A program made the position numbers and the translations under genes. A stretch of DNA of 64,000 bases from Erysipelotrichaceae bacterium 66202529 (GTDB taxonomy: Bacteria > Bacillota_I > Bacilli_A > Erysipelotrichales > Erysipelotrichaceae), in NCBI GenBank assembly GCA_017161075.1, contig CP046174.1, positions 2,542,001 through 2,606,000 of the forward strand. Direction: 5' to 3'. The notes beneath the pieces were generated by a model. The model did no database searches and was not told where the DNA came from. It was given only the letters and a program-made list of their open reading frames with translations. Positions 1 to 64,000 of this stretch are shown one piece after another (position 1 is the stretch's first letter; every line of letters starts with the position of its first letter).

Positions 1-1662
1 TGCTGTGATTTTATATAGCTCATCCATGGTTGTCTGTCCATTGAGTACAAGTTCCACAGCCTCATCCTTCAGTGTGTGGAGGTTCTGTGATTTCTTTACA
101 TAGGCATAAATTTCATCAATATCACGGTGAGCGGAAATCATTTTACGCATTTCCTTATCAATCAGAATAATTTCATGCACAGCCGTTCTGCCTTTATACC
201 CTGTCTGATTACAATGGTGGCAGCCTGCACCGCGATATACATATTCCACATCGCTTCCCAGTACCTGGCGTTCCATTTCTGTTGTTTTCATTTTTTCCCT
301 GCAATGCGGGCAGATCGTACGCACTAGACGCTGCGATACACTTCCCACCAGAGAGTTGGCGATCATGTATGGCTCGATTCCCATATCCTCCAGACGTACA
401 ATAGAGCTGATGGCATCATTGGTATGCAGAGAGCTTAATACCAGATGCCCGGTAATGGCAGCACGTACAGAGATGGATGCTGTTTCGGCATCACGCGTCT
501 CTCCTACTAAAATTATGTCCGGATCCTGTCGCAGTAAGGCACGCAGACCACGTTCAAAGGTCAAACCAGCCATCGTATTGATCTGCATCTGATTCACGCG
601 TTCAATATTTTTCTCAACCGGATCTTCAATCGTGGAGATGTTCACCTGACGTTTTGCCAGGGTCTCCAGAATCATATACAGGGTCGTAGTCTTTCCGCTT
701 CCGGTAGGCCCTGTAATGTAGATAATGCCATGGGGCATCTCCATCATACGGCACATTTTCGCATAATTATCCGCATTCATACCATACTGACGTTCGTTTA
801 ATATCGGCGTATTGCTGTTCAGAAAACGCAGAACAGCTTTCTCACCATATACAGTCGGAATTACAGAAACACGAAGATTCATACGGATTCCTTCGATGGT
901 AGTCAGAAAGTGGCCATCCTGTGGAACACGTTTTTCTGCAATGTCCATATTACTGACAATTTTGATTCGCACGATCAGTGACTGATGCAGATTCTTGGCA
1001 AGCTGCACATAGTCAACGATCATCCCATCGATACGCATACGCACCATCGTTTTATCTTCAAATGGTTCTATATGAATGTCACTGGCGTTTGCATTGTATC
1101 CTCTTGTTAAAAGGCTGTTAAACAGCTTGACTACCGGCGTATCATCCTCTTCTGAGTTGTATAGCTCCGTTTCGTTAAATTCAAAGGAAACAACATTCTC
1201 GTTTGCAACGCTGGCAGCTTCCCGGGCCTTGATTTCCGCATAGTAATAGTCAATGGCGCGATCTATTGCGGCTTTCTCACACAGGCAGACGGAGATATTC
1301 ATGCCGGTTACCAGACGAACATCCTCAATACCGTAGAAATTCAGCGGATCACTTGTGACAATCGTCAGCCGCCCATTGTTTTCACTGATTGCAATCAGGT
1401 TATATTTCTGTGCCAGTGTTTTTGGTATTTTCGCGACAGCATCTACTTCTATTTTTTCTTCGTTCAGATCGACCATTGGCTCATTCAGCTTATCACTGAG
1501 TGCTTTCAGCATCTGGTTTTCGCTGATGAATCCCAAATCAATCAAATGCTGACCAAGGCGTTTGGATCGATCCTTTTTCTGTTCTGCCAGTGCCCGCTGC
1601 AGCTGTTCTTCATTGATATAGCCGTATTCCTTCAGCACTTCACCTATTGGTATGTTTTTCAT
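1..1662 (-). CDS. Type IV pilus assembly ATPase PilB/GspE (3' end cut by window)
   Basis: Hexameric cytoplasmic ATPase that powers pilin polymerisation. The 554 visible residues start MKNIPIGEVLKEYGY (GspE_N-type domain, first ~150 residues). The ATPase core has a Walker A GPTGSGKTT, an aspartate box (STIEDPVE), a Walker B region (DPDIILVGETRD) and a His box (LVLSSLHTND). A tetracysteine zinc site follows (ICPHC and GCHHC). The reading ends ...TTMDELYKITA at base 1, close to where the family normally ends, so few residues are missing. The start at 1662 has AAAAGGATGTG upstream and lies 20 bp after the preceding minor pilin gene, so this is the visible distal end of the pilus operon. The zinc motif and the PilM/N/O neighbours favour PilB over ComGA. 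No PilT retraction ATPase is visible. Confidence 0.93.
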   Translation of the reverse strand, partial: MKNIPIGEVLKEYGYINEEQLQRALAEQKKDRSKRLGQHLIDLGFISENQMLKALSDKLNEPMVDLNEEKIEVDAVAKIPKTLAQKYNLIAISENNGRLTIVTSDPLNFYGIEDVRLVTGMNISVCLCEKAAIDRAIDYYYAEIKAREAASVANENVVSFEFNETELYNSEEDDTPVVKLFNSLLTRGYNANASDIHIEPFEDKTMVRMRIDGMIVDYVQLAKNLHQSLIVRIKIVSNMDIAEKRVPQDGHFLTTIEGIRMNLRVSVIPTVYGEKAVLRFLNSNTPILNERQYGMNADNYAKMCRMMEMPHGIIYITGPTGSGKTTTLYMILETLAKRQVNISTIEDPVEKNIERVNQMQINTMAGLTFERGLRALLRQDPDIILVGETRDAETASISVRAAITGHLVLSSLHTNDAISSIVRLEDMGIEPYMIANSLVGSVSQRLVRTICPHCREKMKTTEMERQVLGSDVEYVYRGAGCHHCNQTGYKGRTAVHEIILIDKEMRKMISAHRDIDEIYAYVKKSQNLHTLKDEAVELVLNGQTTMDELYKITA

Positions 1663-1682
1663 ATCTTCACATCCTTTTGATT

Positions 1683-3173
1683 TTAACTGTAACTTTGACA
1701 TGTTACAGAGACTTTTGTATTTTGTAATAATTCTTCTATACTTTCATACCCTTTAGACCATCCTGAGTTTGCAGTTGAAGGAACCCATATACCATCTATT
1801 CGCTGAAGTGCCTGATAAAATAATTTTTTACCATTTACTGTATATGATATTATATCACCTTTAAAATACGTTCCATTTGTATTCCAAGCTTCATCAATTT
1901 TCTTCCAGTAATTTCTAGCTGTACCTCCTGGCGCCCATCCGTTATCAGCCTGTGCATCAGGTTGCAAAGGAGTTGTATAAACATAGCGATACCACTGACC
2001 TGGAGTTTTTGTATCCTCAACATAATCTCCGGGCTCTATAACCTGTCCTGCATTCCATTGCTTTTCTGGTCCTGAACATCTTGCTTTTTCCCCACCAACA
2101 GTCCAATTGCCTTCCTGGTCATTATCTACTTCACAAAAATCTTTACTCTTATGTTCCTCTATAATCACTTTCAATTCCGTACTACTTAGTTTATGCCATT
2201 TATTCTTATCATTATCAGGAGAATTATTACTATTATTGATATCCTCTTTTGCTTGATAATAGGTGTTTGTAATTCGGTAAATAACAACATCCTCATTTTT
2301 ATAGCTGGCCCCTTCCACCCAATAAGGAGGATTTACCGGTTTCCATGCATTTCCCTCATTATTCAAAGGGTCTTTCCCATTCTTAGCATCTTTAACAGCA
2401 CGATAGGTCACCCCCAGATAATCAACAAAATCTCCCTGTTTATAATCATAATTTGCAAGCCATGTTCCCTTATTATTACCTGTCTCATCTGGTTTCGTAA
2501 CAGCTTGATCTCTGCACCTTAACTCATCATATACGGTGCCCTCAAACGTAGGATCATCATAATCGATATCCGGATATTCATAATCAGGATCATCCACGAT
2601 TTGCAATGAGCCATTTACCTTATAATAAATTTTATAGCCTGCTTCTGCCTTATCATGGTCTGATATATCAACTTGTTTGCCCTTTATACCAGTATTAACA
2701 ATAGCTTCCCCTTTTTTATCCTTTGCTTTAATATTCACCAGCTCCAGAGTAGAAGCTGTTTTATAAACCTGCTTTTCATTATCAGCAAAAGCAAAGGTTA
2801 AGTCTAAACGATAATTATCAATATAGCATTTCGCAGATATTTTCAAATTTCTTCCTCTATAAAAATCTTCATTATATACAGAAGCATCATCCTTTACAAG
2901 CTGATTTTTATCATTCACCGAAATCCAATGCCAGTCATCAGATGTATCAGGTTTCTGAGTTGCTATTTGTACTTCACTTGCATAAATCAATTGTCCTCTC
3001 ACATACGATGAAATAGCATCTACGGCCTGCTTTTCATAATTACTTTGTGCTGTCTGATTAAAATACCCCATATTATTCAAAAGCAGACCACCTGCAATTA
3101 CCATTAAAATAGAAGACAGCAATAGAACTACAATCACTTCAATCAATGTCATACCTTTTTTATTTAATTGCAT
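1683..3173 (-). CDS. Minor pilin-like protein with tandem carbohydrate-binding-like modules
   Basis: 496 residues. The start MQLNKKGMTLIE at 3173 is preferred because AAAAGGAGG lies 8 bases upstream; a longer reading to 3215 overlaps the previous gene and lacks a ribosome site. Residues 6-35 are a class III-type prepilin signal and hydrophobic helix (KGMTLIEVIVVLL). Residues ~40-225 are a pilin-like globular part. Residues ~238-472 hold four units of CBM5/12 character, each with aromatic residues around a GD.V.Y...Y.A core and a closing W: about 238-279, 285-327, 373-423 and 430-472. The first is clearest (GDFVDYLGVTYRAV ... W). Ordinary minor pilins are 150-250 residues, so the tail is an addition. 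The gene sits between another minor pilin and pilB. A tip adhesin or glycan-binding role is inferred. Confidence 0.85.
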   Translation of the reverse strand: MQLNKKGMTLIEVIVVLLLSSILMVIAGGLLLNNMGYFNQTAQSNYEKQAVDAISSYVRGQLIYASEVQIATQKPDTSDDWHWISVNDKNQLVKDDASVYNEDFYRGRNLKISAKCYIDNYRLDLTFAFADNEKQVYKTASTLELVNIKAKDKKGEAIVNTGIKGKQVDISDHDKAEAGYKIYYKVNGSLQIVDDPDYEYPDIDYDDPTFEGTVYDELRCRDQAVTKPDETGNNKGTWLANYDYKQGDFVDYLGVTYRAVKDAKNGKDPLNNEGNAWKPVNPPYWVEGASYKNEDVVIYRITNTYYQAKEDINNSNNSPDNDKNKWHKLSSTELKVIIEEHKSKDFCEVDNDQEGNWTVGGEKARCSGPEKQWNAGQVIEPGDYVEDTKTPGQWYRYVYTTPLQPDAQADNGWAPGGTARNYWKKIDEAWNTNGTYFKGDIISYTVNGKKLFYQALQRIDGIWVPSTANSGWSKGYESIEELLQNTKVSVTCQSYS

Positions 3174-3196
3174 TCTCGCCGCCTCCTTTTTTATCA

Positions 3197-4129
3197 TCAA
3201 TTCACATTCTTCCACATTGAATCTGTATTGTTTTTGTTATATTCTGCATTTATATCCAGTACTTTCCACTTGTTTTTAGGATTCTTTATAATGTCTTTCA
3301 TATCTGCCCAAGATTTGATATAGCCGTTATTCTTCACATCATACAGCACTTTTCCATCCAGTGAAGAAAAAACAACCTTGATTCTATAAGAGTCTTGATC
3401 ACAATAATACCATAGATCATTATCATAATCATAAATAATATAGAGATAATCATCAAAATCGATATTTGTATCAACTAACGCATTCCTTTGATTTAACATG
3501 ATTATGAGACCACCATGATCATGCTGATTATCTCCCTTTTCAATTTCCCACGGATAGTATGGAAAAACATAGACATCCTGTGCTCCTAGCTTCGAGCGAT
3601 AGCTATTAGGAAGAAGTGTCTTAGGGAACGGTATCCATTTTGAGGACATTGCAATCTGAACCGATTTCAATGAAGCATTATAGGAATTCCCTTCTTCCAT
3701 ATTTACGTAATCATCCTTTGCTTTTTTTATTAAGTTATAAAATTTATCAACCTCTGTTTTGAAGGCTTTATATATAGATGTATCTTTTACTTTTTCCTGA
3801 TTCCCCGGTTCCTCCATTACTCTTAAATGTACTTTATTATCCCCTTTTATATTTAGCACAGATATATCCCTTGAAACAGGTATGCTTACCTTATCCGAAG
3901 AAACAGTATACATTACCTTATCTGTATTTATTTGGATATTCTCTATAATATCTTCCTTCTCTGTTTTTTCAGCATAAGACAGTAGTCTATCACTGTTATT
4001 TTTTACCGTACTAGAATTACCCATAATTCTTAATACTGCAGAAAAGCCTCCAAAAAGCGTAAGACTGGCAATGGAAAGAATTGTTAATGCCGCAATCATT
4101 TCAATTAAAGTCATACCTTTTTTATTCAT
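3197..4129 (-). CDS. Minor pilin (prepilin-type N-terminal methylation domain)
   Basis: 310 residues. The signal is MNKKGMTLIEMIAALTIL, with the peptidase cut expected after the glycine and Glu5 conserved, followed by a ~20-residue hydrophobic helix. The rest is charged, Tyr/Asp-rich and not recognised. Start 4129 is chosen because AGAGG lies 8 bases upstream; the upstream GTG at 4138 and ATG at 4135 are too close to that ribosome site. It ends just inside the extended reading of the next gene and is clearly co-transcribed with it. Probably a priming or tip subunit of the pilus. Confidence 0.85.
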   Translation of the reverse strand: MNKKGMTLIEMIAALTILSIASLTLFGGFSAVLRIMGNSSTVKNNSDRLLSYAEKTEKEDIIENIQINTDKVMYTVSSDKVSIPVSRDISVLNIKGDNKVHLRVMEEPGNQEKVKDTSIYKAFKTEVDKFYNLIKKAKDDYVNMEEGNSYNASLKSVQIAMSSKWIPFPKTLLPNSYRSKLGAQDVYVFPYYPWEIEKGDNQHDHGGLIIMLNQRNALVDTNIDFDDYLYIIYDYDNDLWYYCDQDSYRIKVVFSSLDGKVLYDVKNNGYIKSWADMKDIIKNPKNKWKVLDINAEYNKNNTDSMWKNVN

Positions 4130-4146
4130 TTCCATCACCTCTTTCT

Positions 4147-5190
4147 TTAATCAACACATCTTTCTGGTATAAAATATTTCTTTTTGAATGCTTCCCAATT
4201 GAGTAATTCATTCTCTGGCACTTTTCCATCAACTAACGTACCTATAATTTTCAATGTTTCAATTTTACTTCCATTCATTTCAGTCACATTATACCAATGA
4301 CCATCTTCAACATTAAATATCATATAGGCTTCCCAATCACCATTATTCATACTATTTCTATCATTTGCGTATACAAAAGATAATTTTTTTCCATCAGAAC
4401 AATACGTTTTCATATAGAAGGTTTTGCCTTTAAAATTTTCTGGTAAATGAGATGCAGCGCTATTAACAAACATAGGTATTTGACTTTGATAAATCCCATA
4501 GTAAAGATAGGAACGCATCCAATCATTATTATAGTAACCAATATTTGCATATTTTTCCCAACTATCTCCAAACTGATTTATCAATCTGTTTGTTATGTCA
4601 GGATCCTTTTTCAAATACTCTTTCAGTATGGCATTTCCAGAACAAGCTGCTTCATAAAGAGGTGTTAAATGAGACATCATAATCTTCGCATTCTTGATAT
4701 TGATATTCTCCTGAACGTCTGCTCCCTGCCCCTTATAGTATTTTAAAAGCTGCCATTTTTTCAAATCTCCGGTTCTTCCCAGCTGCATATCCGCATTTAC
4801 TGTATCTGTCTGACCTGCATAATCAACAGTGATGCTTACTGTTAACTTTCCTCGTATATCTTTATCCTTATCAACCTCAACACGGGCTATCTTAGCCTCT
4901 GTTACCGTTCCCAGATTCGCATTTTCAGGTAAATCTATATTCAGAGGCGTTGACTGGTTAACTTCCTCTGGTATCATAGAAATATAATCCTCATTATCCA
5001 GTTCTATTTTCTCTACAATATTCTGTATAACACCCTTTGCTGTTAAATAAGCCTGTCGTCTATTATTGTTTTGTACACTTCGATTATAGTAAGAATATGA
5101 AATACCCAATGCAGCTGCCACCGTAATCATCAGCACCATGATTACCGTAATTGCCCAAAGCAGTGCAGAGCCTTTTTGATTTCTTTTCAT
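4147..5190 (-). CDS. PilX/PulK-like minor pilus component
   Basis: 347 residues. It begins MKRNQKGSALLWAITVIMVLM, a variant prepilin-like signal (KGSALLW, lacking Glu5) of the kind seen in PilX-type proteins, followed by one membrane helix. The remainder is an extracytoplasmic domain I do not recognise. GAGGTGAGAAT precedes the ATG. It follows the PilO gene by 16 bp. A minor subunit or assembly factor role is inferred from the signal and the operon context. Confidence 0.75.
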   Translation of the reverse strand: MKRNQKGSALLWAITVIMVLMITVAAALGISYSYYNRSVQNNNRRQAYLTAKGVIQNIVEKIELDNEDYISMIPEEVNQSTPLNIDLPENANLGTVTEAKIARVEVDKDKDIRGKLTVSITVDYAGQTDTVNADMQLGRTGDLKKWQLLKYYKGQGADVQENINIKNAKIMMSHLTPLYEAACSGNAILKEYLKKDPDITNRLINQFGDSWEKYANIGYYNNDWMRSYLYYGIYQSQIPMFVNSAASHLPENFKGKTFYMKTYCSDGKKLSFVYANDRNSMNNGDWEAYMIFNVEDGHWYNVTEMNGSKIETLKIIGTLVDGKVPENELLNWEAFKKKYFIPERCVD

Positions 5191-5206
5191 ATTCTCACCT
5201 CTCTTT

Positions 5207-5791
5207 TTATATCATGAACAGTTTAAATGTAATGGTTGTTGTCTGATCCTCATTCTCCTGGGAATATGTCACTCCGGAAACCTTTAATGACTTTGTTGTT
5301 CGCACATCATCGATCAGAGTCTGAACATCCGCAATAGCACCTGACACACTTAAATTCACATTATAAACCTTTATCTGTGTATTACTCTTTGCATTTGTAG
5401 ACTTTTTCTGCTGCAACTCGTATTCTGTATAACTCATAATAGGCTCTTCATCCGCATCTGCGATACTAAGACTGACAGGAGTAAGCCCATGCTCTATAGT
5501 CATAGAGGTAATTAGATTATCGACATCTTCCTTCTTCATATCCTCATAAAACTTATTCTTAATATTTTTCAATTCCTCAGAAGTTTCCTTCAGCTTTTTA
5601 TCCAAATCTCCATAATCGATGATGGAAGCCTTCGCTGACTGCAATTCAAGCTGTGCTGTATCATAATCTGCTTTCAGACTGTTATGCTTTTCCAGTGCCG
5701 GCATAAGCATCCAAAACACTCCTCCGGCAAAAATGATAATACATAACAATACATACAGCATAAATTTTTCCCGTTTTGTTAATGTCTGCAT
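5207..5791 (-). CDS. PilO-like inner-membrane alignment protein
   Basis: 194 residues. A short cytoplasmic N-terminus is followed by one membrane helix (about residues 11-31, YVLLCIIIFAGGVFWML), a coiled coil (~35-85) and a small ferredoxin-like C-terminal domain. This is the PilO plan. PilO pairs with PilN to connect the cytoplasmic PilM ring to the pilus machinery. AGGTGAATTT precedes the start, and it lies 8 bp after the PilN-like gene. Confidence 0.8.
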   Translation of the reverse strand: MQTLTKREKFMLYVLLCIIIFAGGVFWMLMPALEKHNSLKADYDTAQLELQSAKASIIDYGDLDKKLKETSEELKNIKNKFYEDMKKEDVDNLITSMTIEHGLTPVSLSIADADEEPIMSYTEYELQQKKSTNAKSNTQIKVYNVNLSVSGAIADVQTLIDDVRTTKSLKVSGVTYSQENEDQTTTITFKLFMI

Positions 5792-5799
5792 AAATTCAC

Positions 5800-6537
5800 C
5801 TACTTCAGTTTACAGAGAACAGTAGCTGAATATACTGTTGTCGTCTGTTTATTCGTTTGCGTATTCGTCTCGTTATTCTTATTCAATAAATCCAGCAGCT
5901 GCTGTGCGGCAGATTCTGCATCATCCTTCTTTTCTGTATCAGTATTCGTTTCCGTTTTCTGTGTATCCGTATTCTGTTCGGTTGCCCCTGCAGTCTGTGT
6001 CTCTTTTTCAGACTGCGCATATCCGGAATAGTCAACCGCTTCAAATATCTTACTTTTCTTTAATCTTCTAACAAACTGCTCGGTATCCTCAGCTGTCAGA
6101 GATTCCACCTGAAGCGATACGATCTGTGTATCCCTTTGATAGGATAAAGATACGACAGATGTACTCAAATCAGAAGCAATCAGAATCTGGTCAAAGGTAT
6201 TTTGACTAAGCTGCGGGTAAGACTGAATATCCTTGTGCAGTGTCTTATACTTTTCTACATCATTCATCGCCTTCTGCAGGGACTGGTATTTTTCCAAATC
6301 CGGATCCTCCGCAATCTGCTTCTGCACCTGCTTCAGTTCCTCCTTTGCAGCAGCAATATCGGAATTAAGTGTATGATTCTGATACGTCAGACTACCAAAC
6401 CATGTCAGTAAAATAACTGCAGCACAAATTGGAAATGCCAGGTATTTTAACGTTTTGGCATATGGTGAAGCTTCTTTTTTCTGTTTATAAACTTTTAATA
6501 AATCAATATCTTTGTTTTTCAACCCGTTTTGAAACAT
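5800..6537 (-). CDS. PilN-like membrane protein
   Basis: 245 residues from ATG 6537 (MFQNGLKNKDIDLL). GAGG lies 8 bases upstream, which favours this over the GTG at 6546. It has a cytoplasmic N-terminal stretch with the PilN-type D-I-D-L-L segment that contacts PilM, one membrane helix (~35-55), a coiled coil, a small periplasmic-type domain and a Thr/Glu/Asn-rich low-complexity stretch near residues 180-230. That linker is unusual for PilN and may be an exposed spacer. It sits between the PilM and PilO genes in the standard M-N-O order. Confidence 0.78.
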   Translation of the reverse strand: MFQNGLKNKDIDLLKVYKQKKEASPYAKTLKYLAFPICAAVILLTWFGSLTYQNHTLNSDIAAAKEELKQVQKQIAEDPDLEKYQSLQKAMNDVEKYKTLHKDIQSYPQLSQNTFDQILIASDLSTSVVSLSYQRDTQIVSLQVESLTAEDTEQFVRRLKKSKIFEAVDYSGYAQSEKETQTAGATEQNTDTQKTETNTDTEKKDDAESAAQQLLDLLNKNNETNTQTNKQTTTVYSATVLCKLK

Positions 6538-6547
6538 CCCATACACC

Positions 6548-7459
6548 TCACTTTCTAATCAAACAGCCTACCGGAAATACATAATCATGTAAATGGAAAT
6601 CATTATAGGACTGTGCTGTAACATAGACAATTTTTGAATCCGGGAATTGCTCTGCCTGCATGGACAGATTTGTCCGTATACTTTCAAACACCATGCGTTC
6701 CTCCGCATCATCCAGTCCACAGAAGTAAGCTATCTCAATCGGATACGGACTTTGCTTGGATTTACTAAACTGAATCAGCTGTGATATATTACTGTTCATT
6801 TCAGATATGAAAGCCTGTGTCCCACGCTCTGAAAAAAGTCGCGTCCTATTCGAGAAGGTGTAATGATTTTTTTCAAACAGATATGAAGATACATTATTGC
6901 CATCCAGCACAGAAACAATATAGGTCTTGTTATCCAGATCAGCCAGCTCCTGTGTCAGCTTATGCAGTGCATTTATGGAGATATCCATGCTTTTCAATTT
7001 GATTTCTGCACTTTCAAACAGCTCTATATAGCTTGTTAAGAGCTTTCTCTCAGCGGCACAGCACAGAATCTCTCCGCCCTTTTTATTCTCATCCGCAAAC
7101 GCCGATTGAAGTACACTGTAATCATAAACAAGATCTTCATAGCTGCCGTCAATATCGGATAACTCATCCCTGGCAACCTTCATCAATTCTTTTTTTGATA
7201 GCTGAGGAACCTGGATATTTTTCACCAAAATCTGCCCGCTGTCAATAACAAGCCTTGCTTCCTTTACACCATTTTCATGAAGCTCCTTCAATATTTCCAG
7301 TATGGAAGAATCATCCGTTATGACACCATTGATCATCGCGCCTTCTTCCAGAGGATATTCATGAAATGCTTCTATTTTTATCATATCCTTTTTATCACAT
7401 GAACCGTATATCATTTGTACTGCATGTGATGAAATATAGATTACATATTCTTTTGCCAT
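6548..7459 (-). CDS. PilM-like actin-fold ATPase
   Basis: 303 residues from ATG 7459 (MAKEYVIYISSHAVQ), preceded by AAGGGAGAATCTT; the longer reading to 7546 has no ribosome site and overlaps the previous gene. The protein looks like the actin/FtsA-like PilM family: an N-terminal phosphate-loop strand pair (YVIYISSHAVQMIYG) and a middle Asp-rich strand (YIVSVLDGNNVSSYLF). PilM forms a cytoplasmic ring that binds PilN and PilB. Similarity is moderate, so the assignment leans on its position directly ahead of the PilN- and PilO-like genes. Confidence 0.75.
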   Translation of the reverse strand: MAKEYVIYISSHAVQMIYGSCDKKDMIKIEAFHEYPLEEGAMINGVITDDSSILEILKELHENGVKEARLVIDSGQILVKNIQVPQLSKKELMKVARDELSDIDGSYEDLVYDYSVLQSAFADENKKGGEILCCAAERKLLTSYIELFESAEIKLKSMDISINALHKLTQELADLDNKTYIVSVLDGNNVSSYLFEKNHYTFSNRTRLFSERGTQAFISEMNSNISQLIQFSKSKQSPYPIEIAYFCGLDDAEERMVFESIRTNLSMQAEQFPDSKIVYVTAQSYNDFHLHDYVFPVGCLIRK

Positions 7460-7473
7460 AAGATTCTCCCTTA

Positions 7474-8676
7474 CTAATAGCCTGTCATACCTGAAGGATT
7501 CTGGTACATCTGATAAATTGGCAGCAGTACAGCCAGCATAACGCATAATACAATCAATGCCAGAATGATAATCATAACCGGTTCCAGCAATGTCACCATG
7601 CGCTGAGAAGCAGCTTCTGATTCATAGTCGAAATCATCCGCAAGTGATGTCAGCATATTTTCCAGCCGTCCGCTTTCCTCACCGATATAGATAGAGCTTG
7701 CCAGCTTTGGGTCAAAGCCTTCTATTTTCTGCACGCTTTGAGATAACGATGTTCCATTTCTCACCATTCCAACGACACTGTCAAACTGTGCTTCTATATA
7801 TTTATTTCCAATCGTATTGCGAATGATTAAGATGCCATTGATAATAGAAATTCCACTCGTATACAGAGAGCACATATTTCGTGCAAACCGTGCTGTATAA
7901 ATAATTCGCAGAAGTTTTCCAATCTTCGGTATTTTCAGCTTCATTTTGTCAACGCGATACCGTATTTTTTCAACCCGCAGCAATGTTGTAATCAGCCCGA
8001 ATATGCAAAGGATACCAATGAGCAGCCAATACCAGTATTCTATCATGATCTGTGATAAGCCATTTACGATTTTTGTAATCAAGGGAAGCTCCATTCCCTT
8101 AAAGGATTCGGAAAAGCTTGGAACGATCCATGTAAACACAACAACAATAACGAATACGGTTACACACAATAAAATAATTGGATAAATCATCGCATTTCGA
8201 ATCTTCCTTTTGATATGATCGTCCTTCTCATACTGCAGCGCCATGGTCATAGCTACCTTTTCCATCTGCCCGCTGCTTTCTCCTGTCCGATACATATTGA
8301 TCATAAGCTCCGGAAACGCTTTTCCTTCCGATTCCATTGCCATGGACAATGTTTGTCCCTGCTGCAGCTTACGATACATATCTGTATAAATTGCTTTTAT
8401 TTTTGGTTTATCCTCGCGTTGTACGAGAATTGACATTGCACGAATCAGACTGACACCGGAGCCAATCATAGCGCCCAGCTGACGCGAAAAATCCGATAAT
8501 TCTTTTAATGTCAGCTTATACGTATTCTGCTGGGTGTTTGTCACATCCTTGCAATCAATTAAATACTGTTCCTTTGAACGCAGAAAAGCAGAAAGCTCAT
8601 TTCTGCTGTTTGCCTCCATTTTTCCGGTTATCCGTTTGGAATTTATATCCTTCGCTATATATTTATAAACCGCCAT
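7474..8676 (-). CDS. Type IV pilus/type II secretion platform protein PilC/GspF
   Basis: 400 residues, polytopic. Two T2SSF repeats are visible, each with the family's GE.SG signature (FRTGESSGQMEKVA around residue 130 and YIGEESGRLENML around residue 335). Three membrane helices are visible (~167-190, ~215-232, ~370-392). It is the inner-membrane platform that couples PilB to pilin insertion. GGAGGAACATAT precedes the start. Confidence 0.95.
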   Translation of the reverse strand: MAVYKYIAKDINSKRITGKMEANSRNELSAFLRSKEQYLIDCKDVTNTQQNTYKLTLKELSDFSRQLGAMIGSGVSLIRAMSILVQREDKPKIKAIYTDMYRKLQQGQTLSMAMESEGKAFPELMINMYRTGESSGQMEKVAMTMALQYEKDDHIKRKIRNAMIYPIILLCVTVFVIVVVFTWIVPSFSESFKGMELPLITKIVNGLSQIMIEYWYWLLIGILCIFGLITTLLRVEKIRYRVDKMKLKIPKIGKLLRIIYTARFARNMCSLYTSGISIINGILIIRNTIGNKYIEAQFDSVVGMVRNGTSLSQSVQKIEGFDPKLASSIYIGEESGRLENMLTSLADDFDYESEAASQRMVTLLEPVMIIILALIVLCVMLAVLLPIYQMYQNPSGMTGY

Positions 8677-8697
8677 ATATGTTCCTCCAAACCTGCA

Positions 8698-9465
8698 TTA
8701 TAAACCAAACAATGATAAATATACCTGTATCAGTTTCTCACCATAAAGTAATGATATCATAATTCCTGTGCATAAATAAGGGCCAAACGCGATATGTGCA
8801 CCTTTTTCCGTTTTTTTGGACAAAAGGAGACAAATTGCATAGCAGCCTCCTATTATTACAGATATAAAGAACGCAAGCAGTGTCAGCTTCCAGCCCAATA
8901 AAAAGCCCGCAACAGCTATCAGTTTTATATCTCCTCCGCCAAAGCAATCCGGAATCAGCACTGTAAGCAAATACATGGGAAGACTGACAATAAAGAAGCC
9001 AATACATCTGGTAACAATATCCATTTCCGTATGTAAAGCTGTGAACATACCAACGGGAACAAGTAGTGCTATAAGCAAACCATTAGGTATCGTCATGGTA
9101 TCAAAATCTATCATCGTAATAGTCAATAAAATCATGAATATCGCAAATACGACTATGGTATCCCAGGAAAATCCGTATAGATAGAAACAAAGCATCCCAA
9201 TACAGCCACCAAGAAATTCCAAGACGGTATCACGCACTGGTATCTTGCTTCCACAGTATCGACACTTTCCTTTTAGGAACAGATAACTAAAAACCGGAAA
9301 TAAGTCATACCATTTCAACGGATGCTCACACGCTGGGCAGAAAGATCGTCCCTTTACAAAGGATAATCTCTGTGGTAGTCTCCAAATCACGACATTCAGA
9401 AAGCTCGCAATACAGATTCCAATAAGAAAAGAGTAGATATATAGTATCCATAAGACTGTATCCAA
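8698..9465 (-). CDS. Prepilin peptidase / N-methyltransferase (PilD/GspO family)
   Basis: 255 residues with a TTG start at 9465 behind AAAGGAG. It cleaves prepilin signals and methylates the new N-terminus. Seen here: the N-terminal zinc tetracysteine domain (CPAC...CRYC, residues ~43-75), the two catalytic aspartates in membrane loops (DFDTMTIPN and the GGGD of FGGGDIKL), and about seven membrane helices. It is the first gene after the pilin terminator and has everything needed to process the four pilin-like proteins of this operon. Confidence 0.95.
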   Translation of the reverse strand: MDTVLWILYIYSFLIGICIASFLNVVIWRLPQRLSFVKGRSFCPACEHPLKWYDLFPVFSYLFLKGKCRYCGSKIPVRDTVLEFLGGCIGMLCFYLYGFSWDTIVVFAIFMILLTITMIDFDTMTIPNGLLIALLVPVGMFTALHTEMDIVTRCIGFFIVSLPMYLLTVLIPDCFGGGDIKLIAVAGFLLGWKLTLLAFFISVIIGGCYAICLLLSKKTEKGAHIAFGPYLCTGIMISLLYGEKLIQVYLSLFGL

Positions 9466-9492
9466 GAATCATCCACTCCTTTCTTAATGAAT

Positions 9493-9514
9493 AAAGCCTC
9501 CTGTAAGAGGCTTT
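9493..9514 (-). terminator. Attenuating hairpin after the major pilin
   Basis: Perfect stem AAAGCCTC / GAGGCTTT with a 6-base loop, lying between the pilin stop and the prepilin peptidase. The U-tract is weak, so partial read-through is likely. This would give high pilin mRNA and lower levels of the assembly genes. Confidence 0.7.
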
Positions 9515-9535
9515 ATATTAAATACGAATTAGTTA

Positions 9536-9961
9536 TTATTTCTTTTCAATTTTTGTTTGTGTTGCAGTATACTCCGTATTAGAACCGACTACCTTAATAG
9601 TGCATGAATCTATTTTTTTACTACTAACCTCACATGAAATAGAAGTCATCGCTCCGTCAGCATTAGGTTTCAGACCAAGTTCCTCATTAACTTTAGTAGC
9701 AAAACCTTCATCTTTCGTAATTCCATTTAAAGCAACGTCATCAGCACCTGGATGCTCCCCTATATAGCTCGTAGTATAAGACTGTGCCGCAATATATCCT
9801 GCTCTTACCTGAGACTGTACTTTTGTCTCCGCAGCTTCATTGATATACTTCATCACAGCTGGAACAGCCAATGCCATCAAAATACCGATAATAACCAAAA
9901 CAACGATGATTTCTACCAGCGTAAACCCTTTCTTGTTTTTCTTCAATTTCTTAACATTCAT
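9536..9961 (-). CDS. pilA: Major type IV pilin (PilA)
   Basis: 141 residues from ATG 9961 behind AAGGAGAAGAG. The prepilin signal is KKNKKGFTLVEIIVVLVIIGILMALAVPAVMKY: cleavage after Gly, Phe1, Glu5, then the long alpha-1 helix. The globular part is small, with two cysteines (SCEV and SCTI, ~18 residues apart) that could form a disulfide loop. It is the promoter-proximal gene of the operon and is followed directly by an attenuating terminator, as expected for the most abundant subunit. Confidence 0.93.
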   Translation of the reverse strand: MNVKKLKKNKKGFTLVEIIVVLVIIGILMALAVPAVMKYINEAAETKVQSQVRAGYIAAQSYTTSYIGEHPGADDVALNGITKDEGFATKVNEELGLKPNADGAMTSISCEVSSKKIDSCTIKVVGSNTEYTATQTKIEKK

Positions 9962-10203
9962 TTTTCTCTTCTCCTTTTTTTGCAGGCAATGTTTCACAAG
10001 TTATAATTTATGAAACAGGTGATTTTCAATGAAATCAGCCGTTTTTTTATGCGTTTTCAACATAAAAACATACATCATCACCTGTGAATGTAACTATTTC
10101 CCTATGTCCATAATAGTATAGGTTAATAGATATTCGAGGTATGAAAATGCAGCCTATATCTTCACAAAAGCCCCTTTAACATTACCTAATTATCAACATT
10201 TAT
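9962..10203 (-). promoter_or_regulatory. Long 5' leader of the pilus operon
   Basis: About 240 nt separate the candidate promoter from the pilin start. Two inverted repeats are visible: TGATTT/AAATCA near 10020-10038 and GTTTCA/TGAAAC near 9992-10018. I could not match a c-di-GMP-I or -II consensus by eye. The hairpin near 10020 is followed on the plus strand by GTTTTTTT and could also act as a plus-strand terminator. Confidence 0.4.
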
Positions 10204-10212
10204 ATTATAGCA
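10204..10212 (-). promoter_or_regulatory. Extended -10 promoter for the pilus operon
   Basis: TGCTATAAT on the minus strand is an extended -10 with a perfect TATAAT. The -35 region (TTATTT, 17 bases upstream) is weak, as is common with extended -10 promoters. It lies in the gene-free stretch 9962-10362. Confidence 0.6.
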
Positions 10213-10362
10213 TAAAAATGGTTAGAAAATAAGATTAGTGCACTTTTTCAGCAGAAAATCACATGCAATCTATATAACACACCCTTTTTGTGATACAAAT
10301 GTGATATTTGTCCTATGAGGCGCACCATCTTTCCTTTCTTTTATCTCAAAACCGTCATAAAA

Positions 10363-11097
10363 TCAGCGTCGTTTTAGCGTATACATACAAATACCAGCCG
10401 CTACTGCGACATTCAGAGATTCAAAGGTATCCATCTCAATATATACATGGGTATCCGCCAGATGTAAAACAGCATCGCTGACTCCGCTTCCCTCATTTCC
10501 AAACACAAGTGCAAATCGCTCAGATGCAGCGATATCATGAAGCGGTGTTGCGTTTCGCAAGGATGTTGCCAGAATACGGATGCCCTTACGCTTCAGCTCC
10601 TGCAGCATATCCACGACCTCTCCCCGTATTACCGGCACATGAAACAATGCCCCCTGTGTGGAGCGGATCACCTTTTCATTGTAAATATCACAGCTATGTG
10701 AGGATAACAACACTGCATCATATCCAAACGAAAGCGCAGAACGTATAATCGTCCCGACATTACCGGGATCCTGCACATTATCCAGCACAATAACACGCTC
10801 TCCATAATCAGCAGTATTGTACTGAGGCATGCGACAAACTGCCATAATCCATGTACCGGAGATACTGCTTTGCAGCTTCTTCAGAATTTCTGGGGTGACC
10901 TCATATACAGGATACTGCAGAAAGTCATGCCCTCGCCCGGCTTCCACAAGGATTGCCTCTACCAGTCCGGCCCTTGCCGCCTCCTCAATCAGATGCTCAC
11001 CTTCGACCAGAAATTTCTGATCCTTTTCCCGATGCTTCTTTTCCTTATATTTCGCCCACTGCTTTACCTTTGCATTTGTCAATGATGTAATTTCCAT
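10363..11097 (-). CDS. TrmH/SpoU-family RNA 2'-O-methyltransferase (RlmB-like)
   Basis: 244 residues. An N-terminal L30e-like substrate domain (~1-90, VEGEHLIEEA) precedes a SPOUT knot domain with its three motifs: VIVLDNVQDPGNVGTIIRSA (~105), FALVFGNEGSGVSD (~195) and ESLNVAVAAGICMY near the C-terminus. Such enzymes methylate 23S rRNA or tRNA riboses with SAM; the exact nucleotide cannot be told from sequence alone. AAGGAGAGCAGT precedes the start. It is about 200 bp downstream of ileS and separated from it by a terminator. Confidence 0.9.
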   Translation of the reverse strand: MEITSLTNAKVKQWAKYKEKKHREKDQKFLVEGEHLIEEAARAGLVEAILVEAGRGHDFLQYPVYEVTPEILKKLQSSISGTWIMAVCRMPQYNTADYGERVIVLDNVQDPGNVGTIIRSALSFGYDAVLLSSHSCDIYNEKVIRSTQGALFHVPVIRGEVVDMLQELKRKGIRILATSLRNATPLHDIAASERFALVFGNEGSGVSDAVLHLADTHVYIEMDTFESLNVAVAAGICMYTLKRR

Positions 11098-11237
11098 ACT
11101 GCTCTCCTTATTCTATAACCAAATGATGTACACAAACTGTCCTACTGTCATTTCTTCTTATACAGCCTCTGTTATTGTACTGTATTTTTGACCGCATTTC
11201 CATAGAAAACAGCAGTCACTTCATAAAATACAAAAAA

Positions 11238-11264
11238 GACAGACGAATTTGCATTTCGCCTGTC
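11238..11264 (-). terminator. Rho-independent terminator of ileS
   Basis: On the minus strand GACAGGCGAAAT / ATTCGTCTGTC form a long stem with a short loop, followed by TTTTTTG. It begins about 35 bases after the ileS stop. Confidence 0.9.
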
Positions 11265-11297
11265 AAATATTTATATCAAATATGGTAGGTAAACCAC

Positions 11298-14024
11298 TTA
11301 TTTCAACACGTCTGCACAACGCGCACACAGACCGTCTTCCGCATCAGAATCTGTAATATTCCAACATCTTGGGCAAAGCACACCTTCGCACTTCTCTACC
11401 GCAACCTGACAAGCCTCATACTGCTTCAGCTCATCCACAGAGAAGCTGACCTTTGATACAATCAGCCACTGGTTGAATTGAGAACCGCACAGCTTTTCAA
11501 TCAATGCACGATCTTCATCACTCACATTTACGATAACATGTGCCTCCAGGGACTTTCCAATCACCTTATCCGCACGTGCTTCCTCCAATGCCTTGAAAAT
11601 ATCCTGACGCAGTGCCATCATGCGCTCCATATCTGCTTTGATTTCCTCCGCATGCTCAATATCCAAAGCCTTTGCAAAGCGGCCCAGGTGAATGCTGTCT
11701 GCCTCAGTATGGAAGAAGTCATTGACCTCCTCACAGGTATGAACAAGAATCGGTGCCCACAGACGTACCAGCACATTGATGGCGTGCCACAGCACGGTCT
11801 GTACCTGACGTCTTCTTAAAGAATCCTTCTTTTCGATGTACAGGATATCCTTTGTATAATCCATATAATATGCAGACAGCTCATTTGTCATCAGATTGCT
11901 CAGCATATTGGTGATATCCGCAAAACGGTACTCCTTATATGCCTTTACTGCCTTTTCATTCACTTCATTTAACAGTACTAAAATATACTGATCCAGCTCT
12001 GGCAGCTCATAGATATCGACCAGATCGTCCTTTGTGAAATCCTCATCCGGATTTACATTGGCAAGCATGAAACGGAAGGTGTTGCGCACCTTGCGATACT
12101 GCTCACTGATCTGCTTCAGGATTTCATCTGACATACTGCAATCTGCCTGATAATCCACACTTGTTGCCCATAAACGCAGAATATCCGCACCGTACTTCTT
12201 TGTGATTTCTCCCGGGGCAACCGCATTCCACTGTGATTTGCTCATCTTCACGCCCTTGCCATCCATAACAAAGCCATGACTCAGCACCTGCTTGTATGGA
12301 GAATGTCCGTGTACTGCTGTACCGATAATCAAGGAGGAGTTGAACCATCCGCGATACTGATCGCTTCCCTCAAAATACAGATCCGCAGGATAGCCTAAAC
12401 CGCGTTCCATCATAGCACCGGTATGGGAGCTTCCGGAATCAAACCATACATCCATCGTATCTGTTTCCTTACGGAATTCCCCGTTTGGAGAGCCTGTATG
12501 GGTATAGCCTTCTGGCAGCAGCTCCTTTGCTTCCTTCTCAAACCAAATATTGCTTCCATGCTCGCGGAACAGCTCAGCCACATGAGCAAATACAGCTTTA
12601 TCCATGATCGGTGTATCATCCTCCGCATAGAAAATCGGAATCGGTACACCCCACGCACGCTGACGGGAAATACACCAGTCCCCGCGATCCGCAATCATAT
12701 TGTGCATACGCTGCTGTCCCCACTTTGGAATCCAGTCCACGTTTGCGATTTCCGTAAGCAGCTGTTCACGGATTTTATCAATGGATGCAAACCACTGTGT
12801 CGTTGCACGGAAAATGATCGGTTTCTTGGTTCTCCAGTCATGCGGGTAGGAATGGGTGATAAACTCCAGCTTTAACAATGCGCCCAGCTCATCCAGTCTC
12901 TGTGTAACCGTCTTGTTGGCGTCATCGACATACTGTCCCTTCAGCCAGTCTCCGGCATCCTCCATCATACAGCCGTGCTCATCCACATTGCAATATGCAG
13001 GCAGACCGTACTTCTGTCCAATGAAGAAGTCATCCGCACCAAAGCCAGGTGCAGTATGTACACAGCCGGTACCGGCATCTGCCGTTACATGATCCCCCAG
13101 CATAACCAGGGATTCCCGATCATACAGCGGATGCTGACACGTAATCATTTCCAGCTCGCTTCCCTTGAAGGTTGCCAGCTTTTCTTTACGTTCTAATCCG
13201 AACTTTTCCCATAACGCATTGACCAGCTCTTCCAGAACGATCAGCTTACCCTTTTCGCTTTCCACAAGCGCATAGGTGTAATCCTTATTCAGACAGATAC
13301 CCAGGTTGGCAGGAATCGTCCACGGAGTCGTCGTCCAAATCACAAATGAGGTATCACTGTCAAGAACACCCTTGCCATCCTTGACCGGGAATTTTACGAA
13401 AATTGTCGGACTCTTGATATCCTTATACTCAATCTCAGCCTCTGCAAGTGCTGTCTCACTGGAAGGACTCCAGTATACCGGCTTCAGTCCCTTGTAAATC
13501 AGACCATCCAAAGCCATGGAAGCAAAGATTTCAATCTGATGGGCTTCAAAATCCTTTGTCAGTGTAATATATGGATGATCGTAATCACCAACAACACCCA
13601 GGGATAAGAATCCCTTCTTTTGACGCTCTACCTGTTCCAGTGCATAATCATAGCACAGCTTGCGGAAATCAGATAATTCCATTTCCTTGCGGTTATGCCC
13701 CAGCTTCTGAATTGCTGTTTCAATCGGTAAGCCGTGTGTATCCCAACCAGGGATATACGGTACCTTATAGCCAGCCATATAACGGTTTCGCACAATGACA
13801 TCCTTCAGGATTTTATTCAGGGCATGACCTAAATGGATATCCCCATTTGCATAGGGAGGCCCATCATGTAAAACAAATGCTTCACAGCCCTCACGGTTTT
13901 CCAGCATTTTCTCATAGATATCGCTTTCCTTCCAGCGTTTCTGAAAGCTCGGCTCCTTCGTCGGTAATTTTCCACGCATCTCAAATTTTGTTTTCGGCAT
14001 TAACAGTGTATCCTTGTATTCCAT
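11298..14024 (-). CDS. ileS: Isoleucyl-tRNA synthetase
   Basis: 908 residues. Charges tRNA-Ile. It has the class I signature HLGH (PPYANGDIHLGHAL, ~residue 60), the editing domain (WTTTPWTIPANLGI), KMSKS (GVKMSKSQWN) and a C-terminal zinc finger (CPRCWN ... CARC), i.e. the common bacterial type. Start 14024 is preferred over ATG 14030 because GGAGG is 8 rather than 2 bases away. Expression is set by the T-box leader directly upstream. Confidence 0.97.
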   Translation of the reverse strand: MEYKDTLLMPKTKFEMRGKLPTKEPSFQKRWKESDIYEKMLENREGCEAFVLHDGPPYANGDIHLGHALNKILKDVIVRNRYMAGYKVPYIPGWDTHGLPIETAIQKLGHNRKEMELSDFRKLCYDYALEQVERQKKGFLSLGVVGDYDHPYITLTKDFEAHQIEIFASMALDGLIYKGLKPVYWSPSSETALAEAEIEYKDIKSPTIFVKFPVKDGKGVLDSDTSFVIWTTTPWTIPANLGICLNKDYTYALVESEKGKLIVLEELVNALWEKFGLERKEKLATFKGSELEMITCQHPLYDRESLVMLGDHVTADAGTGCVHTAPGFGADDFFIGQKYGLPAYCNVDEHGCMMEDAGDWLKGQYVDDANKTVTQRLDELGALLKLEFITHSYPHDWRTKKPIIFRATTQWFASIDKIREQLLTEIANVDWIPKWGQQRMHNMIADRGDWCISRQRAWGVPIPIFYAEDDTPIMDKAVFAHVAELFREHGSNIWFEKEAKELLPEGYTHTGSPNGEFRKETDTMDVWFDSGSSHTGAMMERGLGYPADLYFEGSDQYRGWFNSSLIIGTAVHGHSPYKQVLSHGFVMDGKGVKMSKSQWNAVAPGEITKKYGADILRLWATSVDYQADCSMSDEILKQISEQYRKVRNTFRFMLANVNPDEDFTKDDLVDIYELPELDQYILVLLNEVNEKAVKAYKEYRFADITNMLSNLMTNELSAYYMDYTKDILYIEKKDSLRRRQVQTVLWHAINVLVRLWAPILVHTCEEVNDFFHTEADSIHLGRFAKALDIEHAEEIKADMERMMALRQDIFKALEEARADKVIGKSLEAHVIVNVSDEDRALIEKLCGSQFNQWLIVSKVSFSVDELKQYEACQVAVEKCEGVLCPRCWNITDSDAEDGLCARCADVLK

Positions 14025-14043
14025 ATCCATATCCTCCTTTTAT

Positions 14044-14270
14044 GAAAAAAAGACGCCTTCTATCTAAGGACGTCTTATAACGCGGTACCACCTTAGTTCA
14101 CACGGATTCCATGTGCCCTCTGCTTATAACGACAAGTGTATCGTATTTCCCTACTGTATTCAGGAAATCTGCTCCAAAGTGATATTTTCCATACCTCTCG
14201 TACCGGCTTCCACCAGCCGCCGGCTCTCTGTAACTCCCTGTACGAAAACGTGTCTTTATCATCGCATTTC
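14044..14270 (-). promoter_or_regulatory. T-box leader (Ile-specific) controlling ileS
   Basis: The conserved T-box AAGGTGGTACCGCG is at 14081-14094. It is followed by the terminator AAGACGtCCTT/AAGGCGTCTT with a T-run (14044-14076), which the T-box can convert to an antiterminator. Upstream is Stem I with the apical-loop-like GGCTGGTGGAAGCC region. A specifier ATC followed by A lies at 14181-14183 inside a GGAAA/TTTCC stem, matching Ile. Uncharged tRNA-Ile should stabilise antitermination. The leader begins right at the divIVA stop. Confidence 0.95.
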
Positions 14271-14733
14271 AAATTTCTTTTTTTAATAAATCAAGATCCG
14301 GTATTTCCGGCGTCTCAAAATCGTCCAAAGCCTGTGTGATTTTTTGCAGCTCCTTACGCATGCTTCCCTTCAGATCGTTCGCCTCGTCCCCAAGACGTGC
14401 CACCTCCATAAGAATTCCGCGTGCCATCATCAGCGCTTCCTTCACAATGGCATCAGCGTTGCGGTGTGCCGTATCGACAATCATGTTTGCTTCCTTCATC
14501 GCCATGCGTGTCATTTCATCAGCGGCTTTTTCCTTAACCTCGAGATTTTCACTGACATCACGATACCGTGACTCCAGCTCCTGATATTCTCTTGTCAGCT
14601 CCTCTTTCAGTAAGTTAGCTTTTTCCAGTTTTTTCTGGAGGCTTTCCATCTGCAGCTTCTGTGTCTGAATGTAATCCTCCACCTGATAGCGATTATATCC
14701 ATTTTTCATTGTATCAAATGCGTATCTGTCCAT
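14269..14733 (-). CDS. divIVA: DivIVA-family cell division/polar protein
   Basis: 154 residues from ATG 14733 (MDRYAFDTMKNGYNRYQVEDYI) behind AGGAGAGGGATT. The N-terminal lipid-binding domain has the F..M..GY...QVDxF-type pattern. Two coiled-coil stretches follow (~25-70 and ~80-135). It marks curved membranes at division sites and poles. It overlaps nothing but follows ylmH by 14 bases; sepF-ylmH-divIVA is the standard end of the Firmicute division cluster. Confidence 0.92.
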   Translation of the reverse strand: MDRYAFDTMKNGYNRYQVEDYIQTQKLQMESLQKKLEKANLLKEELTREYQELESRYRDVSENLEVKEKAADEMTRMAMKEANMIVDTAHRNADAIVKEALMMARGILMEVARLGDEANDLKGSMRKELQKITQALDDFETPEIPDLDLLKKEI

Positions 14734-14747
14734 AATCCCTCTCCTAT

Positions 14748-15500
14748 TCACTGATACATGCCAACCTCAATGACAAGATTTCCCTTTTTTGTTTCCTTCA
14801 CAACCTCTTTCAGCTGGAATCTTCCATGTCCGCGAATGGAAATAACACAAGTATTATCGCACAAATGAGATGTTTGTTCAAGTACTACATGATTAACTTT
14901 TACCTGTCCTGCACGGATGCATGCCGCTGCCTTTGCACGGCTCATGTTGGAAAGAGCGGACACCAGTGTATCCAAACGCAGGGAGGAGACAATCAGCGTT
15001 TTATATGCGATATCCGGCTCATAGCTGATCACCTCATCGCTTTCCTCCAGTTGAATCTTACATCTGCGTATCTTTGTCAGATTCGCACACAAATAATTAC
15101 CGATATCTGGATCTACAAACATATGCACCGTATTCTGATCCACGATGAGATCTCCGGTTTTCTCACGCTCGATGCCAAGATGCATCAGGGCGCCCAGCAC
15201 ATCGCGGTGCGTGATCTGTCCAAAGCTGGAGGAAATATTTGCTTTGACATGCAGGATAGGAATTTCCACATCCTCCTCCCAGGGAAGAAACGCAAGCCGG
15301 CAGCGTTCAGCCTGCGCATAACCGCCCTGTTTGCGATACAGAATCCGGTGTCCGCAAAAGCGTTCTGCAATCTGTATCTGATCAGGCGAAAAAAAGGGTG
15401 TAACAACAATCCGATTCCAGCGCTCCATGCGATCAATCTGATCCTGAAGCCGCCGAACGAATTCCTCGTTACCCCGGTAATGCTCAATTGCGACAGTCAA
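14748..15500 (-). CDS. ylmH: YlmH, S4-domain RNA-binding protein of the division cluster
   Basis: 250 residues with a TTG start at 15500 (GAGGAAG 11 bases upstream), 3 bases after sepF. The C-terminal S4 domain is clear (RLDTLVSALSNMSRAKAAACIRAGQVKVNHVV, ~residues 174-206). The N-terminal ~165 residues match the YlmH fold (FFSPDQIQIAERF). YlmH is described as a ribosome-associated quality-control factor in Bacillus. Start choice is less certain than for the neighbours. Confidence 0.9.
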   Translation of the reverse strand: MTVAIEHYRGNEEFVRRLQDQIDRMERWNRIVVTPFFSPDQIQIAERFCGHRILYRKQGGYAQAERCRLAFLPWEEDVEIPILHVKANISSSFGQITHRDVLGALMHLGIEREKTGDLIVDQNTVHMFVDPDIGNYLCANLTKIRRCKIQLEESDEVISYEPDIAYKTLIVSSLRLDTLVSALSNMSRAKAAACIRAGQVKVNHVVLEQTSHLCDNTCVISIRGHGRFQLKEVVKETKKGNLVIEVGMYQ

Positions 15501-15503
15501 CGT

Positions 15504-15905
15504 TTAGTCTTCCTCGCTTGCGTCAAGGCTGATTTCTCCATGTACCGCCACGCTGCGCGGTGTACACAGAATCACATTATGTCCGATTTTCTGAATACTT
15601 CCATCCAGAGCGAAGATTACACCGGTTAAAAAATCAATGGTACGCTGTGCATAATCACGCTGCAGTTTATGCAGATTGACGACAGCCGCCTTATTTTCTT
15701 TCAGCCGTTTGGCGATTTCTTCTGACTCATCAAAGGAACGAGGCTCAAAAAGAACCATTTTCGTATCGGTTGGCAAGTGATTCACTTTTGATTTCGGTCT
15801 TTCATATTCGGAAATAGAAGGCGTATCTTCTTCCTGTTCTACTTCTAAAACGTCATCTTCATCCATTGGCGCTATAAATTCTTTGAATTTCTGACTGATG
15901 CTCAT
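15504..15905 (-). CDS. sepF: SepF, FtsZ-membrane tethering protein
   Basis: 133 residues from ATG 15905 (MSISQKFKEFIAPMDEDD) behind AGGAGGG. It has an N-terminal amphipathic membrane-targeting helix, an acidic linker (~18-50) and a SepF core (VVNLHKLQRDYAQRTIDFLTGVIFALDGSIQKIG). Length and order (sepF-ylmH-divIVA) are typical. No ylmD/E/ylmG genes are interposed. Confidence 0.93.
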   Translation of the reverse strand: MSISQKFKEFIAPMDEDDVLEVEQEEDTPSISEYERPKSKVNHLPTDTKMVLFEPRSFDESEEIAKRLKENKAAVVNLHKLQRDYAQRTIDFLTGVIFALDGSIQKIGHNVILCTPRSVAVHGEISLDASEED

Positions 15906-15933
15906 GTACGCGTCCCTCCTATACATTACGTAT

Positions 15934-15942
15934 ATTCTAGCA
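15934..15942 (-). promoter_or_regulatory. Extended -10 promoter for sepF-ylmH-divIVA
   Basis: TGCTAGAAT on the minus strand lies about 28 bases upstream of the sepF start, immediately after the upstream terminator. No strong -35 is visible. Confidence 0.5.
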
Positions 15943-15943
15943 C

Positions 15944-15971
15944 AAAAACCCCTTTATAAAAAGGGATTTTT
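15944..15971 (-). terminator. Terminator of the sigG-ylmC unit
   Basis: Stem CCCTTTTT/AAAGGGG with flanking A5/T5 runs on both sides, so it can work in either direction. It isolates the sporulation genes upstream from the division genes. Confidence 0.8.
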
Positions 15972-16032
15972 CATGAAATTTATACAAGTCACACAATCTG
16001 TTTCAAAAGGCTGCATATTTGTAACAATTTTA

Positions 16033-16278
16033 TCAGCACCGAAATTTCACAAGAATCACATCTCCGGAAATATTTTCAATTTCCTGGGTTGGTATCTCGA
16101 TTTCATCACAGGGAAAGAACCAGGGAAACAGCTTTTTGACGATCGGCTGTGTGGGATGTACAAATATGGAATGTATAACATAGGTACAGGGATCAAATTC
16201 CACATCATTCACAAGACCGATCATGCTGCCATCCATTACATTGATAACCTGTCTGCCGCATATATCCGTATATTTCAC
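16033..16278 (-). CDS. YlmC/YmxH-family sporulation protein (PRC-barrel)
   Basis: 81 residues with GTG start 16278 (AGGTG six bases upstream); GTG 16287 is an alternative adding three residues. The YlmC/YmxH pattern is visible: D-I-CGRQVINVMDGSMIGLVNDVEFD, a small PRC-barrel. In Bacillus and Clostridium this family lies next to sigG, as here (about 47 bp downstream). Molecular function is unknown. Confidence 0.85.
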   Translation of the reverse strand: MKYTDICGRQVINVMDGSMIGLVNDVEFDPCTYVIHSIFVHPTQPIVKKLFPWFFPCDEIEIPTQEIENISGDVILVKFRC

Positions 16279-16325
16279 TTCTATCACCTGTTTCAGTATA
16301 TGTATTTCAGGAATAAATGTGAACC

Positions 16326-17105
16326 TTAGGAATCAAATTCTTTTTTCAATACAGCGATGGCATTTTTTTCCAGCCGTGACACTTGTGCCTGTGAGATACC
16401 TAGTTCTCCGGCAATTTCTGTCTGTGTCATATCCTGATAGTAGCGCTTCTGAATAATGTCCAGCTCCTTTCCCTTCAGTCTTTTCAGGCTGCGCTTGAGT
16501 GCCATAATGTTATTGAGATGCTCGATTTCATCCTTATCATCCTTGATCTGATCTAGCAGAAACAATTCATCACCATCAGAATTGTATACCGGTTCAAATA
16601 TAGATAATACACTTTGTGTGGAATCCAGCGCATCCACAACATCCTTTTCCTTGACCTCCAGCTGCTCAGCTAGCCAGGCTATTGTTGGCTCCTTCTGATT
16701 CTTATGTACATATTCCTCCTTCAGCTTGAATGCACGATAGGCCAGATCCTTTAAATGACGGGATACCCGTATAACCTGATTATCCCGCAGATAGCGTTTG
16801 ATCTCACCCATGATCATCGGAACCGCATAGGTGGAAAAGCGCACTTCATGCTTCAGATCAAAGTTGTCGATAGATTTCACCAGACCGATACAGCCTACCT
16901 GAAACAAATCGTCCATATTTTCACAGCGGTTGGAAAAGCGCTGTACGATGGACAGAACAAGCTTCAGATTGCCGTTGATCAGCGTTTCCTTTGCCTGCTC
17001 ATCACCCTGCTGTAATTGTACAAACAGCTCTTTCATTTCCGCATTTGTCAAAACCTTTAGCTGCGCGGTGTTGATACCGCTTATTTCTACTTTATAACGA
17101 CTCAT
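16326..17105 (-). CDS. sigG: Late forespore sigma factor SigG
   Basis: 259 residues. Sigma-70 regions 2 (DDLFQVGCIGLVKSIDNFDLKHEVRFSTYAVPMIMGEIKRYLRDN), 3 (RHLKDLAYRAFKLKEEY) and 4 (KELDIIQKRYYQDMTQTEIAGELGISQAQVSRLEKNA) are all intact. The N-terminal MSRYKVEISGINT segment is characteristic of SigG rather than SigF. AGGAGGCAAAGAGC precedes the start. It lies downstream of spoIIGA-sigE, in the classical Firmicute order, but has its own forespore promoter. Confidence 0.97.
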   Translation of the reverse strand: MSRYKVEISGINTAQLKVLTNAEMKELFVQLQQGDEQAKETLINGNLKLVLSIVQRFSNRCENMDDLFQVGCIGLVKSIDNFDLKHEVRFSTYAVPMIMGEIKRYLRDNQVIRVSRHLKDLAYRAFKLKEEYVHKNQKEPTIAWLAEQLEVKEKDVVDALDSTQSVLSIFEPVYNSDGDELFLLDQIKDDKDEIEHLNNIMALKRSLKRLKGKELDIIQKRYYQDMTQTEIAGELGISQAQVSRLEKNAIAVLKKEFDS

Positions 17106-17136
17106 ATGCTCTTTGCCTCCTAGTGTCTGTACTAGC

Positions 17137-17165
17137 AGTGTGCCCGAGCACTTTCTTTGTTATGC
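17137..17165 (-). promoter_or_regulatory. SigF-type forespore promoter of sigG
   Basis: GCATA, 15-base spacer, GGGCACACT on the minus strand. This matches the SigF consensus (GYATA, ~15-16, GGNNANANT) at every defined position. The -10 ends 32 bases before the sigG ATG. It agrees with known SigF-dependent transcription of sigG in Bacillus. Confidence 0.8.
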
Positions 17166-17231
17166 GTGCGTCGCTTCAGCTTTTCCTGTAAGTAATTGGA
17201 AGGAAATCAGCCTTGACAAATGTAAAATAAA

Positions 17232-17262
17232 AGCAGTCTGTGTCATGCTTAGACAGACTGCT
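17232..17262 (-). terminator. Terminator of spoIIGA-sigE
   Basis: AGCAGTCTGT/ACAGACTGCT 10-bp perfect stem with an 11-base loop, followed by TTTATTTT on the minus strand, about 50 bases after the sigE stop. Confidence 0.9.
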
Positions 17263-17308
17263 TCAAAGATACTGCAGATTGTTCATTTTTTATCCGATGC
17301 TTATGCGG

Positions 17309-18007
17309 CTACTGGGAATTTTTCATCTGCACCTTCAGCTTTGCGATAATACGTTTTTCCAGACGGGATATATACGACTGGGAAATGCCGAGACGCTTGG
17401 CGATATCCTTCTGTGTCAGCTCCTCGTGCTGAATACCGTAGCGCATCTGCAAAATCTGGCGTTCCCTCTCCTTCAGTGTGGACATTGCCTCCAGCAGCTC
17501 CCGCTTGTTTTCCTTTTTTTCAAATTCCTTGGTAACGACATCATCATCCGTTCCCAATATATCCGAAAGCAGCAGTTCATTGCCGTCATAGTCGATATTC
17601 AGCGGCTCATCGAAGCTGACCTCCACCTTACGACGGCTTTTCTTGCGCAGGAACATCAGAATTTCATTTTCTATGCAGCGGGAGGCATAGGTTACCAGCT
17701 TAATGTTTTTATCCCGTTTAAATGTATTGACTGCCTTAATCAGACCGATGCTGCCGATGCTGATCAGATCCTCCATAAAAATCGGATTTGTTTCATAGCG
17801 TTTCGCGATGTATACGACAAGGCGTAGATTGTGTTCAATCAACGTATTGCGCGCTTCCTCATCTCCGTTTTCCAGAGCAATCAGCGCCGCCAGCTCCTCC
17901 TCCTTGTCCAGCGGTTTGGGAAGTACATCATTTCCCTGGATGTAATAAACCTCCATGACATCCTGTTTGATAAATAAAAAGCGAATGAGTTGCAGCAGTT
18001 TTTTCAT
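17309..18007 (-). CDS. sigE: Early mother-cell sigma factor SigE (pro-form)
   Basis: 232 residues. An N-terminal hydrophobic pro-sequence ([25 protein letters not shown]) precedes sigma regions 2 ([20 protein letters not shown]) and 4 ([39 protein letters not shown]). The start at 18007 has GGGGTG six bases upstream; GTG/ATG codons at 18016-18010 are less well placed. The coding region starts inside the spoIIGA stop region, so the two are translationally coupled. SpoIIGA removes the pro-sequence. Confidence 0.97.
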
Positions 18008-18012
18008 CATCA

Positions 18013-18750
18013 TCACCCCAGTGTCATCATATTCATGTTCAGCAATACTTCGCAGTTCAGCGGTAGGCTTACATGATTTCTGCAGCAGATCAGCACCTTG
18101 TGCCTATGGCATCCCTCAATAGCTGCCATGCATGCATAGCAGCGTATGACTGAGGTATCGTCAACGGTATTCATTACTACCAATTCTATGTCCTGTTTTT
18201 TAAAATATACCTCATAGGACGAAGAAACAAATAAGACCGGTATTCCCTCATAGCTCAAAAGATTTCCACTGTCCAGCCATCCCCTGAGATGAAGTGTTGT
18301 GTCTGCCAATTCAATATGCAAACGATAGCAGTAGTTTATCCTGGCCAGCATATCCTTCCATTTCATATGAAGCAAAAGAAATATACCGGCATAAAGCAGC
18401 CACAGCCATAGGATGGAGGCATGGACAGGTACAAACCAGAGAAGGTTATGAAAGCCGCCCTGATAAAATGCAAAGGCACTCATATACCAGAGCATACGGA
18501 TTACCAGCATCATCATCCAGCTTTTTGCGCATAGGCGAAACTGCCAGAAAAAAAAGACGGTCTCCAGAAGGAGCATGAGCACCCATGAGCCTGTAAAAAA
18601 CAGCAGACAGCCGGGAACGCTGATACCGATTGCATATAGCAGGATTTTTTGTACAGGCAGCGGCTGTACACAGGCATAGGACGCCATCAGAAACGACAGA
18701 AGTATGGTAACGACATTGTGTATGATGCTGATTTCTACAAAGCTTTCCAT
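18013..18750 (-). CDS. spoIIGA: Pro-SigE processing aspartic protease SpoIIGA
   Basis: 245 residues from ATG 18750 ([14 protein letters not shown]) behind GGAGGG. It has about five N-terminal membrane helices (residues ~5-140) and a C-terminal cytosolic aspartic-protease half with the catalytic loop GWLDSGNLL (~residue 177). It is shorter than the ~309-residue Bacillus protein and divergent, but its overlap with sigE makes the assignment firm. Confidence 0.9.
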
Positions 18751-18850
18751 ACGTATATCCCTCCAACAGCCACAGTATACGCCGGTCTTTGTTATGAATC
18801 TGTCGATATTCGCCAAACGCTAATTGATAAATTCCGGCAGGCTTCGACAT

Positions 18851-19027
18851 TCAGACCTGCATAGGCGCCAGTTCCTTATGCAGATCAAATAAATTAGGTA
18901 GCATATGGTGCTTTGTGCAAAATTCCATATATTGCTGCAGGTACTGCTCCAACTGCTCTTTTTGCTGAAGCATAGATAACTCCATGGAAAAATACTTCAG
19001 AAATTCCTGAAACGATAAAAACGACAT
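18851..19027 (-). CDS. 58-residue protein of unknown function upstream of spoIIGA
   Basis: Starts MSFLSFQEFLKYFSMELS behind a strong GAGGTGATACT. The sequence is Gln/Leu-rich and helical (LQQKEQLEQYLQQYMEF). It ends 100 bases before spoIIGA on the same strand with no terminator between, so it may be the first gene of the spoIIG transcript. I do not recognise it. Confidence 0.6.
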   Translation of the reverse strand: MSFLSFQEFLKYFSMELSMLQQKEQLEQYLQQYMEFCTKHHMLPNLFDLHKELAPMQV

Positions 19028-19467
19028 AGTATCACCTCTATCTACATGCTATGCATATCTCAATGGAGGTAGAACACTTATCCGGACATTTTTCATTGTT
19101 TTATGATCCATAAGGAATACCGGTGCTGTAACACAGTTGATGATAGTAATGATTTGTCTGACTTTTTTTGTTGCGTGATAGCTTGTATTGTTCATCCATA
19201 TCTGTCTTTATAATTCAACAAGCATCCTCGTTTTATTCATATATGAAGACAATCCTGCCTGTGCTTTCTGAAGACATCTTCTGTTAGTTGATTTATAGCT
19301 CTTTCCCCTGATTTTACATAAAGCTTCGTATTTTTATAGGCATATTCTGTCAGCATGACCTTTTTTAATATCAATAATATAAAATTTTGATTTTTTTAGG
19401 AATTTCAACATTTCCTTTCGTATATAAGAGTGTAAGGAATAACCTTGCAGAAACGAGGAAATGTCAA
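19028..19467. other. Intergenic region, 440 bp, divergent start region
   Basis: Separates the leftward spoIIG unit from the rightward Rpn gene. It is AT-rich, with T-runs near 19162-19170 and 19360-19400. I could not pick a convincing Spo0A box or -35/-10 pair for spoIIG, and see no further ORF with a ribosome site. Confidence 0.4.
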
Positions 19468-20403
19468 ATGACAAGAAAACAACCAGAAGATGTATTGAAT
19501 TACCGCAATGATTTGTTCTTCAAGTACACCCTCTCTCGTGAGGATGAAGGCTCCATCTTTGCACGCAACACCATTATCGAACGTGTGACCAGGATACGGG
19601 TTAAGGAAAGTACGGTTATGAATCCTAATCTGGATCCCAAGACCATCGGAAAGAAAAAGATTATTTTAGATGTCCACGTAAAGGATGAAAACAATCAGCT
19701 GTTTTGCATCGAAATGCAAACGACGTTTACTGAAACAGAATTGAAGCGCTTTGAATTTTATGGGGCAAGAGCGCTGAATGATCAGTTAAACAGCGGAGAG
19801 AAGTATGAGCTATTGAAGCCTGTACATCAGATAATTTTCATCGATGAATATCCATGGAATAATCGAAATCTGATGAATCATTACCAAATGCGTACCAAAA
19901 AGGGAGAGGTGGAGAATAAAAAGGCACTGATAAAACGCAGCTACATACATCTGCCGGTGATCAATGAGCTGGTAAGGAAGCAGGGGATTTTGAAGTTGAA
20001 TGACTTTGAGCAGTTGTGTTATCTGTTTGAAAATAATGAAAATGATGCTATACTAAAAACGAAGGAAAGGCTGGTGAAAGTGTTCGTGGAAAAGTACAAG
20101 GAAATGCAGAAAAATGAAAAGCTATGGTCAACGGCGATGGCAATTCAGATGGGAGAGGCTCGTTATCGAAACGGTTTAAATGACAGCTTTAAAGAAGGTC
20201 TTGAGCAAGGAATTGAAAAAGGATTAAAGGAAGGCGAGAAAAAAATCCAGCTGCTTCTCAATCAGCTGATTGAAAAGAAATATCATGAAGATGCCACAGC
20301 GTGGTTACAAACGCTCACGGCAAAACAGATCACAGCTATTTCTGATTTGTTATTCACCTGTGAAACGCTGGAGGATTTAAAACAACAAATAAAGAATGCA
20401 TAA
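19468..20403 (+). CDS. Rpn/PD-(D/E)XK-family nuclease (transposase-like)
   Basis: 311 residues from ATG 19468 (MTRKQPEDVLNYRNDLFFKYTLS) behind GAGGAAATGTCAA. It belongs to the Rpn/PDDEXK_2 group: an N-terminal DLFFKYTL motif, then the nuclease core with the Asp of ILDVHVKD and the E.Q of CIEMQT (~residues 72-88). The C-terminal half has the usual charged repeat EGLEQGIEKGLKEGEKK. Family members are DNA endonucleases implicated in RecA-independent recombination or defence. It stands alone with its own terminator and is the only gene between 9.5 and 31 kb on the plus strand. Confidence 0.88.
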   Translation: MTRKQPEDVLNYRNDLFFKYTLSREDEGSIFARNTIIERVTRIRVKESTVMNPNLDPKTIGKKKIILDVHVKDENNQLFCIEMQTTFTETELKRFEFYGARALNDQLNSGEKYELLKPVHQIIFIDEYPWNNRNLMNHYQMRTKKGEVENKKALIKRSYIHLPVINELVRKQGILKLNDFEQLCYLFENNENDAILKTKERLVKVFVEKYKEMQKNEKLWSTAMAIQMGEARYRNGLNDSFKEGLEQGIEKGLKEGEKKIQLLLNQLIEKKYHEDATAWLQTLTAKQITAISDLLFTCETLEDLKQQIKNA

Positions 20404-20423
20404 CAGAATCATGAGATGCATGT

Positions 20424-20460
20424 AAAAAGCTGCTTTCAATATTTCAAAAGCAGCTTTTTT
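20424..20460 (+). terminator. Terminator of the Rpn gene
   Basis: AAAAAGCTGCTTT / AAAAGCAGCTTTTTT stem with a 9-base loop, 20 bases after the stop; symmetrical A/T flanks allow use from both sides. Confidence 0.88.
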
Positions 20461-20679
20461 GACGATAGCTTCCTTCCTTAAATCTCATACCAGGAATAAG
20501 CAAAATGATTACAGGTTCGTAAACGCTATAGTATGTGAAAAATGCAGCCTGTCTTAGAGTTGCATTTCTATAATACTTCTCACTGTTTCGTAAACAGTGC
20601 ATCCTCGTAAAAACAAATTCTTTGGTCACATGCTACTTAGAGCATTTCCATATTTAAAACGATGCCTTATCTCAACCGC
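20461..20679. other. Short intergenic region without a recognisable gene
   Basis: A 61-codon minus-strand reading (20444-20629) has no ribosome site and runs into the terminator hairpin, so I do not call it. Two GTTTCGTAAAC/GGTTCGTAAACG-like segments are about 80 bases apart (near 20512 and 20585); significance unknown. Confidence 0.3.
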
Positions 20680-21870
20680 CTAATTGGTAAAGTTATCGAA
20701 ATAGCCCTGTACCAGAACGATTGGTGTCCCCTTATCTCCGGAGCCACTGGTCAAATCACATAGAGAACCAATCAAATCAGTCAGACGTCTTGGCGTCGTT
20801 CCCTGGGAAGCCATATTCCCTACCAGATTTTCCTCCTTCTCACGGATTTTTTCCTCAATCGCCTTCTGCAATTCCTCTCCCTGCAGCTGTGCAAAATCAT
20901 TATCTGCCAGATATTTCAGCTTCAGCTCATTCGGTGTTCCCTCAAGACCCGGGGTATATGCCGGAGAAACACACGGGTCCGCAAGCTCCCAGATTTTCCC
21001 GACAGGATCCTTAAAGGCTCCGTCTCCATACACCATAACCTCGACATGCTTTCCTGTCTTGCTTAATATCTGCTTCTGAATATCCTGAACCAGCGGCTGA
21101 CAATCTCTTGGAAACAGCTTCACCATATCCTCAGTGGATTTATTGGAGCCAAGCAGACCGAATGCCTCATTATATCCAGAGCCGTCTACAGCAGCCGTCA
21201 TAATATCATCCAATCCGCATACTCGCTCTGCCCCGTTTGCCTTCAGAATACGTTTTGTTCTTGCACGCGTATGAATATCACAGGTTAAAACATTTTTTGT
21301 ATAATTAAGAATTTCCTTAGGATGGTTGGCAAAAATAATTTCCACCTCTGCACCGCAGGAGCGGATCAAATCACCATAATAGCTCACATAATCCACACCC
21401 GTGAATTCGTGACGGTTCTCACCAAAAAGCTTGCGATACTTTTCAAGGCTCAGTACATCGCTGTACGGATTCACACCAGCCTCATCCAGCTGCTCGATGG
21501 ATACCAGCTCGTTTCCAACCTCATCGCTTGGATAGCTCAGCATCAAAACAACCTTCTTCGCACCCATCGCAATCCCCTTCAGACAGATCGCAAAACGGTT
21601 CCGGCTCAGGATTGGGAACATAACACCGATGGTTTCCCCTCCCAGCTTTTCCTTTACATCTGCTGCGATTGCCGCCACGGAAGCATAATTGCCCTGTGCT
21701 CTTGCGACAATGGACTCCGTTACCGCTATGACATCACGATCACGCAGTGCAAAGCCCTCCGCCTGCGCCGCAGACAGTACGCTTTCTGTAACGATTGCCG
21801 CCAGATCGTCTCCTTCGCGGATAATCGGACAGCGTACGCCTCTGGATACCGTTCCTATTTTTCTTTCCAT
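20680..21870 (-). CDS. Coenzyme F420-0:L-glutamate ligase-like (CofE-family) protein
   Basis: 396 residues from ATG 21870 (MERKIGTVSRGVRCPIIREGDDL) with AAAGGTG upstream. The CofE/FbiB fold is suggested by the N-terminal R.PII.EGDDL and DVIAVTESIVARAQG segments and by MVYGDGAFKDPVGKIWELADPCVSP in the second half. No other F420 gene is visible, and Firmicutes of this group are not known to make F420, so the substrate is probably different. Function is therefore open. It is the last gene of the leftward 25.3-20.7 kb group. Confidence 0.75.
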   Translation of the reverse strand: MERKIGTVSRGVRCPIIREGDDLAAIVTESVLSAAQAEGFALRDRDVIAVTESIVARAQGNYASVAAIAADVKEKLGGETIGVMFPILSRNRFAICLKGIAMGAKKVVLMLSYPSDEVGNELVSIEQLDEAGVNPYSDVLSLEKYRKLFGENRHEFTGVDYVSYYGDLIRSCGAEVEIIFANHPKEILNYTKNVLTCDIHTRARTKRILKANGAERVCGLDDIMTAAVDGSGYNEAFGLLGSNKSTEDMVKLFPRDCQPLVQDIQKQILSKTGKHVEVMVYGDGAFKDPVGKIWELADPCVSPAYTPGLEGTPNELKLKYLADNDFAQLQGEELQKAIEEKIREKEENLVGNMASQGTTPRRLTDLIGSLCDLTSGSGDKGTPIVLVQGYFDNFTN

Positions 21871-21954
21871 AATCTCTAACACCTTTCTTTACTTTGTGTA
21901 TCTTTTCATCTATTTCAATCACCCTTGTGATTTGAAACCCTGATAACGCAAGAA

Positions 21955-21975
21955 AAACCGCATCATGTACGGTTT
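21955..21975 (-). terminator. Possible terminator after the YfcE-type phosphodiesterase
   Basis: AAACCG/CGGTTT arms with a 9-base loop followed by TTTC on the minus strand. Short stem; moderate support. Confidence 0.5.
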
Positions 21976-21978
21976 ATC

Positions 21979-22470
21979 CTACCAGAAAAACTTGCTTTTC
22001 TTCTGCTTCTGCGGCAGAAACTCAAACTGCACATCCACAGCATCGTCTTCAATATACAGAAGCGCATAGCTCGGCCCTCTTCCATCACGGCTTCGCCACA
22101 GCGATCCCGGATTGAGCAGACGAATGCCGTCCACTGTTTCATCCGCCGCTATATGCGTGTGTCCGTAACAGACAATATCACAGCTTCGATCCTTTGCGGC
22201 CGCTGCCATCTGCTGGCTTCTGCGTGAATACATAAACTGATGGGAATGTACGATAAAGATACGATGAGCCCCGATACAAAGAATCTGTTCATCCGGATAA
22301 TCATAAAATATATCATTGTTACCGCCGACGGTCACAAACTGGGGAAAGGCCCCCGGATCCGCATCAATATCTCCGCAATGGATATAAGCATAGGCGTCAC
22401 TATGCTGCTGCAGAACATATTCCAGCGCATCATCACGTCCATGACTGTCACTGACCACTACTATCTTCAT
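21979..22470 (-). CDS. YfcE/MJ0936-type metallophosphodiesterase
   Basis: 163 residues from ATG 22470 (MKIVVVSDSHGRDDALEYVL). Calcineurin-like motifs are complete: DSHG (~8), HCGDID (~35), GGNND (~53), VHSHQ (~79) and GHTHIA (~107). It hydrolyses phosphodiesters with Mn or Ni; the physiological substrate is unknown. The upstream gene codes for the GerM protein. In other Firmicutes this family often follows the rph-rdgB region, which is not seen here. Confidence 0.9.
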   Translation of the reverse strand: MKIVVVSDSHGRDDALEYVLQQHSDAYAYIHCGDIDADPGAFPQFVTVGGNNDIFYDYPDEQILCIGAHRIFIVHSHQFMYSRRSQQMAAAAKDRSCDIVCYGHTHIAADETVDGIRLLNPGSLWRSRDGRGPSYALLYIEDDAVDVQFEFLPQKQKKSKFFW

Positions 22471-22533
22471 TTTTACCACCGCTATTATCATACCAAAAAA
22501 CGCTGACATTTAGAAGTGTTTTTTTCAAATACG

Positions 22534-23514
22534 CTAGAACTGCACCTCATTATACGTCAAAGCATATACCGATACCATATCCTCCTTCTGATCCCTTGGT
22601 GATACGGTGACCCCATCCACACGTACCTCCACCTTTTCAATACCCGGCAATGCCGCCAGGGAAAGCACCAGCGCATTATAAACATCCTGCTTCACACTGC
22701 GGTTACTGCCAAGGATATTCTTATTCAGATTCACAACCAGGGAGCCGTCGTAAACATCAAAGCTGCTTACCCGAATATCATCCGCATACAGCGGCTGGTC
22801 AAGTCTGCTGGACACACTGATATCCGAAAGAATGTCCTCCACGCTTGCTTTCAGCGTATCCCCTTTATTTTGCGCTACCCGCTTGCTTTTTGGAACCATG
22901 TATTCATTCCCTTCGACCTTTTTTGTACAGAATACAGTTAACGAGGTGGAATCATGCAGGGAAGCCGTGGACGTTTCAAAGTGATTGATTCCGATACTGC
23001 GGTTGAGGATTTCCGGAATCGGTGTCTGTGCATTTGGCATGGCAGTCAGCTGCTTGTCATTCAGATACAGCTTTACCTGTTCTATATCATGAAACTGGGT
23101 AGCCCCCCATGTAATTGCCTCTAAAATACGCAGCTCATTGTCCTTGTTATAATTTTTTAAGGAAGCATCAAAGTACAGGGATACAATTCCGTTTTTTATC
23201 GATGCGGACTGCAATGTGCATTCCTTTTCAAACAGCGGCTGAAAGCCCTTGATTTCCTGCTTGCCACTCATATAGGAAAACATAAGCGCCAGCTTATCCT
23301 CCTCACTCATTTCCTCACTGACCGGAATAGATAAAGGAACCAGTGTCTGATCGCTGTCCATCATATAAATCTGCATATGCTTTGTTTCATCCTTTGTGGA
23401 AATCACCGGGGTTGCCAGCTGCTCCTGCTGTGGAAAAAAGCGCACGGACAGATAGCCGATCATGGCAATGGCGCCAAACACCACTGCCATCTGCTTCTTG
23501 AAGGTTTTCTTCAT
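22534..23514 (-). CDS. GerM-domain protein (sporulation/germination type)
   Basis: 326 residues: one N-terminal membrane helix (~9-27), then two GerMN repeats, ~60-160 (LFEKECTLQSASIKNGIVSLYFDASL) and ~205-320 (ADDIRVSSFDVYDGSLVVNLNKNIL). This is the usual architecture of GerM, which in Bacillus is needed for sporulation and germination. GAGGTGAACA precedes the ATG. It follows the VanY-like gene after a terminator. Confidence 0.85.
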   Translation of the reverse strand: MKKTFKKQMAVVFGAIAMIGYLSVRFFPQQEQLATPVISTKDETKHMQIYMMDSDQTLVPLSIPVSEEMSEEDKLALMFSYMSGKQEIKGFQPLFEKECTLQSASIKNGIVSLYFDASLKNYNKDNELRILEAITWGATQFHDIEQVKLYLNDKQLTAMPNAQTPIPEILNRSIGINHFETSTASLHDSTSLTVFCTKKVEGNEYMVPKSKRVAQNKGDTLKASVEDILSDISVSSRLDQPLYADDIRVSSFDVYDGSLVVNLNKNILGSNRSVKQDVYNALVLSLAALPGIEKVEVRVDGVTVSPRDQKEDMVSVYALTYNEVQF

Positions 23515-23558
23515 ACATTGTTCACCTCTAGTTCAATGTATGTGACAAATCGAAAAAA

Positions 23559-23580
23559 AAGAACAGCACGCACTGTTCTT
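23559..23580 (-). terminator. Terminator of the VanY-like gene
   Basis: AAGAACAG/CTGTTCTT stem, 6-base loop, followed by a run of eight T on the minus strand. Confidence 0.9.
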
Positions 23581-23582
23581 TC

Positions 23583-24704
23583 CTAATCCTTCCAATCGCT
23601 GACATTTACTTCATCGAGTACATAGCCCTCATCATGCAGCCTTTTCGCGATATCCTTACCGACATAGCGCAGAGTATACGGCTGATAACGTTTGCCTGTC
23701 GTATCCTCCTTCTGCTTCGGATAGCGGATGATAAAGCCGAATTTATATGCATTGTCCTTCAGCCAGATTTCCTGATCGCGTTCTTCCTCACTGGGACTCT
23801 TTTTTTCTTCCTTATCATCGGTCTTGTCAGTTTCCTTGGCTTCTGTTTTCTTATCACTTTCTTTTTTTGTATCAAATTCGCTCGTCATACCATTTGGCAG
23901 CAGCCGCACCGTATAGCCGAGCTGAAATTCACTCTGTCCGGGATAGTCCCAGTACTTCAGTACATCGTCTCCATACACAAGCTTTGCTTTATCAAACAGC
24001 TTGATCTGATCCTCGTAGGAGATATATCCAGCAATCACCTTCATATCCCCGTTTTCCTTCTGATTGACCTCCTTTGCAGCAGCCAGAAGCTCCTTGAGCG
24101 GCTTCACAACCTCTTTTTTGATTGTGATATCGTTGGCCTGCGGCACAAGAGAGGCATGCGGAAGATCATTGATAGAGACAAGATCATCCGGTTCATAGGT
24201 ATACAGCGTCCGTTTACCAGTAAGCACAAGATACATTTCATTGGGCTTTGCTATGAGCTGCGCATTTTCAATATAGGGATCTCCCTCATCAAAAAAGCGG
24301 GTCAGTACATTATAGGTATAATTGGATAGCAGATCGTGAAGCTCTCCGTATTCCATGCGGCTGCGATAGCGGTTAATAAAGCTGACGATGTATTCCTTTA
24401 CCGCCTGATCCTGGTCGGTATGCGATGGCTTCTGTGTGCGATAAGCGGCATCATACCATAAGGTATTATTCAAATCGAAATCCTTGATATCGATAAAGGG
24501 CAGAAACTGATCCGGTTCCACTTTCTGAGAAACCAGATAATTGATCTGCTCTGTGCTAAGATGGGACAGCACCAGCTTGCGCTCCTCATCGCTTAATGCA
24601 TGCGGATAGCGTGCCAGCTCGTCGTAATGCTGATTCATAATATAAAAGCATCCGCTGAAAAGGGCAATCAGCAGGATGACAAAAATGCTTCGTTTCAGTA
24701 GCAT
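23583..24704 (-). CDS. Catalytically degenerate VanY/M15B-fold protein
   Basis: 373 residues from ATG 24704 (MLLKRSIFVILL) behind GAGGTGAGCCT. It has an N-terminal membrane anchor or lipoprotein-like signal (LFSGC). The D-Ala-D-Ala carboxypeptidase fold is readable at AGYISYEDQIKLF, PGQSEFQLGYTVRL and WLKDNAYKFGFIIRYPKQKEDTTGKRYQPYTLRYVG. In active VanY the corresponding positions are SGYRS, SEHxxGxAxD and EPWHxRYVG; here the substrate Arg, both zinc His, the zinc Asp and the catalytic Glu are all replaced (I, F/T, R, Q). A Lys/Glu-rich insert (~270-305) interrupts the core. It cannot be a normal peptidase; peptidoglycan binding or a spore role is possible given its GerM neighbour. Confidence 0.85.
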   Translation of the reverse strand: MLLKRSIFVILLIALFSGCFYIMNQHYDELARYPHALSDEERKLVLSHLSTEQINYLVSQKVEPDQFLPFIDIKDFDLNNTLWYDAAYRTQKPSHTDQDQAVKEYIVSFINRYRSRMEYGELHDLLSNYTYNVLTRFFDEGDPYIENAQLIAKPNEMYLVLTGKRTLYTYEPDDLVSINDLPHASLVPQANDITIKKEVVKPLKELLAAAKEVNQKENGDMKVIAGYISYEDQIKLFDKAKLVYGDDVLKYWDYPGQSEFQLGYTVRLLPNGMTSEFDTKKESDKKTEAKETDKTDDKEEKKSPSEEERDQEIWLKDNAYKFGFIIRYPKQKEDTTGKRYQPYTLRYVGKDIAKRLHDEGYVLDEVNVSDWKD

Positions 24705-24745
24705 AGGCTCACCTCGTCCTTTATTATACACGAGTTTCCGCATGA

Positions 24746-24797
24746 AAAAAAGAGGAAGCGTTCGCACTCTTCACATACTGCTCAGGGTTTCCTCTTT
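24746..24797 (-). terminator. Terminator overlapping the end of the recombinase-like gene
   Basis: On the minus strand AAGAGGAAACC...CTTCCTCTT pair across a long loop and are followed by TTTTTTT. The 5' arm is inside the coding end. Confidence 0.6.
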
Positions 24798-25363
24798 TCT
24801 TCCTCCTCTTTCCAGCCGTCCCGCAGCTCCTTTACCATCTTGAAATAGGTGGAGCGTTTAAAGCCCAGCTGCTGTTGATAATCCTCATGCTTCATCTCCT
24901 TGCGCATGATTTTTCGTATATTATCTTCAAAATCGTCAGGAAGCACCATTTTCGGACGTCCGTAGCTTCCCTCCCCGTTTCGTTTCTTTTCCAGTGCCTT
25001 GTGAATGCCTGCAATCTGCTTAGCGTAGTTGCGTTTGCGGATTGTCCCCGTCACAAATTCAATCATTAGCTGCATTTGTTCCAGATCCACAATACGTCCA
25101 TCCGGCAATTTGGTATGTAAACCGTGTTCCTGCAGCAGGCCTAGTCTTCGCTTAAGTTCTATGACCTCACTAGCAAGATGTGCAATATCACAGATAATCA
25201 GCGTATCCCCTTTTTTCCATACGGACTGCAAATACTCCCACTGTGCAGCACCCCCATGATCCAGAAAGCAGACCGCCTCCTGTGCGTCCTGCAGCTTTTT
25301 CTGCAGCTGCCGCATTTCCTGTTCTTCCCGCTCATCCTCCACATAGGCATAAAAATAATTCAT
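24782..25363 (-). CDS. Serine recombinase-like protein lacking catalytic residues
   Basis: 193 residues behind GAGGTGATGATCA. The resolvase layout is visible: YAYVEDEREEQEMRQLQKKL where active enzymes have YARVST..Q, then KGDTLIICDIAHLASEVIELKRRLGLLQEHG where active ones have GDTLvv..lDRLgR. A long helix, GRPK and a C-terminal helix-turn-helix (YQQQLGFKRSTYFKMVKEL) follow. The active-site Ser is replaced (V-E-D) and the arginines of the DRLxR and SG..R motifs are absent. Most likely a DNA-binding protein derived from a resolvase. No inverted repeats or att-like sites are seen beside it. Confidence 0.75.
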   Translation of the reverse strand: MNYFYAYVEDEREEQEMRQLQKKLQDAQEAVCFLDHGGAAQWEYLQSVWKKGDTLIICDIAHLASEVIELKRRLGLLQEHGLHTKLPDGRIVDLEQMQLMIEFVTGTIRKRNYAKQIAGIHKALEKKRNGEGSYGRPKMVLPDDFEDNIRKIMRKEMKHEDYQQQLGFKRSTYFKMVKELRDGWKEEEEKRKP

Positions 25364-25932
25364 TGATCATCACCTCATTTGTATATTATAAATAACAGCG
25401 GGTAGCTGCGGCTCCCAGAAACACCCTGACCACAATCCCAAGGTCATTCTACACTATACCTTTACCAGAATCAATCCTTCTGTGGAAAGAATCTAAAAAA
25501 CTATAGTTTTTTACAATATTTGGAAATTTTCAAGCATCGTCCGTGAAGATAGATAACCGTATGTCTGCATGCAGAAAATGCTTCATATTTCCCTCATAAA
25601 ACAACAGGTGCACGTGTAAAGCAGAAAGCGCATGACATGGAATGATATTCTTCCCATATCCGCTAATGCAACCTCTGAATTGTTTCATAGATATACAATA
25701 AGCACAGGGATTGAAGGCTGTTTCTGTATGAAGGATACCCTGTATACTTTGCAATCCTATGTTCTCATACTGCCTGGCACTTCCTGAAATATACAGAATA
25801 CAGACTCCTACTGTCATATTACAAAAAAATTCCATTAGTGGTACAAACGACACTATCCATACCGTTATCACAACCGGACTGCTTCACAATAGCTGTAAGG
25901 ACATGTTACAGATAAGCAGATAATCACACACC
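25364..25932. other. Gene-free region of ~570 bp
   Basis: Contains an 18-bp perfect palindrome AAAAAACTATAGTTTTTT at 25495-25512 and one open frame of 113 codons (25530-25871, minus) without a ribosome site or recognisable features. I see nothing else. Confidence 0.4.
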
Positions 25933-25938
25933 AGAAAA

Positions 25939-25960
25939 GCAGAACGCAAAAGCGTCCTGC
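25939..25960 (-). terminator. Terminator of gerE
   Basis: GCAGGACGC/GCGTTCTGC 9-bp stem (one G-T pair) with a TTTT loop, followed by TTTTCT on the minus strand; it starts right after the gerE stop. Confidence 0.88.
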
Positions 25961-26172
25961 CTAATCAAGTGTTAATTCCTCCAATTTCAGCAGCTCAACG
26001 ACCGCCTGGGCTCTTCCTTTAACCCCAAGCTTCAACATAACATTGGATATATGGTTCCTAACCGTTTTATCGGATATGTTCATCAGCTTCGCTATTTCCT
26101 TTGTGCTGTAATTGGCAATCAGTAATTCAAAAACCTCTTTTTCTCGTTGCGTCAGTATTTTTTGCGTAGCAC
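25961..26172 (-). pseudogene. gerE: gerE, late mother-cell regulator, without an in-frame start codon
   Basis: The frame ending at 25961 reads ILTQREKEVFELLIAN then STKEIAKLMNISDKTVRNH and SNVMLKLGVKGRAQAVVELL. This is unmistakably GerE, a stand-alone LuxR-type HTH of about 70-74 residues that controls late coat genes. Upstream in this frame there is a TAG and then only GGG GTA AGT GCT ACG CAA AAA ATA CTG: no ATG, GTG or TTG. A GTG at 26172, well placed after AGGGGG, is one base out of phase; one extra A in the A6 run at about 26156-26161 would join it to the frame and give a 70-residue protein. Promoter and terminator are intact. Either a real or artefactual frameshift, slippage, or a non-standard start. 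Confidence 0.85.
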
Positions 26173-26199
26173 TTACCCCCTAACGTTCCTACCTACCTT

Positions 26200-26226
26200 T
26201 ATCTTATGCATCTTCCGGTTTTTGGT
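26200..26226 (-). promoter_or_regulatory. SigK-type promoter of gerE
   Basis: On the minus strand AC (in GACC), 16-base spacer, CATAAGATA. This fits the SigK consensus (AC, 16-17, CATANNNTA). It lies 28 bases upstream of the gerE GTG and overlaps the uvrC stop. SigK drives gerE in Bacillus. Confidence 0.7.
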
Positions 26227-27982
26227 CTGTGTTATGCAGGATATTGTAAATATTTTGTGCTACTTTCTCAGGAACAACAGCACTGATGTCCGCAACAGTG
26301 GCCTCCTTCAGCCGTTTTAAGGACTTGAAATGCTTCCATATTTCCTTTTTACGAACCTCTCCGATTCCTTCCACCTCATCCAGAATGGACTTCGTCATGG
26401 CTTTTCCGCGCAGTCTGCGATGATAGCTGATTGCAAAACGGTGCACCTCATCCTGCATCTGTGTCAACAGAAAGAACAGGGAGCTGTCGCGCTTTACCGG
26501 AAGGATGTTTCCGTGAACATCCATCAGATTGCTGGTTCGATGATTATCATCCTTCACCAGACCGCACAGGGTTAGCGGGATATCCAATGCATCTATAATT
26601 TCCTTGGCCGCCTCAATCTGCAGATAGCCTCCATCGACTATGAGCAAATCCGGAAAGCGGCCGCCTTCCTTCAACAGCCGGAAATAGCGCCGGTAGATGA
26701 CCTCCTTCATGGAGTCAAGGTCACTGACATATTCTCCCAGACGGAAGGTGCGGTAATCCTTTTTACTCGGCTCCCCATCCCGGTAAACCACCATTCCGCT
26801 GACATTATGTGTTCCAGAAATATGCGAGTTGTCAAACAGCTCGATCCGGTGAATTTCCTTTTGTAATAGATTGCTTAGCTGCTGCATTCCCTCATAGCGC
26901 CGGCTTTCCTTACGCTCCACCAGCTCAAATTTCTGTTCATGGGCATTTTTCGCATTCGCAAGCACCATGTCCACCAGCTTCAGCTTATCTCCGCGCATGG
27001 GCTGCAGCAGCTTCGTATCCAGAATTTCCTCCAGATGTGTGATATCGTATTCCTTTGGTATGAGAATTTCCTGCGGCAGCGGATTGTTCGCATAATACTG
27101 AAGAATAAAGGATACAAACGCATCCTCTGCCTGCTCATACAACGGCTCAATGGACAGCGTACGCTCCAGCAGCTTGCCACCGCGCAGAAAAAAGCCCTGA
27201 ATGGAGATATAGCCCTTGTCAACATAATAGCCGAATACATCCCTGTCCTTACGATCCTTGAAGTCAATCTGCTGCTTGGATGTCACATGCTCGATTGCCT
27301 GGATCAGACTCAGCTTTTCCTGTGCTTTTTCAAAGGCCAGCTCTGCACTTGCCTGCTCCATTTCCTTGCGCAGCGAATCCAGCATATCTTTTACATCCCC
27401 GCGCATAAACTTCTGAATACCGCTGACCATTTCCGCATACACATGTTCGTCGATCTCCTGAATGCAGGGTGCCAGACACTGTCCCATATGATAATACAGG
27501 CATTCCTTTTTCTGCATCCGCCGGCATTTGCGCAGCGGATAGATCCGGTTTAACAGCTTGGCCGTTTCCCAGGCCGCTCCGGAGTCCGGGAACGGCCCGA
27601 AGTAATACGCCTTGCGATCCTTTGTATTGCGTACCACCTTCAGCACCGGTGCTGCTTCCTTGGTCAGCTTCAGATATGGATAGGATTTATCATCCATAAA
27701 CATGATATTGTAGGGAGGTGTATGCTTTTTAATCAGATTGATTTCCAGCAGCAGTGCCTCTTTCTCACTGGATGTCACGATATATTCAAAATCATCGATA
27801 TGACTGACAAGACGCGTCGTCTTGAAATCATGGGCGCCGACAAAGTACTGCCGTACACGCTGCTTTAGCTTTTTCGCCTTTCCGACATAAATGATATCGC
27901 CATCCTTATTTTTCATCAGATAGCAGCCAGGCAGGGCAGGAAGGATTTTCAGCTTATCCTCTATTTTTGCCATATTTGCCAT
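26204..27982 (-). CDS. uvrC: Excinuclease ABC subunit C
   Basis: 592 residues. It makes both incisions in UvrABC nucleotide-excision repair. GIY-YIG domain at the N-terminus (PGCYLMKNKDGDIIYVGKAKKLKQRVRQYF), UVR motif (~200-235), an RNase H-like endonuclease half (IELFDNSHISGTHNVSGMVVYRDGEPSKKDYR) and a C-terminal (HhH)2 domain (SILDEVEGIGEVRKKEIWKHF). Start and mutS2 stop overlap by one base (TAATG), so translation is coupled. Confidence 0.97.
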   Translation of the reverse strand: MANMAKIEDKLKILPALPGCYLMKNKDGDIIYVGKAKKLKQRVRQYFVGAHDFKTTRLVSHIDDFEYIVTSSEKEALLLEINLIKKHTPPYNIMFMDDKSYPYLKLTKEAAPVLKVVRNTKDRKAYYFGPFPDSGAAWETAKLLNRIYPLRKCRRMQKKECLYYHMGQCLAPCIQEIDEHVYAEMVSGIQKFMRGDVKDMLDSLRKEMEQASAELAFEKAQEKLSLIQAIEHVTSKQQIDFKDRKDRDVFGYYVDKGYISIQGFFLRGGKLLERTLSIEPLYEQAEDAFVSFILQYYANNPLPQEILIPKEYDITHLEEILDTKLLQPMRGDKLKLVDMVLANAKNAHEQKFELVERKESRRYEGMQQLSNLLQKEIHRIELFDNSHISGTHNVSGMVVYRDGEPSKKDYRTFRLGEYVSDLDSMKEVIYRRYFRLLKEGGRFPDLLIVDGGYLQIEAAKEIIDALDIPLTLCGLVKDDNHRTSNLMDVHGNILPVKRDSSLFFLLTQMQDEVHRFAISYHRRLRGKAMTKSILDEVEGIGEVRKKEIWKHFKSLKRLKEATVADISAVVPEKVAQNIYNILHNTDQKPEDA

Positions 27983-30321
27983 TATTTAGCGCTTCCCTTC
28001 TGCTTCAAAGCAACAACCGTCGCTCCAAGTCCGCCTTCTCCCTGGCCGCCCATGTGAAAGCTTTCCACCCGCGGGTTGCGCTTCAGGAAGTCATGGACAC
28101 CCTTGCGTAATGCACCGGTTCCCATACCGTGAATGATACGGACATTGTTTGCCTTTGCCAGCATGGCATTATCTAAATATTTATCAATGATCGGCAGTGC
28201 CTCTGCCACCCGCATACCGATAACATTGCATTCCATGGAGAAAGCACGCACAGAGGCTTTGGAATAGCCCTTTTTCTTTGTTTTCTGCACTTGACGGACA
28301 GCCGGTTCTATATCATGTATCGTAGTATTCATTTTCATACCGTTTGCCAGCACGCATACCTTTTCCTTGTTCATGGACACGATTTCCCCATAATAGCTCA
28401 GCTTGCTGATTTTTACATAATCGCCGACCTGATACGACGTTTTTTCACGCTCTGTATGCTCGCTCTGTCCGGCTTCATCCTCCAGCTGTGACAGCTTGTT
28501 CAGCTTCGCCTTGCGGTCGCTGATTTCATGCGGCTTGGCATCACTTTGCATCTGCTTCAGCTCCTCAATAATGTCCTGTGCTTCCTCTAAGGAGGCTTCG
28601 AGCTGCTTTCTGGCGTCCTCCTTCACGGTTTCCAGAATTTCCTTTCGACGGTTCTCCAGTTGCTTCTTTTCCCGTTCCAGATCCTCCTGCAGCTGTTTAA
28701 CATCCTGCAGCCGGACAGACAGCTTTTCTTTTAGCTCATGATTTTCCATCAGAGACTGCTCCAGCTTTTCCATCGCAATATCCGCCTTGCTACGATCTGC
28801 CTCCTTGCGGCTTTTCGCAAACTGAATGATGCTGTCCTTTAATCCATAGCGGCGGGCAATTTCAAATGCATTTGACTGTCCGCTGATTCCTTCAATATAT
28901 CTGTACGTCGGCTTCATCAGCTCCATATCAAATTCCACACTGGATAACAGGATATCCTCATTATCGGCACCGTAGGTTTTCAATGCAGAGTAATGGGTCG
29001 TGGCAATCACCATTGCACCGATTGCACGCAGATGATCGAGTACGGCAACTGCCAGCGGTTCTCCCTCCTTCGGGTCTGTCCCACTTCCCAGCTCATCCAG
29101 CAGTACCAGGGAGCGCGCAGATGCATGGTCGCATATATCTGCCAGCTTGGAAATATGGGAGGAAAAGGTGGATAGGGATTCCTGAATGGACTGATCATCA
29201 CCGATATCGACATACAGGGCATCAAACAGCGGTACGACTGCCTCTTCTGCACTCAGCGGCATACCGGACATCGTCAGGGCGACAAACAGACCAATGGTTT
29301 TTAAGGTAACCGTCTTTCCTCCGGTATTGCTTCCGGTTATGAGCAGGCTGTGATGCGGCTTGCGTATTTCATATGTATTTGCCACAACCCTTTGCGGATC
29401 GATCAACGGATGACGGGCTGCCTTCAGAAATAAATGATCATCCCGCGTGTTCAGCTCTGCGATACAGCCGTCCTGTGCCTTTGTCCACAGACCGCGGGCA
29501 AAGATGCTGTCCAGCAGAGCAAAGGTTTCCAGATTTCCAAGCAGCTCATGGCCGACTGCCTTTACCTGCTGACTCAGCTCAAATAAAATTCTCGTGATTT
29601 CCTCCTGCTCCTGGCTTTTCAGCGCCTGCAGACGGTTGTTGAGCACCAGCAGACTGCGCGGCTCCACATAGGCCGTTTGTCCGGAAGCACTCTCTCCATG
29701 TACAAAGCCGTCCACACTGTTTTTCTCACTGATTTTCACCAATACGCAGGTGCGCTCATTGCGTACGGTCGTAATCGTATCCATCAGCTTATTTGCATTC
29801 CGTGAGATAAACCGCTGTACCTCACTGCTGATGTCTCCGTTGCAGGACAGGATGGATTTCCGTATACTTTTCAGCTTGGCACTGGCATTATCCAGCACCT
29901 CACTGTTCATGGAAATGCAGTGTTCAACAGAAGCTGCCAGCTGCTGATGCTGGGCAAAGGAATCCGTCAGCTCCCGGATCAGCGGTGTTTCCAGATCACT
30001 CGCCTTCATATATTTGCGCATTTGCTCCACCGCACGGGTACTGTCCGCAATTTCGCGCAGCTCAGACGGTGTCAGCGTCATGTCCTTCATTGCCGCCTCA
30101 ATGCTGTCCTTCGTGTCATGAATACCGCCAAAGGGCATGTTTCCAAAGCGCACGACAAGAGCATAGGCCTCTTTTACGCGTGTCAGCTCCCGCTTTACCC
30201 AGAGGGCATCAAAGCGTGGCGTCATTTGTCGAATCAGCTGTTTTCCCAGGGAAAAGGAGGCATGCCTTGCGACCTGCTCCTTTACGAGATCCAGCTCTAA
30301 TGGTTCATACGTATCTTTCAT
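27982..30321 (-). CDS. mutS2: MutS2 with altered Smr domain
   Basis: 779 residues: core/clamp (~1-300), ABC ATPase with Walker A ITGSNTGGKTVTLK (~330), Walker B LVLLDELGSGTDPKEG (~405), a long coiled coil (~510-620) and a C-terminal Smr domain (~700-779). MutS2 acts in recombination control and collided-ribosome rescue. The Smr HGMGTGALR motif is kept, but the usual LDLRG at its start is replaced by CNVIG (~residue 706), a motif linked to nuclease activity. GAGGTAAGAAT precedes the start. Confidence 0.95.
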   Translation of the reverse strand: MKDTYEPLELDLVKEQVARHASFSLGKQLIRQMTPRFDALWVKRELTRVKEAYALVVRFGNMPFGGIHDTKDSIEAAMKDMTLTPSELREIADSTRAVEQMRKYMKASDLETPLIRELTDSFAQHQQLAASVEHCISMNSEVLDNASAKLKSIRKSILSCNGDISSEVQRFISRNANKLMDTITTVRNERTCVLVKISEKNSVDGFVHGESASGQTAYVEPRSLLVLNNRLQALKSQEQEEITRILFELSQQVKAVGHELLGNLETFALLDSIFARGLWTKAQDGCIAELNTRDDHLFLKAARHPLIDPQRVVANTYEIRKPHHSLLITGSNTGGKTVTLKTIGLFVALTMSGMPLSAEEAVVPLFDALYVDIGDDQSIQESLSTFSSHISKLADICDHASARSLVLLDELGSGTDPKEGEPLAVAVLDHLRAIGAMVIATTHYSALKTYGADNEDILLSSVEFDMELMKPTYRYIEGISGQSNAFEIARRYGLKDSIIQFAKSRKEADRSKADIAMEKLEQSLMENHELKEKLSVRLQDVKQLQEDLEREKKQLENRRKEILETVKEDARKQLEASLEEAQDIIEELKQMQSDAKPHEISDRKAKLNKLSQLEDEAGQSEHTEREKTSYQVGDYVKISKLSYYGEIVSMNKEKVCVLANGMKMNTTIHDIEPAVRQVQKTKKKGYSKASVRAFSMECNVIGMRVAEALPIIDKYLDNAMLAKANNVRIIHGMGTGALRKGVHDFLKRNPRVESFHMGGQGEGGLGATVVALKQKGSAK

Positions 30322-30331
30322 ATTCTTACCT

Positions 30332-30991
30332 CTATTGCAGCGCAGACAGCACGGTGTCCACGTCTTCCTTTTTCATATTTTGTTGCAGCAGCCAATCACG
30401 GACAGTCTCTTTTTCTGCTGTGCTGAGTGTCTGCTTTTCCTCCAGGGCAGAGGTTAGCTTGGACAGCTCCTGCAAAGGCTCCCTTGCATAAAACGTGATC
30501 GTTTTCAGCAATGGCTCACCATAGCGTAAAAGGGATGCCGATGCGATTTCATTTCCTGTTTTCCAGAAGGGCAGCTGACAAATCAATGCTGCCAGCACCA
30601 TGAGCAGAACAGCCTGCAAAGCGCCCAGTGCTGCCCCCAGCATACGGTTGATTCCGGATACGATTGGCACATGATTCGCCGCCTTTGTAAAAGGCTTCAA
30701 TATAAGAATTGCCAGCTGCAGCAAGACAAATAGAAGTACAAACAGCAGCAGATGATTCAGATGCTCATACAGCAGCCCCTCCAGCGGTGTATCCTGCATG
30801 GGAACGGCACTTTGCGGATACAGATGCAGGAAGCCGCCAAGGATTCCCGATGCCCACCATGCCAGAAAGCCGCATACGAAGAAACCAAGGATACTGAGCA
30901 GCTTCAGCAGAAAGCCATCACGGTATCCGCCAAGGATGCAGGCACATAACACACATACGATTACGATATTCACAATCAAAATTATGGACAC
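30332..30991 (-). CDS. CvpA-family membrane protein
   Basis: 219 residues from GTG 30991 (SIILIVNIVIVCVLCACILGGYRDGF), chosen because AGGTGG lies six bases upstream; ATG 31024 has no ribosome site. Four membrane helices and the CvpA-type G.xRGF-like segment (GGYRDGFLLKLLSILGF) are visible, with a helical C-terminal tail. It lies 10 bp before mutS2, the same neighbourhood as in Bacillus (yshB-mutS2). Function is not well defined; CvpA is linked to secretion or surface growth. Confidence 0.8.
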   Translation of the reverse strand: MSIILIVNIVIVCVLCACILGGYRDGFLLKLLSILGFFVCGFLAWWASGILGGFLHLYPQSAVPMQDTPLEGLLYEHLNHLLLFVLLFVLLQLAILILKPFTKAANHVPIVSGINRMLGAALGALQAVLLMVLAALICQLPFWKTGNEIASASLLRYGEPLLKTITFYAREPLQELSKLTSALEEKQTLSTAEKETVRDWLLQQNMKKEDVDTVLSALQ

Positions 30992-31093
30992 GATCAACCA
31001 CCTGCTTTCTTTCGTCCGTCTCATTATTTTACCATGAACACAGAAAAAAATGAATGGGAACACCCGATTTCTATATCCTGCTGTCACATTTTA

Positions 31094-31102
31094 TGCTAAA
31101 AT
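31094..31102 (+). promoter_or_regulatory. Extended -10 promoter of rnhC
   Basis: TGCTAAAAT, 25 bases upstream of the rnhC start; the -35 region is weak. Confidence 0.5.
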
Positions 31103-31127
31103 GGAAAAGTTATGAGGAGGAGATACC

Positions 31128-32027
31128 ATGGGTACATGTACAATACAGGCCAGTACGGCAAAAATGATGGAGCTGAAGCAGCGGCTGAAAAACGCCGAGA
31201 TACGTAAAACACCTCCCTATGCACTTTATCAGATCAAGACGAGCGACTGCGTGATTACCGCTTATGAATCTGGAAAGGTCGTCTTCCAGGGAAACGGGGC
31301 CGAGGAATGTGCCGCACTGCTTTCACCATCCGCAAAGCCGCAGGAAAAAAAGACGGCGGGCAGAAGCAGACCTGCCTACAGTAAGGAAATTTACCCGCAG
31401 GCCGGCAGTGATGAGGTGGGTACCGGTGATTATTTTGGCCCGGTTACCGTTTGTGCAACCTGTGTTACAGCACAGGATGTGGAATTTCTGAGAGAGCAGG
31501 GTATTCAGGATTCCAAGGCGATTGATGATGCCGCGATACGGCGCATGGCACCAAAGCTGATAGAACGGCTTCCTCATAGTCTGCTGATTCTGGATAATGC
31601 GACCTACAACCGCATCCATGGTGAGAATAATATGGTGGCAATCAAATCCCGCATGCATAATCAGGCATACGTGCATTTACGTAAAAAGCTGGGAGCACTC
31701 CCCGAGTTCTGCATCATAGACCAGTTTGTACAAAAAAGCTCCTACTACCGCTATTTGCAGAAGGAACGCGATGTCGTATATGACATACATTTTGAAACAA
31801 AGGCGGAGAATAAATATCTTTCCGTTGCAGCGGGCTCGATCATTGCTCGCTATGCATTTCTGAAATCCTTCGATGCCATGTGTGAGCGATATGATTTCAC
31901 CTTTTTAAAGGGTGCCGGAAGCAAGGTGGATGCAAACATCCGTGACTTTGTGGCAATTCATGGAAAAGAAGCGCTGTTTCAGGTAGCCAAGCTGCATTTT
32001 GCCAATACAAAAAAGGCCCTTGGTTGA
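31128..32027 (+). CDS. rnhC: Ribonuclease HIII
   Basis: 299 residues behind GAGGAGATACC. It has an N-terminal TBP-like substrate-binding domain (~1-75) and a type 2 RNase H catalytic domain with AGSDEVGTGDYFGPV (~91, the Asp-Glu pair), FCIIDQF (~190) and AAGSIIARYAF. The DE pair and N-terminal domain separate it from RNase HII. It removes RNA from RNA-DNA hybrids. It is divergent from cvpA-mutS2-uvrC, as in many Firmicutes. Confidence 0.95.
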   Translation: MGTCTIQASTAKMMELKQRLKNAEIRKTPPYALYQIKTSDCVITAYESGKVVFQGNGAEECAALLSPSAKPQEKKTAGRSRPAYSKEIYPQAGSDEVGTGDYFGPVTVCATCVTAQDVEFLREQGIQDSKAIDDAAIRRMAPKLIERLPHSLLILDNATYNRIHGENNMVAIKSRMHNQAYVHLRKKLGALPEFCIIDQFVQKSSYYRYLQKERDVVYDIHFETKAENKYLSVAAGSIIARYAFLKSFDAMCERYDFTFLKGAGSKVDANIRDFVAIHGKEALFQVAKLHFANTKKALG

Positions 32028-32086
32028 AATAGCTTAACAATTTTGTATTCTACAATATGAACTCAACCTCTGAAATAAGAGGTAGA

Positions 32087-32128
32087 AAAGCCTTATCCAT
32101 AAGGCACACAAGCAGAAGGATAGGCTTT
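32087..32128 (+). terminator. Imperfect hairpin after rnhC
   Basis: AAAGCCT-ATCC/GGATAGGCTTT stem with one bulge and an inner CTTAT/ATAAG hairpin, 60 bases past the stop; no strong T-run. Confidence 0.45.
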
Positions 32129-32196
32129 GCATTCTTTAAAATTCATGCTGCTTCATTCATTTTCAGAATTATATTTTTTTGTAAATAGCCACAAAC

Positions 32197-32230
32197 AAAA
32201 ACGTCTATTGACTTTAAAATAGACGTTTTT
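32197..32230. terminator. Bidirectional terminator between rnhC and the unknown pair
   Basis: AAAAACGTCTATT/AATAGACGTTTTT stem with a short loop, serving convergent genes from both sides. Confidence 0.9.
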
Positions 32231-32264
32231 CATTATTCTAATACCTCTATCTAATCTGCCATCA

Positions 32265-32660
32265 TCATAAAAGATCCTCAATACTATGAATGGTATCGAC
32301 TCCTTTTTTTCGCATAGCTTGCTGAATGGAAATGGATAATTCGATCATTGCTTGAAATTCACTAAAAGTGCAATAAGCTATACTGCGAGCAAGAGCTTTC
32401 ATAAGCCAATCATAGCATACGTATTTATTCCCCTGAAGATCAGCTACTTTTTCTGCTATCATTTTATACAAAGGACTTTGTCTTGATAGGAGTTGTTCAA
32501 CAACTGTTCGACTGTTAAGATACTTTAAGTTATCACTTACCGAAAGATTCTTCCAATCAATACAAGACGTTGTTGAGTAATCTGTAAAATCCTCCCATGC
32601 TATTGTTTCCGGATGTTTGGCAATCAGCTGTAAAGCTTTTCTTCCTTCTTGTAGGTTCAT
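32265..32660 (-). CDS. Unknown protein, second gene of an AT-rich pair
   Basis: 131 residues (MNLQEGRKALQLIAKHPETI). Soluble and mostly helical by composition, with no membrane segment and no motif that I know. GGAGGAAGGGG, inside the end of the upstream gene, serves as ribosome site; one base separates the two genes. The region is more AT-rich than the uvrC-mutS2 block, which may point to transfer. Confidence 0.75.
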   Translation of the reverse strand: MNLQEGRKALQLIAKHPETIAWEDFTDYSTTSCIDWKNLSVSDNLKYLNSRTVVEQLLSRQSPLYKMIAEKVADLQGNKYVCYDWLMKALARSIAYCTFSEFQAMIELSISIQQAMRKKGVDTIHSIEDLL

Positions 32661-32661
32661 A

Positions 32662-33174
32662 TTACCCCTTCCTCCATTCTACTAAGATTCTTTTTATCTC
32701 AGCCAATGCTTCTGAATCCTTATCTTGAAGCATTATTTCTACTAAGCATGCGGCCATCGAAGGTAGAGACATGGTGTCTTCCTCTAGTTGCTTTTCTGAA
32801 CTAATCATCAACTTTTCGCGTTTAAGGCTCTGCAGATAGTTTGTCTGAAGAAGCAACACCATATACTGAGCTTGAAGTACTTTCAGACCATGCTTTTTTA
32901 AATCCATCAGCATTTTTTTTCTAATCTTATTTAATTTTTCTTCCACAGTATCACTATATTTTGCCTGCAAGTTGGTAAATACTGGTACTTTTTCAACTCT
33001 TTTCAATTTAGAAAGCAAAACTTGTATTTCTCTCCAATCCCCTACATTCTCAGCTGCATTTACTTCTCTTTCAAAAACAGCTGCTCTTGACATATCCTGA
33101 GATGGATCTTCCTTTTTGATTAGATATTCCAAGGTTGCATGTTTCCAATTACTTTTTATGTTTAATAAATGCAT
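32662..33174 (-). CDS. Unknown helical protein, first gene of an AT-rich pair
   Basis: 170 residues (MHLLNIKSNWKHATLEYLIKKED). Strongly helical and charged, with Lys/Glu-rich and Leu-rich stretches (EEKLNKIRKKMLMDLKKHGLKVLQAQY), no signal peptide and no recognised domain. GAGGAGGACCGAT precedes the start, and a near-consensus SigA promoter lies ~50 bases upstream. Together with 32265-32660 it forms a self-contained two-gene transcript closed by a terminator. Confidence 0.75.
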   Translation of the reverse strand: MHLLNIKSNWKHATLEYLIKKEDPSQDMSRAAVFEREVNAAENVGDWREIQVLLSKLKRVEKVPVFTNLQAKYSDTVEEKLNKIRKKMLMDLKKHGLKVLQAQYMVLLLQTNYLQSLKREKLMISSEKQLEEDTMSLPSMAACLVEIMLQDKDSEALAEIKRILVEWRKG

Positions 33175-33222
33175 ATCGGTCCTCCTCTGTTTTTATATTA
33201 ACGGTATTATCCCAATACTCAA

Positions 33223-33251
33223 TTTATATCACATTTAAAATTATAAATCAA
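33223..33251 (-). promoter_or_regulatory. SigA promoter of the unknown gene pair
   Basis: TTGATT, 17-base spacer, TATAAA on the minus strand, about 50 bases upstream of the first gene. Confidence 0.75.
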
Positions 33252-33397
33252 TAGGTTTTCAACCTTCCTCTTGCATTTCGCTCAGTTTTCTTAAACAATC
33301 TGATGATTAAGACGCATTCAATTTGATTTTTTGCTTGTGATTACGCCTCCTGGCCTTCTTCCTCTCAGGTGTACTATATATGCCCTTCACACTTAAA

Positions 33398-33419
33398 AAG
33401 CTGCCATTTCTGACAGCTT
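33398..33419 (-). terminator. Terminator of lspA-rluD-rhomboid-comEB
   Basis: AAGCTGTC/GGCAGCTT stem with a 6-base loop, then TTTAAG on the minus strand, eight bases after the comEB stop. Confidence 0.82.
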
Positions 33420-33426
33420 CAATTTC

Positions 33427-33921
33427 TCATATAACAGTAGGATTCACCTTTCTGGTAACCTCCAGCTCAATCGCATACGGCAGCTGTACCAGCTCCACTC
33501 CGGCACTGCGCAGCATCCGCTTGCTGGCAATCGTTCCCTCCGTGTGTCCGTATTTATCTGACTCATATACGATCCGGCTGATGCCGCTTTGAATAATCGC
33601 CTTGGCACACTCATTGCAGGGAAACAGGGATACATAAATGCTGCAGCCCTTCAGATCATGCTTACTGTTCAAAATCGCATTCAGCTCTGCATGTACCACG
33701 TACGGATATTTGGTATTTCCAAATTCCCCTTCCCGATCCCATGGAAATTCGTCATCGCTGCAGCCGTTTGGAAAGCCGTTATAGCCGATGCTGACGACGC
33801 GGTGTTCATCACTAACGATGACCGCTCCCACCTGTGTGGAAGGATCCTTGCTGCGTTTTGCGCTCAGATGCGCCAATCCCATGAAATACTCATCCCATGT
33901 CAATACATCTTCCCGTTTCAT
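33427..33921 (-). CDS. comEB: ComEB-like dCMP deaminase
   Basis: 164 residues. Zinc-dependent deaminase motifs HAELNAIL (~87) and PCNECAKAI (~112) mark the dCMP deaminase family, which supplies dUMP for thymidylate. [29 protein letters not shown] is typical of the N-terminus. AGGAGGTATGTAA, inside the end of the rhomboid gene, is the ribosome site. Despite the comEB name, no comEA or comEC is adjacent, so no competence role is implied. Confidence 0.93.
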
Positions 33922-35175
33922 TTACATACCTCCTGTTTTTTCATATTGTCTGCTAAAATGCTCCTGCAGATAGTCTGCATAGGCATTCAGTGGTGTATGC
34001 CGGTAAATACGAATCAGTGCAGCATCCACATGCCGATCAACCGGTGTTACAGTATCCACTGCCACGCCGTAGACAAGCATGCTTACCGCATACAAAGCCA
34101 GTGCCATTTTCGCATGATGCCTCATGAGGGAATCATTCTGCTTACCATAGATCCATAAGCCAAACAGAATCCCGCACAGGATTCCTGCTAGATCAGCCAC
34201 AAAGGATACCGACGGTACCAGTGCCAGCAACAGCAGAATGACCATGCAGTTATACAACGGAATCCGCAGCAGCGGATGACGCAGTGTATGTGAGAGCAGT
34301 TGGCTGGTCAAAAAGGCAGCGGCAACACCGAATATGCCGGCACTCATTCCAGTCGCAATGGCATTGGGTGCGGCAATCAGCTGAGCCATATTCCCCAATA
34401 TTACGGAGGCTAGAAAGACAGCCGTATACCAGCCTCTGCCTAAACGATGCTCACACAGCTTTCCTGTCGCATAAAGAGCATACATGCTGATGACAAACGG
34501 TATCACACCGTTCTGTACAAAGCCGCCGCTGAGTAACCGCCAGTATTCATGTGCCGCAACAATATTCATTTTATAAAATCCACCAACTGCTACAACAGCA
34601 CTATCCATATTACCACCAGTATAGGCCAGTATATACTCCAGTACGAGAACTATCGTACAGACAGCCATAATAGCAAGTGTCACCCGCGGTATACTTTTCT
34701 TCCGCACTTTTTTAATAAAATCCTGCTGCTGCTTCAATTCTGCTTCCTCAACCTGGGCGAGCAGTGTGCTTGTTTCCTTATCCGGATCACTGACCAGGTG
34801 TACAACCTGATCGATACCGCGAAACACACGGATGAGCTGAGGCTCACTGATCTTTTGTGGTGCAATGCAGATTTGTGTCAGAAAGGCATTGTGTACCGGA
34901 CTGGACCCCGGATTTGTATTCAGAATCAGCATCGGCCCCTCTCTGTGCATCAAATTGAGAATTACGCGATGAACATTGCGCACATAGTCCGTATCCGCAA
35001 AGGTTCCCGCATTGCCGCTGGATGAAATCCGGATCACCGGATAGGCCGAATTCTGTTCGTTCATGAGCCATAGATCATCCTTATGCTGCTGAACACGGAC
35101 AACTCGGTACTGCTGCTGGACTACCAGATAATGCAGCAGCTGATAGGCATACAAATCATATTCGCTGACCTGCAT
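33922..35175 (-). CDS. Rhomboid-fold protein (GluP-like) lacking catalytic His
   Basis: 417 residues from ATG 35175 (MQVSEYDLYAYQLLHYL) behind GAGGTGACTGG. A cytosolic N-terminal domain (~1-165) precedes about seven membrane helices and a short C-terminal tail, the layout of Bacillus GluP/YqgP. The serine motif is present (ATGMSAGIFGV). The paired His motif usually reads AHLGG but is VADLAG here, so His is Asp. The first-loop motif H...H..N is also lost (FVQNGVIPFVIS). Proteolysis is therefore doubtful; an iRhom-like binding or quality-control role is inferred. Confidence 0.85.
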   Translation of the reverse strand: MQVSEYDLYAYQLLHYLVVQQQYRVVRVQQHKDDLWLMNEQNSAYPVIRISSSGNAGTFADTDYVRNVHRVILNLMHREGPMLILNTNPGSSPVHNAFLTQICIAPQKISEPQLIRVFRGIDQVVHLVSDPDKETSTLLAQVEEAELKQQQDFIKKVRKKSIPRVTLAIMAVCTIVLVLEYILAYTGGNMDSAVVAVGGFYKMNIVAAHEYWRLLSGGFVQNGVIPFVISMYALYATGKLCEHRLGRGWYTAVFLASVILGNMAQLIAAPNAIATGMSAGIFGVAAAFLTSQLLSHTLRHPLLRIPLYNCMVILLLLALVPSVSFVADLAGILCGILFGLWIYGKQNDSLMRHHAKMALALYAVSMLVYGVAVDTVTPVDRHVDAALIRIYRHTPLNAYADYLQEHFSRQYEKTGGM

Positions 35176-35179
35176 CCAG

Positions 35180-36094
35180 TCACCTCGATTCCTGACGCAG
35201 TTCTTCCAGAATATCCGCAAACTGCTTTGGCAGCTCTGCTTCCACGGTAATCATTTCCCCTGTTCTTGGATGCTGGAAGGTAAGCTGATGGGCATGTAGA
35301 AGCTGACCGTTTGTCTGCATGGTTTTGCGATAGCTGTATTTCTCATCTCCGACTACCGGATGTCCGATATACTGCATATGTACGCGAATCTGATGGGTGC
35401 GTCCGGTTTCAAGACGGCATTCCACAAGCGTATAATTTTCAAAGCGCTCTATCACCTGAAAATGCGTACGGGCATCCTTGGAATTAGTAGATGTGACAGC
35501 CATTTTCTGACGATCCTTCACATCCCGTCCAATCGGTGCGTCTATCGTTCCGAAATCATGCTGAATCACACCATGAACAAGTGCATAGTATAAACGATTC
35601 ACTGTTTTGCTCTGCAGCTGCTTGGATAAGGACGCGTGAGCAAGATCGTTTTTGGCAACGATGAGCAGACCTGTTGTATCCTTGTCGATACGATGAACGA
35701 TGCCGGGACGCAGCGTACCATTGATACCGGAAAGATCCTTGCAGTGATACAGCAGACCGTTAACCAGTGTTCCTGTCTGATTGCCTGCCGCCGGATGAAC
35801 AACGATGTTTTTCGGCTTGTTGATAACGATGACATCCTCATCCTCATAGCGCACATCCAGCTCCATCGGCTCCGGACGTGCCTCAAGCTCCATTTCATCA
35901 TCAAAGCAGGCAGTGATATGATCCTGCGCCTTCACCTTGTAATTTGCCTTGGCAGGCTTTTCATTTACCAGAATCAAGCCTTCCTGCAGCAATGACTGCA
36001 CACGGCTGCGGGACAGCTCCTCCTGCTCACTGATATATTTATCAATTCGTACTCCTGCATCCTCTGCAGCAGCGATAATATCTATTTCGCGCAT
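35180..36094 (-). CDS. rluD: RluD-family 23S rRNA pseudouridine synthase
   Basis: 304 residues: S4 domain (~15-65, RIDKYISEQEELSRSRVQSLLQEGLILVN) and RluA-type catalytic core with GIVHRIDKDTTGLLIVAKN (catalytic Asp, ~residue 139) and LETGRTHQIRVHM. GGAGGTCGTAAGCT precedes the ATG. It overlaps the end of lspA by 13 bases, the usual Firmicute lspA-rluD order. Confidence 0.94.
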   Translation of the reverse strand: MREIDIIAAAEDAGVRIDKYISEQEELSRSRVQSLLQEGLILVNEKPAKANYKVKAQDHITACFDDEMELEARPEPMELDVRYEDEDVIVINKPKNIVVHPAAGNQTGTLVNGLLYHCKDLSGINGTLRPGIVHRIDKDTTGLLIVAKNDLAHASLSKQLQSKTVNRLYYALVHGVIQHDFGTIDAPIGRDVKDRQKMAVTSTNSKDARTHFQVIERFENYTLVECRLETGRTHQIRVHMQYIGHPVVGDEKYSYRKTMQTNGQLLHAHQLTFQHPRTGEMITVEAELPKQFADILEELRQESR

Positions 36095-36558
36095 AGCTTA
36101 CGACCTCCATATGTCTCCAAAACCATCGACAGCACAATGAGTCCGACACCGACACAAAGTGATATATCCGCAACATTAAATACCGGAAAATCATATCCGA
36201 GGATGATGAAATCCAGAAAATCACGTACATATTGAAAAGCCAGTCTGTCTATGAAATTACCAAGAGTTCCCGCCATCATCAGGACAACGCCGATGCGTGT
36301 CAATCGATCGCTGGAATCTGTAGAACGGTAAAAAATCAGCATGCCGATCAGAAATGCGATGGAAATCAGATAAAAGAAAACCATCTTCCCCTCCAGCATG
36401 CTCCATGCCGCTCCTGTATTATGCAGATATGTAATCCTGAAAAAGCCCGGTATTACATGGATACTTTCATCTATTTGCATGGACGCCTGTACGCCCCATT
36501 TACTCAGCTGATCCAGCAGAAGAACTGCCGCCATCAGCACGATATGCTTAGCTTTCAT
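36082..36558 (-). CDS. lspA: Lipoprotein signal peptidase
   Basis: 158 residues from ATG 36558 (MKAKHIVLMAAVLLLDQLSKW) with AAAGGTG upstream. Four membrane helices; the catalytic aspartates are in GTLGNFIDRL and FNVADISL. It cleaves prolipoproteins, so it serves the CapA-like and FMN_bind-like lipoproteins found later in this window. A ~220-nt leader precedes the gene. Confidence 0.95.
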   Translation of the reverse strand: MKAKHIVLMAAVLLLDQLSKWGVQASMQIDESIHVIPGFFRITYLHNTGAAWSMLEGKMVFFYLISIAFLIGMLIFYRSTDSSDRLTRIGVVLMMAGTLGNFIDRLAFQYVRDFLDFIILGYDFPVFNVADISLCVGVGLIVLSMVLETYGGRKLCAK

Positions 36559-36640
36559 GCGATTCACCTTTCTTTATATGCCCTATACAGCCAGTATTGG
36601 AATGCTGATAGAAATGCATCGTATCATATTATAACAAAAA

Positions 36641-36660
36641 AAACCGCCATTGGCGATTTT
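36641..36660 (-). terminator. Terminator in the lspA leader
   Basis: CGCC-AAT-GGCG hairpin followed by eight T on the minus strand, about 80 bases upstream of the lspA start and 140 bases downstream of a promoter. It would end a short RNA or act as an attenuator. Confidence 0.8.
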
Positions 36661-36781
36661 TATGTGTACTTTTTATTTCGAATCACGGTAATTAGGAAAG
36701 TTTATAAATAAGGAGGATGAACTCGACACGTTCATACAAGGATTCTAATAAAAAGTCCATTGGCAGATTCTTATGAAATCT
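36641..36781 (-). ncRNA. Candidate structured leader or small RNA upstream of lspA
   Basis: About 140 nt between a near-consensus promoter and a terminator. It contains hairpins AGATT/GAATCT-like (~36763-36780) and TGAAC/GTTCA (~36717-36734). GCCAATGG occurs twice, once upstream and once in the terminator stem, which allows alternative pairings. A 22-codon frame (36692-36760, MDFLLESLYERVEF...) is present but has no good ribosome site. Leader/attenuator of the lspA operon or independent sRNA; it cannot be decided here. Confidence 0.5.
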
Positions 36782-36787
36782 GTTTAT

Positions 36788-36816
36788 AGTATACCACGGC
36801 AGAAACATATTTTCAA
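36788..36816 (-). promoter_or_regulatory. SigA promoter for the lspA leader
   Basis: TTGAAA, 17-base spacer, TATACT on the minus strand. Confidence 0.8.
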
Positions 36817-36858
36817 TATATTTTTCAATATTTTGTCATTTTATTTCTGAAAATATTT

Positions 36859-38109
36859 TCACAAATTAAATATTTCCTGCAGCAGCTTCCAGCAGGTATC
36901 GTCAAGGGAAACCGTCTTACTGATGGTCACATACGTATTTCCCCGAATAAACAGATAATCAAGCTCCCCCGTATACATGGTGAATCCATGCGTTTTGACC
37001 GGCTTTCCATACCCCCTGCACAACATATCCATGATTTCCTTACTCTGATACTGGCTTTTCACCCAATCCTGCAGCAGTCCCTTTTGAATTTGATAGAGCT
37101 GCACATTGATATCCCGCTGTGTGTCTGCTTCCTCCTCTGTATAAGCATTAAACATCTGATGCGTACTCAGCATGGAGGAATCCGAGAAGCTATCCACCGT
37201 CATATCGCTGGTATCCATATACTTCATCACCAGCGTTGACAGCGCAGTTTCCTCCATCGGCTCATCCAGATGCCTCCATATGTTATTCACCGTTATCTGT
37301 GTTGTCCCCAGGAAAATCAGCCAAACCAAAACAATGGTTCCTGCCCATTTAAGCCATGGTTTACAGCTTCCCAGCCAAAGCTTGCGGATCAGAAGCCCGA
37401 AACAGATACATACGGCAATGATTAGAAACATAAACCGAAGATCAGTAGAAACCGCTGTCCCTAGTAGTGCACAGAAAAGCATCAGTATAGAGGCATTGGT
37501 AAAATTCGCCTGTAGCTTCAGTACTCTGGGTGAGGTTACATTGCGTCTTCGTATCAGCCAGATCAGATACGGCAGCAGCTGCAGCAGCCACACCAGATTT
37601 AACGCCGCCATAATGATAAAGCTTTGTATCTGCGTACCGCTTGCATAAAATGTCCACTTCATATTATCAAAATTCTGTTTCAGCAGAAGCAGATACATCC
37701 CCAAAAGAATCAGAAGCAGGATTGCATTCTTATGCACACTCATATTTAAAATACGGCGGTCTTCCTTAGTTCCTTCCCGCAGCTGGGCATGCGGATCACT
37801 ACAGCGATAAATCTGCAACGGACCGTTTGAGCACACATATTCATAACCATATTCTTCTATGAAGCTGCGATATTTCTTTGCGTTCTGTGTTTCCGACTCC
37901 GGCAAAAGCATGGAATAGTCCTTCGTATAATCTACCAGATAATACTGCCCTTTAGTATCATCGGCTTCAAAGGTGAGCCAGCAGGAACGATCCCCATATG
38001 CTTTTATCAGCTTCCAGCCCTTTTGAGACATTTCATTCAAATATGTCTGTAATGCAGGATATTCAAATGGAAAAATAATCATCCATACGCGTTTTTTTCG
38101 CTTTCTCAT
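36859..38109 (-). CDS. DUF2812-type membrane protein paired with PadR
   Basis: 416 residues. The N-terminal DUF2812 part (~1-110: FEYPALQTYLNEMSQKGWKLI ... YLVDYTKDY) is followed by about five membrane helices (~125-290) and a C-terminal extracytoplasmic or cytoplasmic domain. Function unknown. It overlaps the PadR gene by 4 bases (ATGA), so it is presumably the PadR target. Such PadR/DUF2812 pairs are common in Firmicutes. Confidence 0.8.
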   Translation of the reverse strand: MRKRKKRVWMIIFPFEYPALQTYLNEMSQKGWKLIKAYGDRSCWLTFEADDTKGQYYLVDYTKDYSMLLPESETQNAKKYRSFIEEYGYEYVCSNGPLQIYRCSDPHAQLREGTKEDRRILNMSVHKNAILLLILLGMYLLLLKQNFDNMKWTFYASGTQIQSFIIMAALNLVWLLQLLPYLIWLIRRRNVTSPRVLKLQANFTNASILMLFCALLGTAVSTDLRFMFLIIAVCICFGLLIRKLWLGSCKPWLKWAGTIVLVWLIFLGTTQITVNNIWRHLDEPMEETALSTLVMKYMDTSDMTVDSFSDSSMLSTHQMFNAYTEEEADTQRDINVQLYQIQKGLLQDWVKSQYQSKEIMDMLCRGYGKPVKTHGFTMYTGELDYLFIRGNTYVTISKTVSLDDTCWKLLQEIFNL

Positions 38110-38438
38110 ACATCTGCCTCTCTTTCCTCTAATTTAATCCAGTCTTCCCCATCCTGCAGCATCGTCTTTAACCGTCTGTATTCCATCACAAGCATGCCCC
38201 TTCCCTTTTCTGTTATCATATAAATCCGTTTTCTGCCATCCGCCTCAATTTCACGAATCATTTGCTCTGTTTCAAATTTTGACAGCATCGTATACAGTGT
38301 CCCTGGTACCAGATGCACCCTGCCGCTTGTCAGCGTTAATACAAATTCCGTGATTTCCATTCCACATCGCGGCTCTAACAGTGCAATCAGTGTATAATAC
38401 ATGGGCTCCGTCAACGTTTCCAACTGTTTCTTTGGCAT
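38106..38438 (-). CDS. PadR-family transcriptional regulator
   Basis: 110 residues behind GGAGGGGATGCC. Winged-helix DNA-binding part (MYYTLIALLEPRCGMEITEFVLTLTSGRVHLVPGTLYTMLSKFETEQMI) and a short C-terminal dimer helix. Two identical palindromes in its own promoter show autoregulation. Confidence 0.92.
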   Translation of the reverse strand: MPKKQLETLTEPMYYTLIALLEPRCGMEITEFVLTLTSGRVHLVPGTLYTMLSKFETEQMIREIEADGRKRIYMITEKGRGMLVMEYRRLKTMLQDGEDWIKLEEREADV

Positions 38439-38451
38439 GGCATCCCCTCCA

Positions 38452-38509
38452 ATATCGTTTAACGATATATCTTCATTTACAGTATAATATCGTTTAACGA
38501 TATTGTCAA
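38452..38509 (-). promoter_or_regulatory. PadR promoter with twin operators
   Basis: On the minus strand TTGACA (38504-38509), 17 bases, TATACT (38481-38486). The 17-base spacer is itself a perfect palindrome ATATCGTTAAACGATAT (38487-38503). A second copy with the same core lies at 38452-38468, next to the ribosome site, 35 bases centre to centre. Binding would block both RNA polymerase and early elongation. Confidence 0.88.
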
Positions 38510-38514
38510 GAATA

Positions 38515-38643
38515 TGAAGCTGTCCTTTTTTGACATTCTGAAGCTGTCCTTTTTTCAGAATATGAAGCTGTCCTTTATTTCAGAAATGAAGCTGTCCTTT
38601 ATTTCAGACTCTGAAGCTGTTTTTTTATTTCAGACATAAGCTG
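38515..38643. repeat. 24-25 bp tandem repeat, five copies plus a partial
   Basis: Five consecutive units each begin TGAAGCTGTCCTTT or close (the fifth has TTTTT in place of CCTTT) and end CAGA.. or GACATTC; a partial TAAGCTG closes the block. It lies between the PadR promoter and the next promoter, is non-coding in every frame I checked, and units differ by a few bases. Confidence 0.85.
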
Positions 38644-38686
38644 CCGCTCCCTTTCAACTCATAAAAAGCAGGATGAATAAAATCAT

Positions 38687-38715
38687 TTGCCGCTTTCACA
38701 AGCATGCGCTATACT
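38687..38715 (+). promoter_or_regulatory. SigA promoter of the small membrane protein gene
   Basis: TTGCCG, 17-base spacer, TATACT; the start codon is 34 bases downstream. Confidence 0.7.
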
Positions 38716-38748
38716 TATTTTAGAACATACCGTGATAAGGAGGATACT

Positions 38749-39048
38749 GTGAAAAAAATACAACAAATACCGGGAAAATGGTTGCTGAGTCTCATGCTTT
38801 CCATCTTCCTGCTTACCTGCTATTTCGTTATAAACAGCCGTGCCTATCTGATGGAAGTCAAAGAGGAGCTCATACAAAAGGAACAGGAAATCCTGGCACA
38901 GGAGGAAGCCGGTACCCTTACGCCGAACGGTGGAAGTTATGTATCTCCGGAATCTGTTCACGTTGGCAGTGCCTATCTCTGGATCATCCCTTTTGGAATT
39001 GTAGAATTCTGCCTGCTTATATTGTACCTAGTACGCTATATCGCATAA
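38749..39048 (+). CDS. Small membrane protein of unknown function
   Basis: 99 residues from GTG 38749, with AAGGAGG five bases upstream. Two membrane helices (about 11-30 and 76-95) flank an extracytoplasmic loop with a Glu/Lys helix and a Gly/Ser-rich turn (TPNGGSYVSPESVHVG). I recognise no family. Confidence 0.75.
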   Translation: MKKIQQIPGKWLLSLMLSIFLLTCYFVINSRAYLMEVKEELIQKEQEILAQEEAGTLTPNGGSYVSPESVHVGSAYLWIIPFGIVEFCLLILYLVRYIA

Positions 39049-39058
39049 CACGCAGGGA

Positions 39059-39087
39059 TTGCATACAAAGCAAGAGAATGCTATACT
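39059..39087 (+). promoter_or_regulatory. SigA promoter with extended -10
   Basis: TTGCAT, 17-base spacer ending in TGC, TATACT. It would transcribe the small ORF at 39113 and the CD3324-type gene. Confidence 0.72.
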
Positions 39088-39112
39088 GAAGCCAAAGGAA
39101 AGAAGTGATTTT

Positions 39113-39175
39113 GTGAAAAAAAATGAAGCAGTGCTCCATGCAAGCCCGATGATCTGCAACGCCTGCATGGAGTAA
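39113..39175 (+). CDS. Possible 20-residue leader peptide with a CxxC pair
   Basis: GTG start behind GGAAAGAAGTGATTTT; reads MKKNEAVLHASPMICNACME. The DNA contains an inverted repeat CTCCATGCA/TGCATGGAG (39134-39172) that spans most of the ORF, so RNA folding and translation would interfere with each other. It may be a regulatory leader of the HTH gene that follows, or chance. Confidence 0.35.
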   Translation: MKKNEAVLHASPMICNACME

Positions 39176-39230
39176 AAGCGTCGCGTATCATGCCGGCTTG
39201 TTAACCAGTACATTTAAAGAGGGAGTCAGC

Positions 39231-39491
39231 ATGAAATATATTAACGCAAAAGCCGTATTGCCTGAATCTCTGATCAGGGAACTGCAAGGCTATATTCAGG
39301 CAGGATATGTATACATCCCGGCAACGGGAGAAAAAAAGCGCTGGGGAGAAAAGAGCGGATATCGAAGGGAATTGCAGGCACGCAATACAGAAATACGACT
39401 GCAATACCATCTGGGCCGTTCCATGGCTTCTCTCGCTGAGCAGTATGCATTATCGATACACGCCATAAAAAAAATAATCTATCAAAAATGA
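39231..39491 (+). CDS. CD3324-family small HTH protein
   Basis: 86 residues behind GAGGGAGTCAGC. The pattern MKYINAKAVLPESLIRELQGYIQAGYVYIP ... W(G)EKSGYRRELQARNTEIRLQYHLGRSMASLAEQYALSIHAIKKII matches the CD3324 type, small proteins with a C-terminal helix-turn-helix, probably DNA-binding. Function unknown. Confidence 0.8.
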   Translation: MKYINAKAVLPESLIRELQGYIQAGYVYIPATGEKKRWGEKSGYRRELQARNTEIRLQYHLGRSMASLAEQYALSIHAIKKIIYQK

Positions 39492-39548
39492 TTTTGGATG
39501 CCTCGCGCATCCTTTTTTCTACTACATGCTTCTGTACGATATTGTAGC

Positions 39549-39577
39549 TTGCGATGCACAGGAAAGCCGGATACAAT
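39549..39577 (+). promoter_or_regulatory. SigA promoter of the acetyltransferase gene
   Basis: TTGCGA, 17-base spacer, TACAAT, 27 bases upstream of the start. Confidence 0.65.
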
Positions 39578-39603
39578 ACAGGTAAAGAAAGGAGCTGATG
39601 AGC

Positions 39604-40248
39604 ATGAAGACGGTAAACGCCGTGTATCCGCGAAGCAGGGATCCGCATACAGTCTATCTGAAAAACGTCATCACAAATCCGCATATTACAGTCGGTGATT
39701 TTACGATGTACAACGATATGCTCCACGATCCGCGTGATTTTGAAAAGAACAATGTCCTGTATCAGTTTCCTGTAAATCAGGACCACTTATACATTGGAAA
39801 ATTCTGTTCCATCGCCTGCGGTGCGAAATTTCTTTTCAATAGTGCGAACCATGCAATGCATTCCCTGTCCACCTATCCCTTTCCGATATTTTTTGAGGAA
39901 TGGGACTTACAGCCGGAAAATGTTACAGACGCCTGGGATAACAAGGGGGATATCGTGATCGGTAACGATGTGTGGATTGGCTATGAAGCAGTCATTTTAT
40001 CCGGTGTTACGATTGGAGACGGTGCCATCATCGGCACACGAGCCCTGGTAACAAAGGATGTGGCTCCCTACACCATTGTCGGCGGCATGCCTGCCCGGAA
40101 TATACGTCTGCGGTTTTCTAGTGACACGATTACAGAGCTGCTGCGATTACAGTGGTGGGACTGGCCGGTTGCGGACATTCAGCGCAATATAACGGCGCTG
40201 CAAAGCGGTGCTGTTGAACACCTGCAGCACTGCAGAGAAGCAGATTAG
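39604..40248 (+). CDS. Vat/CatB-type xenobiotic O-acetyltransferase (left-handed beta-helix)
   Basis: 214 residues from ATG 39604, with AAAGGAG nine bases upstream (ATG 39598 is too close). Hexapeptide-repeat fold: LYIGKFCSIACGAKFLFNSANHAMHSLSTYPF contains the catalytic-type His, then GDIVIGNDVWIGYEAVILSGVTIGDGAIIGTRALVTKDVAPYTIVGGMPARNIRLRF and a C-terminal WWDWP. These are hallmarks of the Vat (streptogramin A) and CatB (chloramphenicol) acetyltransferases. Substrate cannot be told from sequence. It has its own promoter and terminator. Confidence 0.85.
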   Translation: MKTVNAVYPRSRDPHTVYLKNVITNPHITVGDFTMYNDMLHDPRDFEKNNVLYQFPVNQDHLYIGKFCSIACGAKFLFNSANHAMHSLSTYPFPIFFEEWDLQPENVTDAWDNKGDIVIGNDVWIGYEAVILSGVTIGDGAIIGTRALVTKDVAPYTIVGGMPARNIRLRFSSDTITELLRLQWWDWPVADIQRNITALQSGAVEHLQHCREAD

Positions 40249-40310
40249 AAAATAAAGTTTTGCGATGTGGTTTTAGTTTAGAATGCGTATACTATAGCAG
40301 TAAAACAATA

Positions 40311-40355
40311 GAAAAAGAAGGCTCCAAAATTTCATAAGAGCCTTCCTTCTTTTTC
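40311..40355 (+). terminator. Terminator of the acetyltransferase gene
   Basis: GAAAAAGAAGGCTC/GAGCCTTCcTTCTTTTTC long stem with one mismatch and an internal loop; usable from both strands. Confidence 0.88.
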
Positions 40356-40421
40356 TATATCCGGTATACCTGTACCCGAAACGGGTAGGAACAACCTTGC
40401 ATTTCCATGCTTGTATCGCTG

Positions 40422-40889
40422 TTACTGATACTCGACATGTATCCTGTCTTTGGCCTTTGCGGAGGATACAATTACGACGCGATCATTATATTCCATAGTG
40501 TATACCTTACGATGCTTTAATCCATCCAGAAAGGTATTGAGGTAATTCAAGCCATCGTTAATATCATGATCATTATGATAACGCTCCTGCAAATAGACAT
40601 TTTGTCCGCTTACACTCATATGAATTTCCGTACTGCTGTATTCAATGCGTACCTCATCCTTCATATCTTCATCATATTTCCAGTCATAGGATGTGTAATA
40701 ATCATCATCGAATACGATATTCAAATCCTTGTCCTTAACACTGAAGGTTTGTGTTTTTATGATATCGGAACCATAATAAGCATCGCGGCCGTCCACAAAA
40801 TCAAACTCCTTGATTTCAAACACAAGCATGGTGGTACCGATTGCCATCATCGTGATGCCGACAATCAGGGATATAAGAAATTTTTTCAT
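40422..40889 (-). CDS. Unknown single-pass membrane protein of the PadR-HAAS module
   Basis: 155 residues from ATG 40889 (MKKFLISLIVGITMMAIGTTMLVFEIKEFDF) with GGGGGTAG upstream. One N-terminal membrane helix and an extracytoplasmic beta-rich domain rich in Asp/Tyr. It sits 4 bp after the HAAS-domain gene, as DUF4097-like proteins do in comparable loci, but the similarity is weak. Confidence 0.75.
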   Translation of the reverse strand: MKKFLISLIVGITMMAIGTTMLVFEIKEFDFVDGRDAYYGSDIIKTQTFSVKDKDLNIVFDDDYYTSYDWKYDEDMKDEVRIEYSSTEIHMSVSGQNVYLQERYHNDHDINDGLNYLNTFLDGLKHRKVYTMEYNDRVVIVSSAKAKDRIHVEYQ

Positions 40890-40893
40890 ATGA

Positions 40894-41943
40894 CTACCCC
40901 CTTCTCCATAAAACACTGTATAGCAGCGACAGGAAGCCTCCAGTTGCTACGAGTGCACCAATCACAATAAAATACGCACCGATCAACGTCAAGCCTTCAA
41001 CACTTAGTACGATCATCGCTCCCAATGCACAGCACAAGCCAATGATGATACCAACAAAGGGAATCATCATCAGGCAGAAGAAGATACGCATCAGAATGGT
41101 CGCAACACTCGTTACTCCACGCTCCAGATGGTCGTCCTCGTGATAGCGGCGGTATTCCTTTCTGCGCGGCTCCTCATAGGTGCTTTCATCCGCATATGCA
41201 TCCTCTGTCTCCTCCGTGTTCATGCTGTCTTGTTTGCTTTCCTGGTAATTCACATCATCACGGTCATCATAGATGGTATCCCGCCGTGTACGGTTTCTCC
41301 CGTTCGTAAAGGAATGCACCGTTTCCTTCGCCTGGTCAAAATCAAAGCTTTCCTTGAAGTCATCAAACACACTGGCACCATCATCGTGTCGTGCATGGCT
41401 GCGGTAACGGTTTAACCGCTTTGTACACAGATTAACCAGTACCACCACAAAGATTGCCACATAAGCCACACCGATTATAAATCTCCAGATGGCCGCCAGA
41501 AGTCCGCCGATGCCATAGCCTGCTACGGAATGCAGCAAACTGCTTCCCAGGGAGGAAATCATACGGAAGGGGATATGCAGGACTGCCAGCAGCAGCAATA
41601 TCACCAAAACCTCGAATACCAGACGCACAACATCATCCATCTGCAGGGAGGTAAAGGAGCCTAAAAACCGCTGGAAGCCGTTAAATAGGTCATCCATAAA
41701 CCGGTTCAGCTTTGTATCAAAGGAGCGGTTCACGCGATCTGTATTGATCTTATAAGCATCCAGGATATCATCCACCAGCTCATCAATATCACCAAAATCC
41801 GCAATCGCCTCCTCCTCGGTTTTTCCTTCCTTCATCTTCATTTCAATATGTGTGCGATATTCATCAATGATATCCCTTCGTTCCCTTTCATTGATCACAT
41901 CCAGCTTGCGATCCAGCAATCGCAGAAATTCATCTTTCGTCAT
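40894..41943 (-). CDS. HAAS/DUF1700-domain membrane protein
   Basis: 349 residues from ATG 41943 (MTKDEFLRLLDRKLDVINERERRDIIDEYRTHIEMKMKEGKTEEEAIADFGDIDELVDDIL), an archetypal HAAS domain that associates with PadR regulators. Then come two or three membrane helices (~105-190), a charged linker (~195-275) and two C-terminal helices. AAAGGAGAG is upstream. The start overlaps the PadR stop by 14 bases. Probably a sensor or anti-regulator; inference only. Confidence 0.88.
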   Translation of the reverse strand: MTKDEFLRLLDRKLDVINERERRDIIDEYRTHIEMKMKEGKTEEEAIADFGDIDELVDDILDAYKINTDRVNRSFDTKLNRFMDDLFNGFQRFLGSFTSLQMDDVVRLVFEVLVILLLLAVLHIPFRMISSLGSSLLHSVAGYGIGGLLAAIWRFIIGVAYVAIFVVVLVNLCTKRLNRYRSHARHDDGASVFDDFKESFDFDQAKETVHSFTNGRNRTRRDTIYDDRDDVNYQESKQDSMNTEETEDAYADESTYEEPRRKEYRRYHEDDHLERGVTSVATILMRIFFCLMMIPFVGIIIGLCCALGAMIVLSVEGLTLIGAYFIVIGALVATGGFLSLLYSVLWRRG

Positions 41944-42259
41944 CGAGTTCACTCTCCTTTATAAATCTGCTGACCTGTTCATGAAATTCATTCCATTCCT
42001 GCAGCAGCTCCTTTGTCCTCATTTTTCCATTCCCGGTAATGCGATAATATTTGCGCGGAGGGCCTTCCGTGGATTCACTGAGATAGGTTTCAAAATAATG
42101 CTCATTGGTCAATCGCTTTAATAAAGGATAGATCGTTCCTTCATTTACGTTGATGACCTTGCTCACCTCAGATACCAGCTCATAGCCGTACATATCTTTT
42201 TTATATACGCACAGCAGCACGATCAGCTCCAGAACACCCTTCTTGAATTGTGTGTTCAC
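41930..42259 (-). CDS. PadR-family transcriptional regulator
   Basis: 109 residues from GTG 42259 (MNTQFKKGVLELIVLLCVYKKDMYGYELVSEVSKVINVNEGTIYPLLKRL). This start gives the family's standard N-terminus, and GGAGG lies eight bases upstream. First gene of PadR - HAAS - unknown membrane protein. Confidence 0.95.
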   Translation of the reverse strand: MNTQFKKGVLELIVLLCVYKKDMYGYELVSEVSKVINVNEGTIYPLLKRLTNEHYFETYLSESTEGPPRKYYRITGNGKMRTKELLQEWNEFHEQVSRFIKESELDDER

Positions 42260-42278
42260 CAGCATCACCTCCACTATT

Positions 42279-42312
42279 ATAATACATCCAGTACTTTGTA
42301 TTGTCAAGTACT
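42279..42312 (-). promoter_or_regulatory. PadR promoter with palindromic operator
   Basis: TTGACA (42302-42307), 17 bases, TATTAT (42279-42284) on the minus strand. Arms AGTACTT/AAGTACT (42290-42312) overlap the -35, consistent with autorepression. Confidence 0.78.
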
Positions 42313-42349
42313 AAAATAAAAGTAATACTGTATATAACATAGAAGACAA

Positions 42350-42378
42350 AAAAGGCTGCCTTTTAAGGCATGCCTTTT
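42350..42378 (-). terminator. Terminator of the GGDEF gene pair
   Basis: AAAAGGCaTGCCTT/AAGGCAGCCTTTT near-perfect stem followed by more T on the minus strand, directly at the end of the GGDEF-like gene. Confidence 0.9.
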
Positions 42379-43719
42379 CTATTTATCTACTTCTGCTCGT
42401 TCTTCCGTTTGTAAATCATACAGCTCGTTCAAACGCATAACAGCATTTTTCAAAAGCTCCTCTGCCGTTGTTTGATTTGCCGTACTGCGTATGATACAGC
42501 TCTTAGGCTCTACAAATTCCTTTTTTCCATGAAATTTCTTTTTCCAGAATAATTGCAATATGAAATCCTCAATCTGTTCCATCGCCTTTTCATTCTGTGT
42601 GTCCTCAAAAATCGCTACTGCAATTTCTTCATCGCTCAAACGTGCAGCAATACTATCCAGCGAAAAACGCTCCTGCAGGCTGTCCCTGATGCTATGAAGA
42701 TAAATGAGAACCTCCTGTCGACTTACGTTTCTGCATAGTCTGTGAAAGTTGTGAAGCTGTATATACAGCAGGGTTACCGCTGCACTGCTTTGCATATATC
42801 TGGATCGATCCACATAATAACAGAAGCCCTCCCTGTTTAATAAACCGCTGTCAGGGTCGGTATATGCTGCTTTCTGCAGCTCTTTTTTCTGTCGGATAAC
42901 CTTGACAAGAAGATAGGCACATCCAAGAATAAGCAATGCGCCGACAGCACAGCAGCCATCAATCAACAGCTTCACATCCGCTGGCAGCCATCCGTCACTG
43001 GGCTGAATACTGAGATTCCAGGTAGCCGGCAGACTGAATTCCAGCTTTGCGGCATCTGAGAAATCTATGGACGCATCGGAAACCTGTATAATCGTCTTTT
43101 TCTCTCCTAACGCGTTTACGCGCCACAACTCATAGTCATACCTGCGGTCTGTGAGAAAGTCCAGATGCATTTTATCAAGAACATAGTCACTATCCACCGC
43201 CGCAACGACCTCCCCTTTATACTGTCCATTGGTAAGCAGCGGCTCAATAAACAAAAATACATTTTCCTTTGTCAGCGACAGCTGTTCCGGCCCGGCGATT
43301 ACGCCTTCCTTTACAACCTTGGCCAATGTATAGCTATAAGACAGATCATGCATATCATTTCCCAAAGCAGCCTTATATTTTTCCTTTGGATAAATTGCCG
43401 TTAGGCTGTCCCCTTCAAAATAGGACAGATAACGGATATGCGAATGCTGCTTTAAAAGCTTTTTGGCTGTTTTTTCAAACAGCTTCAAATCTGAATACTT
43501 TGCCGCATCCAGCGTATAGGTCATTTTGGATGCATAATTGATAGAATCCAGCTGTGCTTTCAGATTTTCACAAAACAGCTGCACAGCCGTATCTGCATCC
43601 CTTCGCCGCTCCTGGATCAAAAATGCATGGATTCCATTTCTTGTATACAGGCTCACAAGCAGCACAGCAATCGTAAATGCAATTCCCAGCATGCGGTATT
43701 TGAAATTCAGTGTTCTCAT
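42379..43719 (-). CDS. Membrane sensor with degenerate GGDEF domain
   Basis: 446 residues from ATG 43719 (MRTLNFKYRMLGIAF) behind GGAGAAGAATGAT. Membrane helix ~10-28, an extracytoplasmic sensor region (~30-245), a second helix (~250-272), then a GGDEF-like domain beginning YTDPDSGLLNREGF. The active-site loop reads LSDEE in place of GGDEF, and the metal-binding Asp region is also changed (LLYIQLHNFHRL), so no cyclase activity is expected. It starts one base after the active cyclase gene ends, suggesting a partner or decoy. Confidence 0.85.
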   Translation of the reverse strand: MRTLNFKYRMLGIAFTIAVLLVSLYTRNGIHAFLIQERRRDADTAVQLFCENLKAQLDSINYASKMTYTLDAAKYSDLKLFEKTAKKLLKQHSHIRYLSYFEGDSLTAIYPKEKYKAALGNDMHDLSYSYTLAKVVKEGVIAGPEQLSLTKENVFLFIEPLLTNGQYKGEVVAAVDSDYVLDKMHLDFLTDRRYDYELWRVNALGEKKTIIQVSDASIDFSDAAKLEFSLPATWNLSIQPSDGWLPADVKLLIDGCCAVGALLILGCAYLLVKVIRQKKELQKAAYTDPDSGLLNREGFCYYVDRSRYMQSSAAVTLLYIQLHNFHRLCRNVSRQEVLIYLHSIRDSLQERFSLDSIAARLSDEEIAVAIFEDTQNEKAMEQIEDFILQLFWKKKFHGKKEFVEPKSCIIRSTANQTTAEELLKNAVMRLNELYDLQTEERAEVDK

Positions 43720-43720
43720 A

Positions 43721-45289
43721 TCATTCTTCTCCGTGCAGGAACAGGGAATAATCCTTTTTCCCATGACGCTTCACATCATACAATGCCTTATCCGCCTTCG
43801 CAATCAGCGCCTCCAGCGTATCCTTCTTATTCCAGATACAGGCGCCAAGACTGCAGTGCACATCAATCGTTTCCTGCTTAACCGTGATTGAGAAGCTCAG
43901 CTTGCCGACCAGCTTCTGCAGAACCGCATGGATTTCTTCTGTATCATCCATGTCCTTTAAAACAAGGATAAACTCATCTCCGCCATAGCGTCCGACAACA
44001 CCCTCATATTTTTTTTCATATTCGCGAAGGATGGAACCAATTTTGCGCAAGGCACTGTCTCCGGCCTGATGCCCATGCGTATCGTTTAGAATTTTTAAAT
44101 CGTCCAAATCGACAAAGCAAAGCGTCATCATATTTTCCACAGCCGCAGTCTCCAGCAGCTTCTGTGCCTGACTCAGAAAAACGGTACGTGTTACCACACC
44201 GGTTAAACCATCGCGAAGTCCAGTACTGCTCATGCGCAGGATATCGTCATAATCAACACTTTCCGGTATACTGTTCTGATAGAGCTTTCGTTCCATTTTA
44301 TGGACAGCCGCAACCATTTTCTCCATATTCTCCCGCTGGTGCAGGCAGTATTTTCTCACCAGGATAAACAAGCCCAGCGTAACTGCTATCGTACAAATGG
44401 CAATAAACAGCAGGGACGGCAATGTAGCGGTAAACAGCGAGAGAAAATCGATGGTAATCAGAATATCCCAATTGGTGTTTTTGACCGGGCCGTATTCTGT
44501 ATACATCAGATTTCCATCCTTCATGCTGTAAAACGATCCTGTTTTCCGTGCCAGCAGTACTGTTTCCAGCTGATCTGTTGTCATATTGAACATCCTTGTA
44601 TCCTGCAGAACATCTACGTATGAGGATCCGTATGACAGTCCGTTGGTAGATGACATGATCTGCCCCTTGGAACCAATCAGTACAGCCTCACTGCGGTTTG
44701 CGGAAGCTGACTGCTGTAACAGCTTCACTGTATCATCAAAATATATGGAACAGAACAAACTGCCTGTCATAACGCCGTCATGAAGCAATGGCACTGCCAC
44801 GGTATAGTTCAACGTTACCCCGTCCGCTCCCGCGACAAAGCTGTCCGTTACCACGGGCTTTTTTGTAGAATACAGCTTCTGCATATGCTCCCGGCTTGCC
44901 AGACTTGCCGGTTCCTCTCCGAGCGTATAAACCTGAATATCCTCATCCACATAGCAGATAAACATATATCCGAAATACGTATTGATTTGATCCAGCTTTG
45001 CGACCTTTTCCTCCCATTTCACCGCAGGATCATTAAATTCAGGTAGCGCAGCCAGTGATTGTAAAAGCTTTAATGATTCATCAATGCGCTGGGATATCTG
45101 TGTCGATGCACTTTGCTGAGCCGCTATTGCAGAATGACGCATCGTGCGTACTGTCGTCAGTGTACCGCCGAGGATAACGATGAAAATACAAAGCACACAA
45201 AAAACCAGGAAATATGTGCGTACCGGTGAAAAAGGAAGAATCCGGCTTTCCTGTTTTGTATTCGCATTGTTTTTTATTACCTTTTTCAA
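43721..45289 (-). CDS. Membrane-bound diguanylate cyclase with Cache-like sensor
   Basis: 522 residues from TTG 45289, with GGGGTG six bases upstream; GTG 45298 is the alternative. Helix ~27-50, a dCache-type sensor (~55-285; NYTVAVPLLHDGVMTGSLFCSIYFD, WDILITI), helix ~290-315, then a complete GGDEF domain: DGLTGVVTRTVF, FVDLDDLKILNDTHGHQAGD and GRYGGDEFILVL. It makes c-di-GMP in response to an external signal. No EAL or HD-GYP domain is in the window. Confidence 0.93.
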   Translation of the reverse strand: MKKVIKNNANTKQESRILPFSPVRTYFLVFCVLCIFIVILGGTLTTVRTMRHSAIAAQQSASTQISQRIDESLKLLQSLAALPEFNDPAVKWEEKVAKLDQINTYFGYMFICYVDEDIQVYTLGEEPASLASREHMQKLYSTKKPVVTDSFVAGADGVTLNYTVAVPLLHDGVMTGSLFCSIYFDDTVKLLQQSASANRSEAVLIGSKGQIMSSTNGLSYGSSYVDVLQDTRMFNMTTDQLETVLLARKTGSFYSMKDGNLMYTEYGPVKNTNWDILITIDFLSLFTATLPSLLFIAICTIAVTLGLFILVRKYCLHQRENMEKMVAAVHKMERKLYQNSIPESVDYDDILRMSSTGLRDGLTGVVTRTVFLSQAQKLLETAAVENMMTLCFVDLDDLKILNDTHGHQAGDSALRKIGSILREYEKKYEGVVGRYGGDEFILVLKDMDDTEEIHAVLQKLVGKLSFSITVKQETIDVHCSLGACIWNKKDTLEALIAKADKALYDVKRHGKKDYSLFLHGEE

Positions 45290-45298
45290 ACCGTTCAC

Positions 45299-45506
45299 CC
45301 CGTTTTCTTTCTTTATTATATATTGAGTATAACATATCTATCACATGAAAAGATTATTTTTTTATATTTTTCATAAATCTTTACTTTTAAGTTCAACAGT
45401 CCATACACATAAAAAAATTACCTGTACACAGCCTGGTTTATCAGCTCTATGCATACAGGAATTTTTACCTTTGCTTGTGCCTTTTCATTTCACCTAGAAC
45501 ACACGT
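45299..45506. other. Intergenic region between the cyclase and dUTPase genes
   Basis: AT-rich; holds candidate -10 boxes (TATACT, TATAAT on the minus strand around 45314-45335) for the cyclase gene. No terminator for the incoming dUTPase gene order and no further ORF seen. Confidence 0.35.
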
Positions 45507-46019
45507 CTATTTGTTTGTGCTGCCAAGGCCTCCGTTACGGATATCCTGTGCATCATCGTCCTCACAGATACCAAAGGGAAGAAAGATCCCCTGGGCGAAT
45601 CCCTCTCCGGCTTGTACCGTTACGGTTTTATTCTCCCTGGAATCATTCATCAGCTTGATAAAGATATGCCCCTCGTTATCACTTTCAAAATAATCACTGT
45701 CTATGATTCCCACCGTATTATTACACTGTAAGCGGTAGCGAAATCCCAGAGAGCTTCTGGGAAACAGCTGCAGCACCCAGCCCTCACGGATTTCTGCGCG
45801 GATACCGGTTGGAAGCTTAATCGTTTCCTGCGGTGCCAGAGTAAACGCTGCAGGCGCAAAAAAATCATAGCCGGCAGAGCCTCTGGTTGCCCGTTTCGGC
45901 AGCCGCAGGTTATCGTATAACACACGGATTTCCTGTACCGGTTCCTTTGGAAAGGTTTCCTTCCAGTCCTTTTCAAAGCGTTGAAAGCTCACCTTGTGAA
46001 ATTTAGCCATTCTCTCCAT
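45507..46019 (-). CDS. dut: dUTP diphosphatase
   Basis: 170 residues from ATG 46019 (MERMAKFHKVSFQRF) behind AGGAGGATGTTT. All five trimeric dUTPase motifs: RATRGSAGYDFFAP, FPRSSLGFRY, NNTVGIIDSDYF..DNEGHIFIKL, GEGFAQGIFLPF and RNGGLGSTNK. Removes dUTP and supplies dUMP. An apparent extension up to 46307 is non-coding. Confidence 0.95.
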   Translation of the reverse strand: MERMAKFHKVSFQRFEKDWKETFPKEPVQEIRVLYDNLRLPKRATRGSAGYDFFAPAAFTLAPQETIKLPTGIRAEIREGWVLQLFPRSSLGFRYRLQCNNTVGIIDSDYFESDNEGHIFIKLMNDSRENKTVTVQAGEGFAQGIFLPFGICEDDDAQDIRNGGLGSTNK

Positions 46020-46041
46020 AAACATCCTCCTATGCGCTATT

Positions 46042-46050
46042 ATTTTACCA
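46042..46050 (-). promoter_or_regulatory. Extended -10 promoter of dut
   Basis: TGGTAAAAT on the minus strand, 23 bases before the ATG. The rest of 46051-46350 shows no gene. Confidence 0.5.
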
Positions 46051-46350
46051 TACAAATGTGTGTATGTCCCTTTTAACCGTGCAGTCTGACCTGTATCCTT
46101 CCATTTACAGCCTGAAAACAACAGGAAAACGTTAAACGGCTGTACCGATCTGCAATCAAATGGAGTATCTTTTCCCTGCTTCCTATGAAAACTCATGGAA
46201 GCCTGCACTGCCTTTGAAGCTACCAGCCATTTGCAGGTGCTCGTATGAAAGCCTTGCTTTGGCTTTATCTGTCGTTTATCGAAATGATCTGCATACAGAA
46301 AAAGCATACAGGAACATCCTTTTCAGAATTCATGTATGCTTTGTATCCGG

Positions 46351-48186
46351 TTATTTCCATGCGGCCGCATGCTGCTCCTGGCGGTACTGGGAAGTAAACA
46401 GCTCATAATAATAGCCCTTTGCGGCCATGAGCTCCTCATGCGTTCCCTGTTCCATGATGACACCATGCTGCAGTACGACAATGATATCCGCATCCACGAT
46501 CGTACTCAGACGATGAGCTACAACAAAGCTGGTTCGTCCATGCAGCAGCTTGGACATTGCATACTGAATCGCCTTCTCACTTTCTGTATCAATGGAGCTT
46601 GTCGCCTCATCCAGAATGACGATGGCAGGATTGGAGAGCATAGCCCGCGCAAAGGATATCAGCTGCTTCTGTCCGGTGGACAGACGGTCTCCACCCTCTC
46701 CTACCTCGCTGTCATAGCCCTTTTCCATGCGGCTGATGAAATCATGCGCCTGAATCAGACGGGCAACGTGCTCCACCTCCTCATCGGTGGCATCCGCTCT
46801 TCCATAACGAATATTATCCCGTATGGTTCCACTGAACAGATTCGGTGTCTGCAGCACATAGCCGATGTGGGAATGCAGCCAGCCAACACTACGATCACGC
46901 AAATCCCGGCCATCCATGATAATTTTGCCACGGCACGGTTCATAGAAGCGACAGAGCAGATTGACTATCGTACTCTTACCCGAGCCGGTTTCTCCCACGA
47001 GCGCCACCGTTTGTCCCTGCGAAACCCGCAGGCAGAAATCACGTAGGACAGGCTCGTTTTCATAATAATAGAAATCTACATGATCGAATACGACATCGCC
47101 GTGCAGGAATTCGTATGCCTCCGTATGCTCATCCAGCAGGGTTCCATAGCGCTCAATCACATCCGGACGATCTACGATTTCAATCTCCTCATCCAGCAGG
47201 GCAACCACACGCTCTGCGCTTGCCTGCGCCATTTGAATCTCTGCCAGAACACGGGCAATCTGCTTCAGCGGGTCGAAAAACAGCTGTGCATAATTGATAA
47301 ACATGGCAAGGGTTCCAAACTGAATCGTTTTCAAAAGCACCTGTTCTCCTCCGACATACAGCAGCAACGCGATCACAACCGCTGACAGCAGATAGACGAT
47401 TGGCTGAAAAATAGCGTTGATGTGCAGTGCACGCATGCTGTAGCGCTTCATATCCTCTGTTTTCTTTTGAAACTCCTCGTAATTCTGCTGTTCGATTCCC
47501 AGCGTTTTCGTCGTCTTGGCACCGTTGATTCCTTCCGCAAAGGAAGCTGTAATTCGGGAATTGGCCTTTCTTGATTTACGCTGTGCCGAAAGAATACGGC
47601 GTTGAAAATACAGGGATACGAACCAGAGCAGGGGAACGACAACCAGCACGCACAGTGCCATCTGCCAGTTGACAAGCAGCATGACGATACTGATTCCCAG
47701 CATGACGAAGATTCCCCAGACTACATCGACAAACGCCCAGGCAAGCGTTTCTGCCAGACGTGCGGTATCTGAGGTGATCCTTGCCATCAGCCAGCCGTTC
47801 GCAGTCCGGTCAAAATAGGAAAAGGTCTGCTCCTGCAGCTTGCGAAAGCACTTCTTTCGCAGATTTTTTCCGAAATCACTTTCCACCCTGGCGGCAAGTC
47901 GGAAAAACAAATACACCAGCAGGCATTGTGCCACGATCATTGCGAGGTACACACCGATAAAAACCGGCAGTGTCTGCGCTCCTGTTTGATCATCCACATA
48001 GGTATTTAAGGCATACCGGTTCAGCAGAGGCATGATTACATCCGTAAGTGCTAACACCGTATTAAAGAAAATCAATGGAATAACTGTTTTTTTATGCTCC
48101 CACAGCAGTTGAAACACCTTGCTCCAGGTTTTGCGGTCAAATACATCACTTTCAAACTCCTGTTCCTTCATGATGCGCTGTGCCAT
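46351..48186 (-). CDS. ABC exporter half-transporter, canonical ATP site
   Basis: 611 residues from ATG 48186 (MAQRIMKEQEFESDVFD) behind GGAGGTGAGGCAT. Six-helix TMD (~40-330) and NBD: Walker A GETGSGKST, signature LSTGQKQ (not LSGGQ), Walker B with Glu (AIVILDEATSSID), H-loop VAHRLST. It overlaps the partner gene by 35 bases. Together they form a heterodimeric exporter of the LmrCD/BmrCD type; substrate unknown (drug, peptide or lipid). Confidence 0.93.
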   Translation of the reverse strand: MAQRIMKEQEFESDVFDRKTWSKVFQLLWEHKKTVIPLIFFNTVLALTDVIMPLLNRYALNTYVDDQTGAQTLPVFIGVYLAMIVAQCLLVYLFFRLAARVESDFGKNLRKKCFRKLQEQTFSYFDRTANGWLMARITSDTARLAETLAWAFVDVVWGIFVMLGISIVMLLVNWQMALCVLVVVPLLWFVSLYFQRRILSAQRKSRKANSRITASFAEGINGAKTTKTLGIEQQNYEEFQKKTEDMKRYSMRALHINAIFQPIVYLLSAVVIALLLYVGGEQVLLKTIQFGTLAMFINYAQLFFDPLKQIARVLAEIQMAQASAERVVALLDEEIEIVDRPDVIERYGTLLDEHTEAYEFLHGDVVFDHVDFYYYENEPVLRDFCLRVSQGQTVALVGETGSGKSTIVNLLCRFYEPCRGKIIMDGRDLRDRSVGWLHSHIGYVLQTPNLFSGTIRDNIRYGRADATDEEVEHVARLIQAHDFISRMEKGYDSEVGEGGDRLSTGQKQLISFARAMLSNPAIVILDEATSSIDTESEKAIQYAMSKLLHGRTSFVVAHRLSTIVDADIIVVLQHGVIMEQGTHEELMAAKGYYYELFTSQYRQEQHAAAWK

Positions 48187-49966
48187 ATGCCTCACCTCCC
48201 TCCTTCTGAATGTCATAAATCCGTTTATACAATCCTTTTTGTGCAATCAGCTCCTCGTGGGTTCCCGCCTGCACAAGCCGTCCATGCTCCAGCACCAGAA
48301 TCCGGTCGGCATTCTGTGCGGAGGCAACACGATGGGTAATCATCAGCATCGTCATCGGATACGCAATATCCTGCAGCGCCTCCTGAATCATCGCATCTGT
48401 TTTCATATCCAGAGCAGATAAGGAATCGTCAAATACGATGATCGGACTTCTGGCAAGCAGGGAACGGGCGATTGCCACACGCTGCTTCTGTCCTCCGGAA
48501 AGGGTTACCCCCTTTTCTCCTACCATGGTTTCATAGCCCTGATCAAACTCCTCGATATCGTTATGAATACAGGACATACGCGCTGCCTCCACAACATCCT
48601 CCTTCATGGAATGATGATCGGCGAGATGAATGTTTTCATAAATGGTCTTGGAAAACAAAAACGGCTCCTGTAAAACAATCTGAACATGGCGCCGCAGCCA
48701 GGATTTCGCGATATCCCGCAGCTCCACACCGTTGATTGTTATGCTTCCCTCATCATAATCATAAATACCGCTCAACAAATGTACCAGACTGGACTTCCCA
48801 CTGCCGGTCGGCCCCATGATGGCGATACGTTCTCCCTCATGAAGCTCGAAGGAAAGATCATGCAGCGTATGCTCACTTCCGTCCTCATAACGAAAGCTTA
48901 CATGATCAAAGCGGATATTGCCGCTGATTTTTGGACGCAGACCACGCTCCAAATCCTCAGCCTCCTCCTGCAGCACTTCCTCAATACGTGTGATGGATAC
49001 ACTAACCTTTCCCAGATCGGACAAAATTCTTCCCAGCTGACGCAGTGGCCAGACAATGGTGCTTTCATACATCAGAAAGACGAAGAAGGTTCCTACGCTC
49101 AGCTCTCCCTGCAATGCCATACCGATACCAAAGACGATCATGAGCAAAATCTGCATCTGTCCAAGAAAATCAGTCCCGCTCCAAAACAGTGCCAGCGCAT
49201 GCATCAAATCAAAATATTTCTTGCGATAGGCATCATTTGCCGCCTCGAATTTATCAATTTCATGCTGCTCCTGATGAAACGCCTTTACGACGCGCATCGC
49301 ATTCAGATTTTCCTGCAGCACGGTGGTCATGGAGCTTTCCGCAAGATCACATTCCAGAAAAATCTTTTTCGCCTTGGAAAAGAATACGTAGCTTGCAATC
49401 AGAATCAGCGGAATCAGAGCAATGGATACCAGTGTCAGCTTCACACTGCGGCTGAACAAAATCAGGGATGCCAGGGTAACATTTAATATAGCAAACAGCA
49501 TTTCGGAAAACTGGTTAGCCAGAAATCTTCGCACCGTTTCAATATCCGAGGTGCTTCGCTGAATCAAATCCCCGCTGTCCTTGCTTTTGTGATAAGAAAA
49601 CGGCAGCTTCTGCAGATGGTCATACAGATCGTTGCGGACATTTTGTGCCAGTGTCTCGGCAACATTTCCCGCATGCATGCTTCTGCGGTTGATCGCAAAG
49701 GCAACCATCAAATAGCTTCCTACAACCAGCAGGGAGCCGACCCACAGATGCGACTGCAGCGCCTCCATACCGCCTGCCATAGCAACCAGCCTTTGCAGGA
49801 ATACATTATCAAACGGCACTCCCTTGATTATATTATCAATCATCCAGGAAATAATCAGCGGTGCTGCCAGCATAAACAAAGAGTATATCGCCACATCCAG
49901 TAAAATCAGCAGAAACTGATACCGGTACGGCCGCACATACCTCCATACAAATCGTATTTTTTTCAT
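48152..49966 (-). CDS. ABC exporter half-transporter, degenerate Walker B
   Basis: 604 residues behind GAGAGGAAGGGG. Six-helix TMD, Walker A GPTGSGKSS, signature LSGGQKQR, Walker B FDDSLSALD with Asp in place of the catalytic Glu, H-loop ITHRVAS. In heterodimeric exporters the degenerate site combines one partner's altered Walker B with the other's altered signature, exactly the split seen here (FDD in this one, LSTGQ in the other). Confidence 0.93.
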   Translation of the reverse strand: MKKIRFVWRYVRPYRYQFLLILLDVAIYSLFMLAAPLIISWMIDNIIKGVPFDNVFLQRLVAMAGGMEALQSHLWVGSLLVVGSYLMVAFAINRRSMHAGNVAETLAQNVRNDLYDHLQKLPFSYHKSKDSGDLIQRSTSDIETVRRFLANQFSEMLFAILNVTLASLILFSRSVKLTLVSIALIPLILIASYVFFSKAKKIFLECDLAESSMTTVLQENLNAMRVVKAFHQEQHEIDKFEAANDAYRKKYFDLMHALALFWSGTDFLGQMQILLMIVFGIGMALQGELSVGTFFVFLMYESTIVWPLRQLGRILSDLGKVSVSITRIEEVLQEEAEDLERGLRPKISGNIRFDHVSFRYEDGSEHTLHDLSFELHEGERIAIMGPTGSGKSSLVHLLSGIYDYDEGSITINGVELRDIAKSWLRRHVQIVLQEPFLFSKTIYENIHLADHHSMKEDVVEAARMSCIHNDIEEFDQGYETMVGEKGVTLSGGQKQRVAIARSLLARSPIIVFDDSLSALDMKTDAMIQEALQDIAYPMTMLMITHRVASAQNADRILVLEHGRLVQAGTHEELIAQKGLYKRIYDIQKEGGEAYGTAHHEGTGV

Positions 49967-50083
49967 AATCCCCTTCCTCTCTATATCCTGTTACCGAATG
50001 CAGATACAGTATCTCCCTATCCGCAGACGGTATCGTTCATGTTTTCTTTTTTGCTGTACATAAAAAAGCCTGTGTAAACAAAA

Positions 50084-50104
50084 AAATAGGCAATAAGCCT
50101 ATTT
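50084..50104 (-). terminator. Terminator of the NusG_II-Gx-TSCPD operon
   Basis: AAATAGGC/GCCTATTT stem with a 5-base loop, T-tail of four to seven on the minus strand. Confidence 0.88.
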
Positions 50105-50151
50105 CCCGCAATGCTTCCATGCAGCCTGTTAAGACTATACAGAAATCCTGT

Positions 50152-50409
50152 TTATCCCAGCTTTTTCGCGTACTCACGCAATGCAGACGCAATCTGGTCC
50201 GGACAGGATGTCGGCTTCGCTCCACAGCGAACCCCTTGAAAAGCATCCAGTACTTCACTTATTTTTTTATCCTTTATAATTCTGGAAATGCCCAGCAGAT
50301 TTCCTGCACAGCCTCCTACGATCGTTACATCGCGAATGACATCGCCATCCATCTCAAACCGCATTTCTCTTGAGCAGACACCCTTTGGTTTATATACAAA
50401 TGTTTCCAT
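50152..50409 (-). CDS. TSCPD-domain protein (TIGR03905 type)
   Basis: 85 residues from ATG 50409 (METFVYKPKGVCSREMRFEMDGDVIRDVTIVGGCAGNLLGISRI) behind AAGGAGG. The TSCPD motif at residue ~68 (PTSCPDQIASAL) and the conserved Cys at 11, 34 and 62 are visible. The domain is also found at the C-terminus of B12-dependent ribonucleotide reductases; stand-alone function is unknown. Likely co-transcribed with the Gx transporter gene 29 bp upstream. Confidence 0.85.
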   Translation of the reverse strand: METFVYKPKGVCSREMRFEMDGDVIRDVTIVGGCAGNLLGISRIIKDKKISEVLDAFQGVRCGAKPTSCPDQIASALREYAKKLG

Positions 50410-50438
50410 ATCCTGTTCCTCCTTATCCCTGTACAAAT

Positions 50439-50933
50439 TTATACATGTATTCGCTTTAAAACCGCTCTGGCAACATGAGCCACAAACAGCCCGGTCGGTA
50501 TCCCCAGCAAAATCAATACCGGCAGGATTGCCTGCATAAAGAACTGCTGATAAATGAGTGTTACAGCAATCACCTGTCCAATCGCATGCGCACTGCTTCC
50601 GGCAACACTAACCCCATAGATACTCATCGGTGTTTTTCTGGCAAGAATACAGGCCAGTGAGGACAGCAATACACCACACATCGACAGCCAGAAGCCCGTA
50701 CCAAACAGCATCCCACGAAGCAGAGAGGCCAGTATAACACGCATCATGTTAACAGAGAGCATCACCTTTGCATCAAACAGATAATACGCAATCAGTCCTA
50801 CGATATTTGCCAGACCAAGCTTGAATCCCGGTACCGGTACGGGTACAGGTATCATGGACTCAATCATATGAAAGAGAATACTGATCGCTGTCAGCATGGT
50901 AATCGTTGTCATTTTCTGTGTCCGGCTCATCAT
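50439..50933 (-). CDS. Gx-transporter family membrane protein (EetB-like)
   Basis: 164 residues, five to six membrane helices, with the family's PVPVPGFKLGLANIVGLIAYYLFDAKVMLSVNMMRVILASLLRG core. Often annotated heptaprenyl diphosphate synthase component I, but it is an S-component-like membrane protein. It overlaps the NusG_II gene by four bases. This pair occurs in flavin-based electron-export loci (EetA/EetB in Listeria). Confidence 0.88.
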   Translation of the reverse strand: MMSRTQKMTTITMLTAISILFHMIESMIPVPVPVPGFKLGLANIVGLIAYYLFDAKVMLSVNMMRVILASLLRGMLFGTGFWLSMCGVLLSSLACILARKTPMSIYGVSVAGSSAHAIGQVIAVTLIYQQFFMQAILPVLILLGIPTGLFVAHVARAVLKRIHV

Positions 50934-51310
50934 TGAATCACCGTATCCACAGCATCCTCATCGGCATCATTTGCTTCTATCTGCACGACGATGTTATTGG
51001 GCAGACACACAATCGGCCGATTGGCATCCTCTACCCAGCCCTGAATCGAGCATAAATGATAGGGACTGTTTTCCTTTTCCACACGAACCCTCTTATCCTT
51101 CACTTCCACCTGAACATCTCCAAGGGTACCCTTTACGGTATACACATCATTGATTTTCAGATCCTTTCTGAGAATTTCCTGATCCTTATAGCTGACAACA
51201 ACTTCCTTTTCCTTACCGGCATCCTGATATGCGCTCCACAGCAGCGGCACATACAGCAGGCAGGCACAGACTGCGACGATCAAAATAAATACTTTATCTG
51301 CTTTATTCAT
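50930..51310 (-). CDS. NusG domain II protein (EetA-like)
   Basis: 126 residues: N-terminal membrane helix (~8-26), then a single NusG_II domain (EVVVSYKDQEILRKDLKINDVYTVKGTLGDVQVEVKDKRVRVEKENSPYHLCSIQGWVEDANRPIVCLPNNIVVQIE) with the typical C...G.I...IVCLPN signature. Extracytoplasmic, unrelated to transcription in this form. Coupled to the Gx transporter gene. Confidence 0.88.
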   Translation of the reverse strand: MNKADKVFILIVAVCACLLYVPLLWSAYQDAGKEKEVVVSYKDQEILRKDLKINDVYTVKGTLGDVQVEVKDKRVRVEKENSPYHLCSIQGWVEDANRPIVCLPNNIVVQIEANDADEDAVDTVIQ

Positions 51311-51712
51311 AGATCCTCCAACATTATTATATTATACCCGAGAGGAAAGGGTTTGCAAACCTTTTTCTCAAAGAAACACTGACATATACAGCTTTTATTC
51401 TTCATACATCCAAATCCATTAACGCAATGATACAGAAATTAGCTGTTCCTACATCCATACAGCCCTTCCTAGTTTACCAGCTTCTTTTAAAACACACCAG
51501 CATAAGGCTCTGTTTATTTTTTACTGTATCTGCTCTCATACTCTCATTCATATGCGTCTGTTTTTTTCCATACTCACACCTACAGCTTTCACCAAAAGCA
51601 GCTGCCATTTCACAGGCAGAAATATCCATATCCCGAAAAACTGACCTGCATAAATTCGGAAGCTTTACAGAAATATTCACCTGCATATCTGAGGAGTTTA
51701 TCATATTAAAAA
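51311..51712. other. Gene-free stretch of ~400 bp
   Basis: Upstream region of the NusG_II gene. Open frames on both strands here (51427-51732 plus, 51474-51746 minus) have no ribosome site and overlap the terminator, so I reject them. No clear promoter pair found by eye. Confidence 0.3.
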
Positions 51713-51714
51713 AA

Positions 51715-51742
51715 GACATCTGCACACAGTAGGGCAGATATC
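51715..51742 (-). terminator. Terminator of the first FMN_bind-like lipoprotein gene
   Basis: GATATCTGC/GCAGATGTC stem (one wobble) with a 10-base loop, followed by TTTTTTT on the minus strand. Confidence 0.88.
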
Positions 51743-51748
51743 TCAATA

Positions 51749-52168
51749 TTATTTTGCGTTTTTCTCTGCATCCTGAATGGCTTTTATAAAGCCGTTCACA
51801 CTGATGGTACAGCCGGTACGCACATCGTTGTTTTCCGCCTTTCCATCCTTGTTCAGCTTGATTTTATCAATTCCATGCTTTTCTACATATTTTTCAAAAT
51901 AGGCAATCTGTTCATTCCATTCCTTTTTGATCGGACTTGCCTGCTTCATACCATATGCTTCACCAAGCTCCTTCTTCGTTTTATCCTTGCCCTTTGCGGT
52001 TTCGTCAATTTCAACCTCCGCAATTTTATCATTTTTCAATTTGACCCTTGCGGTTGTTTTTTCCCCATTATCATTCGTATAGGTTCCTGTGCCTTCCTTT
52101 TCCTCACTCTTTCCGCCGCAGCCGCACAGCAGTACGGAAAGACCCAGTAGCATTACCTGCTTTTTCAT
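51749..52168 (-). CDS. FMN_bind-like lipoprotein
   Basis: 139 residues from ATG 52168 (MKKQVMLLGLSVLLCGCGG) with AAAGGATG upstream. Lipobox LLCGC gives a membrane-anchored lipoprotein. The mature part has the FMN_bind-like pattern (GTGTYTNDNGEKTTARVKLKNDKIAEVEIDE) and ends with NDVRTGCTISVNGFI, where classical FMN_bind proteins have the flavinylated Thr in a (S/T)GAT motif. Whether GCT is flavinylated is unknown. A second copy lies at 53685-54107. Confidence 0.72.
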   Translation of the reverse strand: MKKQVMLLGLSVLLCGCGGKSEEKEGTGTYTNDNGEKTTARVKLKNDKIAEVEIDETAKGKDKTKKELGEAYGMKQASPIKKEWNEQIAYFEKYVEKHGIDKIKLNKDGKAENNDVRTGCTISVNGFIKAIQDAEKNAK

Positions 52169-52220
52169 GCATATCATCCTTTCGCTGCTGTTAGTATGCT
52201 ATGCATGCAGTGGCTTTATA

Positions 52221-53396
52221 CTACTGCCAGTCAATTTCTCCATCATACAGCTGCTTCAGCTGATCCTGCAGCCAGGCATAGGTAAAGCTGGAGCTGATGG
52301 TTCGCTGCCCATGCGCCGAGGCCAGCTCCTCGCTGTAGGAGGAAAACGGCAGCAGCTGGAAATGATCATAGGAGCTGTCAAACTGATTGACAATCGGAAT
52401 CAGTTTTTTATTGCGGACAGCGACCTTCTTTGTATCCCTGTTAAATTCCACATCACACTGAACGATACCACCCAGCTCATACATATTCGTAAACTGCTCA
52501 CTGGCACGATCTACGCCCATGGCTGCCGATACGAAGTTTCCAAGGGAATACATTACAAACGTTTCCCTGCCATCCTTGTTTTTTAAGGTCTCCACCTTCT
52601 GCAGGCAGTGGGGATGATTGCCGACTATGATATCAACTCCCTGCTCATTCAGAAATTGTGCCGCTGATCGTTGCTGTGCATCCAGCTCATAGGTGAATTC
52701 CGTGCCCCAGTGCATAGCCGCAATGACAACATCCGCCTTCTTTTTTGCCTGCCGGATATCATCCTTCAGCTGCTTTTGATGCGCCTTATCAAATTCATGA
52801 TTTTCATTCAGAAAATGATTCACAGCATAGCTGTACTTCTCCTCCACCGGCTGATTGGTATCATAGGTATAAGCAAGAATCGCAAAGCGTACACCGTTTC
52901 GCTCTACTACAAGCGTATCCTCACGCTGCTGTTGATTATCATATGCTCCCGTTGTTCGGATACCGTTTTTCTCCAGATTTTTTCTGGTATTACCAATTCC
53001 CTGCATACCACGGTCATAGCTGTGATTGTTCGCAAACGTCAATACATCAAAGCCGATTTCAGGCAGCTGTGCTGCAATTTCCTCGGGTGCATTAAAGGTA
53101 TAATCACTGCCTGTGATCCCCAGCTCTTTTCCTCCCAGCACCACCTCCTGATTGCCAATGACAAGATCAGCATCCAGATAGGGCTTCACCTTATCAAAAT
53201 AATCCCTTACATCATAGTCGCTTCCCATCCAGTTGTACAAGGCATCCTCAATCAGGATATCACCGGTAAAACGTAAGGATACCGTATGTATTGGATTTTC
53301 TTTTTTAACAGCCGGCTTCTTTTCTTGTTCATTTTTTTTGCTGCAGCCGCAAAGCAGAAGACATGCAGCACAGCATGTAATTAGTAATTTTTTCAT
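52221..53396 (-). CDS. CapA-family lipoprotein (metallophosphatase fold)
   Basis: 391 residues, lipobox LLLCGCSKK. CapA/YwtB-type motifs: SLRFTGDILIEDALY, DLVIGNQEV, DVLTFANNHSYDRGMQGI, DVVIAAMHWGTEFTYELDAQQRSAAQFL and DIIVGNHPHCLQ. Calcineurin-like fold; CapA proteins act in poly-gamma-glutamate attachment, but no capBC genes are here, so the substrate is uncertain. GGGAAAGGAATGC precedes the start. It lies between the two FMN_bind-like lipoprotein genes. Confidence 0.88.
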   Translation of the reverse strand: MKKLLITCCAACLLLCGCSKKNEQEKKPAVKKENPIHTVSLRFTGDILIEDALYNWMGSDYDVRDYFDKVKPYLDADLVIGNQEVVLGGKELGITGSDYTFNAPEEIAAQLPEIGFDVLTFANNHSYDRGMQGIGNTRKNLEKNGIRTTGAYDNQQQREDTLVVERNGVRFAILAYTYDTNQPVEEKYSYAVNHFLNENHEFDKAHQKQLKDDIRQAKKKADVVIAAMHWGTEFTYELDAQQRSAAQFLNEQGVDIIVGNHPHCLQKVETLKNKDGRETFVMYSLGNFVSAAMGVDRASEQFTNMYELGGIVQCDVEFNRDTKKVAVRNKKLIPIVNQFDSSYDHFQLLPFSSYSEELASAHGQRTISSSFTYAWLQDQLKQLYDGEIDWQ

Positions 53397-53648
53397 AAAT
53401 GCATTCCTTTCCCCTTATTATGTTACATTATAAAGCATCCGTTCACAGATGTTAAGCGATATTCCGGAAACCGCTGTCTTTTACACCTTTAATACCGGTT
53501 ACAGAAATCATATTCTGGTTTATGATGTAGACACAAGGAGTCATAGCTGAAGCAGGATATAAAAGTAATATTTTATCGTACACAGGCACAGTGCTTTTGT
53601 ATGAACACCTTCCATATGTTTACAGGGATACATAAGAAGCACAAAAAA
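53397..53648. other. Intergenic ~250 bp upstream of the CapA gene
   Basis: Promoter region expected; no convincing -35/-10 pair or ORF found. Followed by the terminator of the next gene. Confidence 0.3.
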
Positions 53649-53676
53649 AACGGGGATAGCTTGTCCTATCTCCGCT
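53649..53676 (-). terminator. Terminator of the second FMN_bind-like lipoprotein gene
   Basis: GCGGaGATAG/CTATCcCCG stem with a 6-base loop, then TTTTTTTT on the minus strand. Confidence 0.88.
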
Positions 53677-53684
53677 TTTCTATT

Positions 53685-54107
53685 TTATTCCGCGCTGTCC
53701 TTTGCACTCTTTGCGGCATCCATCAGATTTTTTATATTGATGGTGCAGCCAGCCAGAACATCATCGTTTACAGGATATCCTGCATCGTTCATTTCAACCT
53801 TGTCCAGCCCGTTTTTCTTAATGTAATTCTCCAGGAATTCCACCTGCTCATACCATTCTTTTTTTGCTTTTTTGCTGGCAGACTTCATATTATACTTATC
53901 GCCAAGCTCTTTTTTTGATTTTCCCTCTTTTGTTTCATCCAGACTGATGGCTACGACATCATCACCCTTTACGGTAATTTCCGCTGATGCGAAGTCTCCG
54001 CTCTTGTCTTTTGCGGATTCACCTTTTCCTGTTTTTTCAGGCTCGGAATTACCGCCGCAGGCTGCTAGTAACACTGTCATTGCTAGTAGTACTGTGAGTT
54101 TTTTCAT
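53685..54107 (-). CDS. Second FMN_bind-like lipoprotein (paralogue)
   Basis: 140 residues behind GGAGGAGAATAGTAA. Lipobox LLAACGG. A paralogue of 51749-52168: shared KKELG.-Y-MK.AS..-KKEW-EQ and the terminal DVLAGCTINI. The linker after the lipobox (~20-40) is Lys/Ser/Asp-rich. Monocistronic, with its own terminator, so the two copies may be expressed under different conditions. Confidence 0.72.
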   Translation of the reverse strand: MKKLTVLLAMTVLLAACGGNSEPEKTGKGESAKDKSGDFASAEITVKGDDVVAISLDETKEGKSKKELGDKYNMKSASKKAKKEWYEQVEFLENYIKKNGLDKVEMNDAGYPVNDDVLAGCTINIKNLMDAAKSAKDSAE

Positions 54108-54399
54108 TTACTATTCTCCTCCATGTGGCTGCTTATTTACAGCCTTCCTAATATCCCTCATCCTATGATATGATGTGGTATCCCTATGGTATCAGATTGT
54201 ATCAAGAATCGTCAACCGTTTTGCTTACATTTTCACAAGTTAATTTTTACCAATGCAGCTGTTTCATTTATATTTGGGTAAAATCAGGGCTCTTCCCTGT
54301 TTACGACAGTACCTTTTTATGGCAGGTATAGGTGCTTTCATCGTTACGACTTCCCGATGACAGCCCTTGCCATATTCCCAACTGCTTGATTGGTGTGCA
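54108..54399. other. Intergenic ~290 bp, upstream of the lipoprotein gene and downstream of glpK
   Basis: Contains short repeated GGTATC/GATACC/TGATAC elements near 54167-54205, some in inverted orientation, possible operator. No gene seen. Confidence 0.3.
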
Positions 54400-55881
54400 T
54401 CAGAAATCCAAAATCGCATGAATGGCTCTGTTCCAGCCGTTTAGACAGGCATTTCTTTTCTGTTCATCCATTTGCGGCATGAATGTATGTGATATCTGAA
54501 ACTGGGAACGGATTTCCTCCTTGGATTTCCAAAAGCCCATAGCCAGACCAGACAGATAGGCTGCGCCCAGTGCCGTTGTTTCACTGATGGTGGAGCGTAC
54601 GATGCACGTATCGGTAATATCACTTTGAAACTGCAGGAGATAATCGTTCCTGCTGGCACCGCCATCTACCTGCATCTGTGCGATATCCAACCCGCTGTCC
54701 TGCTTCATCGCCTGCAGCACATCGTTGGTCTGATATGCCAGAGCTTCCAGGGTAGCCCGAATGATATGCTCCTGCGTTGTTCCTCTGGTCAGTCCAAACA
54801 TTCCACCCTTTGCCTGCGGCTTCCAATATGGAGCACCAAGGCCGGTAAAGCTCGGTACGACATATACGCCGTCACTGTCCGCAACCTGTAAGGCGCGCTG
54901 TTCACTTTCCCCGCTGCTGTGTAAAATTTTCAAGCCGTCGCGAAGCCACTGGATGGCTGCGCCTGCCACAAACACGCTGCCCTCTAAAACATAATCCGTC
55001 TCTCCCTTGATTCTCCAGCCGACACAGCTGACAAGTCCATGTGCGGAATGAATCAAACGCTCTTTTGTATTCATCAAAAGGAAGCACCCGGTTCCATACG
55101 TATTTTTCACATTACCTGCATCGAAGCAGGTTTGTCCAAACAGGGCTGCCTGCTGATCCCCGATCAAAGCCGCAACGGGTATCGGATGATCAAACACACC
55201 ACAGGTTACCCCGTATACCTCGCTGGAATCACGGATTTCCGGAAGCATACAGCGCGGGATATTCCAAAGCTTCAGCAGCTCCTCATCATATTGCAGAGTT
55301 TTCAGATTCATGAGCATCGTTCGGGAAGCATTGGAGACATCTGTCATATGCTTTGCGCCTTTGGTCAGCTTCCACAGCAGCCAGGTATCCATCGTTCCAA
55401 ACAACAGCTCACCGCGTTCTGCACGCTTTTGCGCACCCTCTACATGATCCAGTATCCAACGAATCTTGCTGGCAGAGAAATACGGATCCAAAAGCAGTCC
55501 GGTCTTTTCACGAATCATTGCCTCCTGTCCTTCCTCCTTCAGCTTTTGGCAATAATCATCTGTCTGCCGGGACTGCCAGACGATGGCAAAATAAATCGGC
55601 TGACCGCTTTCCTTATCCCAGACAACCGTAGTCTCTCTTTGATTGGTAATACCGATAGCCGCCACCTGTGTATCCTTCACACCGGCTTTCGCCAGTACCT
55701 CAAACATAACACCGACGGTGCTGGCCCATATATCATTTGCATTTTGTTCCACCCAGCCCGGGTGCGGATAAAAATTTTCCAGCTCCTTTTGCGCTACGCC
55801 TACAATATTGCTGGCTTTATCAAACAGAATGGCGCGGGTACTTGTCGTTCCCTGATCAATCGCCATGACATAGGATGTCAT
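54400..55881 (-). CDS. glpK: Glycerol kinase
   Basis: 493 residues from ATG 55881 (MTSYVMAIDQGTTSTRAILFD) behind AAGGAGGAAGC. FGGY motifs are complete: AIDQGTTSTR, GITNQRET, MDTWLLWKL, GDQQAALFGQ, NTYGTGCFLL, MQVDGGASRNDYLLQFQ. It phosphorylates glycerol to glycerol-3-phosphate. The loop before GDQQAALFGQ (EVYGVTCGVFDHPIPVAALI) is short and lacks the YHF segment whose His is phosphorylated by HPr in enterococcal enzymes. No glpF or glpD is adjacent. Confidence 0.97.
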   Translation of the reverse strand: MTSYVMAIDQGTTSTRAILFDKASNIVGVAQKELENFYPHPGWVEQNANDIWASTVGVMFEVLAKAGVKDTQVAAIGITNQRETTVVWDKESGQPIYFAIVWQSRQTDDYCQKLKEEGQEAMIREKTGLLLDPYFSASKIRWILDHVEGAQKRAERGELLFGTMDTWLLWKLTKGAKHMTDVSNASRTMLMNLKTLQYDEELLKLWNIPRCMLPEIRDSSEVYGVTCGVFDHPIPVAALIGDQQAALFGQTCFDAGNVKNTYGTGCFLLMNTKERLIHSAHGLVSCVGWRIKGETDYVLEGSVFVAGAAIQWLRDGLKILHSSGESEQRALQVADSDGVYVVPSFTGLGAPYWKPQAKGGMFGLTRGTTQEHIIRATLEALAYQTNDVLQAMKQDSGLDIAQMQVDGGASRNDYLLQFQSDITDTCIVRSTISETTALGAAYLSGLAMGFWKSKEEIRSQFQISHTFMPQMDEQKRNACLNGWNRAIHAILDF

Positions 55882-55910
55882 ATATGCTTCCTCCTTCATT
55901 ATTTTTCTAC

Positions 55911-55939
55911 ATTATAACATAAATGATAGCGGTTTACAT
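55911..55939 (-). promoter_or_regulatory. glpK promoter with possible CcpA site
   Basis: Extended -10 TGTTATAAT (TATAAT at 55911-55916) on the minus strand, weak -35 at 55934-55939. The -35 is overlapped by TGTAAACCGCTATCA (55924-55938), which resembles a cre box with one extra base. Catabolite control of glpK is common; here it is tentative. Confidence 0.45.
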
Positions 55940-55980
55940 AATAAACAGGGCTATGGTCTCCCTTTTTCACAGCAGACAAA

Positions 55981-56004
55981 AGGAGAGCATTTATATGCTC
56001 TCCT
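55981..56004 (-). terminator. Terminator at the end of the FtsX-type permease gene
   Basis: AGGAGAGCAT/ATGCTCTCCT 10-bp perfect stem with a 4-base loop containing the stop codon, then TTTTGTCT on the minus strand. Confidence 0.85.
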
Positions 56005-58582
56005 GGCGTATTGTTTCCATCAGATTGTCATGCTTCATAGCATGCAGTGCGAGCTGCATACTGGTAAACAGCAGAATGGCAAGCAGACAGAGTATAAACA
56101 GCAGTCCCTGCCATGGAAACGTAAAAGAAAAGGCGAAATTAGTTTGCAGAATGGAGTATACACCATATATGATGAGGAAGGAGAGCGGTATGCCAAACAG
56201 CATGGTTCTGCCCAGATATTGCAAAAGCTCCATACGAATCATCGTGCGAAAGGCATGCGGTGTGATTCCAATCGATTTCAGCATGGCAAATTCCCGTCTG
56301 CGAAGGGCAATACCAGTAGATATCGTATTATAAATATTGGCGGAGCTGACCAGAAGGATCAGTGCCACAAATCCATAGAGAAAGATGTTCAGGAACAGTG
56401 AAAGCTGATTCTGCCGATCCTTTAATGCACGGATGTTGCTTTTATAGATTGTCCCTGCCGGATGCTGGGATTGCAGCTGTGTCAGCTCGTTTTCCAAGGC
56501 ATAGGGCTGAGAGGAGCGATATTGAAAGGTCATGGACAGCAGATCATCCGGGATGTGCAGCTGCTTTTTCAATAGCTGCATGGACTGCTCGTTGGTTATC
56601 AGATAGATTGTATGAATATCATCGGTATTCGCGGGTAAAAACCACGGATGCACGTCACTGACGGCAGCAATCTTGATCGTTGTCTGCTTTTGACTGTTCG
56701 TAAGACCAGTCTGCATATGCATTCCCTGCTTTGCATCCTCCAGCAGCTGATAATTGGTAAAGGTGTTTTCATTTTTATAGGTCAGCGTGTTCAGCAGGAT
56801 TGCCTGTACAGCATCACCTGTAAACGTTCCAACAGAAGCATTGGCCTCTCTTGCATAGCGCTCAAAGCCATCCACATCCAGAGCAATGACCTCCAGGTTT
56901 AAACGCTGCTCACTCTTTGTACTATCCAGATGCTGTCCCCGCTCAGCCAAAAGCTGCTGCAGCTGCTTGCTGTAGGCTGTCGTTGAATGATCCTGCAGCG
57001 TCACATGCTCCATATACAGAAACTCATCACTAGAGGGAAGCTGGGATAGCTGTTTGCGCAGCATATCCTGCTCCTGCTGCTTATATCCGCTGATTCCACC
57101 GGTTACATCCGCCGGTATCTCCCCCTGCGCCATCGCGAACGCCTGCGAGATATAGGTGGAAAAGCTGTAGGCTGTCATAAAGAGAACCATGCTGATGATG
57201 AGCGAGAACAGGGTTGCGTAATAGCGGTGTCTGCTGCGCTTCAGGTTTTTTGCGCCAAGCTCAGCGGAAAAGCCGAACCAACGGCGCACCCAGCGGGTTT
57301 TTCGTACATCCCTTGCACGGATACTGATATCCTGATTTTGCCGCAGCGCATCGATTGGGGTAATGCGGGATGCACGACGGGCAGGAATCCACGCACTGAC
57401 CAGTAAAACGATGGAGGAAAATAAAATGGAAACAAGCACACTCTGCCAGGTGATGACAAGCCTCAGCTCAACCATGGTTTCAAACATTCCCTCGATCAGC
57501 GGCTGTATGCATAAAAAGGTGATACCGATTCCTGCATAACCGGCAAGGATGCCTATCGGAATCGCAACAATCCCAATCACAAATGCTTCAAAGAAAACAG
57601 AGGAGCGCTTTTGTTTTCGTGTTGCTCCAATGCTGGCAAGCATACCCAGATAACGGCTCCGCTGTGATAATGAGATGGCGAAGGCATTGTAAATCAGGGA
57701 TATGGAACCGATCATGATGATGAGGGATACGATTCCTGTGGCAAGCGTAATCGTTGTCATAAAGCCGTTATCATCATTGATACCGTAAAACATCAGCAGG
57801 GTATTGTTGGCATTGATGGGTACATCTGCGACTCCGTAATCCTCTGCAATTTTCTGTGCATCCTCATAAATGGCTGCTGTGCGCTCCTTCATTGTGACAG
57901 AGACAACATACTGGTTATCCGCCGTTCCCTCATTTCCCTGAAACGGCAGATAAAAGGCATAGTTCTGACTTCCGAAATGCACCCTTCCATCATCTATAAT
58001 ACCGGTAATCTGAAAGGTTCGCTCTTCTGTGGGATGAAAATTTTTACTTGTTGCATCTGGTATTCCCCATTGCGAATATGTCCGTGTTCCATCCTCCTGC
58101 GTAATATAGCCGATGGGCAGCGTAATGCTGTCTCCGATTTTCCACGAGGTACCGCTTGTTTTAATAAAGCTTTCAGATAACAACAGCTCATTCTTATGCT
58201 GGGGAAGCCTGCCCTTTACCAGCTGCAAAGCATTCAGATGCAGATGCTCCATATCGTAAACCTGAAGCTGTATGTATCTGCGCCTTGTATCCTTTACATC
58301 CTTCAGATATGCACAGGTATCCTGATAGGAGATCAGGCTTTCCTTAATGCGCTCATCCTGTACCAGCTTTTCTGCCTGTGCGGCAGGTACATCATAAAAT
58401 TCCATTTCAAAATCTCCGAAATTGGAACGGGCATTGCGCAGCATCAGATCCTGAAAGGACTGGGCGATTGTGGATACCGCTGCAATCATGGCTACGGACA
58501 GGATAACCCCAAAGACCGTCACCATCGTTCTCCGTTTGCTGGCGAGCATGCATTTCAATGTTACCCTCTGTATGATGTTCAT
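55991..58582 (-). CDS. FtsX-type ABC transporter permease with two FtsX domains
   Basis: 863 residues. Helix ~20-40, a large extracytoplasmic domain, three helices with a first FtsX core (~285-400; [29 protein letters not shown]), helix ~450, a second extracytoplasmic domain, and a second FtsX core at the C-terminus ([31 protein letters not shown]). This doubled layout is typical of peptide- or lipid-handling mechanotransmission ABC transporters of the MacB superfamily. It overlaps the ATPase gene by four bases. Confidence 0.92.
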
Positions 58583-59262
58583 CGGCGAATCACCTCATCA
58601 CGTACAATGTGTCCGTCCTCGATTTTTAAAATCCTATCTGCCTGCAAAGCGATGCTTTCATCATGTGTGATGATAATCAGTGTCTGCTGCAGCTCATCAT
58701 GCAGGCGTTTCAGCAAGTCGATGATTTCCCTGCTGTTGGCGCGGTCCAGATTTCCAGTCGGCTCGTCCGCCAGTACGATGGCAGGTGATGCCATCAGGGC
58801 ACGGCCGATGGAAACACGCTGCTGCTGTCCGCCGCTGAGCTGGCTTGGCAAATGCTGCAATCGTTTCTCCAATCCCAGTGCCTGCACCATTGTATGCAGC
58901 TGCTTTTCATTCACCTTGCGATTATCCAGCAGCAGAGGAAGAGTGATGTTTTCCTCCACATTCAGCACAGGAATCAAATTGTAAAACTGATAGATGAGAC
59001 CGATCTGTCTTCTGCGAAAGATAGCAAGTGCGGTTTCATCAAGTGCATACATATCCTTATCACTCACATATACCTTGCCGCTGCTAGGCTGATCCACACC
59101 GCCCAGCAGATGCAGCAGCGTGGATTTCCCACTACCGCTCGGCCCCACAATGGCGACAAATTCCCCCTGCTCCACTCGGAAGGATACATCATCCAGCGCA
59201 CTTACCTGCGCTTCCCCCTGTCCATATCGTTTTGATAAATGCTCTACTCTTAAAATTTCCAT
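58579..59262 (-). CDS. ABC transporter ATPase (LolD/MacB type)
   Basis: 227 residues behind GAGGAGGTAGCTT. Walker [11 protein letters not shown]-loop, signature [15 protein letters not shown], Walker [14 protein letters not shown]-loop IITHDESIA. It powers the FtsX-type permease that follows. Confidence 0.96.
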
Positions 59263-59320
59263 AAGCTACCTCCTCAGCAATAGCATACCGCGCGCACATG
59301 ACAGCTTCGTGAGCGAAGGA

Positions 59321-60325
59321 TTACAAATTTGTCACATCCTTGTATATGCGTATGAGAAAACAGGCTCCCTGCTCACAAGCTAGTGCCTCCACATCGCCAT
59401 TTTGCTGCTGAAACACCGCCTTACTCATGGCAAGACCAATTCCTGCACTGTCGCAGGAGGCATGCCTTCCCCGATAAAAGCGTTCAAAGATATGCGGCAG
59501 ATCCTCCGGTGCGATTCCCTCACCGCTATCCTGAATCCGGATACAGGTATGCAGCGGATTATCCTGGACCAAAATATGGATACTGCCCTGTTGTGGTGTA
59601 TGCTCCACACAGTTTTTCAATATATTCCCCAATGCTTCCACGCTCCATTTCGCATCCAGGGTCACGCAGAGCGCCTTATCACAATGAAGCGTACAGGTTT
59701 GCTCCTTTAGCTCCATCATGATATGCAGAGGCTGCAGACTTTCCTGTATAAGCTGATATATCACGACCTGCTGCGGGTGAAACTGCAAAACACGCGCATC
59801 AATGCGGGACAGCTTCAACAGCGTGGAAACCAGCCACTCAATGCGTTTCAGCTGCTGACGCAGAGCATCCACAAACTGGTCATGCTGTGCCTTGGACAGC
59901 GCCTCATCCTTAAGCAGCTCACTCATCACCATCATGGAGGTCAGCGGAGTTTTTAACTGATGGGATATATCCGAAAGGGAATCAGCCAGAAACAGCTTGT
60001 CCTTTTTCAGGCTCTCCTTTTGCAGCTGCAGGGTGCGTGTGATTTTATAAAGATCACTGTACAGAATACTCAGCTCTCCTTCCTTGTATTGCGGAATGTC
60101 AAAAACACCGTCCCCCTGATAAACCTGCTGCAGATACATGGACAGCTTTTTTAGCTCTGCATAGCGATAGTGACTCAGCAGCAGATACAGAACCAGCAGC
60201 ACCCCCTGAGAAAGCAAAGCTAAAAGCATTGCTTTCATAGAAATCTGAAGCAGCAGGCAAGCGGTAAACAGCATGACGGCAAGACTAATCCACAGCGCGA
60301 TACGAAGCTCTTTATTACGCAGCAT
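59321..60325 (-). CDS. Sensor histidine kinase
   Basis: 334 residues. Two close N-terminal membrane helices (~8-50) with almost no external loop, i.e. an intramembrane-type sensor; then a HAMP-like linker, HisKA DISHQLKTPLTSMM (phospho-His ~119), and HATPase boxes NILKNCVEHTP, DSGEGIAPEDLPHIFERFYRG and SAGIGLAMSKA. Minimal external loops and the neighbouring ABC transporter suggest the transporter does the sensing. It overlaps the response regulator gene by 11 bases. Confidence 0.94.
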   Translation of the reverse strand: MLRNKELRIALWISLAVMLFTACLLLQISMKAMLLALLSQGVLLVLYLLLSHYRYAELKKLSMYLQQVYQGDGVFDIPQYKEGELSILYSDLYKITRTLQLQKESLKKDKLFLADSLSDISHQLKTPLTSMMVMSELLKDEALSKAQHDQFVDALRQQLKRIEWLVSTLLKLSRIDARVLQFHPQQVVIYQLIQESLQPLHIMMELKEQTCTLHCDKALCVTLDAKWSVEALGNILKNCVEHTPQQGSIHILVQDNPLHTCIRIQDSGEGIAPEDLPHIFERFYRGRHASCDSAGIGLAMSKAVFQQQNGDVEALACEQGACFLIRIYKDVTNL

Positions 60326-60998
60326 GATGCAGCTCCAGCCGATAGCCCAGCCCGCGCACAGTCACAATAATTGTCGGATTCTTTGGATCACGCTCCAGCT
60401 TTTCGCGAAGACGCTTCATATACACACTCAGAGTATTGTCATTAACAAAATCACCGGCTACATCCCAAATCCCCTCCAAAAGCTGAGAACGGCTAAGCAC
60501 CTGCTGCGGATGATTGACCAATACCATAAGCAGGCGGTATTCCAGTGCAGTCAGCAGGATTTCCTCCTGTTCTTTGTATACCTTCCCCTGCTTTGGATAG
60601 ATGCTAAGATACTGGATTTGTATGATGTCTTCCTCCTGCCTGTGATAGCGGCGCTGTACACTGCGCATACGGCTGAGCAGCTCATTGATACGAAACGGCT
60701 TCGTAATATAATCATCACCACCCATATCCAGCCCCATTACGACATTTCCCTCATCATCCAGGGCAGTTAAAAAGAGTACCGGAACATCCTGCCGGCTTTT
60801 TGCATAGGTACAGATGTCATATCCGCTCCCATCTGGCAATCCGACATCCAGCAGAAGCAAATCAAAAGCCTGCTGGTGAAGCTGCTGCAATGCTGCCTGC
60901 TTGCAATCACACCATACCACCTCATAGCCTTCCTTTTTCAATGTATAGACAAGCCCCATGGCGATGGCCTGATCATCTTCGACAAATAATACATTCAT
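60315..60998 (-). CDS. OmpR-family response regulator
   Basis: 227 residues. Receiver domain with the acidic pair VEDD, phospho-Asp in LLLLDVGLPDG (~residue 51), TAL and KPF motifs; OmpR/PhoB winged helix in the C-terminal 100 residues (LLTALEYRLLMVLVNHPQQVLSRSQLLEGIWD ... NTLSVYMKRLREKLERDPKNPTIIVTVRGLGYRLE). Start of the regulator-kinase-ATPase-permease operon. Confidence 0.96.
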   Translation of the reverse strand: MNVLFVEDDQAIAMGLVYTLKKEGYEVVWCDCKQAALQQLHQQAFDLLLLDVGLPDGSGYDICTYAKSRQDVPVLFLTALDDEGNVVMGLDMGGDDYITKPFRINELLSRMRSVQRRYHRQEEDIIQIQYLSIYPKQGKVYKEQEEILLTALEYRLLMVLVNHPQQVLSRSQLLEGIWDVAGDFVNDNTLSVYMKRLREKLERDPKNPTIIVTVRGLGYRLELHHAA

Positions 60999-61024
60999 AC
61001 ACTATCCAACCTTTCCTTTTCTGT

Positions 61025-61074
61025 ATTATAAAAAATAAATACCGCCCTGTCTATGAGTGTGACAAAACTGTCAC
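61025..61074 (-). promoter_or_regulatory. Promoter and likely operator of the two-component operon
   Basis: TAGACA (61048-61053), 17 bases, TATAAT (61025-61030) on the minus strand. Just upstream is the inverted repeat GTGACA-N4-TGTCAC (61059-61074), positioned like a response-regulator activation site. Confidence 0.72.
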
Positions 61075-61147
61075 TCTAAGGAGAACTGAACATATTCCAA
61101 TACCAGCATATTTATAGCCGGCGTTTCAAGCACAGGAATACACAAAA

Positions 61148-61183
61148 GGGCACGGATTCCCCTTCCTTAAGGAATTCATGCCC
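61148..61183 (-). terminator. Terminator of the ABC-2/MerR operon
   Basis: GGGCAtGAATTCC/GGAATcCGTGCCC stem with one mismatch and a 10-base loop, followed by TTTTGTG on the minus strand. Confidence 0.85.
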
Positions 61184-61191
61184 GTTTTACC

Positions 61192-62046
61192 CTATTCTAT
61201 GCTCTTTATTTTTCGCACAGGAAATTGGATTTCCGTGAGCCACTCCTCCTCACTGTCCTTATTCCAGATACCGTCAATGTACGATTCTCTTTGATGGCCA
61301 ATGATTTCATAGCCGCTGTCTTCGATGAACGAGACGATTGCATGATAAGCCTGGGGGAGTGTCCGGTATGGCCCCTTATGCATAACACAGGCCGCAAGCG
61401 CAACAGAGGGCAGGTCACGGAATTTCAAGTCACCGCGATCCTCTTTTCGTTCCGTTACCGCCTCGCAGATTTCTGCATCCACATCCTGCTCACGATATGC
61501 ATCATCATAATACATGGTAAAGCAATACTCCGGCTCGCTGCACGCACAACCAGCCTTCTCCATTTCCAAGCCCATGTCCGGCATCTTATAAAACAGATCT
61601 GCATAGCTGTCCAGATGCACCCGCATGGAGGCAATTGTCACCGCAGGCAGTGACTTCAGGACAACGCGGTAATCATCCTCCAGATGTCCCCCAGTAAGAT
61701 AGCCCTCCACACGCGCCAGCTTTTCGCTTGTTTCCGCTATAATTTTCAACAGCTCCTGCTTTCTTCTCTGCAGCAGCTGTTCTTCAGATGCGCCGTGACA
61801 AACCTGCCGTATTTCTTCCAGGGAAAATCCCATATCCCGCAGAGCCAGTATTTTATGCAGCGGAAGCAGCTGATCTGAAGTATAATAGCGATACCCGCTG
61901 TCCTCATCCACATAGGCAGGCTTCAGTAAATCTATTTCATCGTAATGCCGCAGTGTTTTCACAGTAATGCGGTTCATTTGTGAAAAAACACCAATACGGT
62001 ACAGCTTTGCCGATACATTCTGATGACAGAAAAATTCTTTATTCAT
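61192..62046 (-). CDS. MerR-family regulator with GyrI-like effector domain
   Basis: 284 residues from ATG 62046, with AAAGGCGG upstream. After a 24-residue extension comes the MerR winged helix (LYRIGVFSQMNRITVKTLRHYDEIDLLKPAYVDEDSGYRYYTSDQLLPLHKILALRDMGFSLEEIRQV), a coiled coil and a GyrI/BmrR-like ligand-binding domain (~130-284). Such proteins activate multidrug transporters on binding a lipophilic ligand. Third gene of the ABC-2 operon, so it probably controls its own transcript. Confidence 0.9.
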   Translation of the reverse strand: MNKEFFCHQNVSAKLYRIGVFSQMNRITVKTLRHYDEIDLLKPAYVDEDSGYRYYTSDQLLPLHKILALRDMGFSLEEIRQVCHGASEEQLLQRRKQELLKIIAETSEKLARVEGYLTGGHLEDDYRVVLKSLPAVTIASMRVHLDSYADLFYKMPDMGLEMEKAGCACSEPEYCFTMYYDDAYREQDVDAEICEAVTERKEDRGDLKFRDLPSVALAACVMHKGPYRTLPQAYHAIVSFIEDSGYEIIGHQRESYIDGIWNKDSEEEWLTEIQFPVRKIKSIE

Positions 62047-62063
62047 ATGGTCAACCGCCTTTC

Positions 62064-62804
62064 TTATTCCCACTTAAAGGATACTACAGATATGATACTG
62101 CCGACAACAGCAAATACGATCAGAAGAATAACAGATATCCATATCTCTTGACTCCACATATCCAGAGATACCGCCTTCAGCAGCTTAATGCCATGTGTCA
62201 GCGGAAGGATATTGCATACCCTTTGCACAGCTTCCGGAAACAGCTCGAAGGGGATCGTAGCTCCGGATAAAAAGAGCATGGGAAAATAGACAAAGGTCGT
62301 GACGACATTTGCAATTTTTACGGTCTTGCACAGACTGGCCAATATCATACCGATGCTGTACATGGAAAGCATGACCAGCAGAAAGGCTCCCATAAATAGA
62401 ATCGGATTTCCTTCCATGCGGTAACCGAAGCCAAAAACAGCCAACAGCGTGACCAGAGCTGCCGAGAAGACTGCCGTCAGCATGCCGATCACCACCTGTA
62501 CTGCCAGTATCATAAGCGGACGAATCGGAGTCGCAAAGAAATGCTTCAAAATTTTCTTGTCCCGGTAATCGGCAATCGTCAGCGGCAGCCCCATGAAGGC
62601 AGTCGCACAGATTCCCACCGTCAGCAGAGATGCAAATGCACTCTGTAAAAATGAATAATCTGCACCGCCTGCGGATTGTGAGCCCGCAATTACTGCGATG
62701 AGAAGCAGTACCCCAACCGGCATGCCGATTCCGAAAATGACACCATCCGGACAGCGCAGACTCAGCTTTCCTTCTACCCTTAAAAAAGTCAGAAATCGTT
62801 TCAT
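62064..62804 (-). CDS. ABC-2 type transporter permease
   Basis: 246 residues, six membrane helices, ABC-2 pattern (ADYRDKKILKHFFATPIRPLMILAVQVV and a C-terminal YFPMLFLSGATIPFELFPEAVQRVCNILPLTHGIKLLKAV). GGGAGGAAACG precedes the start; it overlaps the ATPase gene by four bases. Probably a drug or lipid exporter. Confidence 0.93.
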   Translation of the reverse strand: MKRFLTFLRVEGKLSLRCPDGVIFGIGMPVGVLLLIAVIAGSQSAGGADYSFLQSAFASLLTVGICATAFMGLPLTIADYRDKKILKHFFATPIRPLMILAVQVVIGMLTAVFSAALVTLLAVFGFGYRMEGNPILFMGAFLLVMLSMYSIGMILASLCKTVKIANVVTTFVYFPMLFLSGATIPFELFPEAVQRVCNILPLTHGIKLLKAVSLDMWSQEIWISVILLIVFAVVGSIISVVSFKWE

Positions 62805-63520
62805 ATATTCGTTTCCTCCCTACTATACCAAAGATAAGCATCCTCCAGATTTTCACAGGGACTGCTTTCAATGATTTCCGCAACACTTCCCTCGCATAGC
62901 CTTCTGCCTGCTTTCAGGATCAACACCCGGTCACAGAGATTTTCAGCTTCTTCCATATAGTGTGTCGTTAGAAAGATCGTCATTCCCTTTTGCTTCAATC
63001 CTTTCAGAATATGCCATACCTCACGGCGTGCAGCTACGTCCAGACCTGTTGTCAGCTCATCCAGAAATATTACCTTCGGTTTTGGTATCAGCGCTACTAC
63101 AACGGAAAGCTTCTGCCGCTCCCCTCCTGACAACTGCTCCACCTTCTGATTTACGTATGCTTCCAGTTGAAACTGCTTCAAGAGAGCATGATAATCTGCC
63201 GGGTCATGATACAGCGCCGCTGTTTCCTCGCATACCTCACTAACACGTATATTGTTCGCATGTGCTTCGTGCTGCAGCTGCACGCCAACATGCTCAAACA
63301 ATGTTTTTCTGCTTTTAGCTGCATCCTGTCCCAGAATACGGGCGCTGCCATGATCCGGCCTTGTCAATCCTAAAATGCAGTCGATCGTCGTGCTTTTCCC
63401 GGCTCCATTGTGTCCCAGCAGGCCGAATACCTCTCCCTGCTCTACTGTAAAGCTCAGATTATCCACAACTACGCGTCCGTTATATGTCTTTGTAATATCG
63501 AAAGCTTCAATACTTTTCAT
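62801..63520 (-). CDS. ABC-2 type transporter ATPase
   Basis: 239 residues from ATG 63520 (MKSIEAFDITKTYNGRVVVDNL) behind GAAGGAGG. Walker A GHNGAGKST, signature LSGGERQKLSVVVAL, Walker B VIFLDELTTGLD (Leu replacing the usual Pro of DEPT), H-loop LTTHYMEEAE. Drug-resistance (DrrA/CcmA) subfamily. Confidence 0.95.
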   Translation of the reverse strand: MKSIEAFDITKTYNGRVVVDNLSFTVEQGEVFGLLGHNGAGKSTTIDCILGLTRPDHGSARILGQDAAKSRKTLFEHVGVQLQHEAHANNIRVSEVCEETAALYHDPADYHALLKQFQLEAYVNQKVEQLSGGERQKLSVVVALIPKPKVIFLDELTTGLDVAARREVWHILKGLKQKGMTIFLTTHYMEEAENLCDRVLILKAGRRLCEGSVAEIIESSPCENLEDAYLWYSREETNI

Positions 63521-63542
63521 TGTAATTCCTCCTTCCATATTC

Positions 63543-63573
63543 AGCTTACATGCTCCTGTAGGGGGAGAGTCAA
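63543..63573 (-). promoter_or_regulatory. MerR-type promoter with 19-bp spacer
   Basis: TTGACT (63568-63573), 19-base spacer, TAAGCT (63543-63548) on the minus strand. The spacer holds the dyad CTCC...GGAG. Spacer length and dyad are diagnostic for activation by MerR proteins, and a MerR gene is in the operon. Confidence 0.82.
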
Positions 63574-63614
63574 CCAAAATTTGAAAGAACGATACAATGA
63601 TAAAAATGGAAAAA

Positions 63615-63670
63615 GCACATACTGTTCAAAGGAAGACTGAGTTGTAGTCATACCTTTGCTTCATATGTGC
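63615..63670. repeat. Nested inverted repeat
   Basis: Three nested pairs: GCACATA/TATGTGC (63615-63621 and 63664-63670), AAAGG/CCTTT (63628-63632, 63653-63657), GACT/AGTC (63635-63638, 63646-63649). A long interrupted hairpin between two leftward genes; it may terminate the upstream gene (flanking T-run TTTTTCC on the minus strand) or be a mobile-element relic. Confidence 0.6.
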
Positions 63671-63707
63671 AAAAGTCACTATATTCGAAGGGTTTATTTG
63701 CCTGTTA

Positions 63708-63998
63708 TCATGACTTACTGCTTTCTGTACACGATGCCTGCTGTTCCTCAATGAGCTGCTCAGCAATCTGCATCGCCTCAATCATCGGTACATAGCGGCG
63801 ATAATTGGCTGTTTCCTTTATATACTTACTTTGCGCCCTACTGCATTTTCTGATGATGGAGCAAACCGGCTCCTTAGCAGAGGCCAATTCCTGATAGGAA
63901 TATGTCCTTCCTTTGTCATCCATAGTGCTTTTTTCTGATGACTGCAGTGTTTCTTCCAGCAGCTGTTTTGCAACCTGCATTGCAAACAGTCGGTTTCT
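63708..63998 (-). CDS. C-terminal end of a protein running off the right edge
   Basis: The frame is open to the window end (RNRLFAMQVAKQLLEETL...). ATG 63980 has no ribosome site, so the visible ~96 residues are most likely the C-terminus of a longer protein. Two similar segments occur: FAMQVAKQLLEE near the beginning and EAMQIAEQLIEEQQ near the end. Hydrophilic, with no recognised domain. Confidence 0.55.
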   Translation of the reverse strand, partial: RNRLFAMQVAKQLLEETLQSSEKSTMDDKGRTYSYQELASAKEPVCSIIRKCSRAQSKYIKETANYRRYVPMIEAMQIAEQLIEEQQASCTESSKS

Positions 63999-64000
63999 CA

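Follow-up and report, generated by a model that had tools for sequence, protein, structure and literature searches.

The gene at positions 1683 to 3173 of the window, by which we mean the whole stretch of 64,000 nucleotides that was analysed, encodes a modular pilin, a member of a class already described. Its tail carries four modules resembling CBM5/12 carbohydrate-binding modules and, as judged from the protein sequences, the distal pair (modules 3 and 4) is exchanged among close relatives in the [Clostridium] innocuum group. Taking the observed domains, operon and mosaicism together, we consider it probable that the protein serves a chromosomally encoded type IV pilus as a modular minor pilin, and that its putatively glycan-reading distal pair is swapped by homologous recombination. 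Because the relatives keep the base and differ in their outer halves, the pilus probably alters its adhesion target by swapping the outer half. The coordinates are collected in Table 1.

Table 1. Features of the tailed prepilin gene and of the surrounding pilus operon (window positions).
Feature	Position	Strand	Remarks
pilB-type extension ATPase	1..1662	-	T2SSE 414.2, MshEN 64.8 bits; runs past the window edge
Modular type IV prepilin, 496 aa	1683..3173	-	ATG at 3173; ORF and translation, N_methyl and CBM_5_12 matches
Segment exchanged between relatives	1686..2129	-	Extends to the C-terminus, starting at residue ~349-364 or, in one pair, at residue 309 (base 2249) within module 2
CBM5/12-like module 4, residues 430-475, distal pair	1749..1886	-	W463 at the Trp687 position; Pfam 16.1 bits alone; fold match
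CBM5/12-like module 3, residues 371-425, distal pair	1899..2063	-	W413 at the Trp687 position; no Pfam match alone; fold match (model of residues 286-496)
Hinge, residues 329-365 (ELKVIIEEHKSKDFC...TVGGEKAR)	2079..2189	-	Holds most exchange breakpoints
CBM5/12-like module 2, residues 284-328, proximal pair	2190..2324	-	No Pfam match alone; fold match together with module 1
CBM5/12-like module 1, residues 237-281, proximal pair	2331..2465	-	Pfam 25.7 bits alone; fold match to the Vibrio COD tandem CBM pair
Pilin module, residues 8-191	2601..3152	-	Long helix 10-63 and beta-sheet head
Class III leader MQLNKKG	3153..3173	-	Predicted cleavage site ahead of M8; mature protein with Glu5
Minor pilin 2	3197..4138	-	N_methyl 26.5 bits
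Minor pilin-like gene, PilJ C-terminal domain	4147..5190	-	PilJ_C 39.6 bits (cut-off 26.7); without Glu5
pilO-like	5207..5791	-	Assigned by position and size; without informative family match
pilN-like	5800..6546	-	GspL_C 24.6 (cut-off 29.6), PilN 16.5 bits (cut-off 22.8); both below cut-off
pilM	6548..7465	-	PilM_2 51 bits (cut-off 27)
pilC platform protein	7474..8676	-	T2SSF 167.8 bits
pilD prepilin peptidase	8698..9465	-	A24_N_bact 105.8, Peptidase_A24 55.3 bits
pilA, presumed major pilin	9536..9997	-	IV_pilin_GFxxxE 33.7 bits (cut-off 16.3)

An earlier reading made from the sequence alone (the sequence-only reading) had proposed a genuine prepilin signal, KGMTLIEVIVV, and this was borne out. 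The leader, with MQLNKKG followed by MTLIEVIVV, scores 26.2 bits with Pfam N_methyl (cut-off 21.2) and 25.8 bits with NCBIfam IV_pilin_GFxxxE (cut-off 16.3), and the product shows the class III signal peptide and the subsequent hydrophobic helix with Glu5 that mark a type IV pilin. The predicted structure also has the pilin head fold, and the fold of this head matches that of PilB, an adhesive modular pilin from Streptococcus sanguinis. The model of the whole protein reached a pTM of 0.36, at which the relative placement of the domains is not readable.

Profile and structure searches of the tail revealed a CBM5/12 resemblance, and did not place it in a pilin beta-sheet fold devoid of such likeness. 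The predicted folds of both module pairs match the tandem chitin-binding pair of the Vibrio chitin-oligosaccharide deacetylase (COD; 3wx7, 4nz1), and a profile built from eight distal pairs finds CBM12 of chitinase A1 (1ed7, E 7.9e-5) and Vibrio COD (E 2e-4). We name the modules CBM5/12-like because the protein's own sequence falls short of the Pfam PF02839 cut-off of 26.2, with 19.5 bits for the whole protein and 22.8 bits for the tail. Five of the ten same-layout homologues scanned pass this cut-off (P0012, P0013, P0015, P0019 and P0022), as do P0010 and L010, while P0004 and P0009 stay below it. When the proximal and distal pairs were compared as profiles, they aligned colinearly over 129 columns (E 1.6e-20, valid for one comparison); plain BLASTP of the two pairs gave E 0.002. 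Judged by these comparisons, the tail is a tandem pair present twice, by duplication, with four modules in all. The four CBM5/12-like modules of the sequence-only reading are hence present, although its picture of four equal modules was too simple. Between the pairs, residues 332-361 form a helical hinge that is covered by few rows in either fold search. Module 2 additionally gives 27.8 bits with phrog_6278, an uncharacterised phage family in PHROGs.

By our own count, we take Trp687 of chitinase A1 to be the W of GWEP in 1ed7. This tryptophan is chitin-binding according to the title of reference 45 in PMC8449059. Its column aligns with the W-x-P of the modules, both with MAFFT and, for P0013, in a direct alignment; the equivalents were taken from MAFFT alignment A1, with the module sequences read partly by eye. 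Among 18 rows of P0001-P0020, no Trp, Tyr or Phe stands at this position in module 1 (0/18) or in module 2 (0/18). Module 3 and/or module 4 carry one in all 15 complete distal pairs of the same set, from which P0006, P0012 and P0020 were dropped as truncated. The residue itself varies: tryptophan is found in both modules (P0001, P0002, P0003, P0005), in module 3 alone (P0004, P0009) or in module 4 alone (P0013, P0014, P0019), W in module 3 is combined with Y in module 4 in P0017 and P0018, and a single Y in module 4 (P0007, P0010, P0011) or a single F in module 3 (P0015) also occurs. As only 3 of the 12 more distant rows (P0021-P0033) have an aromatic at the aligned columns, namely P0022 in module 3 and P0030 and P0031 in module 1, chitin binding cannot be family-wide.

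The glycan-binding pilus adhesin that had been suggested is retained as a pilin with a CBM5/12-like and, from sequence, fold and operon context, probably glycan-binding tail; among close relatives the binding aromatic is kept in the distal pair alone, and this pair is also the part that varies. The probable ligand of that pair is a polymeric glycan, GlcNAc-containing or other, at the surface of host, fungal or bacterial cells. Close relatives share a constant proximal pair in which the classic aromatic is missing, so that this pair is probably a spacer or a weak binder. The tail could instead be structural or bind a non-glycan such as protein, DNA or teichoic acid, with the CBM5/12 fold acting as a sticky scaffold as in fibres of phages and injection systems. 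The Foldseek matches also include tail fibres of an Agrobacterium phage (9rkv_M, E 2.7e-5; 9rkv_N, E 0.11) and the baseplate of a contractile injection system (7b5h, E 0.16 and 0.17), and the missing aromatics of modules 1-2 would fit such a role. However, the nearest folds and profiles are chitin-binding modules, and the distal aromatics are kept in every complete close relative, so that we regard this alternative as unlikely.

The protein search returned 33 proteins, the 1683-3173 product among them; the source names among these are [Clostridium] innocuum for P0012 and Candidatus Stoquefichus massiliensis for P0033, and it is from this result that we presume the window to belong to the innocuum group. 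Thirty of the 33 were aligned (P0008, P0016 and P0023 were left out). Segment identities over 14 rows revealed four scaffold groups (P0001/P0004, P0002/P0012, P0003/P0007/P0010 and P0009/P0011), and two tail types occur in each of them. As we read the identities, tail types A to D are spread across these groups, and a fifth type sits on the more distant scaffold of P0015. In the change-point scan, P0001 and P0004 share 98.3% identity up to residue 363 and 35.7% beyond it, P0003 and P0010 98.1% up to residue 364 and 32.5% beyond (P0003/P0007 likewise change at residue 364), and P0009 and P0011 99.4% up to residue 349 and 30.4% beyond. For P0002/P0012 the values are 98.4% and 37.2%, with the change at residue 309 and thus inside module 2, not in the hinge. 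The pattern is reversed in P0010/P0011 and P0007/P0011, with 80.9% identity before residue 357 and 98.6% after it.

The scores of the scaffold-sharing pairs range from 113 to 147, and in none of the exchange pairs did any of 500 shuffles reach the observed score. Pairs sharing tail type A scored weakly, with 5.9 (reached in 16/500 shuffles), 3.0 (144/500) and 5.4 (15/500). Among pairs with tail type D, P0012/P0013 scored 12.1 at residue 438, where P0012 is truncated (0/500 shuffles), and P0013/P0014 scored 7.6 at residue 109 (3/500). Some unevenness of identity hence exists without exchange, yet it remains far below the scores of the scaffold-sharing pairs. Trees of residues 1-308 and 366-496 were built from 17 of the 30 rows, leaving out P0005, P0006, P0020 and ten distant rows. 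All eight AU tests (scaffold clades against the tail data in four, tail clades against the scaffold data in the other four) rejected a common history, with p from 7e-65 to 3e-5; because we defined the groups with the alignment already in view and the trees contain long branches, we put the weight on the effect size.

Most of the mosaic proteins recur on several contigs, which makes it unlikely that assembly chimeras account for all of them: P0001 is found on 144 contigs (the longest of 4,461,680 bases), P0012 on 82, P0004 on 10, P0007 and P0010 on 6 each, P0009 on 3, P0011 on 2 (272,169), and P0002 and P0003 on one each. Clustering of the protein database at 90% makes divergent combinations more likely to be seen, and how frequent each combination is cannot be read from it. 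The GC content is 33-40% in the tail windows, inside the 30-40% range of the other pilin genes and lower than in pilB (42-51%). Truncated tails occur in at least two clusters: P0012, which carries the NCBI name of C. innocuum, stops early in module 4 relative to P0013, and P0006 has a short out-of-frame end.

Our proposal for the working of the protein is as follows. PilD would remove the leader, and the pilin head would join the filament, probably at or near its tip, so that the tail of ~285 residues would project its four modules from the pilus. The distal pair would be swapped when incoming DNA recombines by the ordinary homologous route, for which the protein sequences suggest two homology arms: the conserved hinge and, at the far end, the start of the adjoining pilB. 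The adhesive end would be replaced with the assembly part left intact, and the specificity of the pilus would change. Strains within a single gut species group could in this way attach to differing surfaces with one shared pilus machine. It also offers a natural set of interchangeable, putatively glycan-binding ends on near-identical scaffolds, with which the ligand specificity of a type IV pilus can be tested by comparing variants. More tentatively, and with somewhat less than even confidence, we propose that the distal pair may be a dedicated exchange cassette, through which gut Erysipelotrichales retarget their chromosomal pilus by hinge-to-pilB recombination under selection for ligand diversity. 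If so, a Gram-positive gut bacterium would possess a population-level counterpart to the PilV shufflon of plasmids.

The variation could also be programmed within one cell, with silent distal cassettes or a shufflon copied or inverted into the expressed gene. A constant part of ~345-365 residues followed by a variable C-terminus is the layout of the PilV shufflon (345 constant and 69-113 variable residues; PMC9045228), and P0035, a stand-alone tail ORF of 163 aa on 4 contigs (the longest of 650,236 bases), begins in the hinge. Candidate origins of this ORF are a silent copy, an allele with a shifted frame and a fragment from a contig edge. We nevertheless judge programmed variation to be improbable. 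Repeats at window positions 1-16000 and inverted repeats at 1600-3200 contained nothing cassette-like: the inverted repeats in or beside the gene are short and imperfect (up to 22 nt at 1600-3200, and one of 26 nt), no direct repeat resembles the tail, and the pilin stop abuts pilB. Among 262 candidates, the tail-profile search gave four stand-alone tails (P0034-P0037); the contig measures 1,190 bases for P0034, 712 for P0037 and 976 for P0036, which is a frame-shifted remnant. Two tail-query searches for silent tails in public proteins gave only these four. Additionally, the Longicatena genome has the tail once, and the breakpoints vary (residue 309 and residues 349-364). Among the operon genes scanned, no Rci-type tyrosine recombinase was seen. 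Tails on mobile elements were not confirmed in viral contigs, where the peptide patterns used were few or narrow, and none was found in phages or plasmids. In one protein, P0023, the pilin head and part of module 1 continue in frame into the C-terminal region of an integrase of the phage type (PF00589, 52 bits), reflecting either the insertion of an element or an assembly chimera. With one cluster member, a longest contig of 6,591 bases and a possible chimeric origin, we dropped recombinase-driven exchange as an explanation drawn from this fusion.

Exchange by homologous recombination would act on a gene that is embedded in a pilus operon, which reads on the minus strand pilA, pilD, pilC, pilM, the pilN-like and pilO-like genes, the PilJ_C gene, minor pilin 2, the tailed prepilin and pilB. 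The ATG of pilB lies ~20 bases beyond the stop of the tailed prepilin, and the ATPase is 86.8% identical to the ORF at the equivalent place in Longicatena L027. The products of pilD, pilC, pilM, pilB (as T2SSE) and the PilJ_C gene pass their Pfam cut-offs; PilA scores 46.7 bits with GspG, under the equivalog cut-off. A secretion-like system, in which the protein would be a pseudopilin tethering GlcNAc-polymer-degrading enzymes to their substrate, is very improbable: NCBI labels the relative P0012 'type II secretion system protein', PilC matches best as GspF and the ATPase scores 539 bits as GspE and 511 bits as PilB (all under equivalog cut-offs), but the operon has PilM, PilD and PilJ_C domains, a PilT-family ATPase adjoins pilB in relatives (pilT_fam 431.5 bits, cut-off 319.1, for L002), and polysaccharide hydrolases are missing among the operon genes scanned.

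The N-terminus of the ATPase carries a c-di-GMP-binding MshEN motif, which NF053729 also finds (64.8 bits, cut-off 38), and extension of the pilus may for this reason be controlled by c-di-GMP. Two ORFs of the window, 42379-43764 and 43721-45298, presumably resemble GGDEF proteins. Elsewhere in the window, 19387-20403 encodes a PD-(D/E)XK nuclease family transposase (PF12784, 58.2 bits) and 39598-40248 a hexapeptide-repeat transferase (PF00132, 39.6 bits), which we take to resemble the xenobiotic acetyltransferase group. In the PilJ_C gene the leader ends with G and is followed by SALLW, with Glu5 absent. Glu5 is missing from tip-capping minor pilins (PMC10191384).

Modular pilins comprise more than 1,200 proteins in 264 architectures, carbohydrate-binding domains included (PMC8179133). 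For the 15 commonest of these architectures we read 12 accessions, none of which is CBM5/12. The open-licence literature consulted yielded no report of a CBM-tailed pilin of this kind, which may be contained in the supplementary list of 264 architectures of PMC8179133, and a search combining innocuum with pilin found nothing in open-licence papers. We met no description of such a pilin in PMC9942572, PMC4834066, PMC8179133, PMC9934059, PMC10191384, PMC9045228, PMC12786226 and PMC8449059. The sequence-only reading knew of no type IV pilus with such a tail in this lineage; we found no description either, although pilins with grafted adhesive domains are a described class (PMC8179133). The pilin class is thus known, the CBM5/12-like tail was not found described, and the exchanged distal pair is the chief point of interest. 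The protein would also add a CBM5/12-like pair, otherwise met here in chitin-active enzymes and phage fibres, to the domains presented by pili. Four clades of C. innocuum are described, and isolates of it are known from creeping fat in Crohn's disease (PMC9942572); in the main text of that paper 'pilin' does not occur, and the single mention of 'type IV pil' concerns CpaF.

Among known systems, the modular pilins of S. sanguinis have a vWA (PilB) or a ConA lectin tail (PilC, which binds sialylated glycans), whereas the present pilin has two CBM5/12-like tandem pairs, of which the distal part is exchanged between relatives (PMC8179133, PMC9934059). The tandem pair of Vibrio COD (3wx7, 4nz1) serves an enzyme; here, in contrast, two pairs sit on a pilin without a catalytic domain, and the proximal one lacks the aromatic. 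The PilV shufflon of the IncI plasmids R64 and TP114, in which a dedicated recombinase varies the adhesin end, has a similar outcome with a constant N-terminal minor pilin and a variable C-terminal adhesin (PMC9045228). However, PilV is plasmid-borne and the present gene lies in a chromosomal pilus operon, with neither invertible cassettes right after the constant part nor a neighbouring recombinase found in the window; its constant/variable layout is seen between relatives and is known between strains only. The type IV pilus of C. difficile shares the PilJ C-terminal domain, which here belongs to the gene adjoining the prepilin; we met no mention there of a CBM tail such as that of our pilin (PMC4834066).

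Across the order, 21 of 315 genomes in the order of Faecalibacillus match P0001, and 9 of 272 genomes in the family of Longicatena gave a match, with a best identity of 39%. The scans of genome contigs gave nine distant loci and no close-relative locus. Pilin ORFs were taken from 19 loci, four of which gave no ORF by the motif used and one of which repeats another (L013, L012); the 14 long ones were scanned with Pfam. PF02839 was found at E<1 in 8 of these 14 (one, L010, above cut-off), a vWA domain in two (L020, L022) and neither in four (L018, L044, L045, L050). A tailed pilin stands directly before pilB in five of nine regions (Longicatena L027; L060, L061, L063 and L064), and also in Faecalibacillus L001 and Longibaculum L002, so that the slot recurs in the order while the tail diverges. 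The vWA tails, at L020:322-1773 and L022:160-1773 in the Longicatena family (PF00092, 37.4 and 29.9 bits), have the layout of S. sanguinis PilB; we rejected these two as occupants of the same slot because their gene neighbours are others (L058, L059). In Longibaculum muris, a tail-less paralogue of the pilin head (L002:9971-10552) lies directly upstream of the tailed pilin (10597-12087).
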